Origin: Hyphomicrobiales bacterium
GTDB taxonomy: Bacteria > Pseudomonadota > Alphaproteobacteria > Rhizobiales > Xanthobacteraceae
Length of the DNA stretch: 64,000 nt
Reading direction: 5' to 3'
Assembly (NCBI GenBank): GCA_017305715.1
Contig: JAFKKG010000013.1
Coordinates: forward strand, 1-64,000
Under the pieces are notes generated by a model, which saw nothing but the letters and a program-made list of their open reading frames with translations, ran no database searches and had not been told where the DNA came from. Shown one piece after another: positions 1-64,000 of the stretch; the first letter of the stretch is position 1; each line of letters starts with the position of its first letter. A program made the position numbers and the translations under genes.

Positions 1-345
1 GCGCGCTGCACCCGCGATCTCATGTGCGTCGTGCACAAAACAAAATGCACATGAGCATACAGGGCAGCGGAGAACATCCGACATTCCCTGCGCGATGGCT
101 TTACGGCTTATGGCGAGCTCTCCCCGGAGAACGGCTCTTTTGCCTCCGTCGCGCCCTGGGAAGTCGAACGCCCCCAGGAGCATGGACGCCAGCAACGCGG
201 CGTCGGGACCACACGCTTTTGCCGTACGCTTCGGCCGCGCTCGTCAGGCGACAACCTCCACGTCCACCGCTCCCCGCCCAACGTCCGTGACGACGGCCGA
301 CGCCCTTCTGACCAGGACGGGATGGGCTCAGTCGTAGCCCTGATT
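1..345. repeat. Bradyrhizobium-type dispersed non-coding repeat (partial, cut by left edge)
   Basis: This stretch has no convincing gene. The wording of the sequence (a block around 90-150 reading CCCTGCGCGATGGCTTTACG, and one around 215-245 reading TTTTGCCGTACGCTTCGG) matches my memory of a long intergenic repeat found many times in Bradyrhizobium genomes. Short open frames exist on both strands, but they overlap each other and lack ribosome-binding sites. The remaining 346-498 contains an A/T-rich tract and a TTGACA hexamer near 387, which could belong to a promoter but cannot be assigned. The identification rests on memory of the repeat and would need a genome-wide search. Confidence 0.5.
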
Positions 346-498
346 TGCCACTTCGGAAAAGCAAAATATTTTTTATTTTGGGGCTTGACATGACTTCCGA
401 AAAACAGAACGCATGATTTGCCCGTCGGGCCAGGTTTGCCAAGTCGAAGGCTGCGCCGGGCGCGGTCGGGTTGATTTGCCGCACCGTGCGACGAACCG

Positions 499-1284
499 CT
501 AGGCGACCTTCCCTCTGGCCTTGTTTGCGGCCGCCCACCGCTGCTCGATTTCCTGAACCGCCTGCCTCATGCTCGAGAGAAATCGCGCGGCGGCGACCTG
601 CGGCGTCATCGAGGAGGTGAAGAAGATCAGGTTGAGGCTGCCGAGCACGGGGCCGCCACCCTGGATCGGGAGCGCGATCGCGCTGATGCCCGCCTCTGAT
701 CCGCCGACCGAAGAAGCGTAGCCGTCCTTTTTCGTCTGAGAGACGATCTGCTCGACGAGGCGGCGGTCCTTCGCCAGCGCGGCGTCTTCCTCGACCAATG
801 ATGCGGTCATTTCGAGCATTTCGCGCCGCAGCGCGGGCGGCGAAGCCGTCAGGATGGCGCGCCCCAGCGCGCTACGCAGCAGCGACCTGCGGCGGCCGAC
901 CATCGAGCGATGAACCGAAAACGGACTGAAGGGGTGCGTGCTCTCCCGGATCAATACCGATCCGAGTTCAAAAACCCCGAAATCGCTCGGCCAGGATACG
1001 TGGTCGAGAAGACCAAACATCGCCGGCAGCGCCGCCTGACTCGACAGGTCGCGCGAGGACACGCCTTCGCTCAACGTCCGCACGCGCGGCGTGAGGCCGA
1101 ACAACGCGTTGGTTTCGTCTGATGTCACGTAGCCTTCGTCCCGCAATGTTTCGAGCAAGCGATAGCAAGTGGTCCGGTTGAGACCGGTCCTCCTGGCAAG
1201 CTGCACGACGCTCATCGGGCCGCCGGCGTTGAGCTGGCTGATCAAAGCCAATCCACGCGAAAGCGCTCTGACATTCCGGTGCAT
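499..1284 (-). CDS. IclR-family transcriptional regulator
   Basis: A 261-residue DNA-binding regulator. Residues 1-70 form the winged helix-turn-helix, with the segment MSVVQLARRTGLNRTTCYRL as the recognition region. The rest is the IclR effector-binding domain, including a typical GISAIALPI stretch near residue 200. IclR proteins of this length usually control degradation of aromatic or small carboxylic compounds, activating or repressing on ligand binding. The gene is divergent from an aromatic ring-cleavage cassette starting at 1398, and a perfect palindrome at 1299-1317 lies between them. I infer it is the local, MhpR-like regulator of that cassette. The inducer is unknown. Confidence 0.9.
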   Translation of the reverse strand: MHRNVRALSRGLALISQLNAGGPMSVVQLARRTGLNRTTCYRLLETLRDEGYVTSDETNALFGLTPRVRTLSEGVSSRDLSSQAALPAMFGLLDHVSWPSDFGVFELGSVLIRESTHPFSPFSVHRSMVGRRRSLLRSALGRAILTASPPALRREMLEMTASLVEEDAALAKDRRLVEQIVSQTKKDGYASSVGGSEAGISAIALPIQGGGPVLGSLNLIFFTSSMTPQVAAARFLSSMRQAVQEIEQRWAAANKARGKVA

Positions 1285-1298
1285 CGGCTCTCCCTGGT

Positions 1299-1317
1299 AT
1301 GTTCGCTATGCGAACAT
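1299..1317. promoter_or_regulatory. Perfect inverted repeat, probable IclR operator
   Basis: ATGTTCGC-TAT-GCGAACAT is a perfect 8-bp dyad with a 3-nt centre. It lies 15 nt upstream of the IclR start and about 80 nt upstream of the binding-protein start. Size and position fit an IclR-family dimer site that serves both divergent promoters. The link to this regulator is inference from position. Confidence 0.7.
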
Positions 1318-1397
1318 TTCACACACTTCGATGGAATCCCAGTCCGAACGGCGGCAATCCGTTGCGGAACGTCCAAAAAGGGCGACGGGAGGAAACG

Positions 1398-2624
1398 ATG
1401 CGTCATTCGAGCTTTCATCTGCCTGCGGCAATTTGCGTGGCGCTTGCGATCTCGGGGCTGCCGGTTGCCGCGCAAAGCGCCGGCGGGACAGCGCGTCTCA
1501 GTGGCGGCAAAGTGAAGGTCGGCGTCCTGACCGACATCGCTGGGCCCACGGCGATGGCCAACGGCAAGGGGTCGGTGATAGCGGCGGAGATGGCTGCCGA
1601 GGACTTCGGCGCCGGCCTCAACGTCGAGGTCATCTCGGCCGATCACGGCGGCAAGCCCGATATCGGATCGCAAATCGCGGCGCGCTGGTTCGATGTCGAG
1701 GGCGTCGATGCGATCGCCGACATGCAGGGGTCGCCGATCGGTTTCGCCGTGCAGAACATGGCCGCGCAGAAGAGCAGGATCATGTTGCTGTCGGGCTCGA
1801 CCTCCTCCGACTTCAACGGCAAGGCCTGCTCGCCGCTCACCGTCCAGTGGACGGTCGACACCTACAATCTGGCGAAGGGCGCCGCGAAGGCCGTGACCGA
1901 GGCCGGCGGGACCAAATGGTATTTTCTGACGGTCGACCAGGCCTACGGTCACGCCCTCTCGCGGGATACGTCGGAGCAGGTGAACCTCAACGGCGGGCAG
2001 GTGGTCGGCAATTCGGTGTTTCCGCCAAATACGTCCGACTTCGCATCGTTCCTGCTGACCGCGTCCAATGCCGGAGCCAACGTCATCGCGATCGCGGCCT
2101 CCAGCGGCGATACGGTGACAGCGCTGAAACAGGCTGACGAATTCGGATTGAGCGCGAAGGCCAAGGTCGTAGCGCTGCAATCGGTGCTGACGGACATTTA
2201 CGCGGTCGGCCTGAAGATCGCGCACGACGCGTACGAGGTCTCGCCCTTCTACTGGGATCGTACTCCGGAGACGCGCGCCTGGGCCGAGCGGTTCCATGCC
2301 AAAGCCAGGATCATGCCGACCAGCTTCCATGCCGGCGTCTATTCGTCGGTCGCGCACTACCTCAAAGCCGTCAAGGCGACAAGCACCGACGAGGCGCCGA
2401 CCGTGATGAAGCAGATGGAGAAGGAGCGCGTGCACGACTTCTTCGCGAACGACGGATACATCCGGGCCGACCGCAAGATGATCCACGACATGTACCTGCT
2501 CCAGGTCAAGAAGCCGGGCGAGAACAAGGGCGACTGGGATCTCTACAAATTGGTGCAGACGCTGCCGGGAGAGTCGGTCAACCGGCCGCTTTCCGAGAGC
2601 CAGTGTCCGTTGGCGAAGCAGTAA
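1398..2624 (+). CDS. ABC transporter substrate-binding protein, Liv/aromatic type
   Basis: A 408-residue periplasmic binding protein of the branched-chain amino acid (Peripla_BP_6) family. It has a Sec signal peptide (hydrophobic stretch ending near the AAQSAGG segment) followed by the family opening VKVGVLTDIAGPTAMANGKG. The ATG at 1398 is chosen because GGGAGGAAACG precedes it. Family members in soil alphaproteobacteria often bind aromatic acids. No LivHMGF partners are adjacent, so the protein either works with a distant transporter or serves the aromatic cassette directly downstream (51 nt to the dioxygenase gene). The ligand is inferred to be a phenolic or phenylpropanoid compound. Confidence 0.85.
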   Translation: MRHSSFHLPAAICVALAISGLPVAAQSAGGTARLSGGKVKVGVLTDIAGPTAMANGKGSVIAAEMAAEDFGAGLNVEVISADHGGKPDIGSQIAARWFDVEGVDAIADMQGSPIGFAVQNMAAQKSRIMLLSGSTSSDFNGKACSPLTVQWTVDTYNLAKGAAKAVTEAGGTKWYFLTVDQAYGHALSRDTSEQVNLNGGQVVGNSVFPPNTSDFASFLLTASNAGANVIAIAASSGDTVTALKQADEFGLSAKAKVVALQSVLTDIYAVGLKIAHDAYEVSPFYWDRTPETRAWAERFHAKARIMPTSFHAGVYSSVAHYLKAVKATSTDEAPTVMKQMEKERVHDFFANDGYIRADRKMIHDMYLLQVKKPGENKGDWDLYKLVQTLPGESVNRPLSESQCPLAKQ

Positions 2625-2675
2625 CCGCGAACAATCGATCGACAACCATCAACCGGCGTTCGAAGGAATCCGATC

Positions 2676-3626
2676 ATGTCAGTCGCTATCGTGTGCGCAT
2701 CCCATACGCCCCTGATGTACCGGGGGCCGGCCAGCAACGAAACCGAGCAACGTGTTCGAACGGCGTTCGGGCGGCTCGGCGCGTTCGTGAAGGGGTTCGA
2801 GCCCGACTACGTCATCCAGTTCGCGCCCGATCACTTCAACGGCTTCTTCTACGATCTGATGCCTTCCTTCTGCGTCGGCGCGGGCGCGGTTTCCCTCGGT
2901 GACTGGGGCGGCGCAACGGGCCCGCTGGATGTTCCGGAAAAAACGGCGCTTGCGCTGGTGGACCATGTCCGGGCGGAGAATTTCGATGTCGCCGTGTCGT
3001 ACCGCATGCCGGTCGACCACGGCTTCGTCCAGATGTGGGAAGCCATCCTCGGCGATTTCAGGTCCGTGCCGATCCTCCCCATTTTCGTCAATGCCGCCGC
3101 GCCGCCGATTCCGACTTACCGGCGCGCCCGCCAGCTCGGTGAATCCGTCGGCCGCTTTGCGATGCATTCCGGCAAACGCGTGCTTTTTGCCGCATCGGGC
3201 GGCCTTTCGCACGATCCGCCGCTGCCCTCGATCCGGGACGCGACGCCCGAAATCCGCGAGCGGCTGATCAACGGGCGTAACCCATCGGCGGAAGCCAAAG
3301 AGGCGCGCGAGAAGCGCGTGCTCGAGGCTGCCGTTCTCGCCGAAACAGGCCAGGGCCCCTGCCAACCGCTCAATCCCCAATGGGACGAGGAATTCATGGC
3401 GATTCTGCGCAGCGGCCGAATCTGGCAGGCGGATGCCTTCGATACCGACAAGGTGCGTGAGGCGGCCGGCCGCGGCGCCAACGAAGTGCTCGCCTGGATC
3501 GCCGCCTTTGGTGCATTCTCGACCGGCGGGCACTTCACCATGGAGCAGGAATTCTACGAAGCGATCCCGGGATGGATCGCCGGCATGGCGATGATGGCGG
3601 CGCGACAATCAGACGCCCCGCACTGA
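2676..3626 (+). CDS. mhpB: 3-carboxyethylcatechol 2,3-dioxygenase (MhpB-like extradiol dioxygenase)
   Basis: A 316-residue type III extradiol dioxygenase of the LigB superfamily. It resembles E. coli MhpB along its whole length, with ASHTPLM at the N-terminus, FAPDHFNGFFYD near residue 50, a VDHGF motif near 113 and SGGLSHDPPLP near 178, which hold the histidines used for iron binding and acid/base catalysis. The reaction is Fe(II)-dependent meta-cleavage of a catechol such as 2,3-dihydroxyphenylpropionate. It sits between the binding protein and the phenol monooxygenase, so hydroxylation followed by ring opening is the likely sequence. The downstream hydrolase and aldolase genes of a full mhp pathway are not in the window. 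Confidence 0.9.
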   Translation: MSVAIVCASHTPLMYRGPASNETEQRVRTAFGRLGAFVKGFEPDYVIQFAPDHFNGFFYDLMPSFCVGAGAVSLGDWGGATGPLDVPEKTALALVDHVRAENFDVAVSYRMPVDHGFVQMWEAILGDFRSVPILPIFVNAAAPPIPTYRRARQLGESVGRFAMHSGKRVLFAASGGLSHDPPLPSIRDATPEIRERLINGRNPSAEAKEAREKRVLEAAVLAETGQGPCQPLNPQWDEEFMAILRSGRIWQADAFDTDKVREAAGRGANEVLAWIAAFGAFSTGGHFTMEQEFYEAIPGWIAGMAMMAARQSDAPH

Positions 3627-3667
3627 AGGTTTCCCGCGCGAAGAGGACGGCAGCCGCGGAGGCAGAC

Positions 3668-5479
3668 ATGACGTATGAGACGGATGTGCTGATCATCGGG
3701 GCCGGCCCGACCGGGTCGACGACGGCCCTTGCGCTGGCCAATAGCGGCGTGCGCTGTCACATCGTATCGCGCGGCAACTGGATGGCCGATAGCCCGCGCG
3801 CGCACATCACCAACCAGCGTGCCAATGAAGTGTTCCGCGATCTCGGGGTCTCGGAGGATGTGGCGCGGTATGCGAGCCCATGGGACCTGATGGGCGACAC
3901 GACGTTCACCACCAGCCTGGCCGGGCCCGAGCTCATTCGCATGCGGACCTGGGGGACTGGAGACGACCGCCGCGGCGACTACCTTCGCGCCAGCCCGTGC
4001 GGCATGGTGGACATCATCCAGCCGCTGCTCGAGCCGATCCTGTTCCAGAAGGCGGCCGAAAAAGGCGCTACGTTCGCGTTCAATACCGAATATCTCGGTC
4101 ATGAGCAGGATTCAGACGGAGTCACCGCCACGCTGCGCGATCGGCTGGACGGGCGGGAATTCACCGTTCGGGCGCGCTACATGGTCGGCGCCGACGGCGC
4201 ACGATCGTCGGTGGTCGAACATCTCGACCTTCCGATCGAAGGGCGCATGGCGCGGGCAGGCACCGTCTACACGATCTTCAACGCCGACCTTTCCCGGTAC
4301 AGCAAACACCGTCCCAGCATCCTGAACTGGATCGTCACGCCGGATGCGAGTTTTGGCGAGATCGGCATGGGCCTGCTCCGCGCCGTGCGGCCATGGACGC
4401 AATGGATCGCCGGCTGGGGTTTTGACATCAACAAGGGCGAGCCGGATCTCTCCGAAGACACCGTCCGCCAGAAGATTCGCGTGCTGATCGGCGATCCGGC
4501 TGTTGACCCCGACATCGTCAGGACGTCGATCTGGTACATTAACCAGGCATACGCCGTGCAGTATTCCAGAGGGCGTGTGTTCTGCGGCGGCGACGCCGTA
4601 CACCGGCATCCGCCGTCGAGCGGTTTGGGCAACAACACCTGCGTGCAGGACGGGCACAATCTCGGCTGGAAACTCGCCTACGCCGTCAAGGGTTGGGCCG
4701 GCCCAAAGCTGCTGGAGAGCTATTCGCTGGAGCGGGCGCCCGTCGGAAAGCAGGTCGTGCAGCGCGCCAACCAGTCGCGGCTCGATTACGCGCCGCTGAA
4801 CGCCTGTTTTCGGGTTCAGGGCGCGGAAAATCCGGTGGCCGCCGGCATCGCGCGCTTCCGCGATCCCGGGCCGGACGGCGTTGCGGCCCGTCAAGCCGTT
4901 CAGGCAGCGCTCGACCTCAAGCAGACGGAATACAACGCGCAAGGCGTCGAGATGAACCAGCGCTACCAATCCTCGGCCGTCATCTCCGACGCCGGGGGCG
5001 AGCCCGAACAATGGCGGCGCGACCGCGATCTCTACCATCAACCGACCACGCGACCGGGAGCCAAGATTCCGCACGCCTGGCTCGTCGGAGCGGACGGGAT
5101 GCGTGTATCGACGCTGGACGTGACCGGAAAGGGTCTCTTCACCGTCGTCACCGGTCTTGCCGGCACGGCATGGCAGGACGCGGTGCGCCGCCTCGATCTT
5201 CCGTTCCTGCGGATGGTGATGACCGGTTCGCGGCACGCGCAGGACCTGTACTGCGAATGGCAGCGCCTGCGCGAGATCGAGGAAGCCGGAGCGCTGCTGG
5301 TGCGGCCGGATGGCGTGGTGGCCTGGCGCAGCAGGCACGGGGCGGCAGATGTCCAGGATGCTGCGGAGAAACTGGGTGCGGCGATCTGTGCCATTCTCGA
5401 TCTGCAAAACCTCTCCATGATTCCGCGGGAGGGGCGAACCGAGACATCGAAGCCAGACGGCCCGCAGCTGTTCGCCTGA
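3668..5479 (+). CDS. FAD-dependent phenol/aromatic monooxygenase (TfdB/MhpA-like)
   Basis: A 603-residue class A flavoprotein hydroxylase. It shows the dinucleotide fold GxGxxG as IIGAGPTGST at the N-terminus, a DG motif (VGADGARSSV) near residue 175 and the FAD-ribityl GD motif (CGGDAVHRHPPSSGLG) near residue 310, then a thioredoxin-like C-terminal domain. The segments SPRAHITNQR and LGNNTCVQDGHNLGWKLA recall 2,4-dichlorophenol 6-monooxygenase (TfdB) more than MhpA itself. The expected reaction is NAD(P)H-dependent ortho-hydroxylation of a phenol to a catechol, supplying the dioxygenase encoded 41 nt upstream. The ATG at 3668 begins just before the FAD motif. The exact substrate is not determined. 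Confidence 0.88.
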   Translation: MTYETDVLIIGAGPTGSTTALALANSGVRCHIVSRGNWMADSPRAHITNQRANEVFRDLGVSEDVARYASPWDLMGDTTFTTSLAGPELIRMRTWGTGDDRRGDYLRASPCGMVDIIQPLLEPILFQKAAEKGATFAFNTEYLGHEQDSDGVTATLRDRLDGREFTVRARYMVGADGARSSVVEHLDLPIEGRMARAGTVYTIFNADLSRYSKHRPSILNWIVTPDASFGEIGMGLLRAVRPWTQWIAGWGFDINKGEPDLSEDTVRQKIRVLIGDPAVDPDIVRTSIWYINQAYAVQYSRGRVFCGGDAVHRHPPSSGLGNNTCVQDGHNLGWKLAYAVKGWAGPKLLESYSLERAPVGKQVVQRANQSRLDYAPLNACFRVQGAENPVAAGIARFRDPGPDGVAARQAVQAALDLKQTEYNAQGVEMNQRYQSSAVISDAGGEPEQWRRDRDLYHQPTTRPGAKIPHAWLVGADGMRVSTLDVTGKGLFTVVTGLAGTAWQDAVRRLDLPFLRMVMTGSRHAQDLYCEWQRLREIEEAGALLVRPDGVVAWRSRHGAADVQDAAEKLGAAICAILDLQNLSMIPREGRTETSKPDGPQLFA

Positions 5480-5540
5480 CGGTGCGCCGCTTTGCCTCCG
5501 CGTATGGGATTGACTCGCCCATTCACAAAATCTTAATTTG

Positions 5541-5716
5541 ATGGTGACGGTTCCCCTGCTCGGGGATCAAAAGGGAATGCGGTGCGGAGTTCACGCTCCA
5601 ATGCCGCGGCTGCCCCCGCAACTGTAAGCGGCGAGTCCCAGGTCAATCCGCCACTGGATCCTGTTTGATCCGGGAAGGCGACCTGAGACGACGACCCGCG
5701 AGCCAGGAGACCTGCC
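5541..5716 (+). promoter_or_regulatory. Cobalamin (B12) riboswitch
   Basis: All recognisable elements of the AdoCbl riboswitch class occur in order. They are GGTGACGGTTCCC at 5543-5555, AAAAGGGAATGCGGTG at about 5569-5584, the core GCTGCCCCCGCAACTGTAAG at about 5609-5628, GCCACTGG at about 5650-5657, and the highly conserved B12 box AGCCAGGAGACCTGCC at 5701-5716. It is oriented with the operon that starts at 5985. In this family cobalamin binding lowers expression of downstream uptake genes. A 268-nt leader (5717-5984) separates it from the receptor start. I see no gene in that leader, so it may contain the expression platform. Confidence 0.97.
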
Positions 5717-5984
5717 GTCAGTCGTGGTCATGTGCGAACGCATCGGGCGGGGTGATCCGAAGCGAAGTTTTCCTCTCTGACGCCATTGGCGCCAAGGCGG
5801 ATGGCTTGTCGCGGTGACGTGTCACGTTTGCCGCGGGGCTGGGCCTTGTCGACAATCATATCTTGCCTTCGCAATCGCATGGATCAGCGATGGCGGCGTC
5901 GCGCCTGCCTGGCATTTTCCGGACAGGCCAGTGACGGCCGCGTCGAATCGATCGGCGCAAGAAGGCGCGTCTGGGGGATTTGAG

Positions 5985-8318
5985 TTGACCTATCGTGTAT
6001 CGTCAGTTGCGAACCGGCGTAGCCGTTTTCTGATCACCGCCGCCGTCGGCGCGCTTGTCACCGCGGGCTTCGGTCTGCGCGGCACACTGGCTCAGCAAGC
6101 GCAAGGACAGGTTCAACCGCAGCTTCCGCCGGTCGTTGTTCAGGGCGGCGCTCCGGCCGTGCGGCCCGCGACCGAGGCGAGGCAGGCTGCCGGCGAACGC
6201 CGCCGCCGCGCCGCGCGTTCGGCACGGCCCGCAGCCGCGCCGGCCCAAATCGCCGCGCCCGCCGGCGGCACTGGCGAGGCCAGGCCGCGCGACGGCATCG
6301 ACGGCTATTTCGCCCACGCCACGTCGGCCGGAACCAAGATGGCGACGCCGATCCTGGAATTGCCGCGGTCGGTCTCGACCGTCACGGCGCAGGAAATGGC
6401 CGATCGCGACGTGCAATCGACGCGCGAGGCCCTGCAATACACCGCCGGGGTCAACACCTATTACCTCGAAGGCCAGTTCACGCGGGAATACGGCCTGATC
6501 CGCGGCTTTCAGGGCCTGCAGTTTCTCGACGGCCTGCGCCTCAACGTCAACAATTACGGGATCGAACGCTACGGTCTCGAACGCATCGACGTCTTGAAAG
6601 GCCCCGCCGCCACGCTGTATGGCCAGGGCAGCCCCGGCGGCCTGTGGGACATGACCAGCAAGCGGCCGACCGACACGGCGTTCGCCGAGGCGCTGGTGCG
6701 GCTCGGCTCATACAACGCGCTGCAGGGCGCGTTCGACGTGGGCGGGCCGGTGAACGCGGACAAGTCGCTGCTCTATCGCTTTGTCGGCGTCGGCAAGCTC
6801 GGCGATGGCCAGATCGATTTCACCAGGAACGAGCGCACCTATCTGGCGCCCTCCTTCACCTGGCGTCCCAATGAGGACACCAGCTTTACCATTCTCGCTT
6901 CCTGGCAGTACGATCCCAAATTGACCGTGCTGCAACCGCTTCCGTTCCGGGGAACGGTGCTTCCCGGACCGACCGGCCAGTTCATCCCGCGCAGCCTGTT
7001 CGTCGGCGAACCCGGCTATCACGACACGTCGCTCGAACAATTCCGGATCGCCTACGAACTCAAGCACCGGCTGAACGACGTCTTCGCGGTCGAGCAGCGG
7101 CTCGCCTACCAGAACATCGACATCAAACTGCACGAGGTGCAGAGCCGCGCCACGCCGAACACCACCACCACGTCACGCTCCGTGGTGGACCAGGTCTTCC
7201 AGATCGACATGTATCAGGTCGATAACAGGCTGACCGCCGATTTCGACATGGGACCGCTGCGCCACCACGCGATCTTCGGCATCGATTACTCGGCGACCCC
7301 GAGCTATCAGGGCACCGGCCAGAACACCGCCAGTCCGTACACGCTCAACCTCTACAACCCGGTCTACGGCCAGACGCTGCCGGCGTCGAATCAGCTGACC
7401 AGCAATCGCTATCAGGATTGGCGTCAGGCCGGTTTCTACGCGCAGGACCGGGTCGAACTCGGACGGCTCTCGGTGCTGTTCGGCGGGCGATGGGACGATG
7501 TCGTGCAGGGACAGAAAACGCGGGTGCTCAACCTCAACACCGGCGCGCTGAGCAACCCGGCATGGAGCATCCAGCCGGACCAGGCGGCCACCTACAATGC
7601 CGGGGCGATCTACAATTTCAGCAACGGCATCGCGCCCTATGCCAGTTACTCGCAGACGTTCACGCCGATCACCGGCACCGATTTCTTCGGCCGCGGTTTC
7701 GTCCCCGTGACCGGCGACCAGAAGGAAGTCGGCATCAAATATATCCCGCCGGGCGTGCCGCTGCTGATGACGGCGGCCGCCTTCGACATCGTCCAGTACA
7801 ACGTTCAAACCGCCGATCTCGCGCATCCCGGCTTCGCGGTGCAGACGAGTTCGGTGCAGAGCAGGGGTGCCGAGTTCGAACTCAAGACCACGCACCTCTA
7901 TGGCTTCAACGTCAGCGCGGCGTACACCTATCTCGACGCCAAGGTGATCGCGACCAATACCGCGGGGGGCATCGGCAAGCATCCGGTCGCCACGCCGATG
8001 AACCAGGCTTCGCTATGGACGACGTACCGGTTTGCCAGCGGCGCGCTGGACGGTTTGACGATCGGCGGCGGCGTTCGCTTTGTCGGCGATCAGGCCGGCG
8101 ACGCGCTCAACACGTTTGCGGTGCCGTCGTTCACCCTGTTCGACCTCATGGCCCGCTATCAGCTCGGCGCTGTCATCCCGACTTTGGCCAATTGGGACAT
8201 CGGGCTCAATGCCAAGAACGTCGCCGACACGCGCTATGTCGGTTCTTGCAACGATTCGCTGAATTGCTATTACGGACCCGGCCGCAACATCAGCGGCGTG
8301 CTGCGGGGACGTTTTTGA
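5985..8318 (+). CDS. TonB-dependent outer-membrane receptor (siderophore-receptor type) under B12 control
   Basis: A 777-residue receptor. The signal peptide (RRSRFLITAAVGALVTAGFG) is followed by a TonB-box-like LPPVVVQGG, a proline/alanine linker, the plug domain (ELPRSVSTVTAQEMADRD, then RGFQGLQFLDGL and LKGPAATLYGQGSPGG) and a beta-barrel that ends in aromatic F, as usual. The plug reads like the FhuA/FoxA ferric-siderophore family and not BtuB. The TTG at 5985 is preferred because it follows GGGGGA closely and starts just before the signal peptide; GTG at 5814 would add an unlikely extension. The riboswitch upstream suggests the ligand is cobalamin, another corrinoid or a cobalt chelate. 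Confidence 0.9.
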   Translation: MTYRVSSVANRRSRFLITAAVGALVTAGFGLRGTLAQQAQGQVQPQLPPVVVQGGAPAVRPATEARQAAGERRRRAARSARPAAAPAQIAAPAGGTGEARPRDGIDGYFAHATSAGTKMATPILELPRSVSTVTAQEMADRDVQSTREALQYTAGVNTYYLEGQFTREYGLIRGFQGLQFLDGLRLNVNNYGIERYGLERIDVLKGPAATLYGQGSPGGLWDMTSKRPTDTAFAEALVRLGSYNALQGAFDVGGPVNADKSLLYRFVGVGKLGDGQIDFTRNERTYLAPSFTWRPNEDTSFTILASWQYDPKLTVLQPLPFRGTVLPGPTGQFIPRSLFVGEPGYHDTSLEQFRIAYELKHRLNDVFAVEQRLAYQNIDIKLHEVQSRATPNTTTTSRSVVDQVFQIDMYQVDNRLTADFDMGPLRHHAIFGIDYSATPSYQGTGQNTASPYTLNLYNPVYGQTLPASNQLTSNRYQDWRQAGFYAQDRVELGRLSVLFGGRWDDVVQGQKTRVLNLNTGALSNPAWSIQPDQAATYNAGAIYNFSNGIAPYASYSQTFTPITGTDFFGRGFVPVTGDQKEVGIKYIPPGVPLLMTAAAFDIVQYNVQTADLAHPGFAVQTSSVQSRGAEFELKTTHLYGFNVSAAYTYLDAKVIATNTAGGIGKHPVATPMNQASLWTTYRFASGALDGLTIGGGVRFVGDQAGDALNTFAVPSFTLFDLMARYQLGAVIPTLANWDIGLNAKNVADTRYVGSCNDSLNCYYGPGRNISGVLRGRF

Positions 8319-8346
8319 AATCAGGGAATTTTCCGGAGCAGGTCTC

Positions 8347-9120
8347 TTGAACGAAGACCCTCGTCCCATCAGCATCCGGCAGGCGGTCGATGCCGTCACG
8401 GTCGGCGAATATGAGTGCTTCGCCGGCGGTCTGGCCGCCCCCGACGACCCCCGACCGTCGGTGACGTCAGATGCGCTGCTGGACGATGGCATGCGCGCGG
8501 CGATCGAAGGCCGCTTTGCACGGCGATTCGGGACGTTCGATGCGCGTGCCGTCCATTCGATCTGGATGAAATGGTACCTCAACGTGTTCCTGCCGCCGGT
8601 GCTGCTGGCCGATATCCTGCTGGCGCGCAAGGTGCCGGTGATGCTGGAGCAAACCCGCTTCATCATTGCGGATGATGGGCGGATTTCGGCCGCCATGGTG
8701 TCTGGCGAATGTCAGGATACGACCGATGTCGATCCGTTTGTCCGCTTCGAGAGCCTGATCTTCGGCCACTTCAAGCCGCTGATCGATATCTGGAGCGCGC
8801 GCACCGAGGTCACGAGCCGGGTCTACTGGAGCAATGTCGGCAATACGTTCGAGGCCATGCTGCGCCGGATCGAACTGGTGTCGGGCACGTCACCGCGTTT
8901 GCAGCAGGCGCAGCGCCTGCTCGGCGAAGCAAATTGGCCCGACGGCAGGCCCAACCCGCTGTTCGACGCGGTCCATTATGTGACGGCCGGCGATGAGCAG
9001 CCGGAGCGGCGACGCCGCGTCTGCTGCCTGCAATATCTGCTGCCCGATCGCCGCTTCTGCAAGGCTTGCCCGATCGAGGAAGCGCGCCACAACCCCGTCG
9101 TCACGGCGGCATCGGTGTGA
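8347..9120 (+). CDS. FhuF-like [2Fe-2S] siderophore/metal-chelate reductase
   Basis: A 257-residue cytoplasmic protein of the FhuF family. The C-terminus carries the family cysteine signature C-C-x10-C-x2-C (VCCLQYLLPDRRFCKACP), which binds an unusual [2Fe-2S] cluster. The N-terminal half has the typical WMKWYLNVFLPPVL segment. E. coli FhuF reduces ferric iron in hydroxamate siderophores. Here the gene lies 28 nt downstream of a riboswitch-controlled receptor, so reduction of the imported chelate, possibly Co(III) in a corrinoid, is my inference. The start is TTG with GGAG 8 nt upstream. The stop overlaps the next gene in a GTGA junction, which implies coupled translation. Confidence 0.85.
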   Translation: MNEDPRPISIRQAVDAVTVGEYECFAGGLAAPDDPRPSVTSDALLDDGMRAAIEGRFARRFGTFDARAVHSIWMKWYLNVFLPPVLLADILLARKVPVMLEQTRFIIADDGRISAAMVSGECQDTTDVDPFVRFESLIFGHFKPLIDIWSARTEVTSRVYWSNVGNTFEAMLRRIELVSGTSPRLQQAQRLLGEANWPDGRPNPLFDAVHYVTAGDEQPERRRRVCCLQYLLPDRRFCKACPIEEARHNPVVTAASV

Positions 9121-10841
9121 GCACGGCTTGTGTAACCAGGGCTCCTGCGCTCAAACTAATCGTGCGCGAGACCTTGCGCATCGCGCTGCCGTATTTTCGC
9201 TCCGAGGAGCGGTGGGCGGCGTGCGGGCTGCTGGCCGCTGCCGCCGGTGCCCAACTGGCGCTGGTCGGCATCGCGGTGGCGGAAAACTACTGGCGCAATG
9301 CCTTTTTCCAGACCTTGCAGGACAGAAGCTGGCCCGGCTTCGTGCAGCAGTTCTGGGTCTATGTCGCCATCGGCATCGGCTTCATCCTGGCCACCGTCTA
9401 CCAGCGCTATCTGATCCAGTGGCTGACGATCCGCTGGCGCCGCTGGCTGACGGCGCGCTATCTCGACGATTGGCTCGACGGCCCGGTGCACTACCGGGCC
9501 ATGACCAAGCCGGACAACATCGACAATCCCGACCAGCGCGTTGCGGAGGATGTGCGGCTGTTCATCGACACGACGCTGTCGCTGACCGTGGGGCTGCTCG
9601 GCGCCATCGCCCGGCTGTTCTCTTTCGTCGCGGTATTGTGGGCCTTGTCGCAGATCGTGCCGATCACGCTGTTTGGCGAAACCTATACCATACCCGGTTA
9701 TCTGGTGTGGGCGGCGCTGATCTACGCCATCCTCGGCAGCGTGGTGACGCACTGGATTGGACGCGCGCTGATCGCGCTGGACTACGAGCAGGAGCGCCGC
9801 GAGGCGAATTTTCGCTTTGCGTTCGTGCGGCTGCGGGAAAACGCCGAATCCGTCGCGATGCTGCGCGGCGAGGCTTCCGAAAAGCAGGAACTTCTCGCGC
9901 GGTTCCTGGCGATCATGCGGAACTGGTACCGCCTGATGGCGCGGCAGCAATATGTCGGGCTGTTCACCGGAAGCTACCGGCGGTTTTCGCTGTATTTTCC
10001 CTATTTCGCGATGTCGCCGCTGTTCTTTGGCGGCACCATGCAACTCGGGGCCTTCATGCAGGCGGGGTCGGCCTTCAACGAGGTGCGCGACTCGTTTTCG
10101 TATTTCATCTCCTCCTATTTGAAGATCGCCGAACTTTCCGCGGTGGTGCAGCGGCTTTCGCAATTCGATGCGGCCATCGTCGCCGCAAGGTCGCAGGCGC
10201 CGCGGTCTGATGCGGTCTCACCGGAGGCGCTCCGGGTCGAACAATTGGTGGTGACCGCGCCGAACATGACGCCGATTGCCGCACTCGACGATCTGAATGT
10301 CGCGCCCGGCGAGGCCGTCCTGATCACGGGCGTTTCGGGCGCCGGAAAGACCAGCCTGTTACGGGCATTCGTCGGCATCTGGCCTTATGCGACCGGCCGT
10401 GTGCAGGTATCGGCGACAAGGGTTCTGGCGCTGCCGCAGCTTCCCTACATTCCGCTTGGCAGCCTGCGCCGCGCGCTGTGCTATCCGCTGAGCATGGACA
10501 CGCACGGCGACGCGGAACTCGAGGGCGCGCTGCGGGACGTCGGGCTAGGGGATCTCAGCGGTTCGCTCGACGACATCGTCGCATGGGACAAAACGCTATC
10601 GGTGGGAGAGCAGCAGCGCCTGTCGCTGGCGCGCGCCATTCTGTTCAAACCGGAACTGCTGGTGCTGGACGAGGCGACGTCAGCCCTCGACGAACGCTCC
10701 GAAATCGAACTTCACGAACTTGTCCGAAGCCGCCTGCCTCGCGCCACCCTGCTGGCGGTCAGTCATCGCCAGGCGCTTTGCAGCATCTATGACCGCACGG
10801 TCGAAATAAAAACGCTCGCGCGAGCCGTTCCGCCTGCGTGA
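9117..10841 (+). CDS. YddA/BacA-type ABC transporter, fused permease and ATPase
   Basis: A 574-residue half-transporter. The N-terminal 330 residues hold about six membrane segments of the SbmA/BacA-like fold (YFRSEERWAACGLLAAAAG, later WLTIRWRRWLTARYLDDWL and YRAMTKPDNIDNPDQRVAED, typical of YddA and Rv1819c). The C-terminal ATPase has a Walker A ITGVSGAGKTSLL, an LSVGEQQRLSLARA signature and Walker B LLVLDEATSALDE. Rv1819c of Mycobacterium tuberculosis, of the same family, imports cobalamin and other hydrophilic molecules. With the B12 riboswitch upstream, this protein is a good candidate inner-membrane corrinoid importer. The GTG start at 9117 overlaps the fhuF-like stop. Confidence 0.88.
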   Translation: MSTACVTRAPALKLIVRETLRIALPYFRSEERWAACGLLAAAAGAQLALVGIAVAENYWRNAFFQTLQDRSWPGFVQQFWVYVAIGIGFILATVYQRYLIQWLTIRWRRWLTARYLDDWLDGPVHYRAMTKPDNIDNPDQRVAEDVRLFIDTTLSLTVGLLGAIARLFSFVAVLWALSQIVPITLFGETYTIPGYLVWAALIYAILGSVVTHWIGRALIALDYEQERREANFRFAFVRLRENAESVAMLRGEASEKQELLARFLAIMRNWYRLMARQQYVGLFTGSYRRFSLYFPYFAMSPLFFGGTMQLGAFMQAGSAFNEVRDSFSYFISSYLKIAELSAVVQRLSQFDAAIVAARSQAPRSDAVSPEALRVEQLVVTAPNMTPIAALDDLNVAPGEAVLITGVSGAGKTSLLRAFVGIWPYATGRVQVSATRVLALPQLPYIPLGSLRRALCYPLSMDTHGDAELEGALRDVGLGDLSGSLDDIVAWDKTLSVGEQQRLSLARAILFKPELLVLDEATSALDERSEIELHELVRSRLPRATLLAVSHRQALCSIYDRTVEIKTLARAVPPA

Positions 10842-10874
10842 CGATGGCCGGCGCTTCAGAGCGAAGCCGTCGAG

Positions 10875-11792
10875 CTAGCTCTGCCGCTGCGCCAGGTAGA
10901 ATCCGCTCAATACGGTAATCAATCCCGCGGCCTGCAACGTCGTCGGTGGCTCGCCGATCATGAGCCAGCCCAACAGCAGGGTTAGAACCGGCACGGTCGC
11001 GGGAAAAACAGCGGCGCGGGCAACGCCGAGCCGCTGGATCGAAAGCGTGAACAAGTACATGGCGGCGGGCCCGGCCAGGATACCCTGTCCGATGGCCTGC
11101 AGCGCATTTTCGTGCAGGCCGATGGCCGCATCGCGCGCGAGTCCGCCCGCCGCGGCATAGAGGGGGAACAGCGAAAGCGACAACACGCTGATGACCGTCG
11201 CCACCGAGACGGCGGACACGCGCCAGTAGCGTACCAGCGTCGCGAAGCCGGCAAACATCGAGCCGGTCAGGACAAAGATCAAATCGCCCATCACGGCGCT
11301 CGGTCCCATATGGCCGATCGACTCGCTGCCGATCACGCCAAGGCCGGCGACGATGACCACTGCGCCGGCGAATCGGGAGAGGGATATCTGCTCCCGCAGC
11401 AGGACGACCGCGAGAAACAGTCCACCCAGCGTCGCACAGGAAGGCTGGATCACGCTGCCGTGCCCCAGCGGCACGAACATGAAGCCTGCATAGCTGATGA
11501 GCGACATCACCGGGCCGCCCAGCATCATCAGCGCCATGCCCCGGCCCCATCCGATGCCGCAGAGATCGCGCAGGCCGGCGCGGAGAACGAACGGGAGGAA
11601 TGCGATGCCCGACCACACAAAGCGGTGCATCAGCAGGTCCACCGGCGTAAACCCGGCTTTCAGGCCGTGCCGCGTCGCCACGAAGCCGAGCGCCCAGCAC
11701 AGCGCTGCAGCCAGGCCGCTTGCGATCCCCAGCAGAATGGCCTTCGTATCGGGAAGGGCTGCGGTGTTGGCGCCGGCCGTGCGTTCGCTCAT
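10875..11792 (-). CDS. EamA/DMT-family permease
   Basis: A 305-residue integral membrane protein with about ten hydrophobic segments arranged as two EamA repeats, the second starting near residue 160 (GDLIFVLTGSMFAGFATLV). The N-terminus has the repeat-1 signature ASGLAAALCWALGFVATRHG. Members of the drug/metabolite transporter superfamily move amino acids, metabolites or drugs across the inner membrane. The substrate cannot be read from sequence. It converges on the YddA-type gene (33 nt between stops) and is divergent from a Bug binding protein. The 177-nt intergenic region upstream (11793-11969) shows nothing I can assign. Confidence 0.85.
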   Translation of the reverse strand: MSERTAGANTAALPDTKAILLGIASGLAAALCWALGFVATRHGLKAGFTPVDLLMHRFVWSGIAFLPFVLRAGLRDLCGIGWGRGMALMMLGGPVMSLISYAGFMFVPLGHGSVIQPSCATLGGLFLAVVLLREQISLSRFAGAVVIVAGLGVIGSESIGHMGPSAVMGDLIFVLTGSMFAGFATLVRYWRVSAVSVATVISVLSLSLFPLYAAAGGLARDAAIGLHENALQAIGQGILAGPAAMYLFTLSIQRLGVARAAVFPATVPVLTLLLGWLMIGEPPTTLQAAGLITVLSGFYLAQRQS

Positions 11793-11969
11793 GGCGGACG
11801 ACTACGTTACCTCCCAATGCGGATCAACCCACCGGGATGCAGGGCTGAGGCGCAGCAAGCCGTTGCGGACGATGTCGATTATCGGGATGACCGCCGCGCC
11901 GGCTCTGGACTGGCCAACTCAATTGGTTAGTGTGCCGGCGGAAAAATTCGAAAGCGGAGGAAAGCCTTC

Positions 11970-12941
11970 ATGCATAAGAAGGTCAAAACAATTGCAGCCA
12001 TTCTCGCCATCGCCGCCTGCGGACCGGCCTTGGCGGCATGGCCCGACGACAAGCCGATCGAAGTTGTGATCGGCTTTGCGGCCGGTGGTGGAACCGATGT
12101 CATGGCCCGCAAGCTGCTGCCATTCGTCGAAAAGAGGCTGATCGGCAACGCCAAGTTCGTCGTGCTCAACAAGCCCGGCGCCGGCGGCGAGATCGCGTTT
12201 GCTTCGATTGCCCGCGCCGCTCCGGATGCCTACGCGATGGGCGTGGTCAACGTGCCCGGATACAATTTTCTCCCGATGACGCGGAAGACGCAGTACACCA
12301 TGGATGAGATTCGCCTGGTGGCGCGCGTGGTCGATGATCCCAGCATCATGGTGGTGCGCGCCGGCAGCAGGCTGACCAGTCTTGCGGACGTTCTCGCCGC
12401 GTTGCGCAGCAAGCCGGGATCGGTGACGTTCGGTCACAACGGCGCCGGCACCAACGGCCATCTGGCGATCCGCATGCTGGCGGGCGCCGCCAAGGTCGAG
12501 ACCAACGACATTTCCTATCGCGGCACGTCGGCGCAGCGAACCGATCTTCTGGGCGGCCATCTGGAAGTCGGCATGATCAGCCTCAGCGAGGTTCCCGAAC
12601 TGCACGGCACCAACAAGGGCGAACTTCGCGCCATCGCGATCCTGTCGAAGACGCGCTCTCCGTCGCTGCCCGATGTGCCGACCGCAGAGGAGGCGGGCGT
12701 CGCGATCACCATGACGGCGGAACGCGGCTTTGCGGTGCCGAAGGGCGTTCCCGACGACATCGTCCGGAAGCTCGAAGCGGCGATCGCCGAAAGCGTGCTC
12801 GATCCCGACTACATCAAGAGTTCGCCGGGCGACGTCCCGGTGCTCGCGTTCATGCCCGGCGCGGAATGGCAGAAACGTCTCGATGCCATGTCGCAGGCCC
12901 TGCGCCCCTTCGCGGAGGAGATGCGGGGGAACGAGAAGTGA
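11970..12941 (+). CDS. Bug/TctC-family tripartite tricarboxylate transporter substrate-binding protein
   Basis: A 323-residue periplasmic binding protein with a cleavable signal peptide (IAAILAIAACGPALAA) and the family landmarks IEVVIGFAAGGGTDVMARKL, NKPGAGGEIAFASIA and SYRGTSAQRTDLLGGHLEVG. GGAGGAAAG lies upstream of the ATG. Bug proteins capture carboxylates and similar small acids for TctAB permeases, but no tctA or tctB is nearby. Such orphan receptors are common in Bradyrhizobium and Bordetella relatives. The ligand is unknown. Confidence 0.87.
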   Translation: MHKKVKTIAAILAIAACGPALAAWPDDKPIEVVIGFAAGGGTDVMARKLLPFVEKRLIGNAKFVVLNKPGAGGEIAFASIARAAPDAYAMGVVNVPGYNFLPMTRKTQYTMDEIRLVARVVDDPSIMVVRAGSRLTSLADVLAALRSKPGSVTFGHNGAGTNGHLAIRMLAGAAKVETNDISYRGTSAQRTDLLGGHLEVGMISLSEVPELHGTNKGELRAIAILSKTRSPSLPDVPTAEEAGVAITMTAERGFAVPKGVPDDIVRKLEAAIAESVLDPDYIKSSPGDVPVLAFMPGAEWQKRLDAMSQALRPFAEEMRGNEK

Positions 12942-13051
12942 TCAACTGACGGCGGCCGCTGGAGCGTCCGCAACAACATCCAGGCATCCGGCGAACGCGC
13001 GCCCGAGCGGCGACCGCCGAAGGCAAACGGAGAAGCACCGGTCCGATTTCC

Positions 13052-14032
13052 TCAATCGTTCGGGCTGAACCCTGTTGCTCGTACAATTTCTTTCCATCGG
13101 GCCGATTCCGATGCGAGCAGCTTTGCAAAATTGTCCCCTGAGATCGGGTCGATCTCAACGGATAATTTTGCGAGGCTGGACTCCATCTCGCTTGCCCGCA
13201 GGGCCGCCTGAATAGCTCCATTGAGGTCTGCAATGACATTTGAGGGTGTCTTTGCCGGAACGAAGAACCCAAACCATGTGACGTCCTTGAGCAAGGGATA
13301 GCCGGCCTCCATCATCGTAGGCACTTCGGGAAGAAACCGGCTGCGCTCCGAACCGGTGGTCGCCAGCGCGCGCAGTTGGCCGGATTGGACAAGACCTAAG
13401 GAACTGTCGATTGGCAGGATGGCCGAGGCGATCTCGCCCTTGAGGACGTCCTGGACGGCCGCCCTGCCTTGATACGGTACGTGAAGAAACTCGAAGCCCG
13501 CCGCGCGCCCCAACGCTGCCCCGATAAGGTGCATACTGGTTCCAACCCCTGGCGTGCCATAGGTTGCATCCTTTGCGTTGGCACGGCACCACGAGACGAA
13601 ATCGGCAACGGTCCTTGCCTCTGCGGGCACGCGCGGCCCCACCGTCAAAGCCGCGGCGAACGACCCTACGGCCGACACTGGGACAAAATCCTGCGGCCCG
13701 TATCTCAGCGTCTTGTGGGTGTGAGGAAAGAGGGTGAGGAAACCGATCGGCGCAAACAGAACGACCGATCCATCCGGGGGAGCGGCTTTGACGGCTTCCA
13801 CGGCGACACGGCCACTTGCACCTGGTCGAGGTTCGACGACGATCGACGTCGCATAGGTCTTCATCTGGTCCGCCAGGAGCCTTGCGACTGCATCAGGCAG
13901 CCCGGCCGTGAAGCCCGTCAGGATATGAGCCGTTTTCACACGCGGTTGGGCCATGATTTGCGGCACCGGGCCGGCCGCGGAGAACGCCACACCGGCCGCC
14001 GAAACTATCAAAAAGTTACGACGCGTCCTCAT
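13052..14032 (-). CDS. Bug/TctC-family substrate-binding protein
   Basis: A 326-residue exported binding protein. The N-terminus MRTRRNFLIVSAAGVAFSAA looks like a Sec or Tat leader. Family landmarks are ILTGFTAGLPDAVARLLADQ, EPRPGASGRVAVEAVK and VPYQGRAAVQDVLKGEIASA. It is convergent with the previous Bug gene (110 nt between them with no feature seen) and divergent from the LysR gene, so it is probably that regulator's target. The ligand is unknown and no permease genes are adjacent. Confidence 0.85.
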   Translation of the reverse strand: MRTRRNFLIVSAAGVAFSAAGPVPQIMAQPRVKTAHILTGFTAGLPDAVARLLADQMKTYATSIVVEPRPGASGRVAVEAVKAAPPDGSVVLFAPIGFLTLFPHTHKTLRYGPQDFVPVSAVGSFAAALTVGPRVPAEARTVADFVSWCRANAKDATYGTPGVGTSMHLIGAALGRAAGFEFLHVPYQGRAAVQDVLKGEIASAILPIDSSLGLVQSGQLRALATTGSERSRFLPEVPTMMEAGYPLLKDVTWFGFFVPAKTPSNVIADLNGAIQAALRASEMESSLAKLSVEIDPISGDNFAKLLASESARWKEIVRATGFSPND

Positions 14033-14120
14033 AAGCCGTCTCCGTGGTTCACTCCATTCCGCAACGTGCTCTCGGCGCGTGAGGGCCGATATTCAGTCAG
14101 CCAAAGCGTGCGTCATGGAG

Positions 14121-14145
14121 ACATATCTGTCCAATTCTGATATGT
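14121..14145. promoter_or_regulatory. LysR-type T-N11-A operator
   Basis: ACATATC and GATATGT form a perfect 7-bp inverted repeat around an 11-nt centre, the classic T-N11-A box of LysR regulators. It lies between the divergent Bug gene (start at 14032) and LysR gene (start at 14180), placed to control both. Which regulator binds it is inferred from position. Confidence 0.75.
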
Positions 14146-14179
14146 GATGGTTCGATAACCGACTGGATAAGTTCGTGTC

Positions 14180-15130
14180 ATGCAGTGGGTCGATCGCATT
14201 GGGCGCCGCTTGAAGCTGCGCGACCTCCATATTCTGCTCACCGTGGTGGAGCGCGGGAGCATGGCAAAGGCTGCGGCAGAGCTTGCGATCTCGCAGCCGG
14301 CCGTATCGAAGGCAATCGCCGACCTGGAGCACACGTTTGGTCTTCGCTTGCTCGACCGCAGCCGAGGCGGGATCGAGCCTACGGCATACGGCCGCGCTCT
14401 GGTCGCGCGCGGCCGAGTGATCTTCGATGAACTTAGGCAGAGTGTCGAAGAGGTCGCCTTTCTCGCCGATCCATCCGTGGGAGAGTTGCACATCGGCAGC
14501 ACGGAGAGTATCGCGGCCGGCCTATTGCCGGCCGTCATCGAGCGCTTCTCACGCGAGCGCCCCCGAATTCATCTGGACATCGCGCAAGCTGTCATCAGCA
14601 AGCTGCATTATCGTGAGTTGCGTGAGCGCAGCATCGATCTCATGCTGGGCCGCATTCCGATGCCATTCGAGGAGGCCGATCTGAAGGCGGAAGTCGTTTA
14701 TGACGATCAGGTCGTCGTGGTCGCGGGCCGCCAAAGCAGATGGGCACGGGTGCGGAAACTCACGCTCGCCGACCTCGCCGGCGAGCGCTGGATTCTGCCT
14801 CCCGCGGACACCATGCACGGATCACTCACCGCTGAATTGTTCCGCGCTGGTAACACAGAGTTGCCACGTGCGCCCATCACGACGCTCTCGATGCATCTAT
14901 GCTGCCAGCTGGCTGCCAACGCACAATTCGTGACCGTGCTTCCAACGTCGGTCCTTCGTTTTGGCAACCGCGACAGGTCTCTCAAGGTCCTTCCGGTTCG
15001 GCTTCCCGCACAGCCGCGGCCTGTCGCCATTGTGACTCTCAAAAGCCGCGCTGTCAGCCCGGTCGCAAAGCTCTTTATCGAGTGTGTTCGTAGAACGGCG
15101 AGGCCGGATAACAAGGGTTCAATATCCTGA
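14180..15130 (+). CDS. LysR-family transcriptional regulator
   Basis: A 316-residue regulator. Residues 8-68 are the LysR winged helix (LKLRDLHILLTVVERGSMAK, then AISQPAVSKAIADLEHTFG). The remainder is the two-lobed inducer-binding domain. The phrasing resembles the GbpR/PcaQ-like group that controls uptake or degradation of sugars and aromatic acids. It is divergent from the Bug gene at 13052-14032 with a T-N11-A site between. I infer activation of that binding protein, and possibly of the third Bug gene downstream, in response to the transported acid. Confidence 0.9.
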   Translation: MQWVDRIGRRLKLRDLHILLTVVERGSMAKAAAELAISQPAVSKAIADLEHTFGLRLLDRSRGGIEPTAYGRALVARGRVIFDELRQSVEEVAFLADPSVGELHIGSTESIAAGLLPAVIERFSRERPRIHLDIAQAVISKLHYRELRERSIDLMLGRIPMPFEEADLKAEVVYDDQVVVVAGRQSRWARVRKLTLADLAGERWILPPADTMHGSLTAELFRAGNTELPRAPITTLSMHLCCQLAANAQFVTVLPTSVLRFGNRDRSLKVLPVRLPAQPRPVAIVTLKSRAVSPVAKLFIECVRRTARPDNKGSIS

Positions 15131-15434
15131 CTCACCCCGTGCGACGCAAATGCCGGCGTCGGGTCATTTTCGACGGCTTCGGCGAGGATTGACTGCCCTC
15201 AAGCCGATGCTCCCGAACAAGCCGCGTGGCATTCCTCGGGCAAACGAGCGCCGTGTGATGACTGCCATGACGCGCGAACCTGGCGGAACTGCTGAGATAT
15301 CTACATCACCCGCGCGCACGCTGATCTCATCAACCTTGCACTGGCGCGGCACCGGCGCATGGTGCATCATGATCCCATATTGCGAGGTTTGTTGATTGCG
15401 CCACCGGCAGATCGCCACACATTCGAGAGAGTTC
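15131..15434. other. Intergenic region without assignable gene
   Basis: This stretch holds only short overlapping frames on both strands and none has a good ribosome-binding site or recognisable family. The leader of the Bug gene at 15435 lies at the right end, with GAGAGAG just upstream of its ATG. I see no clear promoter or terminator. Confidence 0.5.
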
Positions 15435-16418
15435 ATGCCCGCAAGTTGCACGCCTTCTCGCCGCACGGTGCTCGCGATGCTGGCCGCGGGCCTTGCGCCC
15501 TTGAAGCAGGCGGTGGCCCAGGGGCCGTCGCAGCAAACCATCCGGCTCAACGTTCCCTTTTCGGCAGGCACGGGGCCGGACCTGCTGGCGCGTATCCTCA
15601 GTGAGGAATTGCGGCAACGCTGGAATCAACCCGTCATCGTCGAGAACAAGCCTGGCGCGAGCGGCAACATCGGTACGCAGGCCGCGGCGCGTGCCAATCC
15701 CGACGGACTGACGCTGCTGGTGACCGTCAATACCTTCGTGATGAACGCGAGCCTTTTCCAATCGATCCCCTACGACCCCGAGAAAAGTTTCGAGCCGATC
15801 GCGGAGATCGCGACCGGCGTTCTGGCGCTCGTGGTTCATCCCTCGCTCAATGTCACGACGTTCCCGGAATTGATCGCGCTGGCGCGCAGCAAGCCGGGCG
15901 AAATCAATTATGCGTCGCCCGGCCGCGGCACCCCGCAGCATCTCGCGATGGAACTGTTGAAACTGACGGCGCAGATCGAGATGCAGCATATTCCCTATCC
16001 GGGCTCCGCCGGCGCCATCAAGGACCTCGCGGGCGGACACGTCTCGGCGATGTTCATCCCCGTCCATACCGCGCTGCCGCTTGCGGAAGCCGGTCAAATC
16101 CGCATTCTGGCCGTCGGCAGCCAAAATCGGGCGCAACGCGCGCCACAGGTGCCGACGCTGGCTGAACTCGGCGTCACCGGCTTCGACGTCGATCTGTGGT
16201 ATGGAGTCCTCGCGCCGGCCGGTACGCCCAAGGCGACCATCGACCGCTACAATGCGGTCTTCAACGAAATCCTGGCAGAGCCGGGCGTACGCGACATTCT
16301 CGACAAGCAGGGCTTGCTGGCCGAGGGCGGCCCGCCGGAACGCCTGGCGGGCCTGATCGCCCGGGATCTCCCACGCTGGGCTAAAGTCGTGAAGGACGCA
16401 AAGATCACGTCAGAATAG
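15435..16418 (+). CDS. Bug/TctC-family substrate-binding protein
   Basis: A 327-residue periplasmic receptor with the leader PSRRTVLAMLAAGLAPLKQA and family landmarks IRLNVPFSAGTGPDLLARIL, ENKPGASGNIGTQAAARANP and IPYPGSAGAIKDLAGGHVSA. The ATG at 15435 follows GAGAGAG and directly precedes the leader; the upstream in-frame codon at 15396 lacks such a site. It is the third orphan Bug protein in 5 kb. The three differ clearly from each other, so they are not recent duplicates. The ligand is unknown. Confidence 0.87.
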   Translation: MPASCTPSRRTVLAMLAAGLAPLKQAVAQGPSQQTIRLNVPFSAGTGPDLLARILSEELRQRWNQPVIVENKPGASGNIGTQAAARANPDGLTLLVTVNTFVMNASLFQSIPYDPEKSFEPIAEIATGVLALVVHPSLNVTTFPELIALARSKPGEINYASPGRGTPQHLAMELLKLTAQIEMQHIPYPGSAGAIKDLAGGHVSAMFIPVHTALPLAEAGQIRILAVGSQNRAQRAPQVPTLAELGVTGFDVDLWYGVLAPAGTPKATIDRYNAVFNEILAEPGVRDILDKQGLLAEGGPPERLAGLIARDLPRWAKVVKDAKITSE

Positions 16419-16436
16419 CGTCGGCCGCGGCGGCAA

Positions 16437-16464
16437 TCCCTTCTCCCAAGGAGTAGGGAAGGGA
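16437..16464. terminator. Imperfect hairpin between convergent genes
   Basis: TCCCTTC (16437-16443) pairs with GAAGGGA (16458-16464) between the convergent Bug and helicase stops. It may act as a terminator on either strand, or be a worn copy of the palindromic repeat class also seen inside the helicase gene. It has no long T tract. Confidence 0.4.
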
Positions 16465-16470
16465 CCGTCG

Positions 16471-19086
16471 TCACACCCGCTCGACGAAACTATCCACCAC
16501 CTTCTTCTCGCCGGCCTTTTCAAACGCGATGGTGAGCTTGTTGCCGTCGATCTTCACGACGTGGCCGTAGCCGAATTTCTGGTGGAAGACGCGGTCGTCG
16601 AGCGAGAATTCGGAAGTCGTGCCGGTGGATTTGGCGACCAGTTCGCCTTCGATCACCATTGGCCCGCGCTTGGCGCGGGAGAAGCCGCTGCCCCCTTCGC
16701 CGCGCGAGTAGGATGACTGACTTTCCTCAAAACCACCGCGCGCCTGTCCGTTGCGGTTGCCCTGATTGTTGCGCGCGCGGTTGGCCTGGGCGCGCTGCCA
16801 GCCCGGCGTGGTGTAGCTGGAGCCGAAGGACTCGACGTTGTCGAACCGCGAGGCGCCGTAGCCGCCGCTGCCGCCCCAGCCCGAGCCGCCCTTGGATTCC
16901 GTGATCTCGACATTCGGCGACGGCAGTTCGTCGAGGAAGCGCGACGGGATCGTGGTCGACCAGGTGCCGTGAATGCGGCGGTTGGTGGCGAAATACAATT
17001 TGGCGCGGCGGCGCGCCCGCGTCAGCCCGACATGGGCGAGGCGGCGCTCTTCTTCCAGACCGGCGCGGCCCTGTTCGTCGAGCGTGCGCTGGCTCGGAAA
17101 CAGGCCTTCCTCCCAGCCCGGCAGGAACACATTGTCGAACTCCAGCCCCTTGGCCGAATGCAGCGTCATCAGCGACACCGCTTCATCCTCGGCGCCGCCG
17201 TCGCGGTCCATCACCAGCGAGATATGTTCGAGGAAACCTTGCAGGTTCTCGAACTCCTCCATCGAGCGCACCAGCTCTTTCAAGTTATCGAGCCGTCCGG
17301 CGGCGTCGGCGGAGCGGTCCTTCTGCCACATCTCGGTATAGCCGCTCTCGTCGAGCACGATTTCGGCGAGCTCCGTATGCGCGGTGACCTCGCGCTGGGC
17401 GCGCCAGCGGTCGAAATGCAGGATCAGATCGCGTAAGCTGCCGCGCGCCTTCGGCTTCAGCTCGTCGGTCTCGACCACGTTGCGGGCGGCTTCGAACAGC
17501 GGGATGCGGCGCTTGCGGGCGTGGTCGTGCAGCATCTGCACGGTGGCGTCGCCAAGGCCGCGTTTGGGCACATTGACGATGCGCTCGAAGGCGAGATCGT
17601 CGGCCGGCGAATTGATCACGCGCAGATAAGCCAGCGCGTCGCGGATTTCGGCGCGTTCGTAGAATCTCGGGCCGCCGATCACGCGATAGGGCAGGCCGAG
17701 GGTCACAAAACGATCTTCGAACTCGCGCATCTGGAACGAGGCCCGCACCAGGATCGCGACCTCGTTGAGGTTGTCGCCGGCGCGCTGCAACTCCTCGATC
17801 TCCTCGCCGATGGCGCGGGCTTCCTCTTCGGAATCCCAGGAGCCGGTCACCGTGACCTTCTCGCCGTCGACATCCTCGGTGCGCAGCGCCTTGCCGAGCC
17901 GGCCTTCATTATGCGCGATCAGATGCGAGGCGGCGGCGAGGATATGGCCGGTGGAGCGGTAGTTGCGTTCGAGGCGGATAACCTTGGCGCCGGGAAAATC
18001 GTGCTCGAAGCGCAGGATGTTGTCGACCTCGGCGCCGCGCCAGCCATAGATCGACTGGTCGTCGTCGCCGACGCAGCAGATGTTCTTGAGGGGCGAGGCG
18101 GGGGCATCGTTCTCCCTGTCCCCGTTCTTCACGGGGAGAGGGGCTGCCTCCGCGAGCGCAGTCTGTGGAGGCTCCCCCTCACCCGGCGCGCTTTGCGCGC
18201 CGACCTCTCCCCGCAAGCGGGGCGAGGTTAGATCTCCCGGAATAACCGACGACAGCGGCACACCCGGCTTGCCTGGCGCCTGCGACAGCAGCCGCAGCCA
18301 CAGATATTGCGCGACGTTGGTGTCCTGATATTCGTCGACCAGGATGAACTTGAACCGGTGCTGGTATTGCCGCAGCACGTCGGGGTGCTCGCGGAACAGG
18401 CGGATGTTCTCCAGCAGCAAATCGCCGAAATCGGCGGCGTTGAGAATTTTCAGCCGCTCCTGATAGCTGGCGTAGAGCTTGCCGCCCTTGCCGTTGCCGA
18501 ACACCGCCGCTTCCCCGGCCGGCACCTGCGCCGGCGTCAGGCCGCGGTTCTTCCAGCCGTCGATCAGCCCGGCCAGCATCCGGGCCGGCCAGCGCTTGTC
18601 GTCGATGTTCTCGGCCTGCAGCAATTGCTTGAGCAGGCGGATCTGGTCGTCGACGTCGAGCACGGTGAAGTTGGATTTCAACTGCACCAGTTCGGCGTGA
18701 TAGCGCAGGATGCGCCCGCCGATCGAGTGGAAGGTGCCGAGCCACGGCATGCCCTCGACGGCCTGGCCCAGCATCTGGCCGAGCCGCAGCTTCATCTCGC
18801 GCGCCGCCTTGTTGGTGAAGGTCACGGAGAGGATTTCGTGCGGCCGCGCCCGGCCCTGGCTCAGGATGTGGGCGATGCGGGTGGTCAGCACGCGGGTCTT
18901 GCCGGTGCCGGCGCCGGCCAGCACCAGCACCGGGCCGTCCAGCGTCACCACCGCGTCGCGCTGCTCGGGATTGAGCCCGGTGAGATATTGCGGGGCCGCC
19001 GTAGCGCGCGCACGCGCGGCGATGCCCCCAGCCGCGGGCTGGTGCTCGGGGACGCCGTGATGGGGCAATTTGCTCGGCTCGGTCAT
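16471..19086 (-). CDS. uvrD: UvrD/PcrA-type superfamily 1 DNA helicase
   Basis: An 871-residue 3'-5' helicase for repair and replication restart. It shows motif I AGAGTGKT (57-64), motif Ia TFTNKAAREMK (90-100), motif II VDEYQDT (250-256), motif III VGDDDQSIYGWRGAE (339-353), and later motifs including RNYRSTG and VSLMTLHSAKGLEFDNVFLPG. The C-terminal 150 residues are a low-complexity Gly/Asn/Ser linker ending in the UvrD/PcrA C-terminal domain (DDRVFHQKFGYGHV). Between motifs II and III there is an extra segment of about 57 residues (277-333) containing palindromic repeat DNA read in frame. Canonical UvrD has only a few residues there, and the catalytic motifs are intact. Confidence 0.93.
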   Translation of the reverse strand: MTEPSKLPHHGVPEHQPAAGGIAARARATAAPQYLTGLNPEQRDAVVTLDGPVLVLAGAGTGKTRVLTTRIAHILSQGRARPHEILSVTFTNKAAREMKLRLGQMLGQAVEGMPWLGTFHSIGGRILRYHAELVQLKSNFTVLDVDDQIRLLKQLLQAENIDDKRWPARMLAGLIDGWKNRGLTPAQVPAGEAAVFGNGKGGKLYASYQERLKILNAADFGDLLLENIRLFREHPDVLRQYQHRFKFILVDEYQDTNVAQYLWLRLLSQAPGKPGVPLSSVIPGDLTSPRLRGEVGAQSAPGEGEPPQTALAEAAPLPVKNGDRENDAPASPLKNICCVGDDDQSIYGWRGAEVDNILRFEHDFPGAKVIRLERNYRSTGHILAAASHLIAHNEGRLGKALRTEDVDGEKVTVTGSWDSEEEARAIGEEIEELQRAGDNLNEVAILVRASFQMREFEDRFVTLGLPYRVIGGPRFYERAEIRDALAYLRVINSPADDLAFERIVNVPKRGLGDATVQMLHDHARKRRIPLFEAARNVVETDELKPKARGSLRDLILHFDRWRAQREVTAHTELAEIVLDESGYTEMWQKDRSADAAGRLDNLKELVRSMEEFENLQGFLEHISLVMDRDGGAEDEAVSLMTLHSAKGLEFDNVFLPGWEEGLFPSQRTLDEQGRAGLEEERRLAHVGLTRARRRAKLYFATNRRIHGTWSTTIPSRFLDELPSPNVEITESKGGSGWGGSGGYGASRFDNVESFGSSYTTPGWQRAQANRARNNQGNRNGQARGGFEESQSSYSRGEGGSGFSRAKRGPMVIEGELVAKSTGTTSEFSLDDRVFHQKFGYGHVVKIDGNKLTIAFEKAGEKKVVDSFVERV
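18112..18229. repeat. Palindromic repeat element inserted in frame in the helicase gene
   Basis: Three stem-loops stand in a row inside the coding sequence. They are CCCCGT-TCTTC-ACGGGG (18120-18136), GGCGCGC-TTT-GCGCGCC (18185-18201) and CCTC-t-CCCCGC-AA-GCGGGG-c-GAGG (18204-18227). This is the appearance of a Bradyrhizobium intergenic palindromic repeat. It encodes about residues 286-325 of the helicase, between motifs II and III, without breaking the frame. Confidence 0.8.
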
Positions 19087-19397
19087 GCGAATCGTCTTCT
19101 TCCCACGATGGCACCGCGGGGCGCTGAAGGGGAGCCTTCATAACAGGGATTAGGGGCCATATAGGGCCTGTTCGGCCGTTTTGACAGGTTTTATCTCGCG
19201 CCTTCTCGGGGCTCGCGACAAACGCGGAGCGCGTTTGCGCGGAGGATTTCTGGAGCCGGCCCCGATTTTGTTCCGCGGTTTCGGCAAATTTTCGGGGTTT
19301 CGCACCCCGGAACCTTCGCTTCCGGGCCGGATTGTTTTGGCATGGACCGGCGCGACGCTGTCAGGCGCGCCGATCGCCACCAAACAGAGGTCGTGTC
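19087..19397. other. Intergenic region between helicase and DUF1328 gene
   Basis: No gene is evident. A dyad GGGGT-TTCGC-ACCCC near 19298-19312 could be a terminator-like or repeat-derived hairpin. Promoters for both divergent neighbours must lie here, but I cannot place them with confidence. Confidence 0.4.
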
Positions 19398-19571
19398 ATG
19401 CTGAGCTGGGTCGTTACGTTTCTGGTCGTCGCGTTGATCGCGGGCATTTTGGGCTTTGGCGGCATCGCCGGCGCTTCCATTGAAATCGCCAAGGCGATCT
19501 TCTTCATCGCCATCATCCTGTTCCTGGTCTCGGCGGTGGTCGGTCTCGCGCGCGGGCGCGGGCGGGTCTAG
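19398..19571 (+). CDS. DUF1328 small membrane protein (YtjA-like)
   Basis: A 57-residue protein made of two hydrophobic helices: [20 protein letters not shown], then [20 protein letters not shown], ending in RGRGRV. This matches the DUF1328/YtjA family of small inner-membrane proteins, often stress-induced, with unknown biochemical role. The ATG at 19398 gives the usual family length. It converges on the thioesterase gene with a 9-nt gap. Confidence 0.85.
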
Positions 19572-19580
19572 CCGGATAGC

Positions 19581-20120
19581 TTACTTCGAGGGCATCGCCA
19601 CCTTGCGGCCGGTGCCCTCGGGGCGCGGGAGGGCGGCGTGGCTGTCCACGACCGCCTGGATACGGGCGCGGATGTCGGGCGGAAATGCTGCTGCCTTGCG
19701 CGCGTTCATGTCGATATGAAGGGTCATGTTTTCCGAGGTGGCGGATATCCAGCCCTCGGTGGCGTGGCACAGCTCTTCGAACGTATGGATGCGCTTCTCG
19801 TCCGCAGCGAGCAGATAGACCGTGACCTGCACGGGATCGCCCAGGTGGATTTCGCGCAAATACCGCACATGGCATTCGGCCGTGAACGTCGAGCCGTGGC
19901 GCTCCTTCATGTAGTCCGGTCCGATCCCGAGATGCAGCCACATCTGGTCGATCGCGCGGTCCATCATCACGTTGTAATAGGCCATGTTGAGATGGCCGTT
20001 GTAATCGATCCATTGCGGCTCGATCTGCATCAGCGATGATACGAACGGCGCCGGGGGCAGCGGCATATCGTTGATCGTAGTCTTGGTGGCATCCTTGGCG
20101 GCGGAAGCTGACGTCATCAT
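19581..20120 (-). CDS. Hotdog-fold thioesterase family protein
   Basis: A 179-residue single-hotdog protein. The segment PQWIDYNGHLNMAYYNVMMD carries the D-x-x-G-H-x-N motif of 4-hydroxybenzoyl-CoA-type thioesterases, with FTAECHVRYLREIHLGDPVQ as the second strand region. The family cleaves acyl- or aroyl-CoA thioesters, and related proteins occur with carnitine or betaine catabolism. A short N-terminal extension before residue 30 has no clear signal. The gene is divergent from the FAD-linked dehydrogenase (79 nt between starts). The substrate is not known. Confidence 0.8.
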   Translation of the reverse strand: MMTSASAAKDATKTTINDMPLPPAPFVSSLMQIEPQWIDYNGHLNMAYYNVMMDRAIDQMWLHLGIGPDYMKERHGSTFTAECHVRYLREIHLGDPVQVTVYLLAADEKRIHTFEELCHATEGWISATSENMTLHIDMNARKAAAFPPDIRARIQAVVDSHAALPRPEGTGRKVAMPSK

Positions 20121-20199
20121 CCATCCCTGTTTGGCCGATCTCTCTTGACCCCCTTTATATCCTTTGCCACGGTCCGCTCAAATCCGGGAGGAATTGTGC

Positions 20200-21618
20200 G
20201 TGGCGATGACGATATCGGGCAATGAGAAGCGGCCGGAGCCGCAGGCGCTGAAGAGCGCGGTCGAGGCGCTCGCGGCGCGGTTCGGCAACCGGCTGATCAC
20301 CTCGCAGGCGGTGCGCGAACAGCATGCCCATACCACCACCTGGCTGCCGAGCCAGCCGCCCGACGCTGTCGTGATGGCGCAGGAAACCGCCGATATCCAG
20401 GACGTGGTGCGGATCTGCGCCAAACACACCGTTCCCGTGATCGCGTTCGGCACCGGCACCTCTCTGGAGGGCCAGGTCAACGCGCCCGCCGGCGGCGTCT
20501 GCATCGACCTGCACGACATGAACAAGGTGCTGGAAGTCCATGCCGACGACCTCGATTGCGTGATCCAGCCCGGCGTCACCCGCAAGGCGCTGAACGAGCA
20601 TCTGCGCGACCAGGGCGTGTTCTTCCCGATCGATCCCGGCGCCGACGCCTCGCTCGGCGGCATGGCCTCCACCCGCGCCTCCGGCACCAACGCGGTGCGC
20701 TACGGCACCATGCGCGACAATGTGCTGGCGCTGAAAGTCGTGCGCGGCGACGGCGAGATCATCACGACAGGCACGCGGGCCAAAAAATCCTCGGCCGGCT
20801 ACGACCTGACCCATCTGTTCGTCGGCGCCGAAGGCACGCTCGGCATCATCTCCGAACTCACGATCAAGCTGCGCGGGATTCCCGAGACGATCGCGGCGGC
20901 CGCCTGTTCGTTCGAGACGGTGCGCGGCGCCTGCCAGGCGACCATCCTGGCCATCCAGACCGGCATTCCCGTCGCGCGCATCGAACTGCTCAACGCCGAG
21001 CAGGTGCGCGCCTGCAATTCCTATTCGAAACTGACGCTGCCGGAGACGCCGCTGCTGCTGCTGGAATTCCACGGCAGCGCCAATGAGGTCGCCGAGCAGT
21101 CGAAGAATTTCAAGGAGATCGCCGGCGAATGCGGCGGCGGCGATTTCACCTGGACCACCAAGCCGGAGGATCGCACAAAACTCTGGCAGGCGCGCCACGA
21201 CGCCTATTGGTCGGTGAAGGCGCTGCGCCCCGGCGCGGGCGTGGTCGCCACCGACGTCTGCGTGCCGATCTCGCGGCTGGCCGATTGTGTCACCGAAACC
21301 GAGGAGGATCTGAAGCGGCTCAATCTGCTGTCGCCGATCGTCGGCCATGTCGGCGACGGCAATTTCCACTGCTCGCTGGTCTGCGACGTCGACAATGCCG
21401 ACGAGATGGCGCGCGGCGAGGAGTTCATGCACCGCCTGGTCGAGCGCGCGCAGGCGATGGACGGCACCTGTACCGGCGAACACGGCATCGGGCAGGGCAA
21501 GCAGAAATATCTGAAAGCCGAACTGGGGAATGAGGCGATCGATGCCATGCGCGCGCTGAAGAAGGCGCTGGATCCGCAAAACATCTTCAATCCCGGGAAG
21601 ATCGTGCCGGCGGTGTGA
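20200..21618 (+). CDS. FAD-linked D-lactate/2-hydroxyacid dehydrogenase (GlcD/Dld family)
   Basis: A 472-residue flavoprotein. The FAD_binding_4 domain (about 55-230) includes FGTGTSLEGQVNAPAGGVCI and DPGADASLGGMASTRASGTN, and the FAD-oxidase C-terminal domain carries GHVGDGNFHCS and EHGIGQGKQKYL, where the histidines bind metal and substrate. Family members oxidise D-lactate, glycolate or D-2-hydroxyglutarate and pass electrons to a cytochrome or quinone. GTG at 20200 is preferred because GGGAGGA sits 7 nt upstream; ATG at 20206 is possible. No glcE or glcF partner is adjacent, which favours a single-subunit D-lactate dehydrogenase. Confidence 0.87.
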   Translation: MAMTISGNEKRPEPQALKSAVEALAARFGNRLITSQAVREQHAHTTTWLPSQPPDAVVMAQETADIQDVVRICAKHTVPVIAFGTGTSLEGQVNAPAGGVCIDLHDMNKVLEVHADDLDCVIQPGVTRKALNEHLRDQGVFFPIDPGADASLGGMASTRASGTNAVRYGTMRDNVLALKVVRGDGEIITTGTRAKKSSAGYDLTHLFVGAEGTLGIISELTIKLRGIPETIAAAACSFETVRGACQATILAIQTGIPVARIELLNAEQVRACNSYSKLTLPETPLLLLEFHGSANEVAEQSKNFKEIAGECGGGDFTWTTKPEDRTKLWQARHDAYWSVKALRPGAGVVATDVCVPISRLADCVTETEEDLKRLNLLSPIVGHVGDGNFHCSLVCDVDNADEMARGEEFMHRLVERAQAMDGTCTGEHGIGQGKQKYLKAELGNEAIDAMRALKKALDPQNIFNPGKIVPAV

Positions 21619-21681
21619 GCAAGCTCACTTGCCTTCGACGTGCCTCATGGTCAACCTATGCTCGGTTATCGAGGCATGGCC

Positions 21682-22068
21682 ATGTGGCGGTTCAACAAGA
21701 CCAAGCAGCCGGAAGTCTGGGACGAGCCGATCGATGAATCGATCGGCGATATCGAGGCCGCGCACAAGATCAGGGAAATCTGCCGTTCCGCGGCCAGCAG
21801 CGCGGAAAAGATCGGCGGTGCCGCCGACCGCTCGGACCGGAAGATAAAATCCGAGATCGAACGCTATGAGCGCGCGGCGAAGGTCGCGATGCAAATCGCG
21901 ATGAAGATTTCGGATGGCCTGTTGCGTGACGCCGCGGTGCGCCAGATCGTCGAACTCTGCCTCAAGGCCGATCATACCAAAACGGCGCGAACGCTGTTTC
22001 GCGCCATCCAGTCCAGATTGATCAGAGAAGACGTGCTGAAGGCGCATCCGGCACTGGGCGAGGAGTAG
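21682..22068 (+). CDS. Hypothetical small alpha-helical protein
   Basis: A 128-residue soluble protein with no family I recognise. It is mostly helical with regular charged residues (DRKIKSEIERYERAAKVAMQ) and may form a coiled coil near residues 40-75. There is no signal peptide or membrane segment. ATG at 21682 is preferred because GAGG stands 7 nt upstream; ATG at 21676 is too close to that site. It follows the dehydrogenase stop by 63 nt and may share its transcript. Confidence 0.6.
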   Translation: MWRFNKTKQPEVWDEPIDESIGDIEAAHKIREICRSAASSAEKIGGAADRSDRKIKSEIERYERAAKVAMQIAMKISDGLLRDAAVRQIVELCLKADHTKTARTLFRAIQSRLIREDVLKAHPALGEE

Positions 22069-22172
22069 GGTAGGGCGGCAGGCTCGCGGCCCTCTCCCGC
22101 TTGCCGGCGGGACAAGCATATGGCGACAACCATCACGATTGCTGTTCGTGATGCGGCGCAACTCTTCCCACC

Positions 22173-22290
22173 CGTCATGCCCGGGCATCCACGCCTTTGT
22201 TGCCAGCGCAAGAAACGACGTGGAAGGCGGGGACATGGGCGAGCGAAAGCGACGCCGTCCTTCGGACGGCTGTGCCCGGCCATGGCGGTG
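22173..22290. repeat. REP-like palindromic repeat (CGTCATGCCCGGGC class)
   Basis: The block starts with CGTCATGCCCGGGCAT at 22173 and ends with a partly complementary TGCCCGGCCATGG around 22271-22283. Inside is a hairpin GCCGTCC-TTC-GGACGGC at about 22254-22270. The same CGTCATG-CCCGG core returns at 46605-46637. It fills the gap between two convergent genes, a usual place for such repeats in Bradyrhizobium. Confidence 0.6.
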
Positions 22291-22310
22291 CCAAGAGGGC
22301 CCGACTGCCC

Positions 22311-24005
22311 TCACGTCGTCTTGCTGTTCCCCAGCTTGCGAACCGCTTCGTCGACACTGAAAAAAATGTGGTCCCGCGGCAGCACGTCGTAGAGATTGAA
22401 GCGCTCGAACGCCGCCAGCGCCCGGGTCGATTCCAGCCGGGCGATGGCGACGGTGACGCCGGCCTCGCGGCATTCCCGGATCAGGTCGAGCAGGGTCTGC
22501 GCGGCGGTGAAGTCGATTTCCAGCGTGCCGCTGGCCTCGATGACCAGCAGCCGGGGTTTTGAGCTCTTGACGACGTTGAGCACGTCGGCGCGGAAATTCT
22601 GGGCGTTGAGGAACGACAGCGGCGCCTGCAGGCCGACCACGGCGATATCGGGGATGCGCTCGCCCGGCCTGGCCGGATTTTCCGGCCACCAGATCGTGGT
22701 GTCCGGGATGCGCGCGAACGGCACCAGCCTTGCGCGGGTCGTGGTCCAGATGCCGTGCAGCAGCGACAGCGCGATTCCGACGGCGACGCCCTGCTCGATC
22801 GGCAGCACGATGATCGCGGCCGCGGTCGCCACGACCAGCAGGAACTCGCCGAACGACTGGCGATAGATCGTGACGATCTGCTTCAGCCGGATAATGCGCA
22901 GCGCAACGAACAGCAGCACGCCGCCCAATGCCGCGTTCGGCACGTGCTGCAACAGCGTGGCGCCGAACGCCAGCAGCGCCAGAATGATCGCCGCGGCGAA
23001 CAGCCCGGACAATTGCGTCCGTCCGCCGGTCTCGGACACGATGCCGGTCCGCGGCGGGCTGGCATTGACCGGGAAGGCGCCGAACAGGCCGGCCAGAACG
23101 CTGCCGGCGCCGGCGCCGAGAAAATCGCGGTCGACATCGGCCGGCTGATCGGGATCGGACGGGAATGAACGCGTGGTTGCGGCCGTCTGCACCATCACGA
23201 CGACAGCGATCAGGAACGCCAGCGGCACCAGCTTGACCCAGTGCTCCGGCCCGATGGCGGGAAAGGACGGCGTCGGCAGCGTTGCCGGAACGGCCCCCAC
23301 CACGCTGACGCCCTTGTGCTCGAGGCCGGCCGCGATGACCGCCGATGTGGCCGCGATCAGGCCGATCAGCGCGCCGGGGATTTTGGCGCTGAGCTTTTCC
23401 GAAATCGCGACAATGGCGAGCACGCCGAAGCCGATGGCGACCGTGTAGATGTTGGCTTCGCCGACATGTTGCGCCAGCGTGGCGATGCGCTCGAGCATCG
23501 GCCCGCCCGGCGTCGGCAGTCCGAGCACGCCGGGCATTTGCGAGACCAGGATGTGAACCGAAATGCCGGCGAGAAAACCCGTCGTCACCGGCATGGAGAG
23601 CAGATTGGCGATCCAGCCCAGTTTGAAAAGACTGCCGGCGATCAGGATCGCGCCGACCAGCAGCGCCAGCGCCACCGCCAGCGACTGATATTGCGGCGAG
23701 CCGGAGGTGGCCATCAGCATGAGGCCGCCGGCAAATATTGGGGTGATGGTGGAGTCGGCGCCGCAGGACAGGAAGCGGTTGCCGCCGAGCGCGGCAAAGC
23801 CCAACGATCCCGCGATGAAGGCGAAGAAGCCGATTTGTGGCGAGAAGCCGCCGAGCCGCGCGGTCGCCATCTGTTCGGGGATCGCGATCGCCGCCAAGGT
23901 CAGGCCTGCGATCAGGTCGCCCGGCAAATCGCCGGGGCGAAACGCCGCCAGCGAGCGGAAGACCGGCCAGGCGCGGCGGGGTTTGTCGGCGGCTTGCGTG
24001 ACCAT
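22311..24005 (-). CDS. SulP-family anion transporter with STAS domain
   Basis: A 564-residue membrane protein. The opening FRPGDLPGDLIAGLTLAAIA followed by IPEQMATARLGG matches the SulP signature region. About ten to twelve hydrophobic segments follow up to residue 410, and a cytoplasmic STAS domain occupies the last 120 residues (DIAVVGLQAPLSFLNAQNFR, then RLLVIEASGTLEIDFTAAQT). The family transports sulfate, bicarbonate or dicarboxylates with H+ or Na+. The ATG at 24005 gives normal family length; the frame stays open further upstream, but that part shows no conserved sequence. Substrate is not readable here. Confidence 0.88.
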   Translation of the reverse strand: MVTQAADKPRRAWPVFRSLAAFRPGDLPGDLIAGLTLAAIAIPEQMATARLGGFSPQIGFFAFIAGSLGFAALGGNRFLSCGADSTITPIFAGGLMLMATSGSPQYQSLAVALALLVGAILIAGSLFKLGWIANLLSMPVTTGFLAGISVHILVSQMPGVLGLPTPGGPMLERIATLAQHVGEANIYTVAIGFGVLAIVAISEKLSAKIPGALIGLIAATSAVIAAGLEHKGVSVVGAVPATLPTPSFPAIGPEHWVKLVPLAFLIAVVVMVQTAATTRSFPSDPDQPADVDRDFLGAGAGSVLAGLFGAFPVNASPPRTGIVSETGGRTQLSGLFAAAIILALLAFGATLLQHVPNAALGGVLLFVALRIIRLKQIVTIYRQSFGEFLLVVATAAAIIVLPIEQGVAVGIALSLLHGIWTTTRARLVPFARIPDTTIWWPENPARPGERIPDIAVVGLQAPLSFLNAQNFRADVLNVVKSSKPRLLVIEASGTLEIDFTAAQTLLDLIRECREAGVTVAIARLESTRALAAFERFNLYDVLPRDHIFFSVDEAVRKLGNSKTT

Positions 24006-24296
24006 CGCGGCTTCGATCCCTCCGGACAAAGGTCTTCGGGAATATTCCGCTATCGGGCGGCCAAAAGCCAGCGGAGGCGCGGCGTGTGCAGCAGCGAAGG
24101 CGTGTGCCGTGTCGGTCGCGCAAATCAGTTGGGAGGCCGGCGCGAGACGGGGGCTTTGCATCATGGCCGGGCAGGGGGCCCAACGATGGTAGCGGTCTGA
24201 GGCAGCACCGGCCCGCGCGGTGGCTCGCACCCACGGCGTGATTTTTAGGCTTGGCGCCGCTCCAATCCCTTCAGCTTTTTCACGCATCAGCGCAGC

Positions 24297-24494
24297 TTGC
24301 CCTTGAACCTTCGCTTGGCCATCGTGACTCATGAAGAGGGTGGGCCGCCTCCCAAGGTTGCGGCCATCGTCGAATCGGACAGCCCGGATGACGGATTGGC
24401 ATTCTACAAGTCGAACGCCTGGGCGGACCTTGCGCCCCAGCGTGACAAGGCAGTTAAGGTAATACGGCGGTACGTCGTCGAAGTCGAAAAGTAG
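24297..24494 (+). CDS. Possible small hypothetical protein
   Basis: A frame of up to 65 residues whose latter part (PPKVAAIVESDSPDDGLAFY, later RDKAVKVIRRYVVEVEK) has a protein-like composition. Starts are only TTG or GTG and no strong ribosome-binding site is visible, so the true start is unclear (GTG at 24318 is an alternative). It could also be a gene remnant. The region 24006-24296 upstream, before the SulP start, shows nothing I can assign. Confidence 0.3.
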   Translation: MPLNLRLAIVTHEEGGPPPKVAAIVESDSPDDGLAFYKSNAWADLAPQRDKAVKVIRRYVVEVEK

Positions 24495-24585
24495 CGCTTT
24501 GCCAGGACACGAGCTGCGGTACGCAACGCCCAATCCAACGCGGCTCAAATCAATTTGGTTCATTTCTTTAAGAGAGGAGGGCTTC

Positions 24586-24906
24586 ATGAAGTACATGATT
24601 GAATACACCATCCGCTCTACCGGGCTCACCCACGACGAAGGTTTTGCGAGCTCAGAAGGTCTTCTGAGCGCGTTCGGCAGGTGGAAACCGGAAGACGGCT
24701 TGACCGTCCACGCGTTCGTCTCGAACCTCGCCGGTAACGGCGGTTACGTGCTGGCCGAGGCCAGCGACCCCAAGGTCATCGTCACGTTCGTTTCAAAGTA
24801 CAACTTTTGGAACGACGTCAATGTCGTTCCCGTGGTCGATGTCAGCGAGGTGGTTCCGATAGCCGCGGCGTCCCTTGCCTGGGCGAAAAGCGCTTCAAAA
24901 GGCTGA
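24586..24906 (+). CDS. DUF3303-like small protein
   Basis: A 106-residue cytoplasmic protein starting MKYMIEYTIRSTGLTHDE with an excellent AGAGAGGAGGG site upstream of ATG 24586. The layout, a beta-strand start, a Gly-rich middle (NLAGNGGYVLAEASD) and an ending FWNDVNVVPVVDVSEVVPIA, resembles the DUF3303 family, a ferredoxin-like fold with no known function. It stands alone between the SulP and MBL genes. Confidence 0.7.
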   Translation: MKYMIEYTIRSTGLTHDEGFASSEGLLSAFGRWKPEDGLTVHAFVSNLAGNGGYVLAEASDPKVIVTFVSKYNFWNDVNVVPVVDVSEVVPIAAASLAWAKSASKG

Positions 24907-25131
24907 TCGATCGGCTGTTCGGCCCAAAGCGCCGGGCAGTGCAGTGCGGCTAATGTCAGCAGATGGGCTATCGACTCGACACTCTGTCGCAATCATTGCC
25001 CGATTTGCAGAATGCGTTCGCAGAATTAGGGATCAATCAAATTGGTCTATGCCAAGACTGCGAAAAGCGAACTGCATGGTTGAGGCCGCCTCAGTTGGCG
25101 GCCTCACTCATTTGCGATGCAGCTCCATGTC

Positions 25132-25225
25132 GCCTGTTGGCACTTTTCGGACCTTCGGCGATGTCCGCTGACCGGGGAAGAGCGAAAGTTCGCGGCGCGC
25201 TGTCAAAGTGTAGCGATTGACCCTG
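25132..25225. repeat. Dispersed non-coding repeat, copy 1
   Basis: Contains CGGCGATGTCCGCTGACCGG, then GGCGCGCTGT and GCGATTGACCCTG, almost identical to 26366-26468 and partly to 51226-51297. It reads like a common Bradyrhizobium/Rhodopseudomonas intergenic repeat containing GTTGGCACTTTTCGGACC. The rest of the gap 24907-25310 has no credible gene. Confidence 0.6.
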
Positions 25226-25310
25226 AACGGACCTTGATCGCACATTTGCGCCAACCTAGGATGAACAAATGCCGCTGGAAAAAGCGGCTTGCACGAGGGT
25301 GGAGACGAGC

Positions 25311-26351
25311 ATGCGCTGGGCCAGTCGGTCGATGACGACTTCATTTCGGGCCGAGGAAGTCGCTTCTGCGTCCTTGACCACCCGCCGGGCGTTACTGGGA
25401 ATGGGCTGCGCCTGCTGTTTTGCGTTGGCCGCGCCGCGCGCCTTTGCCGACGCGATGACGCCGGAAGTCGAACGCCATCTCGCCGCCGCCAAACAGGCCG
25501 CAGGGACCGACCTCGAGGCGCTACTGGTGCTCGGGAGGTCGGCCGACCCCACCTTCAAGGCGCCGACACCCGATCTGGAAAAGCTCATGGCGCTGCCGGC
25601 GCCGCCGGCCGGCAAAGCGTTCGACAATTTGTTTTTCGTCGGTGGCAAATGGGTCAGTGCTTGGGCTCTCACGACTTCCGACGGCATCATTCTGTTCGAC
25701 GCAATGAATAATGAAGATGATGCGGAGCATACCATCGAGCGAGGCCTTACGACCGTTGGGCTCGATCCATCCAAGGTAAGGACGATCATTGTGACCCATG
25801 GCCATGGCGATCACTATGGTGGCGCCAGCTATTTCACCCGGAAATACGGCTCGCACGTCGTCGCCAGCGAGGTCGACTGGACCATGATGGAGACCAAACT
25901 GGAATTCGACCATCCGCGGTGGGGGCGTCCCCCGAAGCGCGACATCGCCGTCGCCGACGGCGGCAAAGTACGGCTTGGCGACACCACCGTCGACATCCTG
26001 ATTACACCGGGACACACGATGGGCACGATCTCGCCTATCTTCGACGTGCGCTTGGGATCGCAGAAGCATCGCGTCCTGCTGTGGGGAGGCACCGCCTTCA
26101 ATTTCGGCCGCCAGCCGGAACGGCTGCAAGCCTATGCCGATGCAACAGCGCGGACCCGTCAGGTAGCCAAGCAGCAGGGTGTCGATGTCTTCATCTCTAA
26201 TCACAGCAGTTACGACGGCTCGGTGGAGAAACTCGGCGCTGTCACGGCCGGAGGCGCCAATCCTTTCGTACTCGGCGCGTCCACCGTTGAGCGCGCGCTC
26301 ACCGTCATGAACGAGTGCGCGCAGGCCACGCTCGCTTCGTGGAAGGCGTAA
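25311..26351 (+). CDS. Exported MBL-fold metallo-hydrolase (subclass B3-like)
   Basis: A 346-residue protein. A twin-arginine-like leader (TTRRALLGMGCACCFALAAP) precedes the mature domain. The zinc motif THGHGDHYGG (H-x-H-x-D-H), a later PGHTMGTISP histidine and SNHSSYDG near the C-terminus match the ligand order of B3 metallo-beta-lactamases such as L1 and of other periplasmic MBL hydrolases. It could hydrolyse beta-lactams or another ester or lactone. The fold alone does not decide. ATG at 25311 is preferred (GGTGGAG upstream), with ATG at 25332 possible. It is flanked on both sides by copies of the same dispersed repeat. Confidence 0.85.
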   Translation: MRWASRSMTTSFRAEEVASASLTTRRALLGMGCACCFALAAPRAFADAMTPEVERHLAAAKQAAGTDLEALLVLGRSADPTFKAPTPDLEKLMALPAPPAGKAFDNLFFVGGKWVSAWALTTSDGIILFDAMNNEDDAEHTIERGLTTVGLDPSKVRTIIVTHGHGDHYGGASYFTRKYGSHVVASEVDWTMMETKLEFDHPRWGRPPKRDIAVADGGKVRLGDTTVDILITPGHTMGTISPIFDVRLGSQKHRVLLWGGTAFNFGRQPERLQAYADATARTRQVAKQQGVDVFISNHSSYDGSVEKLGAVTAGGANPFVLGASTVERALTVMNECAQATLASWKA

Positions 26352-26365
26352 TGGTTTCCACGGAC

Positions 26366-26468
26366 TTCCGGTGTTGGCCCTTTTGGGGCCTGATGCACCG
26401 GGATCGGCGATGTCCGCTGATCGGGGAAGGGCGGAAGTTCGCGGCGCGCTGTGAGCGATTGACCCTGG
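26366..26468. repeat. Dispersed non-coding repeat, copy 2
   Basis: Near-identical to 25132-25225 in the block from CGGCGATGTCCGCTGA through GCGATTGACCCTG, with a short deletion before GCGATTG and an insertion in the left part. It follows the MBL stop by 15 nt. Together with copy 1 it brackets the MBL gene in the same orientation. Confidence 0.6.
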
Positions 26469-26470
26469 CT

Positions 26471-26807
26471 GTGTGAAAACGCCGCTGCTTTGCTATGATT
26501 CTCTTGTGATTCTGCGGGGGAAGCTGATGCGGCGCTGAGCAGGCGGATCGTGGGCAATGGACGCTACTGCCCGAATGCCTTGATGATTTCATTGACGAGA
26601 GCAACCCTGTTCGCGTGATCGACGTGTTTGTCGATGCGCTCGATTTGGCTGAGATGAGCTTTGAGAGAGTGGAACCAGCGGCGACTGGTCGGCCATCGTA
26701 CCACCCCTCGGTTCTCCTCAAGCTTTACATCTACGGCTATCTGAACCGGGTGCAGTCGAGCCGGCGGCTCGAACGCGAGGCCGGCCGCAATGTCGAAGTC
26801 ATGGGGC
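26471..26807 (+). mobile_element. IS1182-like element remnant (5' end of transposase, broken)
   Basis: The frame from about 26543 to 26807 encodes the N-terminus of an IS1182/IS5-like DDE transposase: LLPECLDDFIDESNPVRVID, then TGRPSYHPSVLLKLYIYGYL and NRVQSSRRLEREAGRNVEVM. The start is damaged, since ATG at 26527 is followed by an in-frame TGA. Family sequence stops abruptly after EVM at about 26807, so the catalytic domain is missing. The 5' sequence from 26471 (TGTGTGAAAACGCCGC) looks like the original left end. It is non-functional and marks a past insertion with deletion. Confidence 0.8.
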
Positions 26808-26934
26808 CGCCAGCTAAGAACTCCTTCAAGTCATTGGCGAAGCGTGTCGCAAAGGCTGCGGTATGATGGAGAAGATGCCCGCAGCCCTTGTGGTGAAGGA
26901 TGTGCGCCTGGGGATTTGAGCTTGTGAGACGCGC

Positions 26935-27826
26935 TGCATGGCCCTCCAGCATTGCGGCGCCGAGATCCGCCTCGCGCGACCGTCGCCGGGCACCGAAAGC
27001 GCCGGGCCGTGTCGATATTCGATAGAACTCTTGCGGTTGCCGTTCGCGGCCATATCGTGGCAGGGCCGTCCGGCAACAGCGACGTCAGGTCCTCGACGCG
27101 GCCAGAGCGGGCGATCGCCTGGGTGGTCGCCGCAAAGGCTTCCAGCAGCTTGGCGGGATCTTTGGTCAGCATGGCCGCTTTGGCCAGCAGGCCGCGTTGC
27201 AGCAGCGGCCCGATCTCGCCCGCATGCTCCAATGCAGCCCAGCGTGCGGATCAATGCATCGAGCGTGGCCGCGAGCCTGATATCGTCAGGCGTCTTCATG
27301 GTGGCGCGGATGGCAAGGGCCCGGCGAAGCAGCGGCTCGGCCTCGGCCGGCTGTTTGGTCCGTAGCAGCAGGTTGCCGAGCCGCAGTAGCGTCGCCGCCG
27401 CCTCGCCGGACTGCGGTCCGTGGATTTTTTCGACCAGTTCAATACACCGCTTCTGGCAGGACACGGCATCCTCGATTCGAAACGTCCTTAGCTGGCGATT
27501 GGTGAGCTCCTCGAGCGCGGGCAGCAGATTGAGGTTGGCCGCGCCAAGCGCGCTTTCCCGCACCTCCTGACTGCGGCGGAACAGCTCGCCTGCCTCCGGC
27601 TTGCCCTTGTGCTCGGCGCATTTGCCCAGCGCAGCAGCGTATCGGCAACCCGGACATCGGCGCCGAGCTTGCTCTCGCGAATCTGCAGGCCGCGGCGGAA
27701 ATACGGCTCGGTGCCGGAATAGATCCGGTTCGCCGCGTACCACAGTGCAAACTCCTCGAGCGCGTCCGCGACCCGCAGGTCCTGCGGTCCAAGCTCTACT
27801 TCCAGCCTGGCGATGTCTGCCAGCAT
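26935..27826 (-). pseudogene. Frameshifted TPR-repeat protein
   Basis: Three frames together give one TPR protein: 27826 to about 27625 (DALEEFALWYAANRIYSGTE), about 27640 to 27240 (LFRRSQEVRESALGAANLNL, then RLGNLLLRTKQPAEAEPLLR) and about 27240 to 26960 (EHAGEIGPLLQRGLLAKAAM). The frame changes near 27625 and 27240. The 3' part runs into unrelated sequence near the IS remnant. Tetratricopeptide repeats usually mediate protein contacts. The original role is unknown, and as read the gene cannot make the full product. Confidence 0.7.
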
Positions 27827-27874
27827 CTGGTCGAATATTGATATGGCGCGATGTCTGATCCCCTCGTCGGATCA

Positions 27875-28072
27875 TTAGGTGGCGCAATACGCGCGGCCAC
27901 AGCCGAGCAGGAAGACGATCTTGCCGTCCTCAGTGTAGCTCAACGACGGAAGTTCGCGGGAATCAAATTCGGGCTTCCATGATCCGGCGACCGCGGCGGC
28001 GGAAGCAGAAGACAGTAAGGCGATCGCCACGAGGAGCGACAAAGTCTGGTGGACATGGTTAATAATAGTCAT
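27875..28072 (-). CDS. Small secreted protein of unknown function, possibly a remnant
   Basis: A 65-residue product with a clear signal peptide (TLSLLVAIALLSSASAAAVA) and a short mature part ending LGCGRAYCAT with two cysteines. It starts 6 nt after the stop of the larger secreted-protein gene at 28079-29338, so the two are probably cotranscribed. Its stop TAA is in the same frame as the first part of the TPR pseudogene downstream. It may therefore be the truncated N-terminus of one ancestral secreted protein. Confidence 0.5.
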   Translation of the reverse strand: MTIINHVHQTLSLLVAIALLSSASAAAVAGSWKPEFDSRELPSLSYTEDGKIVFLLGCGRAYCAT

Positions 28073-28078
28073 CGCGCA

Positions 28079-29338
28079 CTAGCGGCCGCCTGACACGCCG
28101 CTCTCGCGATTTCGAGGTGGCGGACCCGGCGAATAATTCGGCGCGGCGCGATAAGACGATCCACCGCCACCGCTTCCCGCCACAACCCCAGCAATTCCGA
28201 TTGCGGCGCCCAGCAAATCAGCCGCGCTGATGGCGCTTGAGCTGGCGCGACCACCGCCACCGCCCCTTTCAGGGACGTAGATGAGATTGTTGGCCACGAT
28301 GGACGTGCTACCGCAAACCGAGCAACAGTTCTGACAGCCTGCGGTGCCATCTTGGCCGGTGCCCCAAATCGGTTCGCTGTTTCCTGCTGCCCAGGCACCG
28401 AAACAAATCTTCTCGCCAGGTCGGCAACTCAAGCGGATCTTATGGAGTTTATGATCGTCCAGAATATACGCCTTGTTACTTCCGGGCCACACGACGTTCC
28501 GGCTCTTCGATCGGAAGTTTGCATGAATGGTGTAGTTCCAGCCGTTCTGCAAAGCAAAGATGACGACATCGGGCGCAAATTCGTCTTGAGGCTTTGATGA
28601 CGGGAGATCTCTGTCGGAGGAGCGGTCTGGTGAAGGTGTTGGCTCATCGAAGTTGAACAGGGATTTGGGCGCCCCTTGTCCCGACTTCCGTCGCTCAGCG
28701 TCCTCTTTTAGGCGAGCCTCCGACTTCTCCATTTCGTCGTTCAGCTTCGTCATTTCCTCGCGCTTGCGACGTTGAAGGTCCTTTTGCTCATCGAAGTTGA
28801 ACAGGGATTTGGGCGCCCCTTGTCCCGACTTCCGTCGCTCAGCGTCCTCTTTTAGGCGGGCCTCCGACTTCTCCATTTCGTCATTCAGCTTCGCCAGCTC
28901 CTCCGAGTTCCGGTTCGCCGGGGCTCGGCTCGCTCCCCCGCTGACGTTCGATTCACTCCGGTTGCGCTCCTGGATTGCTGCTTCTTTTTCCTTTGCCTCT
29001 CTCTCGATCTGCTTCTGACGCCACTGCCGGTCTGCGATGTCGTTCACTGCGTCGGCCTCGGGGGACGGGGCCCCCATATACCTCTGCTGCATCTTTTCCC
29101 GTAAAGAGTACGGGCTGGCTTTCTCGACGCACTTGTCCCCTGGCAAATCGGGGTCGAAGTCCTTTTTTTGCCGTTCGCAAACCCGGCAGGCTTCGTAGCG
29201 CTCCTTGAGTTCGGCAGATATCATCGTGCAGGACCAGGTGGGTCCGAACTTCAGATTTAGATTTTCCGAATGTGCGGTCGTGGGGGCGAGAAGCACCAGT
29301 GCGATCAGGGGGAGAAATTTGCACATAGAATTGCTCAA
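28079..29338 (-). CDS. Secreted protein with tandem 48-residue duplication, unknown function
   Basis: A 419-residue protein with a Sec signal peptide (FLPLIALVLLAPTTAHS). A cysteine-containing N-terminal region (ERYEACRVCERQKKDFDPDL) is followed by a charged, probably coiled-coil middle (about 100-230) with two near-identical 48-residue units (KLNDEMEKSEARLKEDAERR, then KSGQGAPKSLFNFDE). A C-terminal domain follows with NGWNYTIHANFRSKSRNVVW and clustered cysteines (GCQNCCSVCGS), then a Gly/Ser-rich tail. No known family is recognised. The cysteine pattern suggests disulfides or metal binding in the periplasm. Confidence 0.75.
   Translation of the reverse strand: MSNSMCKFLPLIALVLLAPTTAHSENLNLKFGPTWSCTMISAELKERYEACRVCERQKKDFDPDLPGDKCVEKASPYSLREKMQQRYMGAPSPEADAVNDIADRQWRQKQIEREAKEKEAAIQERNRSESNVSGGASRAPANRNSEELAKLNDEMEKSEARLKEDAERRKSGQGAPKSLFNFDEQKDLQRRKREEMTKLNDEMEKSEARLKEDAERRKSGQGAPKSLFNFDEPTPSPDRSSDRDLPSSKPQDEFAPDVVIFALQNGWNYTIHANFRSKSRNVVWPGSNKAYILDDHKLHKIRLSCRPGEKICFGAWAAGNSEPIWGTGQDGTAGCQNCCSVCGSTSIVANNLIYVPERGGGGGRASSSAISAADLLGAAIGIAGVVAGSGGGGSSYRAAPNYSPGPPPRNRESGVSGGR
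28642..28893. repeat. Tandem direct repeat, 144-nt period, inside a coding sequence
   Basis: Two copies start at 28642 and 28786. About 110 nt of each are nearly identical, with a handful of silent or conservative changes, for example near 28720 and 28864. The period is an exact multiple of three, so the duplication adds 48 residues in frame. High nucleotide identity points to a recent duplication. Confidence 0.9.
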
Positions 29339-29681
29339 AAAAGTTGGTTGATCCGCTTAGACAACTCAGCTGCTTCGGCGCCGCCTGTCGCGTCAGTTAC
29401 TCCCGCGTCGCACTCCACGTTCACTGCCCGGCAACTGAGGTGGACGTGAATCCGATAGATATCTCATTGGGCTCGCGCTAGTATGACCCATTTGGGTTAT
29501 GCGGCTATTGAGCTAACGGATGATGCTGCGGATATTGGATTGCTATTCGAAGGGGCGGTGGTCCTCGAAGCAATCATGGAATGCGGCAAAAGTCGTCATC
29601 GATGAGGCTCTTTGCGAAGCGAAGAGGTAGCAGATGCGAGATCGTCGCAACGTTCGATATTGATTGGAGAGAGCATCCAGA
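29339..29681. other. Intergenic region between divergent secreted-protein genes
   Basis: No gene is supported. A small dyad ACCCA-TT-TGGGT occurs near 29487-29498 and could be a regulator site. The composition is less GC-rich than the flanking housekeeping regions. Promoters for both divergent genes must lie here. Confidence 0.4.
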
Positions 29682-30248
29682 ATGCGGGCCATCGTCACTC
29701 TAATTTTCCTGCTTGGGGCAGGAAGCAATACTTCGGCGGATCCACTCAGTGCATTGGTGGGCAAATGGATAACGGTGGGCGGATCCCAGTGCAACTCATT
29801 CTCGAGCAACGGAGGAGAGACAAAGACTGAATGTTACGAAGACCGGCACATGATCGGCGTGACTGCAGACGGATTTACTTGGGGAGGAAGGGCTTGCACT
29901 TCGAATGCCGCGACGCCTTTGATCAAACAGGATTTTCGCTCCTATTTCGCGATCATTGATCTCCAGTGCCAAATAGAGGGTAATAAGGTGCGCATCACCA
30001 AGAACGGCACCTCAAAGAAGACTCTCCCAACGTACGTGCGGCTCGATAAATCGTCCGAAACGATTGAATTCTCGATATCTGCGGCAAATGGATGTGAGCG
30101 CCCGCACTATATTGCCGTCCTCAAGTACATCAATCTGGAGGACGAAAATCCCGTCTATTCATACGAGATGACGATCAGGCTGGAACCGACGGGCTTTTGC
30201 AGGGTTTATGACACTGCAGCGGCCGCATGTGGAAAGAAATGCAATTGA
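29682..30248 (+). CDS. Secreted cysteine-rich protein of unknown function
   Basis: A 188-residue protein with a signal peptide (MRAIVTLIFLLGAGSNTSA) and a beta-rich mature part starting DPLSALVGKWITVGGSQCNS. It has seven or so cysteines, including the tail CRVYDTAAAACGKKCN, so disulfide bonding in the periplasm is likely. The opening LVGKW-x5-G resembles lipocalin-like or LolA-like small sensors, but only loosely. ATG at 29682 is chosen for the GGAGAGAG upstream. It is divergent from the other secreted protein. No function assigned. Confidence 0.65.
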   Translation: MRAIVTLIFLLGAGSNTSADPLSALVGKWITVGGSQCNSFSSNGGETKTECYEDRHMIGVTADGFTWGGRACTSNAATPLIKQDFRSYFAIIDLQCQIEGNKVRITKNGTSKKTLPTYVRLDKSSETIEFSISAANGCERPHYIAVLKYINLEDENPVYSYEMTIRLEPTGFCRVYDTAAAACGKKCN

Positions 30249-30460
30249 AACTTAGTCTGGAGCTTCATCGGCTTCCTTGTAAGAGCGAAACACCGTGCAG
30301 CCTCTGTTCGACGTGAGGGTCGTCCGATCGTCGGGATCAAGCCGCTGATGGCTGCGATGGTGGTCTGAGACCGAACCAGTCCTGGCTTCTCACCAACTTC
30401 CCGGGGAAGGTGTTTTTACACGGCCAAGACCCATAGCAGTCATCGGCTGAGCCGCGCCAC

Positions 30461-31300
30461 CTAGGCGAGCTTTTGCCCCGCGAAACGTCCGCCGCCCAGC
30501 GTGGCATCGCTCACCAGGGCAACGAAGCGGACATAGCTTTCATAAAAGGCGTCATGGCCCGCAGGGGTGCCCGCTTCTTGTGTCTCCTTACGGAGCTTCT
30601 GATACATCGCCAGCCGTACTTTGAGAATCTCGGCCCATTCGCCGGTCAAATCGTCGATCGACCGGACCTTGAAGCCCACTCTCTGCAGGAGTTCTGCGTA
30701 TCGATCCAGGCTGCAGAGGTCTGCAACCGCCATGCCCTGCCACATCAGCTTCCTGTCCGAATCTGAAAGCGGGCTGTGGGCAACCCAGTCGGTGAAGACA
30801 ATGCGGCCGCCCGGTTTCAATATCCGATAGGCCTCGGACAAGGCGCGCTCCTTATCAGGCACGTGAAGCAGGGCTTCCTGGCTGATCACGACATCCACGC
30901 TGCTCTCGGGCAGCGGGACCTGCATCACATTTCCCTCGATGACCCGGACGCTGTCTTGCAAGCCGACACGACGGGTCAGCTCTTCCGCCCCTTTGACCCT
31001 CGCCGGCGTCAGTTCAATGCCCGTAACGTCAGCGCCATAACGGTGGGAGAAGTAGCGCGAAGGGCCCCCGAGGCCGGCGCAAAAATCCGCGATCCGGGTG
31101 CCTTGGCCGATATCCGCGCGTTCGGCCAATACGTCATTTGCATCCAGCCCGCCGTAATGATCCTGATCGTGCGGAAACAGTTCCTCGGGAGCCAAATCAT
31201 TGAGGTGACCCCGGGCGGCATCGAGTTTCTTCAAGATGATTTCGCACGAAATCGGATGACGCTCATAGAAATCTATCGCGGAATGAATTTCCGTCACCAT
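30461..31300 (-). CDS. SAM-dependent methyltransferase (class I)
   Basis: A 279-residue enzyme. Motif I is IADFCAGLGGPSRYFSHRYG with the acidic VTGIELTPA as motif II, and SVDVVISQEALLHVPDKERA and LKPGGRIVFTDWV as motifs III-IV. The architecture resembles sarcosine/dimethylglycine, phosphoethanolamine or sterol-type methyltransferases (Methyltransf_11/25). ATG at 31300 has AGGGGTGG upstream, and longer in-frame extensions lack support. The natural acceptor is unknown. It is divergent from the membrane protein at 31492. The 212 nt downstream (30249-30460) hold nothing I can assign. Confidence 0.82.
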   Translation of the reverse strand: MVTEIHSAIDFYERHPISCEIILKKLDAARGHLNDLAPEELFPHDQDHYGGLDANDVLAERADIGQGTRIADFCAGLGGPSRYFSHRYGADVTGIELTPARVKGAEELTRRVGLQDSVRVIEGNVMQVPLPESSVDVVISQEALLHVPDKERALSEAYRILKPGGRIVFTDWVAHSPLSDSDRKLMWQGMAVADLCSLDRYAELLQRVGFKVRSIDDLTGEWAEILKVRLAMYQKLRKETQEAGTPAGHDAFYESYVRFVALVSDATLGGGRFAGQKLA

Positions 31301-31491
31301 AAGTCCACCCCTTGCGGCTTGGCATTTGAGGCCAAGACTAGTTGAACTATGTCGTCGATGCCAAGTGAGGCTGAGCATTCCAAGAGCGGAAGTCGCATGT
31401 CGCCGCATTAGGTTTAGAAGGCCTCTGTGTGCTATGATTTCTAGGGCCGATTTCCTGCGGTTCCACAATGCCGACCAAGACGAAGTAAATC

Positions 31492-31941
31492 ATGGAAATT
31501 CGAGGGCTCATTGAATCAGACCGCAAAACATGGTGGTCGGCCGGACGCCTTCGCTACAATATCACGCTCTTCATTGCTGCTCCGATCTCCGCTGTAATCT
31601 TGATAGTAGTTTGGTGGCTTTTCGAAGAACGCTTCCCTTGTCTAGAAATTACCGGTTTCGCCGTTATTCTTTGGGCCGCGCTCTTTCTTTTTGGTGTTGG
31701 CGTAGCGAACATCTGCTACTTCCTTGGACCATTCACCGAGCGACTTGTTCATCCGCGTAGCACGCTTGCTTTTCGCCGCAGGATGTATGGAGTTGGTGTA
31801 GCTTTCTCGCTACTCCTGATCTTCTCTCCACCTATCTTGAATCTATTTTTTGCTCTCTTGGGCCCCCAGGAGTGCACCGATGAGTTTGGTCAGCGACACA
31901 CTTTCGGCCACGCTTCCTTGCCCACTGAGCATGACCGGTAA
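31492..31941 (+). CDS. Hypothetical membrane protein
   Basis: A 149-residue protein with about four membrane segments: YNITLFIAAPISAVILIVVW, ITGFAVILWAALFLFGVGVA, and hydrophobic stretches around SLLLIFSPPILNLFFALLG. It has a short charged tail. No family is recognised. It stands alone; the 150-nt region after it (31942-32093) includes sequence resembling the dispersed repeats but no gene. Confidence 0.6.
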   Translation: MEIRGLIESDRKTWWSAGRLRYNITLFIAAPISAVILIVVWWLFEERFPCLEITGFAVILWAALFLFGVGVANICYFLGPFTERLVHPRSTLAFRRRMYGVGVAFSLLLIFSPPILNLFFALLGPQECTDEFGQRHTFGHASLPTEHDR

Positions 31942-32093
31942 GCGAGTGGCGCGCCGTCCTAGTGGACGTATCAAGCTTGGCTTTGTCCGCTTTTTGGCAC
32001 ATGGCAGCATGCTGACGCCAAGCGCCGATGCCCGTTTTTGGCCGAAGAGCAGACATCGCCAATTCCAGAGCATTCCAGATTTACGACACGCCG

Positions 32094-33083
32094 CTATTTC
32101 GCCGGCGGCGCGGTAATCGCCTTGCGGATGGCGGCGAGCGGGGCGGTGTCGTCGAATGCGACGCTTTCGCCGTGCAGCTTCAGGCCGAGGTCGCGCCAGA
32201 GGACCGCGAGATCCGGCGTCACCGGCTTTGGCCCCATCTCGTCGTGAAGTTTTGTCAGCACGTCGACGCCGACGGCCTTGTCCGCCGTGGCGAGCACGCG
32301 ATCGATCGTCCAGTCCTTTTCGTGGTTGCCGCCGGCGGCGAGCACGCCGCGCATGGCGTCCTGCAAACCAAAGCGATTATCGGTGCGCTTGCGGATTTCG
32401 ATATCGGCGAGCAGGCAGAACATCGCGCCGCCCCAATATTTGCGGCCCCAGGTATCGGTGTTGTCGAGCCCCTGGTCGCCGGCCTGTGGCAGGCCCTTCG
32501 GCATGTCGCGCATCATCGCCTGCCAGATCTCCGGCGCGGTCAGGTCACCCGCCTGCACCCGCGCAATCGGCTCGATATAGACGGCGAGCCCTTCCGACAG
32601 CCATGCATGGCGGTCGCCCACGTCGGGCAGGGCGGTGTGCACCATCTCGTGCACCATCACCCAGTCGCGCCGCAACACGTCCTCGGTGGCGTCGCGGCCG
32701 ATCGGGATGCGAATGGCGGCGCCGCGATAGCCCCAGGTCGTGCCGCCGCGGATCCGCGTGCCGTCGACCGGCACCAGCAGCAGCCGCAGCTGTTCGACGG
32801 GAAACCGGCCGTAGTACGTCGCGACCGCCTTCGCCGACATCCGGACCCAGTCCAGCACCTTCTCCCGCGGCAAGGTCATCTCGCCCGGCGCGAAGCCGAC
32901 ATGGATGGTGCCGCCGCCTATCTCGAGATCGGTTTTGGGCAGCCGGCCGAACGCATCATAGGGCATGCGGTCGCCGCGCATATATTCCGACTGCGCATCG
33001 GCGCGGAACGCGACGAGGCTTGCCAGCATGGCTGTGGCGACGATGGCGGCGACGATCCAGTGGATATCCCTGAGGGTCTTCAT
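32094..33083 (-). CDS. Exported HExxH zinc metalloprotease, last gene of bufferin-type operon
   Basis: A 329-residue protein with an N-terminal signal or anchor segment (residues 8-25) ending near FRADAQS, so it acts in the periplasm. The zinc motif HEMVH (145-149) with downstream WLSEGLAVY (E164) matches gluzincin-type peptidases such as the M1/M61-like group. It is the sixth gene in a leftward run, and its ATG overlaps the creatininase-like stop in an ATGA junction. I infer a role linked to the bufferin peptides, for example leader removal or turnover. That role is not described in known bufferin systems to my knowledge. Confidence 0.8.
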   Translation of the reverse strand: MKTLRDIHWIVAAIVATAMLASLVAFRADAQSEYMRGDRMPYDAFGRLPKTDLEIGGGTIHVGFAPGEMTLPREKVLDWVRMSAKAVATYYGRFPVEQLRLLLVPVDGTRIRGGTTWGYRGAAIRIPIGRDATEDVLRRDWVMVHEMVHTALPDVGDRHAWLSEGLAVYIEPIARVQAGDLTAPEIWQAMMRDMPKGLPQAGDQGLDNTDTWGRKYWGGAMFCLLADIEIRKRTDNRFGLQDAMRGVLAAGGNHEKDWTIDRVLATADKAVGVDVLTKLHDEMGPKPVTPDLAVLWRDLGLKLHGESVAFDDTAPLAAIRKAITAPPAK

Positions 33084-33865
33084 CGCGACACGCTTCGGGC
33101 GTCGCCCGATCGCTGGTTCGCCTCGTCAGCGAGAAATGCCGCGACCTGTTCGCTGAGATCGCCGAGCATGGCGGCGAGCAGTATCTGGCCTTTTGCCGGT
33201 GTCGCCAGGGTCGGATCGCCATAACTGCCGGAGCGGCTGTAATTCGGCGAGGTCGTGTCCAGCGGCGTCAGGGCCCCGGGTGCCTCACGTCCAATCGCCG
33301 GGCTGGGTTCGGCTCTGTTCATGTCGACGAGATCAGGCGCCAGCGCCAGCATCAGCGAGGTTTCGAGTTCGTCGGCGTGGCTGCCATGGTTTTGCTCGGC
33401 CAGCCGTTCGGCGGCCTCGCGATAGCGCGGACCGTCATGGATGCGCAGATGCATGATGCGGCCCATATCGAGCCGCGCCAGTGCACGTTCGACCGGAGAC
33501 AGCGTGCTGATCCCGGTGTTGAGCACGAACAGCTTTCGGCAGCCATGGCCGAGAATGCCGGTCGCGATCTCCCGCACGACGGCTTCAAAGGTTGCGCTGG
33601 AAAGGCTGCTGCTGCCGGCATAGGCGACGAAGGCCGGATAATAACCGTAAGCCAGCGTCGGCCAGATCAGCGCGCCGAAGCGTGCGGCGAGCTGGCCCGC
33701 CAGCCACTCGGCCTGGATGCGATCGGTGTTGAGGGGCAGATGAAAGCCATGCTCCTTGGCGGCGGCGCCGATCGGCAATATCGCCGCTGCGCCATGGCTG
33801 ATGCGCCGCGCAACGTCGTCCCACGTCATGCGCTCGATGAAATGGCGTTCGGTGTCCGTGCCCAT
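33080..33865 (-). CDS. Creatininase-family hydrolase in bufferin-type operon
   Basis: A 261-residue cytoplasmic protein with creatininase fold signatures: ILPIGAAAKEHGFHLPLNTD (residues 29-48) containing the metal-binding E/H/D set, and GSHADELETSLML (161-173). The usual NGHGGN motif is replaced by NTGIST around 116-121, so one conserved histidine is missing. Family members include creatininase, riboflavin-pathway amidases and MftE, which trims the mycofactocin RiPP precursor. It starts 16 nt after bufC and overlaps the protease gene. A peptide-processing role by analogy to MftE is inference. ATG at 33865 is the first codon with family sequence. Confidence 0.8.
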   Translation of the reverse strand: MGTDTERHFIERMTWDDVARRISHGAAAILPIGAAAKEHGFHLPLNTDRIQAEWLAGQLAARFGALIWPTLAYGYYPAFVAYAGSSSLSSATFEAVVREIATGILGHGCRKLFVLNTGISTLSPVERALARLDMGRIMHLRIHDGPRYREAAERLAEQNHGSHADELETSLMLALAPDLVDMNRAEPSPAIGREAPGALTPLDTTSPNYSRSGSYGDPTLATPAKGQILLAAMLGDLSEQVAAFLADEANQRSGDARSVSR

Positions 33866-33881
33866 GGTGCGGGCCTTTTTG

Positions 33882-34661
33882 TCAGATGGAGACAGCCGCG
33901 AGGTTGCCCGATGTGATCCAGCCGTGCAGATAGCCGGCGCCGCGCGCTGCCGCGCCGTCGGGGTCGTCATAGGTCGCCAGCATTTCGCAGAGCACGCCGA
34001 ACGGGACGCCGTCAGCGGCCTCGTCCCACATCATCGCTTCTTCCGCGGAGAGTTCGCGGAACATCGGCGTGGTGTCCTGACGCCAGATGAGGATGCGCGG
34101 CGGCGCGTCGGGCGCGACCGCATCCGGCGGCGTCTCGTCGTTCTTGAGCGCCAGCCAGATCGCGGCGGCGTTGGTCGACAGATCGAGCCTGGCAGCGCTC
34201 GGATGCGGCCGGAATGTGAGATCGTTCCATTGCTCCGGCGCAAACCCCGCCATGGCGGTCAGTTCGAGCACCGGGCCTTCCGCGGCGTCGAAGGCGTCAT
34301 TGAGGCCTTTCTCCAGCGCGGCGAGATCGGCGAGTACCGGGTGGTTGCAATAGGGTTCGGTTGTCTTCAAGAACTCCGGCAGGCCCTGCGAGAACCAGCG
34401 CAGGTTCGGATGTTCCGAGGGGCGCGCCTTGACATAGGCGTGTCCCATCTCGTCGAACATCTCGTCGCCGAGATAGGCATGCAGCAATTCATGGTCGTTG
34501 CGCATGGCCTCGACCAGGCGCGAGCCGTAGGCGTAGCGGTAGACGCCGTACAGCGTCTCGCGCTTCTCGCGCGGGCTGTCGCGGATTTCGGCAAGCACGG
34601 TGTCGTCGCCGGTCAGGATGCCGCGCTGGAAATCCGCCTGCTGGCGTGCGAAGTCGCTCAT
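33882..34661 (-). CDS. bufC: DUF2063 / BufC-like partner of the DUF692 enzyme
   Basis: A 259-residue protein with the DUF2063 N-terminal domain (MSDFARQQADFQRGILTG, then LYGVYRYAYGSRLVEAMRND and AYLGDEMFDEMGHAYV), once annotated as putative DNA-binding. In bufferin and related DUF692 systems this partner (BufC, or MbnC-like) binds the enzyme and the precursor leader. The ATG overlaps the bufB stop in an ATGA junction, which supports translation coupling and equal amounts of the two proteins. Its function here is inferred from the pair. Confidence 0.82.
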   Translation of the reverse strand: MSDFARQQADFQRGILTGDDTVLAEIRDSPREKRETLYGVYRYAYGSRLVEAMRNDHELLHAYLGDEMFDEMGHAYVKARPSEHPNLRWFSQGLPEFLKTTEPYCNHPVLADLAALEKGLNDAFDAAEGPVLELTAMAGFAPEQWNDLTFRPHPSAARLDLSTNAAAIWLALKNDETPPDAVAPDAPPRILIWRQDTTPMFRELSAEEAMMWDEAADGVPFGVLCEMLATYDDPDGAAARGAGYLHGWITSGNLAAVSI

Positions 34662-35572
34662 CCCGCCTGCTTGCCGCGGTCATTGCCAGGTCTTGGCAAA
34701 ACCTTCTCGGCGATTTCGCGGGTGCGGTTGACTTCGAGCAGCAATTCGTCGAGCGGGGGGATGTTGTCGTCGCGCTCGATCATGGTCGAGACCCGGCCGA
34801 AGCGCTTGATGGCCGCGACGTAGAGATCCCAGACGTCTTCACAGACGGGGTGATCATGGGTGTCGATGATGTGGGTGCCCATGTGGCTGTGTCCGGCCAT
34901 GTGGAACTGCACGACACGATCCGCCGGAATTCCGTTGAGGAAAGTCATGGGATCGTAGCCGTGGTTGAAGGCGCTGACATAGACGTTGTTGATGTCGAAC
35001 AGCAGCCAGCAGCCGGAGCGGCGCGACAATTCGGAGAGAAATTCCCATTCCGTCATTTCGGAATTGTTGAACTGCACATAGGTCGAGACGTTTTCGAGCA
35101 CGATGGCGCGGCCGAGGAAATCCTGCACCAGTTGCACGCGGCCGACGACGTGGTCGAGCGCCTCTGAGGTGTAGGGGATCGGCAGCAGATCGTGCAAATT
35201 CTTGCCGTGCACGCCGGTCCAGCACAGATGGTCGGAGACCCATTTCGGCTCGACGCGCTTGGCGAGATCCTTCAGGCCTTGCAGATACTCGAAATTCGGC
35301 GGCGCGGTGGAGGCGATCGACAGCGATACGCCGTGCATCACGACCGGATAGCGTTCGCAAATCCGGTCGAGCACGCGCAGCGGCTGGCCGCCCGGCAGCA
35401 TGTAGTTCTCGCTGATCACTTCGAACCAGTCGATCGGCGGATTGCCACCCAGGATTTCGTCGTAGTGTTGCGCGCGCAGGCCGAGGCCGAAGCCGAGGAA
35501 CGGCGGCTTGTCCGATTGCGCCGGACGCTGGAGCGCGGCCGGGGAACTGGGCAATCTGCTTGCGACGTTCAT
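34658..35572 (-). CDS. bufB: DUF692 (MNIO) multinuclear iron oxygenase, BufB-like
   Basis: A 304-residue TIM-barrel enzyme. Likely iron ligands and conserved elements are VVMHGVSLSI (77-86), VSDHLCWTG (112-120), IVLENVS (157-163), LLFDINNVYVS (190-200), FHMAGHSH (223-230), DTHDHPV (237-243) and IERDDNIP (265-272). DUF692 enzymes oxidatively modify cysteines in ribosomal peptides. BufB of Caulobacter converts bufferin cysteines to thiooxazoles that bind copper, and MbnB makes methanobactin heterocycles. It follows the second precursor gene by 118 nt with a hairpin between, and overlaps bufC. Confidence 0.9.
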   Translation of the reverse strand: MNVASRLPSSPAALQRPAQSDKPPFLGFGLGLRAQHYDEILGGNPPIDWFEVISENYMLPGGQPLRVLDRICERYPVVMHGVSLSIASTAPPNFEYLQGLKDLAKRVEPKWVSDHLCWTGVHGKNLHDLLPIPYTSEALDHVVGRVQLVQDFLGRAIVLENVSTYVQFNNSEMTEWEFLSELSRRSGCWLLFDINNVYVSAFNHGYDPMTFLNGIPADRVVQFHMAGHSHMGTHIIDTHDHPVCEDVWDLYVAAIKRFGRVSTMIERDDNIPPLDELLLEVNRTREIAEKVLPRPGNDRGKQAG

Positions 35573-35649
35573 GTCGTCTCCGCTTCGCGCATCGCCGGCC
35601 CTGCAATGGATTTTGGCGATGGTATTGCCTCAGATTACCACGGAAGAGA

Positions 35650-35669
35650 GGCCCGGCCTACACCGGGCC
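35650..35669 (-). terminator. Hairpin between precursor and enzyme genes (attenuator or partial terminator)
   Basis: GGCCCGG (35650-35656) and CCGGGCC (35663-35669) form a perfect 7-bp stem with a 6-nt loop, 21 nt after the precursor stop. There is no U tract, so partial termination or 3'-end protection is more likely than full stop. A longer hairpin with the same core lies after the other precursor gene. Confidence 0.6.
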
Positions 35670-35690
35670 CCGCTCCGGATGGCCGCCGGC

Positions 35691-35948
35691 TTAGGCGGGG
35701 GTGAACTTGCCCTTGGCAGCGTCGCACTTTTCCTTGGTCATGGCGGAGAAGCCCTGACCCTTGCAGGCGTTCTGGCCCTTGCAGGCATTGGCGCTGCTCT
35801 TGCACGCGCTCTGGCCCTTGCAGGCGTTCACGCCGACGCAATGGCCTTCGCCCGCGGCGTAAGCAACGGTCGACATGGTCGCGCCAGCGAGGAACAGCGT
35901 GGCGGCAGCGGCGGCAATCGTGGCACCGGACTTGGAAGTCATCTTCAT
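35691..35948 (-). CDS. bufA: Bufferin-type RiPP precursor, copy 2 (six cysteines)
   Basis: An 85-residue precursor. A Sec signal peptide (SGATIAAAAATLFLAGATMS) ends near AYAAGEG. The mature part has six cysteines spaced C-x5-C-x5-C-x6-C-x5-C-x12-C, with the repeated NACKGQ motif. This is the shape of DUF692-modified periplasmic metallophores (BufA2-type). Modified cysteines would bind copper or another soft metal. It heads the bufB-bufC-creatininase-protease run and has its own ECF-like promoter at 36031-36055. The spacing of all six cysteines is identical to the paralogue at 36152-36415. Confidence 0.85.
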   Translation of the reverse strand: MKMTSKSGATIAAAAATLFLAGATMSTVAYAAGEGHCVGVNACKGQSACKSSANACKGQNACKGQGFSAMTKEKCDAAKGKFTPA

Positions 35949-36030
35949 GAGGGTCTCCTGTTGGAGGTTTTACGATGCACGACCCGCAAACCGTGGAATT
36001 CGGGACTGGCAGGCTGCACCCGGGGATAAT

Positions 36031-36055
36031 TACGCGGTGGGGTGGGCTTGGTTAC
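36031..36055 (-). promoter_or_regulatory. ECF-type promoter upstream of second precursor gene
   Basis: On the minus strand GTAACC (36055-36050) is followed by a 15-nt spacer and CGTA (36034-36031), 82 nt before the ATG at 35948. The -35 element equals that reported for the metal-stress sigma factor SigF of Caulobacter (GTAACC with CGAA, as I recall). An A/T-rich block lies just upstream (36064-36077). The same pair with a 16-nt spacer precedes the other precursor gene. Confidence 0.65.
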
Positions 36056-36097
36056 ACGGCCGGAAAAATTTATTTCGACAATCGGCCGTCCCGAAGT

Positions 36098-36139
36098 GAA
36101 ACGATGAGGCCCGGCATCGCTGCCGGGCCCTTTCGTTTC
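36098..36139 (-). terminator. Strong hairpin after first precursor gene
   Basis: GGCCCGGCA-TCGC-TGCCGGGCC (36108-36129) is a perfect 9-bp stem with a 4-nt loop. Flanking GAAACGA (36098-36104) and TCGTTTC (36133-36139) extend it with an internal loop. It starts 12 nt after the precursor stop and ends before the promoter of the next precursor gene, so it probably makes the first precursor a single-gene transcript. Confidence 0.7.
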
Positions 36140-36151
36140 AGTTCGAGACCA

Positions 36152-36415
36152 TCAACCCTTGACGAACTTCGCGCCCATGGCTTCGCAGGCCTTCGCGGAG
36201 GTCATCGAGAACCCGGTGCCCTTGCAGGCGTTCTGGCCCTTGCAGGAATTGCCCGCGCCCTTGCAGGCGCTCTGGCCCTTGCAGGCGTTGCCGGCCATGC
36301 ACTTGCCGGCCGCGGCGTTGGCAGAGGTCGACCCGGTCGACACGACCGCGCCGGCGAGGAACAGGGTGGCGGCGGCTGCTGCGAGCGTCGCACCGGATTT
36401 GGAATTCAACTTCAT
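36152..36415 (-). CDS. bufA: Bufferin-type RiPP precursor, copy 1 (six cysteines)
   Basis: An 87-residue precursor paralogous to 35691-35948. The signal peptide (SGATLAAAAATLFLAGAVVS) is followed by a mature part starting AAAGKC with cysteine spacing C-x5-C-x5-C-x6-C-x5-C-x12-C and motifs NACKGQSACKG and NACKGTGF. ATG at 36415 follows GAGGAGAAC; a longer in-frame start has no signal peptide directly after it. It has a separate ECF-like promoter at 36580-36605 and a strong hairpin at its end, so it can be expressed without the enzyme genes. The two precursors presumably feed one DUF692 enzyme. Confidence 0.85.
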   Translation of the reverse strand: MKLNSKSGATLAAAAATLFLAGAVVSTGSTSANAAAGKCMAGNACKGQSACKGAGNSCKGQNACKGTGFSMTSAKACEAMGAKFVKG

Positions 36416-36579
36416 GACGTTCTCCTCGGTGAGTGTTTGACGATTACGCCGTGAGCATCCGATGATCAGGGGATCATCGACCCGCACAACGCCAGGAAAG
36501 CAACGGATGCCAATCAGATCGCGGCGGCCTCGCGAAGGTCGTTACGCCTCCGCGATGTGAGTGCTCATCCGGAAACAGC

Positions 36580-36605
36580 TACGGGGCATCAGGCGATTTG
36601 GTTAC
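36580..36605 (-). promoter_or_regulatory. ECF-type promoter upstream of first precursor gene, with A/T-rich UP-like block
   Basis: On the minus strand GTAACC (36605-36600) is followed by a 16-nt spacer and CGTA (36583-36580). A perfect 16-bp palindrome AAAGAAAATTTTCTTT (36615-36630) within an A/T-rich block lies directly upstream, at the position of an UP element. The leader to the ATG at 36415 would be about 160 nt. The remaining stretch to 36802 has no gene. Matching elements at 36031-36055 strengthen the call. Confidence 0.65.
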
Positions 36606-36802
36606 AGGGTTTCGAAAGAAAATTTTCTTTTTTTGGAATTAGACAACCCCGTCCATCTTCAACCCCGGCACGCCGGGAGTATTTCGTTGCCGGGTGGGCG
36701 ACAATTGGAGCCCTTTGCGTGGGGAAATCGCAAAGGTTAGCTGAATTTGACCGGAGGTGGGTTCATTTCGCTGCATTGCACAACGAGCTTGGCGGGTGGC
36801 GT

Positions 36803-37120
36803 TCAAGAGATCCGCAAGGCCTGCTCATGTGCAATTGCCTGGTCCAGGGAGTTGAGCAGGTTCTGAACATCCGCAATATCCTGGGCACGCCCGAGGAATA
36901 CAACGGGATAGGTCATGGCATCCTGTGCCAGATAGCGACGTTTATCGATCAGCATCTGGCGCAACTTCAGCAGGTTCTCCAGCGGATCTCCGACCGTCGC
37001 CTCGCCAAAGTCATCGGTGGGTCGCGCGTAACCGGAGGTATCCGCCAACGTGTCGTACTGCTCGGGAGCCGGTGGCTTCTGGAACATGGATTGACCTTTC
37101 TGTGTGCTGAATGCCGTCAT
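36803..37120 (-). CDS. Small conserved-looking hypothetical protein at the end of the aromatic operon
   Basis: A 105-residue cytoplasmic protein without a signal peptide. It has a helical C-terminal half (DPLENLLKLRQMLIDKRRYL, later AQDIADVQNLLNSLDQAIAH). No family is recognised. Its ATG overlaps the monooxygenase stop in an ATGA junction, so it is translated with that gene. It may be a small accessory or stabilising protein for the hydroxylase. That is only a suggestion from context. Confidence 0.65.
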   Translation of the reverse strand: MTAFSTQKGQSMFQKPPAPEQYDTLADTSGYARPTDDFGEATVGDPLENLLKLRQMLIDKRRYLAQDAMTYPVVFLGRAQDIADVQNLLNSLDQAIAHEQALRIS

Positions 37121-38268
37121 ACGGCGTTGGAAAGCGGCGGGTTCAAAGCCGCGAAGTTCGGCATGTCGAACCGCATGTTGGGAATGTCGGCGCTCAGCAG
37201 GGGGCGAAGGGCCGGATCGCTGAAGAAGATATCGTTCCTGGGGTCGAGCCGCCCTTCGGTAATCCCTTCGGCAAACTTCTGGGTGAAATGGACCAGCGGC
37301 CGAATCTTGGTTTCCCAGGCCGTCAGTGCGTCCGATAGCGGACTGCTCAAGAGATCGGTCGCGCCTAGCGAATAGGCGGTCATCATCGCCGAGTTTGCCC
37401 CCTGACCCAGCGCCGGGGTCATCCCGTGCGCCGCGTCGCCAATCAGGACGCATTTGCCGAAATGCCAGGTGGGTGGAAAGATCGAATGGTATTCGTCGTA
37501 GTGACCTGCCGGGCCCACCCGGTCGATGAACCGCCCCAATGTCGGAAACGTAGCCTTCCAAAGCTCCGGATCGATCGGCATTTTCAATGCCTGGGGATCG
37601 GAGAGCAGCGCCACGAGGATCATGTACATTGTCTTCGACGAACATGGCAGAAGCCCGATCCGGCGTCCGCCCGGATCGTTGTACTCGGTCGCGACACGGT
37701 CATTCCCATCGGGAAAGTCGTCTGGACGGATCGGGATCAGCAAGCGGATCGCGCCCTTGCGATGCTTGCCGAGAGGGAGCGTGCCCGCAACCGATTTCCG
37801 GACGATCGAATGGATACCGTCGGCTCCGACGATAAGGTCGGACTCGAGTCGGCGCCCTCCGCTCAGATGCAGAATGCCGTCACGCTCGGCGCTGAGAACC
37901 CTGGAGCCCACCTCGATCTTCACGCCAGCCTTTACGGCAGCCTCCGCCAGCGGATCGACAAGTGCTTGCCGCTCGAACATCACAATCCGGCCACCGGTTG
38001 CCGCAAAGGGCTCGTACTCGGTCGTCGTCTGGCCAGAACTCAATCGAATGATCCATTTATTGAGCTGGTGTCCTCGCGTCCGTATGGCATCCTGGAGACC
38101 CAACGCTTCAAGGATACGCAATCCGTTCTCGAATATCGGAAGCCCGTTGCCGCCCGCCCTCAGGGCCTCGCTTCGCTCATGGAGTCTCACAGACCATCCG
38201 TTTCTGGCGAGCTGAATGCTTGCGACAAGGCCGGCGATGCCGCCTCCAACGATCTCCGCAGCCGGCAT
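37117..38268 (-). CDS. FAD-dependent aromatic-ring monooxygenase
   Basis: A 383-residue class A flavoprotein of the salicylate/6-hydroxynicotinate hydroxylase type. It shows EIVGGGIAGLVASIQLARNG (GxGxxG), VGADGIHSIVRKSV (DG motif) and VLIGDAAHGMTPALGQGANS (GD motif). The expected reaction is NAD(P)H-dependent hydroxylation, sometimes with decarboxylation, of an aromatic acid. The start ATG overlaps the cupin stop (TAATG). It lies in one transcription unit with a Liv-type transporter, so the transported compound is probably its substrate. Confidence 0.88.
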   Translation of the reverse strand: MPAAEIVGGGIAGLVASIQLARNGWSVRLHERSEALRAGGNGLPIFENGLRILEALGLQDAIRTRGHQLNKWIIRLSSGQTTTEYEPFAATGGRIVMFERQALVDPLAEAAVKAGVKIEVGSRVLSAERDGILHLSGGRRLESDLIVGADGIHSIVRKSVAGTLPLGKHRKGAIRLLIPIRPDDFPDGNDRVATEYNDPGGRRIGLLPCSSKTMYMILVALLSDPQALKMPIDPELWKATFPTLGRFIDRVGPAGHYDEYHSIFPPTWHFGKCVLIGDAAHGMTPALGQGANSAMMTAYSLGATDLLSSPLSDALTAWETKIRPLVHFTQKFAEGITEGRLDPRNDIFFSDPALRPLLSADIPNMRFDMPNFAALNPPLSNAV

Positions 38269-38786
38269 TACTGCTTTCCTCCCAGGGCATCGTGCCAAAT
38301 TTGCGGTAGTGGACCGAACGAGCCTTCCAACGGATCGCATACGGGGACCGGCACGCGCCGAGAGCGTTCAACCATCCGCGCGTATTCCTCGACATACCCA
38401 AGTCTGAAATCGTGAATCGCATGGCCCATCGGGAATGCGCCGGTCAGGCGCAAGTCTTCCGTAATTGACTCTCCGAAGTGTCCCACTCCCGCCGGAATCA
38501 CGACGAAATCGCCCTTCGTCATCGTCACACGCACGCCCTCCGGGCCGCCGAAGCGCCCAACCAGGGTACCGCGCGTAACCGCGATCAATTCGTGGGTATC
38601 GCTGTGGAAGTGGTAGCGTGGATACATGCCGAAGGAACTGTGCCAATCCGTCGGCCACTCGTTCCTTCGAAACACGTCCTCCAGTTCCAGGGGCCGCATG
38701 TCGAAAGCCGCCCGGTAGATCAGAACCGGAAGCCGTGAATTCGGAATGCGTCCGTTGCCCTTCAGGACGTGAGTTTCGATGTTCAT
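38268..38786 (-). CDS. Cupin-domain protein
   Basis: A 172-residue beta-barrel protein with the two cupin motifs: PRYHFHSDTHELIAVTRGTL (metal-binding H-x-H-x3-E region) and GDFVVIPAGVGHFG with the second His. Cupins near hydroxylases often act as dioxygenases, isomerases or small regulators. GGGAGAA precedes ATG 38786. The stop overlaps the monooxygenase start by one base. A ring-cleaving or decarboxylating role in the same pathway is possible but not shown. Confidence 0.82.
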   Translation of the reverse strand: MNIETHVLKGNGRIPNSRLPVLIYRAAFDMRPLELEDVFRRNEWPTDWHSSFGMYPRYHFHSDTHELIAVTRGTLVGRFGGPEGVRVTMTKGDFVVIPAGVGHFGESITEDLRLTGAFPMGHAIHDFRLGYVEEYARMVERSRRVPVPVCDPLEGSFGPLPQIWHDALGGKQ

Positions 38787-38893
38787 TGATGCGTTTCTCC
38801 CAAACATGTGCGTGTGGTCGAGCGAATTTGCCACGTGTCTGACCGGCGATCCCGGTTCCGACGGGACGTCAAAAGTGGTCGACCTTGCCTATT

Positions 38894-39568
38894 TCAACCC
38901 GGATTCCGTATCGTCAATCCGTCGAGAAAGATGTCGATACCATCCGCGTAAACCTGCTCGATCGTCCGCTCGTAGATCGTCGTCCGGCCGGCGATGGCGA
39001 GGTACGCGTTACCCATCCATTGCCCCCACAGAGAAAGCGTGGCCGCGCGCGCGTCTATCGACCGCGCCTCTCCGCGCGCAATTCCCAACTTGATCGCTTC
39101 CTCGATCGCCAGGATGCCGTCATTGAGTCTTGTGCTGATCTTGGCAGCAGCATCGGGCGGCAACGTTTCCTTGCGCCCGGGCATGAAGAAGAACGACAGC
39201 GTCGTGAAGTACTCGGTATGAACGCGGAAGAAGTTCATATAGGAGATCGACATTCGATACAGATTGTTGCGAACCGAGTCGTTCCTGTCGAACGATGTGG
39301 TGAGCATCGTGATCATCGCGTCAAGGTCGCGAAACAGGAGTTCGGTGTATACTTCCTGCTTGCTCTTGAAATACAGATAGATGGTCGCCCTCGATATGCC
39401 CGCGGTATCGGCGATGTCATCGATCGTCACCGACGCATAGTCGCCGGCGAGAAAGATCTGCTTTGCTGCGTCGAGAATTTCGGCGCGTCGACGCACAATT
39501 CGCTTCGTGCGACGCCGCTCTTTTGCCGCGACTGGATCGCGCTTATCGTCAGATTCCAAGGTAGGCAC
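38894..39568 (-). CDS. TetR-family transcriptional regulator
   Basis: A 224-residue regulator. The N-terminal helix-turn-helix (ILDAAKQIFLAGDYASVTID, then TAGISRATIYLYFKSKQEVY) is typical, and the C-terminal ligand domain includes NFFRVHTEYFTTLSFFF. It starts inside the end of livF (20-nt overlap), so it is expressed with the transporter and can feed back on it. The AAATTAGAC inverted repeat at 44379-44442, upstream of the first transporter gene, is the best candidate operator. The likely ligand is the transported aromatic or its CoA ester. Confidence 0.87.
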   Translation of the reverse strand: MPTLESDDKRDPVAAKERRRTKRIVRRRAEILDAAKQIFLAGDYASVTIDDIADTAGISRATIYLYFKSKQEVYTELLFRDLDAMITMLTTSFDRNDSVRNNLYRMSISYMNFFRVHTEYFTTLSFFFMPGRKETLPPDAAAKISTRLNDGILAIEEAIKLGIARGEARSIDARAATLSLWGQWMGNAYLAIAGRTTIYERTIEQVYADGIDIFLDGLTIRNPG

Positions 39569-40253
39569 GTCTCAATCCATCATCCTGCAGAAGGGTGGCG
39601 CCGAGGCCCTGCATGGTACCCCGTCCGCTTTCCAGCACATAAGCGTAGTCAGCCGTCTCGAGCACGTGCACGACCTGCTGTTCGATAATCAAGATCGGAA
39701 CTCCCTGATCCCGGATAGTCTTCACCAGTCTGAATACTTCTTCGACCAGCATCGGTGCCAAGCCAAGCGTTGGTTCGTCCAACATCAACAGCCGAGGGCA
39801 CGACATCAGCCCGCGCCCGATGGCGCACATCTGCTGCTCTCCACCGGACAGGGTACCAGCCAGTTGGTTGCGGCGCTCCGCCAGGCGTGGCAGGAGATCG
39901 AAGATGAACTCCAGCTGTTGCTTCCGCTTGCCGCGGGCTGCCTTTCCGTACGCTCCGATCTCCAGATTTTCCAGAACGCTCATGAACGGAAACAGGCGGC
40001 GGCCCTCCGGCACATGGATCAGTCCCTGCTCAACAATCTGATGAGGAGCCAGCCGCGAGATGTCCTTGCCATCGAGCTCGATACTCCCGCTGCGGTTCCT
40101 GACGAGCGCCGATATCGCGGACAATGTCGTGGTCTTGCCTGCGCCATTGCTGCCGACCAGCCCGACGATCTGACCTGCCGCCACGTCGAACGAAAGCTGT
40201 TCGACGGCTTGCACGTCGCCGAAGCGTACACTGAGATCACGGACCCGCAGCAT
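39549..40253 (-). CDS. livF: Liv-type ABC transporter ATP-binding protein LivF
   Basis: A 234-residue ATPase of high-affinity branched-chain/aromatic-acid importers. Walker A is LVGSNGAGKTTTL, the signature is TLSGGEQQMCAIGRGLM, and Walker B is LLMLDEPTLGLAPMLVEEVF. LivF and LivG act as a pair on the LivHM channel. It follows livG by 3 nt and overlaps the TetR gene. Comparable sets in Rhodopseudomonas carry benzoate or coumarate derivatives. Confidence 0.92.
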   Translation of the reverse strand: MLRVRDLSVRFGDVQAVEQLSFDVAAGQIVGLVGSNGAGKTTTLSAISALVRNRSGSIELDGKDISRLAPHQIVEQGLIHVPEGRRLFPFMSVLENLEIGAYGKAARGKRKQQLEFIFDLLPRLAERRNQLAGTLSGGEQQMCAIGRGLMSCPRLLMLDEPTLGLAPMLVEEVFRLVKTIRDQGVPILIIEQQVVHVLETADYAYVLESGRGTMQGLGATLLQDDGLRRAYLGI

Positions 40254-40256
40254 CGC

Positions 40257-40988
40257 CTAGCTCCCCGACAGCGCAAAGTTGGCGCCCAGATATGCCGACA
40301 GCACAACTGGATCGCGGGTGACTTCCGCAGGAGCCCCGTTGGCGATCGGCTCCCCGTTTTGAAGGACCAGAATGTGGTCTGACAGTTGCATCACGGCGTT
40401 CATGTGATGCTCGATCACCACCAGGGCTATTCCCCGCTCTCTCAGTCGTCGAATGAAATCGATCATTCTTTTGACTTCAATCGGGATCAACCCGCCCATG
40501 ACTTCATCAAGCAGCAGTGCGCGAGGGGACGTCGCGAGTACTTTGGCCATCTCCAGCCGCTTGCGGTCGCCGATCGGCAACTGTCCAGCGGGCACATCGC
40601 ATAGGGCCGACATGTCAAGATCGCTCAACACCTGGCGGGCGATCTCACGTGCCATTTCGATCGATCGGGCACGGAGCATTGCTCCCATCACGACGTTATC
40701 AAGCACGCTCAGGCCGCGAAACGGCTGCACGATCTGAAACGTGCGGGCGAGGCCGGCGCGGCACCTGCTTTCGGGAGACATGCCTCGAAAATCCTGGTTA
40801 TCGAGGGATACCGAGCCTCCGTCCGGCCTGACAAATCCTGTCAACAGGTTGAAGACCGTGGTCTTGCCCGCCCCGTTTGGGCCGATGATCGAAAGAATTT
40901 CGCCAGGGCGTGCGATGAAGCTTACGTTCTTGACCGCCGTCAAGCCGCCGAAGCGCTTCGTCAAACCCGTCGCCGTCAGGACAGCCAC
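40257..40988 (-). CDS. livG: Liv-type ABC transporter ATP-binding protein LivG
   Basis: A 243-residue ATPase with Walker A IIGPNGAGKTTVF, the LivG-specific ARTFQIVQPFRGLSVLDNVV segment and Walker B LLLDEVMGGLIPIEV. The usual LSGGxQ signature is reduced to LPIGDRKRLEMAKVL, a variant seen in some LivG-like proteins. The start is taken as GTG 40988, which overlaps the livM end by 13 nt and gives normal length. It works with LivF, LivH and LivM. Confidence 0.88.
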   Translation of the reverse strand: MAVLTATGLTKRFGGLTAVKNVSFIARPGEILSIIGPNGAGKTTVFNLLTGFVRPDGGSVSLDNQDFRGMSPESRCRAGLARTFQIVQPFRGLSVLDNVVMGAMLRARSIEMAREIARQVLSDLDMSALCDVPAGQLPIGDRKRLEMAKVLATSPRALLLDEVMGGLIPIEVKRMIDFIRRLRERGIALVVIEHHMNAVMQLSDHILVLQNGEPIANGAPAEVTRDPVVLSAYLGANFALSGS

Positions 40989-41956
40989 GTCATCCTCCGT
41001 TTCAAGAATGCATGTGCCGAGGGTCCAAGTCCCGTCGGGGCGACAAGCAAAACCAGGATCACGATGGCTGCATAGGCGAGTTGCGTCAGACCCGAGATTT
41101 GATCGCCAAGATACGCTTGCATGACGACGGAGACGACCGAAACCAGGAGGGCGCCGACGATCGGGCCGTACGCCGTGCCGAGCCCGCCAACGATCGCCAT
41201 CAGCGCAAAATTGAGCGACAGGTTCAGGCCCATCACGCTGTCCGGGTCGACATACAGATAATATTGGGCATGCACGGTTCCGCAGATGCTGATGAGACCC
41301 GCGGAAAGCGCGAACACCCCTATGCGAAGCGGCAACGTGCGGATTCCGAGTGCGCGTGCAGCGTCGTGGTTCTCTCTGAATGCGACCAGCGCATAGCCGA
41401 TCTTGCTTGCGGCGATCATGCGCGTAATTGCGTAGAAGACGATGACGAGAACGAGGGCGACGTAAGTGTAGATCAGCTTCTTGGCGAAGATCAGATTTTC
41501 GGGACTCGGCCGAAGCGGGATTGCCAATCCCGATGGCCCGCCGGTGAGATCCCGCAGGTTGATGGCGCTGATGTGAACGACGGCGCCGAAGGCGAGGGTC
41601 GACATGACGAAGAACGAGCCCTTCAGCCGCATGGTGATGGCACCCAGGAAGACGGCAAGAGCCGCACTGACGATCGCGCCGAGCCACATTCCTATCAGCG
41701 GACTAATCCCGGCTTTCAGGAACAGGATCGTCGAGACATAGGCGCCAAGGCCGTAGAAGGCGGCGTGACCGAGCGATAGCTGACCCGCGTATCCTCCGCT
41801 CAGGTTCCAGGCCAGGGATGCGGCGGCACCCAGAAATGCCAGTGTGACTGCCGCCACGAAGAACGCATCAGAAAAGATCAGGGGTAAGGCCGCCAAGACC
41901 GCAAACCCGGCAACGGGCAGCAGCAGTCCAGTGAGCGGAGAGCGAACTGGCTTCAT
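40976..41956 (-). CDS. livM: Liv-type ABC transporter permease LivM
   Basis: A 326-residue permease with about nine membrane segments. Family motifs are AWNLSGGYAGQLSLGHAAFY and SKIGYALVAFRENHDAARAL, the cytoplasmic coupling region. ATG 41956 overlaps the livH stop (TGATG); GTG 41959 is an alternative one codon earlier. With LivH it forms the channel of the importer. Confidence 0.92.
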   Translation of the reverse strand: MKPVRSPLTGLLLPVAGFAVLAALPLIFSDAFFVAAVTLAFLGAAASLAWNLSGGYAGQLSLGHAAFYGLGAYVSTILFLKAGISPLIGMWLGAIVSAALAVFLGAITMRLKGSFFVMSTLAFGAVVHISAINLRDLTGGPSGLAIPLRPSPENLIFAKKLIYTYVALVLVIVFYAITRMIAASKIGYALVAFRENHDAARALGIRTLPLRIGVFALSAGLISICGTVHAQYYLYVDPDSVMGLNLSLNFALMAIVGGLGTAYGPIVGALLVSVVSVVMQAYLGDQISGLTQLAYAAIVILVLLVAPTGLGPSAHAFLKRRMTWLS

Positions 41957-42840
41957 CACGTGACATCCATGACTTCGGCACCCTTGCGACCAAACAGACC
42001 ATTGGGGCGCACGGCGAGGACGATCATGAAGAGGACGAAGTAGACGAGCTGCTTCAACTCTCCGCCGGCAAGGTATCCGGTGAAGGATTCCACCACGCCG
42101 ATCAGAAGGCCCGCCGTCACCGCACCAGCGATGCTTCCCATCCCGCCGAGAACGACGATGACAAACGAAACGAGGATCATATCGGCGCCGGTATAGGGAT
42201 TTACGGAAAACAGCGGCGACAGGAGAATGCCAGCCGCCCCAACCAGGGCGCAGCCGAGGGCAAACGTGACCGCGTAGACACGGTCGACATTGATGCCGAC
42301 CAGCCGCGCTGAACGACGGTCTTGCGCGGTGGCGCGTATCGCGCTCCCCATGTAGGTATATTTGAGGAAAGCGGCCAATCCGCCGGCGAACGCCAGCGCA
42401 ACAACGAAAACGGCTGCGCGTAACCAGGACACGTAAAGCGGGCCGATCTGGAACGCGGCCGTGGCATAGGGCGTCCTGACGGAGCGAAAATCGGACGTGA
42501 AGAGCGCCAGCAAGAGGTTCTGTAGAAACAACGACAGAGCGAAGGTGACGAACACCTGGACCACATGAGGGGCCTCGAGCGTCGGTCGGATCAGCAGACG
42601 CTCGGTCGCGAGTCCAAGGACGAACATCAGCGGCACGACGGCGATGCTGGCGACGAAGGGATCAATTCCGACGCGCTGAAACATGAAGTATGTCAAGTAC
42701 ATCGCTATCGTGAGGTATTCGCCATGCGCAAAGTTCACGACGCGCAAGACGCCGAAGACCAGCGTCAAGCCGACGCTGATCAACGCGTACACCCCGCCGA
42801 TGAACAGGCCCGACAGGGCAAGCTGAATGTAAATGTCCAT
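41956..42840 (-). CDS. livH: Liv-type ABC transporter permease LivH
   Basis: A 294-residue permease with eight or so hydrophobic segments. It opens LALSGLFIGGVYALISVGLT and carries NFAHGEYLTIAMY and GSAIRATAQDRRSARLVGIN, both strong LivH signatures. It lies 33 nt downstream of the binding-protein gene and overlaps livM. It forms half of the transport channel. Confidence 0.93.
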   Translation of the reverse strand: MDIYIQLALSGLFIGGVYALISVGLTLVFGVLRVVNFAHGEYLTIAMYLTYFMFQRVGIDPFVASIAVVPLMFVLGLATERLLIRPTLEAPHVVQVFVTFALSLFLQNLLLALFTSDFRSVRTPYATAAFQIGPLYVSWLRAAVFVVALAFAGGLAAFLKYTYMGSAIRATAQDRRSARLVGINVDRVYAVTFALGCALVGAAGILLSPLFSVNPYTGADMILVSFVIVVLGGMGSIAGAVTAGLLIGVVESFTGYLAGGELKQLVYFVLFMIVLAVRPNGLFGRKGAEVMDVT

Positions 42841-42873
42841 AACGGCCCCTGGATCGTCGGCACTAACGGGGCG

Positions 42874-44136
42874 TCACCGCGCATTCCGGGCGGGCAGCGG
42901 CACCATGATGGGATCGTGGACCTTGTTGGCTGCCGGATAGACCGATATCATCTTCTGATCCTGCCACTGAACAACGCTGCCGAACGCCCGCCGATTTTGG
43001 CCCTTGTCGTCGAACTTCAAACCCCAGCCATTGATGTACGAGCCGACCGGCACGTCGACCTTGAGCGAGGCTTCGCGAAGATCCGACGCGCTATCGGACG
43101 TCGCGTTGCCCAGAATGTCCCGCGCGAGCGCGATGCCCACTACGAATCCGAGCGACTCCTGTACGGCAGGCGCGACCTTGTACTTCGCTTCGTAACGTTT
43201 CAGGAATGCCTCGCGATCCGCACGCGCTTCGGCCGATAGAGAGTTCAAATTGGCGTCGAGTGGAAACGACGATGAGAAGATGCCGTTTACATCCTTCCCG
43301 ATCGCTTCGGCCAGCGATAGCGTGGAGTGACCCGCGCTGGTGCCTACGAACGCCTTCGGGCTGTAGTTCATTTCCTTCATCTGGCGCTGGAAAAGGATAG
43401 CGTCATTGATGAACTGCGTGGCGATGATCATGTCCGGGTCAAGCGAACGCAGCTTCAGGACCAGCGGAGACAGATCGGTGGTCTTGGCAGAATAAAGCTC
43501 GCGCAATCCGATCTTGATCCCGAGTTTTTCGGCCTGGGCGATGACGGCCCTCGACACGTCGACGCCAAATGCCGAATCTTCCGCAACGACCGCAACCTTC
43601 AGGTTTTTCGAATCGATCTTCAGCATCGGCGCAAGGACTTCGGCGGCATATAACGGAGCCGGCTCGCCGAGGCCCGCTGCGCTCAGTCCCATGCGAAATA
43701 CGTTTTTGAAGTCGCGTTCGGTATAGTTGTTCGCAACCGCCATACCTTCCCAGTAAAACGCACCATTGCGCTCCGCTTCCTGGCTCGCCACCATGCCAAC
43801 GGCGCTCGTCGAACTCCCGACGAAGATGCGCACGCCTTCGCGCGAGGCGAGACGGTTGGTTTCGCTGATGGCTGCCTGCGGGCTATTCCCGTCGCCCTTG
43901 AAGAGCTGGATTTTTCGTCCCTTGACGCCACCGCGATCATTCACCAGTTCGATCGCCGTCTCGACGCCTTGAAAATTCTGGTTGCCAAATACGGAATTGC
44001 CGCCGGTCAGCGGAAAGATGCCGCCAACCTTGATCGGCTCTTGCGCGAGCGCCGATCGGGACGAGAAAACGGCCGGTACCGCCGCGAGGAGACCGAGGAC
44101 CTCTCGGCGTGCAAGACGACGCTTAGACTGAGACAT
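42874..44136 (-). CDS. Liv-type ABC transporter substrate-binding protein
   Basis: A 420-residue periplasmic binding protein. A leader with RRLARREVLGLLAAVPAVFS (possibly Tat) precedes IKVGGIFPLTGGNSVFGNQN, the family start. The ligand-binding lobes include VRIFVGSSTSAVGMVASQEA. It is the first gene of the leftward unit that ends at 36803. Given the hydroxylase and cupin genes in the same unit, an aromatic acid is the most likely ligand, although amino acids or amides are also possible for this family. Confidence 0.9.
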   Translation of the reverse strand: MSQSKRRLARREVLGLLAAVPAVFSSRSALAQEPIKVGGIFPLTGGNSVFGNQNFQGVETAIELVNDRGGVKGRKIQLFKGDGNSPQAAISETNRLASREGVRIFVGSSTSAVGMVASQEAERNGAFYWEGMAVANNYTERDFKNVFRMGLSAAGLGEPAPLYAAEVLAPMLKIDSKNLKVAVVAEDSAFGVDVSRAVIAQAEKLGIKIGLRELYSAKTTDLSPLVLKLRSLDPDMIIATQFINDAILFQRQMKEMNYSPKAFVGTSAGHSTLSLAEAIGKDVNGIFSSSFPLDANLNSLSAEARADREAFLKRYEAKYKVAPAVQESLGFVVGIALARDILGNATSDSASDLREASLKVDVPVGSYINGWGLKFDDKGQNRRAFGSVVQWQDQKMISVYPAANKVHDPIMVPLPARNAR

Positions 44137-44378
44137 GCTTTACCCCCTGTGAAGCCGCAAGAATTCAACTGCAACGACGTGGCGACGTCAGATCGACGCG
44201 CGCGTTCTGCCCCAATGGTGGGCCGGCAGGATGCGGAAGACGCGCCTGTCGAGCGACCATCGCTTTCCCGAACAATCGACGGTCGCCTGACCGGGAGCCT
44301 CTGATCGGCATGCCTGGCAGCCGAACGAGTGGCCGTGCGCACAACGCATGTTCCCGAAACAGCACGCCACCTCATCCA

Positions 44379-44442
44379 TAAATTATACGATAATGAAATT
44401 ATAGACCATAAATTAGACAAGTAAAGTGTAATCGTCTAATTT
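44379..44442. promoter_or_regulatory. A/T-rich operator region with AAATTAGAC inverted repeat and half-sites
   Basis: AAATTAGAC (44410-44418) and GTCTAATTT (44434-44442) form a perfect 9-bp inverted repeat with a 15-nt centre. Related half-sites AAATTATAC (44381-44389) and AAATTATAGAC (44396-44406) lie next to it in direct orientation. The block is about 240 nt upstream of the binding-protein start and is much richer in A/T than the surroundings. It is a good candidate site for the TetR regulator of this unit. Confidence 0.6.
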
Positions 44443-44712
44443 TATACGCGAGGCGAATTGCTGAAACCTCCCGCCGTCCGGCGCGCGACCGGAACCCCGG
44501 CGGCCACCGTGCTGAGCGGGCTGCTCGAAGCCGGTCTTGCCCCGATAGGCGTCGCTGCCGTTGGAAATGGAAATGAGAATCCCTGGGATTGAGCCGTACT
44601 GACCTGATCAAACGCCGCGATGGCACGATTGGGCTGTTGCCTCTGGCGCAGGAACACGAAGCCGCGGAACGGGCCAGGGGACGGCACGCCGCGTTTGGAG
44701 AGAGTCCGCTTT
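44443..44712. other. Intergenic stretch with possible decayed coding sequence
   Basis: A plus-strand frame from about 44460 to 44590 reads like the C-terminus of a lost protein (LSGLLEAGLAPIGVAAVGNG, ending NENPWD and a stop), but no start is present and I cannot name its family. A second short frame follows. Neither is supported as a gene. The rest of the gap (44137-44378) shows nothing I can assign. Confidence 0.35.
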
Positions 44713-46506
44713 CTAATTCAGCGACGCCCGCGCCGGCTTCAGCTTCGCCATCTGCTTCACCGTGGCCTGCAGTTCCTCGGCGTTGAAGGAGGGGAATGAG
44801 CAGATGCGGTTGCTGCAGGCGAAGGCTGCGGGCTCGCCGAGGTCAGGGTATTCGACATCGGGGTTGGGCAATTTGCCCTCGCGCGGGTCGAGCCACTCGA
44901 GGCGCTTGTAGCGGGCGGGTAGCGCGCGGGCCAAGGCGTGCAAGGCCTGCGCGCCGGGCGCATCCTTGTGGCCGACGATGGTGATATGGGTCGGCTCGAT
45001 CGCGAGTTCTTCGTCGGCCAGCAGCACGCCGGGCAGCGGACGCATCATCCCGGCGGAGGCGCTGGAGAGATAGCGCATCGCGTGTGACGCCTGTTCGCGA
45101 TAGGCCTCATCGCCATAGTAGCGATTGAGCAGATTCATGAAGCGCGCGACCTGCACCTGATCGTCGATCAATTTTGCGGGCTTTGCCAATACGCCGGTTT
45201 TGCCTTCCGACATTTTCGAGGTCACGAAGCCGCCGGCCTCGTCGCGAAAGGTCGTGGCGAAATCGCCGGCCCTGGCGGCGGAAGTGAGCCATTCGCGGTT
45301 GCCGGTCGCGGCGTAGAGGTCGAGGAAGGCCTGGCCCATTGCCAGCGTGTCGCCGAGGAAGGGACCGCCGCGATCCTTCTCGCCATGGCGGAAGCCGCCG
45401 TTCGGCAGCGCGCGGTTATCCCTGACCCATTTCGCGGCGCGTTCGGCAATCGCGAGCACCTTGGGATCGTTGGTGACGTTGTAATACGCCGCCATTCCCG
45501 AGATCGCCCAGCCGTTCTCGCGCGCGTACAGGTTCTTGTCGATGCGCGGCATGCCGAGCTTGCGGCGTTCGGCATCGCCGAGCGCGTAATATTCGTGCCC
45601 GTCGGTGTCGTGGTTCAGATCGGCATCCTGGCTGACATAGAACGCGCCGTCGGGGCTGGAGAGAAAGTCCGCGAGGTAGCGCTCGATATTGCCGGCAGCA
45701 GCCAGGTATTTCGGGTCCTTCCACAGCGCATAGGCCTGGCTGTACTGCCGCAGATATTGCGCCTGGAACGACATGATCTTTTCGAAATGGACTTTGGTCC
45801 AGGAGCCGCCCTCGGAATATTGAAACACGCCGCCCCACACCGGGTCGATCAGCGCGATCGCGGCGTCCAGCGTCTGGCGGGCGCGCAGAATAGCGGTGGC
45901 ATCGCCGGCCTCGGCGCGGCCGATCGCCAGATCCATGCTGTCGGCGTCGATGAATTTCTGGTTCTCGCCCCAGCCGCCGAGCATTTCCTCATAGGATTCG
46001 TCCACATTCCTGGCCAGTTCGGTGCGCTGCTGCTTGCTGAGGAAGACCGAAGTGGATGGCTTGACCTCGAAGGCCTCGCCCACCGACGGCCCCGGCGTGG
46101 GATCGTCGATGATGGCCTTGAGCAGGGCCTGCATCCGCTCCGGTTCGATATATCCCCTGATCTTGGCGATCTCGGTACCGTCGGGGCCGAACACGATGGT
46201 GGCCGGCCAGCCCCAGTCGCCGTAACGGCTCGACAGATCCGGGTTGGCGTCCTGGTCGACGCGGACCGGCAGGTATTTCGAAGCGAGCAATTCCTTGACC
46301 TGCGGATCGGCGTAGGTCGTCTTTTCCATCACGTGGCACCAATGGCACCACACCGCCTCAAGATCGAGGATGACGAAGCGGTTTTCGGCCGCGGCGCGGG
46401 TGAAAAGATCGTCGCCCCATTCGCTCCATTTGACACCATCAGATGCGCGGGCCGAACCAGCCGCGAGCGCGGCAAGGATGATGGCGGCAATGCGGACGAG
46501 TTTCAT
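44713..46506 (-). CDS. Exported DUF255 thioredoxin-fold protein (YyaL/SSP411 family)
   Basis: A 597-residue protein with a Sec signal peptide (MKLVRIAAIILAALAAGSAR). The N-terminal DUF255 thioredoxin domain has the redox motif VWCHWCHVME (CxxC). The long C-terminal part is an (alpha/alpha)6-barrel of the glycosidase-like fold (GVFQYSEGGSWTKVHFEKIM, later RHGEKDRGGPFLGDTLAMGQ). Most family members are cytosolic and longer, near 680 residues. An exported, shorter form is less usual. DoxX and CcdA genes follow upstream on the same strand, which suggests reducing power for the CxxC comes through CcdA. No enzyme activity is assigned. Confidence 0.85.
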   Translation of the reverse strand: MKLVRIAAIILAALAAGSARASDGVKWSEWGDDLFTRAAAENRFVILDLEAVWCHWCHVMEKTTYADPQVKELLASKYLPVRVDQDANPDLSSRYGDWGWPATIVFGPDGTEIAKIRGYIEPERMQALLKAIIDDPTPGPSVGEAFEVKPSTSVFLSKQQRTELARNVDESYEEMLGGWGENQKFIDADSMDLAIGRAEAGDATAILRARQTLDAAIALIDPVWGGVFQYSEGGSWTKVHFEKIMSFQAQYLRQYSQAYALWKDPKYLAAAGNIERYLADFLSSPDGAFYVSQDADLNHDTDGHEYYALGDAERRKLGMPRIDKNLYARENGWAISGMAAYYNVTNDPKVLAIAERAAKWVRDNRALPNGGFRHGEKDRGGPFLGDTLAMGQAFLDLYAATGNREWLTSAARAGDFATTFRDEAGGFVTSKMSEGKTGVLAKPAKLIDDQVQVARFMNLLNRYYGDEAYREQASHAMRYLSSASAGMMRPLPGVLLADEELAIEPTHITIVGHKDAPGAQALHALARALPARYKRLEWLDPREGKLPNPDVEYPDLGEPAAFACSNRICSFPSFNAEELQATVKQMAKLKPARASLN

Positions 46507-46604
46507 GGCGGCTCCCGGAGCGCTGATATCTGCCAGCTACGCGTGCGCGCCCATCCGGGCTCAGACTTATCCGCGATGTCACGGCATTGTGAGACAGCGG
46601 GATT

Positions 46605-46637
46605 CGTCATGGCCCGGCACAAGGGCCGGGCATGACG
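46605..46637. repeat. REP-like palindrome (CGTCATG-CCCGG class)
   Basis: CGTCATGg-CCCGGC and GCCGGG-CATGACG form a long stem with one bulged base around ACAAGG. It lies between the DUF255 and DoxX genes. The same core starts the element at 22173. Such palindromes are typical intergenic repeats of this bacterial group and can also stabilise mRNA ends. Confidence 0.75.
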
Positions 46638-46662
46638 AGCTAGATGTTTTTCGGTTAGACGC

Positions 46663-47127
46663 TCAGGTCGATGCGTCGGGGCGACCCGAGGCGTTAACCA
46701 GCAGCCGATCGACGGAGGCCGCGCCGGGACCGGCGATCGCGAGCCACATGAAGGCGCCGAAATAGGCCATCTCTTCGAAGCCAAGCAGCGTTTCCAGCGA
46801 GTCGACGTCGCCCCATTTGGCCGACTTGATCGCGACCAGCATGACGACCGCCAGCATGGCGGCCGGGATACGGGTGAACAGGCCGAGGATCAGCATGGCG
46901 CCGCCGAAACACTCGACACCGGACACGAAGGGGGTGAGGATTTTTGGAAACGGAATGCCCCAGCCGATGAAATTCTGGGTGACCTGTTCCAGCGCGTTGA
47001 GTTTACCCCAGCCGGCCAGCATGAAGGTGTAGCCGACGACGAGCCGCATGATCAGTGGGCCAGCCCAGGCGAAGTATGATGCAATCTGCGCGGGCAACAG
47101 AATCAGAAGATTGACGATTGAAGTCAT
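46663..47127 (-). CDS. DoxX-family membrane protein
   Basis: A 154-residue protein with four hydrophobic segments. The signature GPLIMRLVVGYTFMLAGWGK, the central PFVSGVECFGGAMLILGLFT and RIPAAMLAVVMLVAIKSAK match DoxX. Family members take part in redox-related membrane complexes, for example quinone/thiosulfate oxidation or protection against oxidative stress. ATG 47127 gives normal length. It lies between DUF255 and CcdA genes on one strand. Confidence 0.85.
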   Translation of the reverse strand: MTSIVNLLILLPAQIASYFAWAGPLIMRLVVGYTFMLAGWGKLNALEQVTQNFIGWGIPFPKILTPFVSGVECFGGAMLILGLFTRIPAAMLAVVMLVAIKSAKWGDVDSLETLLGFEEMAYFGAFMWLAIAGPGAASVDRLLVNASGRPDAST

Positions 47128-47275
47128 GCGACCCCCCTTTTGGTATTTTCGCAACGAGAAACCGCACGGGCGGCCGCTTCAATCCATTGCGCGCAAAACG
47201 GCGCGGCCGCCCCGGCTGGCGGATGCCGGGTCTTGGCAGGAGTTTCGCATCGGCCGGCCCGCTTGTTACGGGGCT

Positions 47276-48007
47276 CTAGCCAAAATTTTGCAGCGCCGGG
47301 AACGTCTCCAGCAGCCAGATGCTGATGCTGGAGACCGCGCCGGTCAGGAAGCCGATGCCGGTGATGACCATCAGGACTCCCATGGCTCGCTCGACGGTGT
47401 CGAGGTGGCGCTTCATCCGCGCGAACAGCGAGGAGAATTGTTCGACCATAAAGGCCGCCAGCAGGAACGGAATTCCGAGGCCGGCGGAATAGACCGCCAG
47501 CAGCCCGGCGCCCTTGGTCACCGTGGCTTCGGCGGCCGCAACCGACAGGATCGCCGCCAGTATCGGTCCGATGCACGGCGTCCAGCCAAAGGCGAAGGCC
47601 AGCCCCATGACATAGGCGCCCCACAGCCCGACCGGCTTTGGCGCGGTCAGCCGTCCCTCGCGCATCAGTAAGCCGATCCGGGTCAGCCCGAGGAAATGCA
47701 GGCCCATGATAATGATGACGATGCCGGCGAGGATCGAAAGTTGCGCCGACCAGGCCCTTATCAGCCCGCCGATCAGGGAAGCACTGGCGCCGAGCGCCAC
47801 GAACACGGTGGTAAAGCCCAGCACGAACAACAGCGCCGAGATCATCACCGCGCGTTTCGAGGCTTGTGTCGTTTCATCGTTATTGACGTGCTCGATGGTC
47901 GCGCCGGTCAGGTAAATCAGATAGGGCGGCACCAGCGGCAAGACGCATGGCGACAGGAAGCTGACGAGACCGGCAATCAGGGCCGCCGGGATGGAAACAT
48001 CGTGCAT
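47276..48007 (-). CDS. ccdA: CcdA/DsbD-type transmembrane electron-transfer protein
   Basis: A 243-residue membrane protein with six segments. FLSPCVLPLVPPYLIYLTG carries the first conserved cysteine and GLAFAFGWTPCIGPILAAIL the second. CcdA moves reducing equivalents from cytoplasmic thioredoxin to periplasmic thioredoxin-like proteins for cytochrome c maturation and disulfide reduction. The exported DUF255 protein in the same block is a plausible partner. ATG 48007 is well placed before the first segment. Confidence 0.9.
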   Translation of the reverse strand: MHDVSIPAALIAGLVSFLSPCVLPLVPPYLIYLTGATIEHVNNDETTQASKRAVMISALLFVLGFTTVFVALGASASLIGGLIRAWSAQLSILAGIVIIIMGLHFLGLTRIGLLMREGRLTAPKPVGLWGAYVMGLAFAFGWTPCIGPILAAILSVAAAEATVTKGAGLLAVYSAGLGIPFLLAAFMVEQFSSLFARMKRHLDTVERAMGVLMVITGIGFLTGAVSSISIWLLETFPALQNFG

Positions 48008-48214
48008 TGCATGACCTTCGAGAACTGCCGCAAGGCATAGCGCCGTATGGAGTTATACGAAACAGCTAATCTGGAAGTTTCGCCGCGATCCGGCTCAACT
48101 ATGGTCACAGAGCCGTGTCCGAGGGATACGAAAGCGCCGGGATGGCCTCCCCGGTGAAACAGACGCTACTATCGTTCCGTATTGCGGTAGCGAACCCGCG
48201 AACCAGGACCCCGT

Positions 48215-50260
48215 ATGCGCATCGGCATCCGCAGCGCCATCTCAGCCCTCGTCCTGACGTCGATCGTCGTCAGCGCCGTCGGCGTGCATCTGCTGTGGTG
48301 GCGGACCGCGCAGCGGGTCAGCCAGACCCTGGCCGACACCATCAACGACCAGATCGTGTCCGCCATCGGGGACGAGCTGCAATCGGTCACGCTGGAAATG
48401 CGGTCGTCGATGCTGGCGGTGCGCACCCTGCTGCAGGAGAAAGTGTTCGATTCGCGCGACGCCGCAAAACGCGAGGTGGTGTTCCTGTCGCAATTGCGGT
48501 CGCAGCCCACCGTCTCCTGGGTGGCATTCGCGACATCCGACGGCTCGTTCTTTGCCGGACACAAGCTCGGCAACGGTGTCCTCGAAATGCTCGACATCGC
48601 CGGCGACCGCAAGATGAGGATCACCCGCTACGAATATGTCAGCGACGATCTCACGCTCAAACACAGCCGTATCGAAGACACCAATTATTCCGTCGCCGAC
48701 CAGGCATGGTTCCGCGAGGCGGTCCGCAGCAATGACGAAAACTGGTCGACGTTCACCACGCTTCCGAGCGGCGAACGGCTGGCGGCCGCCTTCGCGCTGC
48801 CGATCGAAATCGACAAGAAACCGGCGGGGGTCATCGCCATCATCGTCGAACTGACGCGGATTTCGAATTTCCTGTCGCAGCTCACGGTCGGGAAAGATGC
48901 CGGCGCGTTCATCCTCGACCGCGAGGGCGGTGTGGTCGCGGCGCCCGACCCGGATGCCAGCGAAGTTATGGCGCTGAAGACCAATCATCCGCTGTTTCCC
49001 GTCGCGGTGGACGCGATGCGAAGTGCCGGCAGCGCTTACCAGCCCGGTGAAGGCCAGCCGTTGAAGCGCCAGGTGACTCATGAAGGCAAGGCCTATCAGG
49101 CGGTGCTGACGCCGATCTCGTTTCCGGGCTGGTCGGTGGTGACCGTGGTGCCGGAGTCGCAATTCCTCGGCCCGGTGCAGATGACGATCCGGAACCTGCT
49201 GATCGGCCTTGCGGTGCTGATCGTGTTCGCCGGGCTGTTGTCGGCATGGCTTGCGCAGCGTCTGATCGCCGCGCCCCTGATCAAGGTGATGGACGAGATC
49301 AGGCATGTCGAACGCTTCGACCTCGAAAAAGTGCAGCGGCATCCGTCGCGGCTGACCGAGATCGAAAACCTCTCGGGTGCGATCGGCGACATGGCGCAGG
49401 GGCTGGCCGCGTTCCGCAAATACATTCCGGCGGACCTCGTGAAGCGACTGGTCAGCGACGGCAATGGCGCGCGGCTCGGCGGCGCGGTTAGGGCCATGAG
49501 CGTGATGTTCATCGATCTCGCCGGCTTCACCGGCATGTCGGAGCGGCTCGGCGACCGTATCATCCCGCTGCTGTCGCGCTATTTCGACTCCGTCTCGACG
49601 CAGATTCAACATACCGGCGGCACCATCGACAAGTTCATCGGCGATGCCGTGATGGCGTTCTGGGGCGCGCCGGCGGCCAATCCCGATCACGCCGCCGATT
49701 GCTGCCGCGCCGCCTTGGCCTGCCAGCGCGCGATGGGCGAAATGGGCCTCGTCGACGATCACGGCCAGCCCGTCAGGATTCGGATCGGCATCAATTCCGG
49801 CGACATGCTGGTCGGCAATATCGGCTCCGAAGTGCGGTTGAACTACACCGTGATCGGCGATGCCGTGAACATCGCGAGCCGGCTGGAGAGCACCAACAAG
49901 GTCTACGGCTCCACCATCATCATCGGCCCCGAAACGCGGCATCTGGCCGGTGATCGCATCGTCGTGCGCGAACTCGACCGGCTGGCGGTCTACGGCCGTG
50001 CCGGCGGCTTGCAGATCTACGAATTGCTCGGGATGGCGGACGAGGCGGCTGGTACGCCGGACTGGGCCAAGGCCTATGAATCCGGCCTGGCATCCTGGCG
50101 GGCGCGCGATTTTGCCGCCGCGATCACGGCGTTCGAAGCGGCCACGCAAATCCGCAACGGCGATGCGGCGTCATCGGTCATGATCGCGCGCTGCCGCGAG
50201 CAGCTTGCGAATCCGAGCGGCGAGGAGTGGGACGGCACGTCCGTCGCCAAGTCGAAGTAG
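48215..50260 (+). CDS. Membrane-bound class III adenylate/guanylate cyclase with extracytoplasmic sensor
   Basis: A 681-residue protein. A first membrane helix (about 8-28) is followed by a periplasmic Cache-like sensor (30-320, including YSVADQAWFREAVRSNDENW), a second helix (NLLIGLAVLIVFAGLLSAWL), a HAMP-like linker and a C-terminal cyclase domain. The cyclase shows VMFIDLAGFTGMSERLGDR and KFIGDAVMAFWGAP with the two metal aspartates, GINSGDMLVGNIGS, and YTVIGDAVNIASRLES. All catalytic elements seem present, so it should make cAMP in response to a periplasmic signal. It stands alone between unrelated genes. Confidence 0.9.
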   Translation: MRIGIRSAISALVLTSIVVSAVGVHLLWWRTAQRVSQTLADTINDQIVSAIGDELQSVTLEMRSSMLAVRTLLQEKVFDSRDAAKREVVFLSQLRSQPTVSWVAFATSDGSFFAGHKLGNGVLEMLDIAGDRKMRITRYEYVSDDLTLKHSRIEDTNYSVADQAWFREAVRSNDENWSTFTTLPSGERLAAAFALPIEIDKKPAGVIAIIVELTRISNFLSQLTVGKDAGAFILDREGGVVAAPDPDASEVMALKTNHPLFPVAVDAMRSAGSAYQPGEGQPLKRQVTHEGKAYQAVLTPISFPGWSVVTVVPESQFLGPVQMTIRNLLIGLAVLIVFAGLLSAWLAQRLIAAPLIKVMDEIRHVERFDLEKVQRHPSRLTEIENLSGAIGDMAQGLAAFRKYIPADLVKRLVSDGNGARLGGAVRAMSVMFIDLAGFTGMSERLGDRIIPLLSRYFDSVSTQIQHTGGTIDKFIGDAVMAFWGAPAANPDHAADCCRAALACQRAMGEMGLVDDHGQPVRIRIGINSGDMLVGNIGSEVRLNYTVIGDAVNIASRLESTNKVYGSTIIIGPETRHLAGDRIVVRELDRLAVYGRAGGLQIYELLGMADEAAGTPDWAKAYESGLASWRARDFAAAITAFEAATQIRNGDAASSVMIARCREQLANPSGEEWDGTSVAKSK

Positions 50261-50517
50261 AGCGTGGACTCATACCGCGTAGCCAAATCCAAAAGGACTG
50301 CGAGCTTCATATCTTCTGTGTTCAAGGTGAGAAATTTTGTGGTGTGGCTTCGCCGCCCCGAGGCGAACCATGCCCGGATGGCCGGCCACAGACCGGCAGT
50401 AAACTGTGTGATCTGCGCAAACTTTTCCAAAGAAAGCGCGCGCCGGTCATGTACTGCTCTGTGCAGCCCAAACCTTAGATGCGATCGACTTTAGATGGGC
50501 TTGGAGGGGTTATTTCA

Positions 50518-51165
50518 ATGAAGTTGAAGTTTTTTAAACTGGCAGCCGCCATCTGCTGCGCACTCGTCTTTGGTTCAAATGGTTCGAAAGCAGACACCGT
50601 AAACATAAACGTTACGGGAACCGTCAATTACACTCATTTCACCGGGATATACGGAGGTTATTTCGAACCCATCCCAGATACCATCAATGTGCTTAATAGC
50701 CTCACGTTCAATTCGGGTAACGCGCTAACAGACTTCAACAACTCGTACTCCGCATTTGGCATATCGGGTGCGCACGACTTCAATGTAGCCAATGACGGCT
50801 CTAGCCCGAATTACTACGCGCCGTCTGGGGAGCAGATTACCTTCACGACATTCAGCTTGAGTCCAACGCTTTTCAAGATTCAGGCTGTCGACGACAAGGG
50901 TTTTCAACGATTCATCACGTCAGTTACCATTGATGTGTCGGCGGGCACCGGACTGCTATCCGATTATTTTGATCAGCCAGGCGGGGTCTCTGGCGAAAAG
51001 GATGTCGGTTTCTTGATCACATCGATCAACGGTTCGACCACCTCCTTCAGCCTGCCTATGCCCGCCGTCCCTGAGCCCTCCACTTGGGCGATGATGATCA
51101 TCGGGTTCGCTGGACTGGGGTTCGGGGCCTATCGGAAACGAGAGCGAATACTAAAAGCCGCGTGA
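50518..51165 (+). CDS. PEP-CTERM sorting-domain protein
   Basis: A 215-residue exported protein with a signal peptide (LAAAICCALVFGSNGSKA), a beta-rich body rich in Asn/Ser/Thr and a C-terminal PEPSTWAMM motif followed by a membrane segment and a basic tail (AYRKRERILKAA). This is the PEP-CTERM signal recognised by exosortase/EpsH systems for surface delivery. No exosortase gene lies in the window. GGAGGGG precedes the ATG. Base composition is less GC-rich than neighbours, which may mean transfer. A strong terminator follows. Confidence 0.9.
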   Translation: MKLKFFKLAAAICCALVFGSNGSKADTVNINVTGTVNYTHFTGIYGGYFEPIPDTINVLNSLTFNSGNALTDFNNSYSAFGISGAHDFNVANDGSSPNYYAPSGEQITFTTFSLSPTLFKIQAVDDKGFQRFITSVTIDVSAGTGLLSDYFDQPGGVSGEKDVGFLITSINGSTTSFSLPMPAVPEPSTWAMMIIGFAGLGFGAYRKRERILKAA

Positions 51166-51188
51166 CGCGCATAGACATCCAACACCAC

Positions 51189-51215
51189 GAGCCGCCTTCG
51201 GGCGGCTTTTTGTTT
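51189..51215 (+). terminator. Rho-independent terminator after PEP-CTERM gene
   Basis: AGCCGCC-TTCG-GGCGGCT (51190-51207 including loop) is a perfect 7-bp stem with a UUCG loop, followed by TTTTGTTT. It starts 24 nt after the stop codon. Confidence 0.9.
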
Positions 51216-51225
51216 GCCGTCAACT

Positions 51226-51297
51226 TCCGCTGTTGGCACTTTTGGGACCTTGGGCGATGTCCGATCCGAGTCTGCAATAGGCCCGATAGCGGACATG
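51226..51297. repeat. Dispersed non-coding repeat, partial copy 3
   Basis: GCTGTTGGCACTTTTGGGAC followed by CGATGTCCG matches the left part of the copy at 25132-25225. The right half diverges. It fills part of the 342-nt gap between the PEP-CTERM and TRAP genes, which holds no other gene. Confidence 0.5.
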
Positions 51298-51430
51298 TGT
51301 AGCCCGGCTCACTAACCTCGACACGACTTAGTTCCAAGCAGGCAGAAGATCGCAGCGCGCGATACCGCTCCGCGTACCCCGAACAAACCGCACAAGGTTT
51401 TTCCCCGGCGCCCTTGCGCGCCGTTTCTAT

Positions 51431-51451
51431 TTTGTCATACATTTGGACAAA
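51431..51451. promoter_or_regulatory. Inverted repeat upstream of TRAP operon, possible operator
   Basis: TTTGTC (51431-51436) and GACAAA (51446-51451) form a 6-bp dyad with a 9-nt centre, about 57 nt upstream of the dctP-type ATG. GntR-family repressors often use such sites for TRAP operons. No such regulator is in the window. Confidence 0.45.
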
Positions 51452-51507
51452 TATAGCGCCCGCGACCTCGATCGCGACGCAACAAAAAGCATTTGGGGAG
51501 AGAGGCC

Positions 51508-52539
51508 ATGAAAACCGGGTCGATCAGCCGGCGCGTGTTCTTGAAGTCGTCCAGGGCCGTGGCCGCGGGCCTCGTGCTGTCGCCTTCCATCGTCGGGCAG
51601 GCGCAGGCCGCCACCATGAAAATGAAATGTTCGTCGTCGCTGCCGAACGATCCCAAATACGCCAACGGCCGCGTCTATTACGACAATCTGGTCAAGCACC
51701 TGAAGGGCAACGGCCTCGGCGAGCAGATCGAGGTGACGTTTTTCCCGGACAACCAGCTCGGCCAGGAAATCGACGTCATCAATTCCGTGAAACTCGGCGT
51801 CATCGACCTGATGGTGTCGGGTTCGTCGATCTCGGCCAATCTGGTGCCTTTGGTCGGCACGTTCGACCTCGGTTATCTCTTCTCCAGTTTTCCGCAGCAG
51901 ACCAAGGCGTTCGATGCGGGCGCGGCGAAGCCGATCGAGGACGCGCTGCTCAAGGGCGCCAATCTCCGCATCATCTCCTGGGCCTATAATTTCGGCTCGC
52001 GCAGCGTGCTGGCCAAGAAGGCGGTGAAAGGCCCGGAAGATCTCGCCGGGCTCAAGATCAGAACCTTGCCGAACCCGGTCATCACGGAATGTTTGCGCCT
52101 GATGGGCGCGGCCGCGACGCCGCTGGCGTTCGGCGAGATTTACACAGCTCTGCAGGCCGGCGTGCTCGACGGGCTCGAGCATGATCCGCCGACCATCCTC
52201 GCCAGCAAGTTTTACGAGACCGCCAAGCACTACGCGCTGACGCAGCATAATTTCTCGCCGCTCGCGACCTATTTCAGCGAAACAACCTTCACCCGGATGG
52301 ACCCGAAGCTGCGCGAGGGATTCCTCGACGCGGCGAAAAAGGCCGCCGCCGATACCCGCAGCCACGGTCTTGAGATGGAAAAGGAAGCGCTGAAGAATCT
52401 CGCCGACAAGGGTGTCGCCATCGTCGAATGCGACAAGGAAGCGTTCCGCAAGCGCGTGTTGCCGCAGACCGACAATTTCATCAAGGCCCGCCCCGAGGCC
52501 AAGCCCGTGGTGGACGCGATCCGCGCGACGCAGGCCTGA
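51508..52539 (+). CDS. TRAP transporter substrate-binding protein (DctP family)
   Basis: A 343-residue periplasmic receptor with a Tat-like leader (SISRRVFLKSSRAVAAGLVL) and the DctP segments FFPDNQLGQEIDVINSVKLG and GLKIRTLPNPVITECLRLMG. The arginine in KIRTLPNP is the usual carboxylate anchor of this family. ATG 51508 follows GGGGAGAGAGG. It is 10 nt upstream of the permease gene. Substrates are organic acids; with a D-2-hydroxyacid dehydrogenase downstream, a 2-keto- or 2-hydroxyacid is plausible. Confidence 0.9.
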   Translation: MKTGSISRRVFLKSSRAVAAGLVLSPSIVGQAQAATMKMKCSSSLPNDPKYANGRVYYDNLVKHLKGNGLGEQIEVTFFPDNQLGQEIDVINSVKLGVIDLMVSGSSISANLVPLVGTFDLGYLFSSFPQQTKAFDAGAAKPIEDALLKGANLRIISWAYNFGSRSVLAKKAVKGPEDLAGLKIRTLPNPVITECLRLMGAAATPLAFGEIYTALQAGVLDGLEHDPPTILASKFYETAKHYALTQHNFSPLATYFSETTFTRMDPKLREGFLDAAKKAAADTRSHGLEMEKEALKNLADKGVAIVECDKEAFRKRVLPQTDNFIKARPEAKPVVDAIRATQA

Positions 52540-52549
52540 GGTACCGCTC

Positions 52550-54403
52550 ATGTCAGTCGCCGTGCACGCACCGGGCGGCGGGTTGCGGATGTCAGCTTCG
52601 TTGCTTGCCGTCAGCGACGTCACGGCGGCGGTGCTGCTGGCCGCCGATCTGCTGGTCGTCGTGGTCTCCGTGCTGTTGCGATTCCTGTTCAATGCGCCGG
52701 TCGAATGGGCCGACGACGTCGCGCGCGGCCTGATGGTCGGATCGAGCTTCTTCGGCGCGGCGAGCGCGCTGGCGCGCAGCGAAAACCTCGGCGTGGCCTT
52801 CTTCATCGACATGCTGCCTGCCGGCACGCGGCGCGTGGTCGATGCCATGGGCGCGCTGCTGGTGACGATCATCTCCGGCTATGTCGCCTTCAACGCCATC
52901 AAGATGGGCCGGCTCACCACAGGGCAGACGTCCGGCTCCGGGCTGCCGCTGGAATGGACCTTCTATCCGATGGGCCTCGGCGCGCTGTTCATGACGGTGT
53001 TCGCGCTGGAGCTGTTTTGCGCGCGGCCCATGCGGGACATGATCTCGGGCGTGGTGGCGACCGCCGTCATCGTCGGCCTCTATCTGGCGTGGGATTTTCT
53101 GGCGCCGGCATCCGTGCCGTCGTCGGGCACGCTGATGTTCGTCGGCTTCTTCATCACGCTGTTCGGCGGCTTGCCGATCGGCTTCGCGCTGGCGCTGGCG
53201 GCCCTCATTTTCATCTGGGTCGAGGGGACGCTGCCCGGGGTGATCTTCGCCCAGCAGATGGCGCGCGGCATCGACAATTTCGTGCTGCTGGCGATCCCGT
53301 TCTTCATCCTCGTCGGCTATCTGATGGAAGCCAACGGCATGTCGGTCCGGCTGATCGAATTGCTGCAGCGGGCGGTCGGACGGATGCGCGGCGGGCTGAA
53401 CGTCGTGATGGTGATGTCGATGGTGTTGTTCTCCGGCATCTCCGGCTCCAAGATGGCGGATGTCGCGGCGGTCGGTTCAGTGCTGATCCCGGCCGCGCGT
53501 CGCTCCCGGCAAAATCCCGGCGGTGCGGTGGCGCTGTTGGCGGCGTCCGCCGTGATGGCGGAAACCATTCCGCCCTGCATCAACCTGATCATTCTCGGCT
53601 TCGTCGCCAATCTGTCGATCGGCGGCCTGTTCGTTGCGGGCCTGCTGCCGGCCGCCCTGATGGCAACGGCGCTGATCATCCTGTCGATCATTCTCGGCAA
53701 GAAGCCGCCGCCGGCCGCAGAGGCCGAGCCGCAGGTTCCGGTCTCCGGCCTGTGGAGCGGCGCGATCGCCTCGTTCGGGCTGATCTTCATGATCTTCTTC
53801 GGCTTCAAGAGCGGCTTTGCCACCGCGACCGAAATTTCCGCCTTTGCGGTCGTCTATGCCCTCGTGGTCGGCGCCGTCGTGTTCCGGGAGCTCAGCTTCA
53901 AGTCGGCCGCGCACAGCTTCGTGCAATCGGCGACGCGCGCGGGACTGGTGCTGTTCATCGTCGCCGCCGCGCAATCGCTGGCGTTCGTCCTGACGCTGCA
54001 GCAGGTGCCGCATGCAGTCGGCGACCTCATGCTGTCGCTGTCGGGATCGCAGGGCGTCTGGCTGTTCATGCTGCTGTCGATCGTGGTGCTGATCGTGATG
54101 GGCTCGGTGCTGGAGGGCGCCGCCGCGCTGATCATCTTCGGGCCGCTGCTGCTGCCGGTCGCGGTCAAGCTCGGCATCGACCCCCTGCATTTCGGCGTGG
54201 TGCTGGTCATTTCGATGGGCGTCGGCCTGTTCGCGCCGCCGCTTGGCCTTGGGCTCTACGGCGCCTGCCTGATCGGCAATGTGCCGATCGAACAGACCAT
54301 CAAGCCGATCATGGGTTATCTCGGCCTGCTGGTGATATGCCTCCTGGTGATCGCCTTCGTGCCGTCGATCTCGACCGCGCTGCCGCGCGCCTTCGGGTAC
54401 TGA
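52550..54403 (+). CDS. TRAP transporter fused small and large permease (DctQM)
   Basis: A 617-residue membrane protein. Residues 1-165 form the four-helix DctQ part (FNAPVEWADDVARGLMVGSS). The rest is the DctM channel with about twelve segments (VGFFITLFGGLPIGFALALA, later AVMAETIPPCINLIILGF and GVGLFAPPLGLGLYGACLIG). Fusion of Q and M is common in alphaproteobacteria. It uses the Na+ or H+ gradient to bring in the acid held by DctP. The next gene starts 1 nt after its stop. Confidence 0.92.
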   Translation: MSVAVHAPGGGLRMSASLLAVSDVTAAVLLAADLLVVVVSVLLRFLFNAPVEWADDVARGLMVGSSFFGAASALARSENLGVAFFIDMLPAGTRRVVDAMGALLVTIISGYVAFNAIKMGRLTTGQTSGSGLPLEWTFYPMGLGALFMTVFALELFCARPMRDMISGVVATAVIVGLYLAWDFLAPASVPSSGTLMFVGFFITLFGGLPIGFALALAALIFIWVEGTLPGVIFAQQMARGIDNFVLLAIPFFILVGYLMEANGMSVRLIELLQRAVGRMRGGLNVVMVMSMVLFSGISGSKMADVAAVGSVLIPAARRSRQNPGGAVALLAASAVMAETIPPCINLIILGFVANLSIGGLFVAGLLPAALMATALIILSIILGKKPPPAAEAEPQVPVSGLWSGAIASFGLIFMIFFGFKSGFATATEISAFAVVYALVVGAVVFRELSFKSAAHSFVQSATRAGLVLFIVAAAQSLAFVLTLQQVPHAVGDLMLSLSGSQGVWLFMLLSIVVLIVMGSVLEGAAALIIFGPLLLPVAVKLGIDPLHFGVVLVISMGVGLFAPPLGLGLYGACLIGNVPIEQTIKPIMGYLGLLVICLLVIAFVPSISTALPRAFGY

Positions 54404-54404
54404 C

Positions 54405-55382
54405 GTGAAAGTGCTGCTCACCCACACGCCGCAGGCAAGGGCGCAATATTACGGCGAGCGCAGCCTCAGCGGCTTGCAGGCGATCGCTGACGTGCAATTG
54501 CACCAGGGCGACACCGCGCTGGATGCGTTCGGGCTGATCAATGCCGCGCGCGATGTCGAGATCATCGTCGCCGACCGGCTCACCGCAGGACCGAGCGAGA
54601 TCTTTCCGCGGCTGCCGAAACTGCGCGCCTTCGTGCGCTGCGCGGTCGATATCCGCAACATCGACGTCGCTTCGGCGTCAGCGGCGGGCGTGCTGGTTAC
54701 GCAGGCCGGACCCGGCTTCGTCCAGTCGGTGGCGGAACTCGCGGTGGGCTTCATGGTCGATCTGTCGCGCGGCGTCTCGCGCGCCAGCGCCGACTACCAT
54801 GCCGGACGGAAACCTGACGTGATCATGGGCCGGCAACTCGCCGGCAGCCGTATCGGCATCATCGGCTATGGCAGCATCGGCCGCACTCTTGCCGGGATCG
54901 CCAAGGTGCTGGGCATGGAAGTTCTGGTCGCCGATCCCTTTGCGACCGTGAGCGAGCCGGATATCCAGCATGTGCCGCTCGACGATCTGCTCGGCCGTTC
55001 CGACTTCGTGGTCTGTCTCGCGGTTGCCAATGATGCGACGGAAAACCTGATCGGGCAGGCGGCGCTGGCGCGGATGCAGCCGCACGCGTTCTTGATCAAT
55101 CTGTCGCGCGGCAATCTCGTCGACGAGGCGGCATTATCGGCAGCGCTCCGTGACAACCGCATCGCGGGCGCGGCGATGGATGTCGGCCGCGCGCTGGACC
55201 AGATGCCGACGCCGGAACTGGCAAAGCTGCCGAACGTGATCGCGACGCCGCATATCGGCGGATTGACGCCGCCGGCGATCGAATACCAGTCGCTGGAAAC
55301 GGTGCGGCAGGTCGCGAAGATCATCGCTGGCGAGGCGCCCATCGGCGCCGTTAATGCCGATCGATGGACACGCCGTCCATGA
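54405..55382 (+). CDS. NAD(P)-dependent D-2-hydroxyacid dehydrogenase
   Basis: A 325-residue oxidoreductase. The Rossmann motif is GIIGYGSIGRTLAG, followed by INLSRGNLVDEAALSAAL and the catalytic His in ATPHIGGLTPPA. The family reduces 2-ketoacids or oxidises D-2-hydroxyacids such as glycerate, phosphoglycerate or hydroxyisocaproate. It starts with GTG right after the TRAP permease stop, so it is cotranscribed and probably acts on the imported compound or its product. Confidence 0.88.
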   Translation: MKVLLTHTPQARAQYYGERSLSGLQAIADVQLHQGDTALDAFGLINAARDVEIIVADRLTAGPSEIFPRLPKLRAFVRCAVDIRNIDVASASAAGVLVTQAGPGFVQSVAELAVGFMVDLSRGVSRASADYHAGRKPDVIMGRQLAGSRIGIIGYGSIGRTLAGIAKVLGMEVLVADPFATVSEPDIQHVPLDDLLGRSDFVVCLAVANDATENLIGQAALARMQPHAFLINLSRGNLVDEAALSAALRDNRIAGAAMDVGRALDQMPTPELAKLPNVIATPHIGGLTPPAIEYQSLETVRQVAKIIAGEAPIGAVNADRWTRRP

Positions 55383-55458
55383 TGATGCTCTGCACCATGC
55401 CGCATTCATGGCTGACCGGACGCCTCGGCACTTGAACAGTTGCAAAAGCACTTGACCC

Positions 55459-55540
55459 CGTCATTCCGGGATGGTCCGAAGGACCAGACCCGGAAGTTCG
55501 AGATTCCGGGTTCGATGCTTCGCATCGCCCCGGAATGACG
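55459..55540. repeat. REP-like composite palindrome (CGTCATTCCGGGG class)
   Basis: The outer arms CGTCATTCCGGG (55459-55470) and CCCCGGAATGACG (55528-55540) are complementary. Inside are two hairpins, GGTCC-GAA-GGACC (55473-55485) and GATGC-TTC-GCATC (55514-55526). This is the standard form of a repeat very frequent in Bradyrhizobium genomes. It lies between the dehydrogenase and the MFS gene. Confidence 0.88.
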
Positions 55541-55550
55541 AGATAGGCTG

Positions 55551-56840
55551 ATGCGGCTTCCCTTCTTCTACGGCTGGCTGATCGTCGCGGTGACCTTCGT
55601 CACCATGGCGATCGGTGTCAATGCGCGAACCGCGTTCTCGCTGTTCTATCCGCCCATCATCTCCGAGTTCGGCTGGGAACGCGGTGTCACCGCCGGCGCG
55701 TTTTCGTTCGGCTTCGTGGTCTCCGGCGTCGTCAGCCCGCTGATCGGCCGCCTGATGGACCGTTACGGTCCGCGCGCGGTGATGGAGCTCGGCGTCGCGA
55801 TGATGGGCGCCGGCCTGCTGCTGGCGCCGCTGACGACGCAGCCATGGCATCTCTATCTCACCATCGGCGTGCTGGTCGGCGCCGGCAGTGTCTGTCTTGG
55901 CTATTCCGGCCAATCGCTGTTCGTGCCGAACTGGTTCATCCGCCGCCGCGGGCTCGCGGTGGGGCTGGCCTTCGCCGGCGTCGGCATCGGTTCGGTGACG
56001 CTGCTGCCCTGGGTGCAGCACATGATCGAGCAGACGAGCTGGCGCACCGCCTGCACCGCGATGGGCATTGTCGTGCTGGTCGTGCTGGCGCCGATCAATC
56101 TCTTGCTGCGAAAACGCCCCGAGGATATCGGCCTGCTGCCGGACGGCGATGCCGCGCCGACCGCGACGTCGCCAAAGCCGGTATCCAACATCGTCGATCC
56201 GGTCTGGGCCGCCACCGACTGGACCCTGCGCCGGGCGCTTGGCACCGCGCGGTTCTGGTGGATCTGCCTCGGTTATTTCGGCGGCCTGTACATCTGGTAC
56301 GCGGTGCAGGTGCACCAGACCAAGTTCCTGCTCGATATCGGCTTTTCCGCCAATGTCGCAGTCTGGGCGCTCGGCGTCGTCAGCCTGCTCGGCATTCCCG
56401 GCCAGATCTGGCTCGGACATCTCTCCGACCGCATCGGGCGCGAATGGATCTGGGCGATCAGTTGCGCCGGCTTCGCGATCTGCTTTGCAGCGCTGATCGG
56501 GTTGAAATTCGCGCCGGTATTGCCGCTGGTCTATCTGATGATCGTGACCCAGGGCGTGCTCGGCTACGGCCTGACCTCGGTGATGGGCGCGATGGTGCTC
56601 GAAATATTCCAGGGCAGGCAGTATGGCAGCATCTTCGGCACCATCATGCTGACGGCCCTGGCCGGCGGCGCCGCCGGCCCGTGGGCGACCGGATTTCTGT
56701 ACGATATTTACGGCAGCTACACGCTGGCGTTTGCGATCGGCATCGCCGTCAGCGCGCTGTCGGCGCTCGCGATCTGGCAGGCGTCACCGCGCAAGATCCG
56801 CGCAGTCGCCGGGCAATTGCACAAGGTGCCGCGCGGCTAG
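55551..56840 (+). CDS. MFS transporter (monocarboxylate/oxalate-formate antiporter-like)
   Basis: A 429-residue permease with twelve hydrophobic segments. GWLIVAVTFVTMAIGVNART opens the protein and IGRLMDRYGPRAVMELGVAM contains the MFS motif A loop. The second half begins near residue 210 (LGTARFWWICLGYFGGLYIW). The phrasing fits the oxalate/formate antiporter-like or monocarboxylate group. It follows a REP-like element, so it may have its own promoter. Substrate is unknown. Confidence 0.87.
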   Translation: MRLPFFYGWLIVAVTFVTMAIGVNARTAFSLFYPPIISEFGWERGVTAGAFSFGFVVSGVVSPLIGRLMDRYGPRAVMELGVAMMGAGLLLAPLTTQPWHLYLTIGVLVGAGSVCLGYSGQSLFVPNWFIRRRGLAVGLAFAGVGIGSVTLLPWVQHMIEQTSWRTACTAMGIVVLVVLAPINLLLRKRPEDIGLLPDGDAAPTATSPKPVSNIVDPVWAATDWTLRRALGTARFWWICLGYFGGLYIWYAVQVHQTKFLLDIGFSANVAVWALGVVSLLGIPGQIWLGHLSDRIGREWIWAISCAGFAICFAALIGLKFAPVLPLVYLMIVTQGVLGYGLTSVMGAMVLEIFQGRQYGSIFGTIMLTALAGGAAGPWATGFLYDIYGSYTLAFAIGIAVSALSALAIWQASPRKIRAVAGQLHKVPRG

Positions 56841-56935
56841 ACGGGCTGGTGACGCGTTTTCTGCCACAGACAGGTCATCGCAATCTGCGCAAGCCAGATT
56901 GCGATGCGAACCGGTGCCCACGTCGCTGGAAAACG

Positions 56936-57547
56936 CTATGCAGATCCGACATCGAGCGCGCGCCTGAGATCGCCGATGGCACGCACGAAGCTGTCGGCCG
57001 GCGTGGTGTCCGGATCGATCAGACGATGCAGGCGGAAGCCGTCCTCCATCGCGAGAACGATAGCGCCCCACCACGCCGGATCGAGCACCGGATCCTTGCC
57101 GGTGTTTTTCGCCGTGGTCTCGATCACGTCGGCAATCAGCTTGCGCCCGGCGCGCAGGCGCTTGGCGAGTTCAGGCCGGCGCTTTTGCGCGCGCGCGACA
57201 AACAGGATCATCTCCATATGAAGTAGGGGAGAGCGGCCGAGCGGATCCTGCCGGCTGCGATCCATGGTCTTCAGCGCCTCGATGAAATCAGCGAGGTTCT
57301 TGTGCTTCGCGAGAAGATCGAGGTTACGCTGCGTGGTTTGCGCAAGGTGATCCTCGAGCATGGCGATAATCAACTCGTCCTTGCTCTTGAAGTTCGAATA
57401 GAACGCGCCGCGGGTGAAGCCGGCTGCGGCAGCCAGCGATTCGATGCTGGCGCCGCCGATGCCCTGTTCCTCGAACACGCGCGCCGCCGCCTCGAACAGC
57501 TTGTCGCGGGTGTCGTCACGGGTCGGTCTGGTGCGGACTCTTGACAT
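56936..57547 (-). CDS. TetR-family transcriptional regulator
   Basis: A 203-residue regulator. The helix-turn-helix reads LFEAAARVFEEQGIGGASIE, then AAGFTRGAFYSNFKSKDELI, typical of AcrR-like members. The C-terminal domain should bind a hydrophobic ligand. It is divergent from the cytochrome P450 gene (124 nt between starts), with a near-perfect 32-nt dyad in between. Repression of both genes is the simplest model. Confidence 0.9.
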   Translation of the reverse strand: MSRVRTRPTRDDTRDKLFEAAARVFEEQGIGGASIESLAAAAGFTRGAFYSNFKSKDELIIAMLEDHLAQTTQRNLDLLAKHKNLADFIEALKTMDRSRQDPLGRSPLLHMEMILFVARAQKRRPELAKRLRAGRKLIADVIETTAKNTGKDPVLDPAWWGAIVLAMEDGFRLHRLIDPDTTPADSFVRAIGDLRRALDVGSA

Positions 57548-57567
57548 CTCGCGGTTTTAGGTCAGAA

Positions 57568-57599
57568 TGCAACTCAATACAACAGTGTATCGAGTTGCA
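57568..57599. promoter_or_regulatory. 32-nt dyad, probable TetR operator controlling P450 gene
   Basis: TGCAACTC-a-ATAC, a 6-nt centre, then GTAT-c-GAGTTGCA. Twelve of thirteen positions in each arm are complementary. It begins 21 nt upstream of the TetR start and ends 73 nt before the P450 start. The size fits a TetR dimer site. Confidence 0.8.
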
Positions 57600-57671
57600 G
57601 ATGTTTTCTGCCGCCGAAACGCTGAAAAATGACGTCAAGACAATGCGGTGTGGAAATCAAGCGAGGTCACG

Positions 57672-58904
57672 ATGAACGAGCATGTTCAGACTGCGACGAG
57701 CGAGCCGCTTTTCAATCCATTGTCACCCGAATTCATCCGCGATCCCTATCCGCATTACGCGCGGATGCGCGCGACCGATCCGGTGCACCTGACGCCGCTC
57801 GGCCTCTATGTCGTCAGCCGGCATGCCGAGGCCAGCCTCGTGATCCGCGACAAGCGCTTCGGCAAGGAGCATGCCGAGCGGACGGTGCGGCGCTACGGCC
57901 CCAAGATCATGGACGAGCCGGCCTTTCGCAGCCTCGGCCAGATGATGCTGCAGCAGGATCCGCCCAACCACACCCGTCTGCGCGGGCTGGTGGTGAAGGC
58001 ATTTACCGCGCGGCGGGTCGAGGACATGCGCCCGCGCATCCAGCAGATCGTCGATGAGACGCTCGACCGGATCATCCCGCAGGGCAAGATGGATCTGATC
58101 GAGGATTTCGCGTTCCGCCTGCCGGTGACCGTGATCTGCGACATGCTCGGCATCCCCGAGGAGCATCGCGAGGCGTTCTACACGCGCGCGCGTGTTGGTG
58201 GCCGCATTCTCGACCCGGTGCCGCTGTCGCCGGAGGAGATCAAGCAGGCCAATGAAGGCACCATCATCTCCGAGATGTACTTCAAGCAATTGTTCGAGTT
58301 GCGGAGAAAGAACCCCGGCGACGACCTGACCACGCAGCTGGTGCAGGCCGAGGAGGACGGTCACAAGCTCTCCAACGAGGAACTGACGGCCAACATCATC
58401 CTGCTGTTCGGCGCCGGCCATGAGACGACCGTCAATCTGATCGGCAACGGCTTGCTGGCGCTGCATCGCAATCCGGAGCAATTGGCGCTGCTGAAGGCCA
58501 AGCCCGAACTGATGACCAACGCGATCGAGGAATTCCTACGCTACGATTCCTCGGTGCAGCTCACCGGCCGCGTGGCGCTGGAAGACATCGACGACCTCGG
58601 GGGAAAGAAAATCCCCAAGGGCGAGTCCGTGCTGTGCCTGCTGGGTTCGGCCAACCACGACCCGGCCGTCTACCCTGATCATCCCGAGCGTCTCGACATC
58701 ACCCGGCCGAACGTCAAGCCGCTGTCCTTTGGCGGGGGCATTCACTTCTGCCTCGGAGCCCAGCTGGCGCGAATCGAGGCCGAGATCGCGCTCGCGACCC
58801 TGCTGCGCCGGATTCCCGACCTGCGGCTGGATGACGCGGTGAACCCGGAATGGCGGCCAACCTTCGTGCTGCGCGGGCTGAAGCGGCTGCCGGCCAGCTG
58901 GTAA
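57672..58904 (+). CDS. Cytochrome P450
   Basis: A 410-residue soluble class I P450. The I-helix is FGAGHETTVNLIG (acid-alcohol pair replaced by H-E-T-T as in many bacterial P450s). ExxR appears as EEFLRYDSSV, and the heme loop is FGGGIHFCLGAQLARIE with the axial cysteine. Bacterial members hydroxylate terpenes, fatty acids, steroids or xenobiotics using a ferredoxin and reductase, neither of which is adjacent. Control by the divergent TetR suggests induction by a hydrophobic substrate. Confidence 0.93.
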   Translation: MNEHVQTATSEPLFNPLSPEFIRDPYPHYARMRATDPVHLTPLGLYVVSRHAEASLVIRDKRFGKEHAERTVRRYGPKIMDEPAFRSLGQMMLQQDPPNHTRLRGLVVKAFTARRVEDMRPRIQQIVDETLDRIIPQGKMDLIEDFAFRLPVTVICDMLGIPEEHREAFYTRARVGGRILDPVPLSPEEIKQANEGTIISEMYFKQLFELRRKNPGDDLTTQLVQAEEDGHKLSNEELTANIILLFGAGHETTVNLIGNGLLALHRNPEQLALLKAKPELMTNAIEEFLRYDSSVQLTGRVALEDIDDLGGKKIPKGESVLCLLGSANHDPAVYPDHPERLDITRPNVKPLSFGGGIHFCLGAQLARIEAEIALATLLRRIPDLRLDDAVNPEWRPTFVLRGLKRLPASW

Positions 58905-59077
58905 CCATATCCCGCGTCATCGACCCCACCTTACCGGCTCTGAATAAATCGAAACCGGAAGGGGGCCGGCGTTGATGCCGCTGTGACTTCGCCACACTTC
59001 ACTCTATATATTGGGCTGCTCCGGCCCTGAGTTCGCGTGGCGCGGTTGGTGCCGGGGCGGCTTCATGGGGAGACACC

Positions 59078-62000
59078 GTGCAGACGACGCTGCTCGGCCT
59101 GGCTATCGCCTTCATCATTGCGCTCGTGGCCGCACTCGTCGGGCCGTATTTCATCGACTGGAATCAATTCCGGCCGCAATTCGAGGCCGAGGCGAGCCGA
59201 ATCATCGGTGCGCCGGTGCGGGTTGGCGGCAAGCTCGACGCCCGGCTGCTGCCGGCGCCGTCATTGCAGCTGCGCTCGGTGGGGGTCGGCGGCGCCAACG
59301 ATCTCGGCAAGGTGCGCGCCGACAAGCTCGACGTCGAATTCAGCCTGGGCTCGCTGATGCGCGGCGAAGTGCGCGCCACCGAGCTCACCATCAACGGCCT
59401 GTCGCTCGATCTCGGGCTCGATCCGAAGGGCCGGATCGACTGGCCGGCGACCACGGGTACGGTCAATCTGGGCGCGCTGGCGATCGATCGCCTCAATCTC
59501 ACCGGCCGGATCGCCCTGCATGACGCCGCCAGCCGCTCGACGCTCGAGCTGAACGACATCGCGTTTTCCGGCGACGTGCGGTCGCTGGCCGGCTCGATCC
59601 GCGGCGACGGCAATTTCATGCTGTCAGGCACGCGCTATCCATTTCGAATTTCGTCCGGCCAGAGCGCCGACGGCAACGGCACCCGCGTCCATCTGAATAT
59701 CGATCCCGGTCCGAGGACGCTGTCGGCCGATCTCGACGGCGTATTGTCGTTCGACGCGCGGGCGCCGCGTTTCGAAGGCACCATGATGTTGGCAAGCCCG
59801 CCGCGCGCAAAGTCCGGCGATGTCGAGAACGCACCGCCATCCTGGCGCGTCACGTCCCGGGTCAGGGGCGACTATTCGTCCGCCCGGCTCGAAGCGCTCG
59901 AAATGATGTATGGTACGGATGAGCGCGCATTGAAATTATCCGGCGCCGGCGATTTGCGCTTTGGCGCGTCGCCGCTGTTGCGCGCTGCGCTCTCGGCCCG
60001 CAATCTCGATGCCGACAAGTTTTCCGCCGGGGACAGCAAGGACAATAGCGAGGCGGTCCGCGTGCTGCCGGCGGTGCGCGCGCTGATGTCGGGCCTTCCG
60101 CAGGTCCCGATCCCGGCGCAGATCGAACTTGCCTCCGAGCAGGTCATGCTGGGCGGCCGTCCGTTGCAGGACATCTCGGCCGAACTGCATGGCGATACGA
60201 AATCCTGGAGCGTGCGCAAACTGGAGTTTCGCGCACCCGGCAGCACCCGGGTCTCGCTGAGCGAGGCGGCCGCAAAGGCCACATCGCCCGATCAGTTCAA
60301 GGCCGCGCTCAATATCGAATCATCCGATCCCGACGCGTTGATGAACTGGCTCCAGGGCCGCGGCGATGCCGGCGCGCGCAGCCAGAAGCCGCTGCGGCTG
60401 CGCGGCGACGTCACGATCGGCTCTGAAGGATATGCCATCGATGCGATGAAGGCCGAGATCGACGGCGGCGCCGTCGAGGGCCGTGTCGCGGTCTCGCATC
60501 GGGACGCGAGCAGGGGCTCGAAAATATCCGCGCAGTTGAAAGCCGAGCGCCTCGATCTCGATGCCGCCACCGCGCTGGTGCGGTCGCTGGCGGGGCCGCA
60601 GGCCGAATGGCCGGATGAAGGCCAGCTCACGCTCGACATCGGCCGCGCCGTTTCGTCCGGTCAGGAGTTGCGGCCGCTGGTGGCCAGGCTCGGCTATGGC
60701 CCGAAGGTGTTCGTGCTCGACCAGTTGAATATCGGTCAGCCCGAAAATGTATCGCTGGAGGGGGTGGGCCGTTTCGATCGTACCGCATCGATCGGCAAGC
60801 TGGAGCTGCATTCGACGGCTGCCTCGTGGACCCAGATCACCGCGCTGGTGGCGCCGTTGGCGCCGTCGCTGGCGGCGCGGCTCAACGCGATGGGCGCGAG
60901 CCCGGGCCCGGCACGCGTCAACCTCGCGTTCGAGCTCACCAAGGGCGCTGCACCGGCCGGCAACGCGCGCGCCGTGATCGATGTCGACGCCCCGCAGCTC
61001 AAGGGTAGCACCACGATCACCGCGAAGCCGGCACTGGCGGCGATTCAGGCACTCGATCTCCAGGCGCTGGGGCGCAGCGAACTCGGCATCGAGTCGAAAC
61101 TGTCGTCGGGGCAGGGCCGCTCCCTGCTGGCGCTGCTCGGGCTCGAACGCACGATTGCCGCCGGCGACGGCCCGGCGCAATTCGAAGGCACCGCGACCGG
61201 AGCCTGGGGTGCATCGCTGCGGCTCAAGGCGAAGATCTCCGGAAATGGTCTGGACGCCGACGCCGACGGCACCGCGGAGCCGTGGGCGCAGGAGCCTAAG
61301 GCGGGTTTCTCGCTCAAAGTTCGCAGCGCCGATTTTGGTCCGCTGCTCGATCTCAAGCCGACCGACACGCTGGCGCGGAATATCGGACTGTCGTCGCGGG
61401 TGTCGCTCGCAGGCAGCAGACTTGCCTTCGACGATCTCGACAGCAGCATTGCCGGCTCGCGGCTGCGCGGGCATGTCGCGGTCACGCTTGGTGATGAAAA
61501 AAATATCGAGGGCGAAATCGGCCTCGACCAGCTCGCGCTGGCGCCGGCCTTTGCGCTGGCGATGGGCGCGGCCGGACATGATGCCGCCGAGCCGCTGACC
61601 GCGGGACTGGTCAAGGGGTGGCGCGGCAAGATCGCGTTCCAGGCGCTGCGCGGCATGCTGCCGGGCGGCAGCGAACTGCAGCCGGTGAGCGGTGTCGTCA
61701 AGAGCGACGGCCAGTCGCTGACGTTCGATGCCATCAAGGGCAGGATCGGCGGCGGCGAGGCGTCCGCCACGATCGATGCCCGGCCAGGCGCCAATGGAAT
61801 TGGGTTGAACGCGAGCATCCAGCTCAGTGGCGTCGACGGTCCGGCGCTGCGCTATCGCAATCTTGCGATGCCCGCGGGCCGCGCATCGCTGCAGATGAGT
61901 TTGGCAAGCCAGGGCCGCAGCGCCTCGGCGCTGACAGGTGCGCTGTCCGGCAGCGGAACCGTGACGCTGGAATCCGCGAAGATCGCAGGACTTGATCCGC

Positions 62001-62800
62001 GCGCCTTCGAGGTGGCGGTGCGCGCCAGCGATGGCGGTCAGGCCAAGGACGATGCGAAGCTGAAGCAGATCGTCGAACCCGCGCTGCTGGCGGGCGCGCT
62101 GGCGGTCGGCTCGGCGCAAATCCCGTTCAACATCCGGGATGGCCGGCTGCGCGTCGGCGCCACCACGCTCGACGCCAATGGTGTGCGCGCGACCGTTTCC
62201 GGCGGGTATGACATTCCGGCCGATCAGGCCGATATCCGCGCGGCGCTTGCACTGACGATGGTCGGACCGGCGACCGGCCGCCCTGAAATTCAGCTATTTG
62301 CGGTCGGCACATCAGACGCGCTCAATCGCAGCGTCGACGTCACGGCGCTGTCGTCGTGGCTCGCGGTGCGGACGATCGATCACGAAACAAGGCGGCTGGA
62401 CGCGATCGAGCGTGGCGAACCGCCGCCGCCGATGCCGGCGCCGATCGCGCTGCCGCCGGAGGCGGTGGCGCAGCCGTCGACGCCGGAGGTGATTCCGTCG
62501 GGCGAGCCCTTGACGCAAGTGCCGATACCCGGCCGCGACCCGCGCCGGGCGCCGCCGAAGCCAAAGGCCGTCGCACCGCGTCCGGCGCCACCCGTGGCGA
62601 CGACGCCTGCGCCTATTCCGTCCGCGCCATTGGCGAGCCAGCAGCAGGTTGCGCCGCTGCCGCCGCCGGTCGAGGTCAGACCCCCGCCGGGTCCTGCGCC
62701 CGTTCCTGCACCTGTAGCAAAGCCCAGGCCGAGGCCGCCGCTGTCCCTGACGCCGCAAGTCGCCAACCCGCCGCCGCGGCCGGCGCTGCAGAATAATTAG
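59078..62800 (+). CDS. Large AsmA-family protein
   Basis: A 1240-residue envelope protein. An N-terminal membrane anchor (LLGLAIAFIIALVAALVGPY) is followed by the AsmA start FIDWNQFRPQFEAEASRIIG and a long beta-repeat region, with the conserved AsmA C-terminal module near residues 950-1080 (LSGSGTVTLESAKIAGLDPR). The final 120 residues are proline/alanine-rich. AsmA-like proteins (TamB/YhdP relatives) are thought to bridge inner and outer membranes and carry phospholipids. GTG 59078 is used because it directly precedes the anchor. The stop overlaps the convergent ABC-F gene by three bases. Confidence 0.87.
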   Translation: MQTTLLGLAIAFIIALVAALVGPYFIDWNQFRPQFEAEASRIIGAPVRVGGKLDARLLPAPSLQLRSVGVGGANDLGKVRADKLDVEFSLGSLMRGEVRATELTINGLSLDLGLDPKGRIDWPATTGTVNLGALAIDRLNLTGRIALHDAASRSTLELNDIAFSGDVRSLAGSIRGDGNFMLSGTRYPFRISSGQSADGNGTRVHLNIDPGPRTLSADLDGVLSFDARAPRFEGTMMLASPPRAKSGDVENAPPSWRVTSRVRGDYSSARLEALEMMYGTDERALKLSGAGDLRFGASPLLRAALSARNLDADKFSAGDSKDNSEAVRVLPAVRALMSGLPQVPIPAQIELASEQVMLGGRPLQDISAELHGDTKSWSVRKLEFRAPGSTRVSLSEAAAKATSPDQFKAALNIESSDPDALMNWLQGRGDAGARSQKPLRLRGDVTIGSEGYAIDAMKAEIDGGAVEGRVAVSHRDASRGSKISAQLKAERLDLDAATALVRSLAGPQAEWPDEGQLTLDIGRAVSSGQELRPLVARLGYGPKVFVLDQLNIGQPENVSLEGVGRFDRTASIGKLELHSTAASWTQITALVAPLAPSLAARLNAMGASPGPARVNLAFELTKGAAPAGNARAVIDVDAPQLKGSTTITAKPALAAIQALDLQALGRSELGIESKLSSGQGRSLLALLGLERTIAAGDGPAQFEGTATGAWGASLRLKAKISGNGLDADADGTAEPWAQEPKAGFSLKVRSADFGPLLDLKPTDTLARNIGLSSRVSLAGSRLAFDDLDSSIAGSRLRGHVAVTLGDEKNIEGEIGLDQLALAPAFALAMGAAGHDAAEPLTAGLVKGWRGKIAFQALRGMLPGGSELQPVSGVVKSDGQSLTFDAIKGRIGGGEASATIDARPGANGIGLNASIQLSGVDGPALRYRNLAMPAGRASLQMSLASQGRSASALTGALSGSGTVTLESAKIAGLDPRAFEVAVRASDGGQAKDDAKLKQIVEPALLAGALAVGSAQIPFNIRDGRLRVGATTLDANGVRATVSGGYDIPADQADIRAALALTMVGPATGRPEIQLFAVGTSDALNRSVDVTALSSWLAVRTIDHETRRLDAIERGEPPPPMPAPIALPPEAVAQPSTPEVIPSGEPLTQVPIPGRDPRRAPPKPKAVAPRPAPPVATTPAPIPSAPLASQQQVAPLPPPVEVRPPPGPAPVPAPVAKPRPRPPLSLTPQVANPPPRPALQNN

Positions 62801-64000
62801 AGCGCGATCTCGCGCTGGATCCCGATCGCGTGCAGAAACGCCTGGTCGTGACTGATCACGACCAGCGCGCCGTCGAAATCGCGCAACGCACCTTCCAGTT
62901 CCTCGATCGAAGCGAGATCGAGATGGTTGGTCGGCTCATCGAGCAGCAACAGCAACGGCGGTTGCGGCCGCGCGAACACGCAGGCCATGCCGGCGCGCAG
63001 GCGTTCGCCGCCGGACAGCGTGCCGGCGATTTGCAGCGCCGCGCGGTTGCGGAAGGCAAAGCGGGCGAGGGCGGCGTGCGCTTCATTTCCGGCGAGCTCC
63101 GGATTGAGGCGGCGCAGATTATCGAGGATGGAGGCGGCCGGATCGAGCAGACCGACATGCTGGTCGAGCACCGCGACACGGTCGGTGTGGCGGTGGATGT
63201 CGCCGCTCACGGCGTTCAGCTCGCCCGTCATCAGGCGGAACAGCGTGGTCTTGCCGGAGCCGTTGGCGCCGCGGATGGCGATCCGCTCGGGCCCGCGCAC
63301 CTCGAAGGACAGCGGGCCGAACAGACGGCGGTCTGCAAACCACATCGTGACATCCCTGAAGGCGATCAGTTGGCGGCCGCCAGGCAAACCGGTCCTTGGC
63401 AGGTCGATGGCAAGCGGCGTCAGGATTTCCACCTTGGCGCGGGCCTCTTCAAGCGCGTCGGTGCGGTCGCCAAGCAGGCGATCGGCGAGATGGCCTTCGC
63501 GGGCGCTGCTCGCTTCCGCGATCTGCTTTTGGGCACCCAGCATGATCCTGGCCTGGCTGCCCGAGCGCGCGTAGGCGCGGCCGACGCTGTCGCGGCGCGC
63601 CTTTTTCTCGCGCGCTTTCTGAATCGCGCGTTCGGTATCGCGCAACGCATCCGAGGCGCGTTCGAGTTCGGCGCCCGCGCGGGCACGGGCGGCATCGCGC
63701 GCCGCGGCGAAGGCGGACCACGGGCCGCCGAACACGGTAATGCCGACAGGCGTCAGTTCGACGATGCGGTCGACGCGCTCCAGCAGCGCGCGGTCGTGGC
63801 TGGCGACAAGCGCGCCGCCGGGCCAGCGTTCGAGCAGTTGCGCCACGGCTTCCCGCCCGTCGGCGTCGAGATTATTGGTGGGCTCATCGAGCAGCAGCAG
63901 ATCCGGCGCCTCGATCAACAGGCGCGCCAGCGCAACACGCGTTCGTTCACCGCCGCTCAGCGAGCGGATCGTGCGATCGAGCGGCATTTCAGGCAAGCCG
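62797..64000 (-). CDS. ABC-F family ATPase (5' end cut by window edge)
   Basis: At least 400 residues of a duplicated ATPase without membrane domains. The visible part starts at the first signature (SLSGGERTRVALARLLIEAP) with Walker B LLLLDEPTNNLDADG, then a linker rich in Arg/Ala/Glu. The second ATPase has Walker A IRGANGSGKTTLF, TLSGGERLRAGMACVFARPQ and LLLDEPTNHLDLASIEELEG. The first Walker A lies outside the window. ABC-F proteins act on ribosomes in translation rescue or antibiotic protection. This one resembles the YheS/Uup-like general group. No antibiotic link is seen. Confidence 0.88.
   Translation of the reverse strand, partial: GLPEMPLDRTIRSLSGGERTRVALARLLIEAPDLLLLDEPTNNLDADGREAVAQLLERWPGGALVASHDRALLERVDRIVELTPVGITVFGGPWSAFAAARDAARARAGAELERASDALRDTERAIQKAREKKARRDSVGRAYARSGSQARIMLGAQKQIAEASSAREGHLADRLLGDRTDALEEARAKVEILTPLAIDLPRTGLPGGRQLIAFRDVTMWFADRRLFGPLSFEVRGPERIAIRGANGSGKTTLFRLMTGELNAVSGDIHRHTDRVAVLDQHVGLLDPAASILDNLRRLNPELAGNEAHAALARFAFRNRAALQIAGTLSGGERLRAGMACVFARPQPPLLLLLDEPTNHLDLASIEELEGALRDFDGALVVISHDQAFLHAIGIQREIAL

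Follow-up and report, generated by a model that had tools for sequence, protein, structure and literature searches.

Introduction

Does bufferin act as a one-way copper sink, or does proteolysis empty this buffer? A protease-like gene conserved in Buf2 loci makes this question directly testable, and one such gene lies in the window analysed here, a stretch of 64,000 nt. A preliminary description of this window had proposed a bufferin operon extended by a creatininase-family hydrolase, which would trim the precursor before export in the manner of MftE, and by an exported HEMVH protease acting in the periplasm. The chances appear evenly balanced to us that the Buf2-type copper-bufferin locus of this window includes an arm dedicated to processing outside the cytoplasm, combining redox chemistry and proteolysis.

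Results

Bufferin core genes and locus layout

Genes for two BufA2 precursors, for BufB and BufC, and for a creatininase-fold and an HExxH protein follow one another in head-to-tail orientation on the minus strand. The products of bufA2a (P0006; 36152..36415, 87 aa) and bufA2b (P0005; 35691..35948, 85 aa) each contain six cysteines and, as recognized by eye, a signal peptide; they score 73.5 and 90.3 bits, respectively, with the NCBIfam model BufA2 NF050166 (cut-off 60). The MNIO (DUF692) maturase gene bufB (P0004; 34658..35572) reached 382 bits with NF050167 (cut-off 310) and is the sole PF05114 match in the source genome, and bufC (P0003; 33882..34661) encodes the DUF2063 partner of BufB (PF09836, 63.1 bits, cut-off 27.2). 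With six-cysteine BufA2 precursors, a BufB-type MNIO, an adjoining DUF2063 partner and a DoxX gene, the locus is assigned by its family matches to the Buf2-type bufferin clusters, in agreement with the operon type proposed earlier. The 16-nt gap between bufC and the creatininase gene (P0001; 33080..33865), and the ATGA overlap of the latter with the HExxH gene (P0002; 32094..33083), were likewise seen in the coordinates; bufB and bufC share a second ATGA overlap. Scans for promoters and terminators gave no excess over shuffled sequences (1 vs 1.5 expected and 4 vs 5.2 expected).

The interval delimited in the preliminary description proved too short, missing upstream partners at 44713–48007 on the same strand. 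These encode a DUF255/Thioredox_DsbH protein with a CxxC motif and a signal peptide by eye (P0007; 44713..46506; PF03190, 82.6 bits, cut-off 27), DoxX (46663..47127; PF07681, 74.3 bits, cut-off 23.6) and a CcdA/DsbD-type transmembrane protein (P0008; 47276..48007; PF02683, 58.5 bits, cut-off 27.1). They are 80% (to a gene near bufA), 84% and 90% identical, respectively, to their counterparts in locus L087. Here, DoxX is separated from bufA by the DUF255 gene and a block of about 7.9 kb (36786..44712), delimited by blastn; in the relative L100, the matching flanks are only about 220 bp apart. Comparing the outermost 200 bp at either end of the block gave no direct word of at least 9 bases in common, and no tRNA was found in the window. 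Judged by the common form of the locus, the system also includes the genes for the CcdA/DsbD-type protein, DoxX and the thioredoxin-like DUF255 protein.

The creatininase-fold protein

P0001, in which no signal peptide was recognized by eye, matches the Creatininase family (PF02633, 166.7 bits, cut-off 31.3). It scores below the NCBIfam creatininase equivalog TIGR04448 (98 bits, cut-off 235) and far below the MftE equivalog TIGR03964 (78.1 bits, cut-off 172). Canonical creatininases bind a dinuclear metal centre through Glu-x-His, Asp and NGHxE. In P0001, Lys37 replaces the Glu of the EQHG motif, which we take to be a metal ligand in the canonical enzymes, and NTGIST stands where NGHxE is expected. 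All aligned orthologs (15 rows in alignment A2, 18 in A4) carry Lys for Glu and lack the His and Glu of the NGHxE segment; the same changes are common to a wider K/NTG creatininase subfamily, while six other creatininases of the genus retain EQHG and GH. P0001 is thus a non-canonical creatininase predicted from its aligned residues to lack the canonical metal site, and the earlier label of "hydrolase" is not warranted. Conservation of the gene in the operon was borne out, although three of the 26 HExxH genomes of the genus lack it, and it is dispensable to the system because of these absences. On a tree of 52 loci the creatininase gene needs five changes, which we interpret as a single gain and four losses.

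The HExxH protein

No Pfam or NCBIfam model matched P0002 at E 0.001. The M61 model PF05299, which leaves P0002 unmatched, matched eight of 42 homologs weakly (best E 0.0064), and searching PDB sequences with the HExxH profile brought up no convincing match. The HExxH motif (HEMVH in P0002) and a downstream Glu in a WxxEG segment (WLSEG in P0002) were invariant in 42/42 rows of the homolog alignment; this Glu is presumably the functional Glu of M61/M1-like gluzincins. By its predicted fold, P0002 is an M61/M1-like gluzincin and a putative peptidase. Of the exported protease proposed earlier, conservation, metalloprotease-like character and a signal peptide recognized by eye have stood, and the M61/M1-like assignment is one of predicted fold. 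A role as an alpha-ketoglutarate HExxH RiPP hydroxylase, a group of enzymes cited in the portions of PMC12452194 consulted, was considered; the signal peptide and the M61/M1 fold argue against it.

Conservation of the gene neighbourhood

The co-occurrence check suggested in the preliminary description was run, and the pair does co-occur in related genomes. Among 98 genomes of the genus (Bradyrhizobium), the HExxH gene was present in 26 and stood beside bufferin genes in all of them. In 289 genomes of the class, searched at E-value limits of our own choosing (1e-30 and 1e-8), the creatininase and HExxH genes were found together in 11, against 0.9 expected by a statistic that ignores kinship. 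Buf2-type bufferins occurred in 13 of the 15 class genomes with HExxH and in 2 of 20 chosen controls, kinship again being ignored; the controls came from the top of the score list of 56 BufB genomes without HExxH, and their count becomes 4/20 if L308 and L311 (BufB 53–54%, no BufA2 match) are counted as Buf2. No Buf2 gene was found in the DNA examined of G781 and G941 (HExxH at E 1e-11). In 10 of the 15 class genomes, some of them drafts, HExxH was not seen near BufB. The HExxH protein had no match in plasmid records at E 1e-5.

Both extra genes are spread over nine families of the class sample, and the pair occurs in other gene orders too. In most named bufferin-linked loci HExxH follows bufC, with or without an intervening creatininase gene, and DUF255 recurs alongside both. 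The neighbourhood exceeds chance, as the co-occurrence counts in genus and class demonstrate, and the gene association within the bufferin locus is well supported.

The BufB loci lacking HExxH were a hand-made selection of 29: 24 from the genus (drawn from 21 of its 43 BufB genomes that have no HExxH, and from G261 and G075) and 5 from the family. A link to the mature N-termini, which are Ala/Gly-rich in HExxH-linked BufA2, was rejected, since linked and unlinked BufA2 also differ in clade, which confounds the comparison.

Discussion

In Bradyrhizobium and some relatives, the linked genes suggest dedicated cutting or recycling of the bufferin peptide. In line with PMC12452194 and with general knowledge of bufferins, BufB and BufC would modify cysteines of both BufA2 precursors in the cytoplasm, the precursors would be exported by Sec, and the bufferins would bind copper in the periplasm. 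The CcdA/DsbD-type protein could then supply electrons to the exported thioredoxin-like DUF255 protein, and the latter may keep bufferin thiols, or copper, reduced. We infer that the HExxH and creatininase-fold proteins may act on the bufferin peptide. The gluzincin may cut exported bufferin, as trimming or, more likely, as degradation of misfolded, oxidised or copper-loaded peptide, which would turn over the copper buffer. The creatininase-fold protein may play an auxiliary and dispensable part in the cytoplasm, its translation being coupled and its active site rewired: it would either apply a modified amide chemistry to the peptide or to fragments of it, or bind without catalysis.

A less likely alternative is that the HExxH protein deals more generally, as a quality-control or stress protease of the periplasm, with proteins damaged by copper or oxidation and does not act on bufferin, with which it would travel because both serve copper stress. 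Its substrate may indeed be another, since 25 of the 80 named HExxH loci (44–58% identity) had no bufferin match in the stretch examined, some of them near CopD-like or MsrB-like genes. Five homologs from gammaproteobacterial or unclassified proteobacterial MAGs are linked to CopD-like genes (three Pfam-confirmed) and are bufferin-free in the DNA examined, where a CopC gene and a multicopper oxidase gene were each confirmed in a single locus; five other MAG homologs lie near an MsrB-like gene (three confirmed) and showed no bufferin match. The predicted M61/M1-like fold would suit such a protease as well. A general role is countered by the tracking of Buf2-type genomes by HExxH in the class sample and by its position within the bufferin gene row in Bradyrhizobium.

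It is improbable that the creatininase/HExxH pair forms a catabolic unit for small molecules or peptides (amidohydrolase plus aminopeptidase) that is carried along, unrelated to bufferin. Creatininase-subfamily members in other Alphaproteobacteria do lie near a peptide-type ABC transporter or an amidase-like gene (by eye), but the stretches with transporters contain no HExxH, and both the position of HExxH after bufC and the recurrence of DUF255 point elsewhere. Membership of P0001 in the creatininase family, and the precedent of MftE, a creatininase homolog cutting a RiPP precursor (PMC10885120, as far as consulted), speak for precursor trimming ahead of export by an active peptidase of the MftE type. 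This earlier proposal has become very improbable, because the metal site is non-canonical in all aligned orthologs, the MftE score is low and the gene is absent in 3/26 genomes, with four losses on the tree. Chance neighbourhood or hitchhiking in a single lineage deserves hardly any credence: one genus supplies most linked loci, but nine families, varied gene orders and the co-occurrence counts contradict it.

Returning to dedicated processing of bufferin, we propose tentatively, doubting it slightly more than believing it, a protease-equipped bufferin class in which an M61-like peptidase of the periplasm, coupled with a creatininase-fold protein whose active site is rebuilt, and a CcdA-fed thioredoxin-like protein mature or recycle copper-bound thiooxazole peptides. 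If true, no dedicated proteolysis of bufferins would have been known before it, and it would offer a means of releasing copper again. The arm would not be general to bufferins, because PMC12452194, in the portions consulted, reports that other conserved genes accompany bufferin clusters at extremely low proportions. The locus also flags a creatininase subfamily with an altered active site.

Comparison with known systems

The following comparisons draw on portions of the cited papers. With MftE of mycofactocin synthesis (PMC10885120), P0001 shares the creatininase family and a RiPP locus, but it falls far under the MftE cut-off, its metal site is altered and the RiPP is different. An M61 metalloprotease, MfuP, belongs to a lanthipeptide cluster of Myxococcus fulvus (PMC10885120), and the PDB entry 7xyo holds an M61 peptidase from the same species; P0002, in contrast, has 329 aa and is not itself matched by the Pfam M61 model, and the RiPP class differs. 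The adjamnio-III loci (PMC12452194) resemble the present one in an HExxH protein gene beside an MNIO gene; their HExxH proteins have 3–4 Cys and precede MNIO/nitroreductase genes, whereas P0002 has one Cys and follows BufC.

The words creatininase, thioredoxin, CcdA, DsbD and DUF255 are absent from the main text of PMC12452194. Consistent with the earlier claim that no bufferin system had been described with both extra genes, none was found among the open PMC literature matches listed; among these, the bufferin core is known and the protease/creatininase/redox extension is without prior description. The Buf2-type clusters of PMC12452194 (BufA2/BufB/BufC + DoxX) share with this locus the genes for a six-cysteine precursor, MNIO, DUF2063 protein and DoxX, to which the locus described here adds those for an M61/M1-like gluzincin, a creatininase-fold protein, a DUF255 protein and a CcdA/DsbD-type protein.

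Results

Operon organization and junctions

The bufferin operon lies on the minus strand of the window and reads, in transcription order, bufA2a, bufA2b, bufB, bufC, the gene of a creatininase-fold protein (33080..33865) and a gene encoding an HExxH protein with a predicted M61/M1-like gluzincin fold (32094..33083). The genome (7.45 Mb) contains a single PF05114 match, and the closest named relatives of the window are Bradyrhizobium. Both precursors were assigned to BufA2 and the MNIO (DUF692) to BufB by NCBIfam, all above the curated cut-offs, and the DUF2063 and creatininase family assignments of the window proteins were upheld by Pfam; signal peptides were assigned by eye. Inspection of the junctions bore out the gap of 16 nt and the overlapping ATGA given in the preliminary description.

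Among named HExxH loci, the best 80 of 98 were surveyed. BufC was present in the stretch in 53 of these 80, 42 of which also carried the creatininase, and 25 of the 80 had no bufferin match; one locus with BufB- and BufC-like matches 8 kb away (L093) was excluded from the linked count, and the stretch of another (L105) ends at HExxH. Of 41 creatininase/HExxH junctions, 32 were ATGA and five others GTGA or TTGA when a script chose the start codon nearest to an overlap of this type. The HExxH match was split in loci L081, L083 and L096, and the creatininase stretch of L091 contained an in-frame stop, possibly reflecting decay or assembly errors. Genome G113 (loci L107 and L044) has a second HExxH copy without an adjoining bufferin match besides its bufferin-linked copy.

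Conservation and bufferin type

In the Bradyrhizobium sample of 98 genomes, BufB exceeded the cut-off in 68 (any match, 69), HExxH occurred in 26 and a close creatininase (E < 1e-100) in 24. The HExxH gene was located next to bufferin genes in all 26 genomes having it. BufB and HExxH shared a contig in 25 of the 26; in genome G033, BufC adjoins HExxH at a contig end. In G035, creatininase, BufC and BufB run to a contig end located at the expected HExxH position, and three genomes (G012, G020, and G042) have HExxH without a close creatininase. None of the 29 genus genomes without BufB contained HExxH. In the family sample of 248 genomes, some BufB was found in 91 and a strong HExxH match in 11, all with BufB close by; a weak match (G168) was left out of this count.

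For comparison, 29 BufB loci whose stretches lack HExxH were picked by hand (24 genus, five family). Their BufB proteins shared 37-45% identity with BufB of the window, and no BufA2, creatininase or HExxH match was found in these 29 loci. Weak CcdA or DoxX matches occurred in a few of them and a weak DUF255 match (28%) in one (L268). The four precursors scanned were all DUF2282, i.e., Buf1 type. Within the genus, the extension accompanies the Buf2 type as far as seen.

Across 289 alphaproteobacterial genomes, HExxH and creatininase occurred together in 11 from nine families (0.9 expected, kinship ignored), at most ~4 kb apart in eight and on separate contigs in three. In genomes G727 and G783, the two are separated by a DUF255 gene, with BufA2-BufB-BufC adjoining, and bufferin genes also adjoin the pair in G909. 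The latter (L218) has two MNIO/DUF2063 pairs, one with BufA2, beside it. Kinship again ignored, BufB exceeded the cut-off in 15 of 15 HExxH genomes (including the window) versus 67 of 195 class genomes, a set treated by its handles as part of the 289; within it, HExxH was present in 11 of 67 genomes with BufB versus 0 of 128 without. Buf2-type genes (a BufA2 match plus BufB >50% identical) were found in 13 of the 15, each by the best BufB and kinship ignored, the exceptions being G781 and G941. Among 20 BufB genomes without HExxH (best BufB only), two were of Buf2 type (L298 and L309), or four if L308 and L311 are included. In G802, G808, and G914, HExxH is located away from the Buf2 genes, whereas DUF255 is at or close to them. 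The HExxH-creatininase association is old.

Creatininase-fold protein

In an alignment with Pseudomonas creatininase, Lys37 occupies the position of the Glu in EQHG, and the NGHYEN segment is shortened to NTG. The EQHG Glu and the NGHYEN His and Glu are metal ligands in creatininase. The Lys was invariant and the His and Glu missing in 15 and 18 rows of two, possibly overlapping, alignments, whereas six other creatininases of the genus retain the canonical motifs. Searching the 289 class genomes revealed 17 further members of this altered-site subfamily: the first motif, covered in 16, has Lys in 15 and Arg in one, and the second-motif His is missing in all 17. In a quick tree of 51 linked loci plus the window, five changes were needed to account for the presence of creatininase, interpreted here as a single gain and four losses; as the sample was drawn by HExxH, HExxH losses are not visible in it. 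Homologs of this subfamily lie near peptide-type ABC transporter genes in five stretches without HExxH (L212, L216, L219, L220, and L222).

Upstream genes

In 44 linked loci, 5 kb or more of upstream sequence precedes bufB. CcdA/DsbD-type matches were found within the stretch in 42 of these, DoxX in 40, DUF255 in 39 and creatininase in 34, a few of the matches being weak. In the window, the DUF255, DoxX and CcdA/DsbD-type genes span 44713-48007, and a block of ~7.9 kb (36786-44712) splits them, at the DUF255 end, from bufA. This block is nearly all missing from the six relatives compared: its matching flanks are ~220 bp apart in L100, and at most 162 bp of it matched in the other five. Its edges have no common direct word of at least nine bases. 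By eye, its ORFs are FAD monooxygenase-like, cupin-like, TetR-like and ABC transporter-like.

Discussion

The analysis established gene content, order and conservation, an altered creatininase site and a predicted fold of the HExxH protein. Beyond these, a pathway can be proposed in which the protease-like HExxH protein would cut bufferin, the redox genes would keep thiols or copper reduced, and the creatininase-fold protein may assist in the cytoplasm. Homologs away from bufferin genes weigh against this pathway and would allow an HExxH substrate other than bufferin. The 25 homologs with no bufferin match in the stretch among the best 80 of 98 are 44-58% identical and belong to Gammaproteobacteria, Acidobacteriota, Hyphomicrobiales and others. 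Five have a CopD-like gene nearby (three confirmed by Pfam), with CopC and a multicopper oxidase at one locus each; in these MAGs of Gammaproteobacteria or unclassified Proteobacteria (L102, L103, L104, L112, and L118), HExxH and the CopD-like gene are convergent. A same-direction MsrB-like (SelR) gene lies near the homologs of L106, L108, L116, L122, and L123, three confirmed by Pfam. Such neighbors tie the HExxH family to copper or oxidative stress.

The preliminary description knew of no bufferin system with both extra genes, and none was found in open PMC main texts. Among the matches listed there, creatininase was not found in the bufferin literature, nor bufferin or MNIO joined with M61 or creatininase; no main text combined MNIO and thioredoxin. 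The words creatininase, thioredoxin, CcdA, DsbD and DUF255 are missing from the main text of PMC12452194, which reports genes beyond precursor, MNIO, DUF2063 and DoxX in extremely low proportions in clusters. Undescribed in the open PMC literature searched, and with a proposed key step that is putative, the extension of Buf2 bufferin loci is real and conserved.
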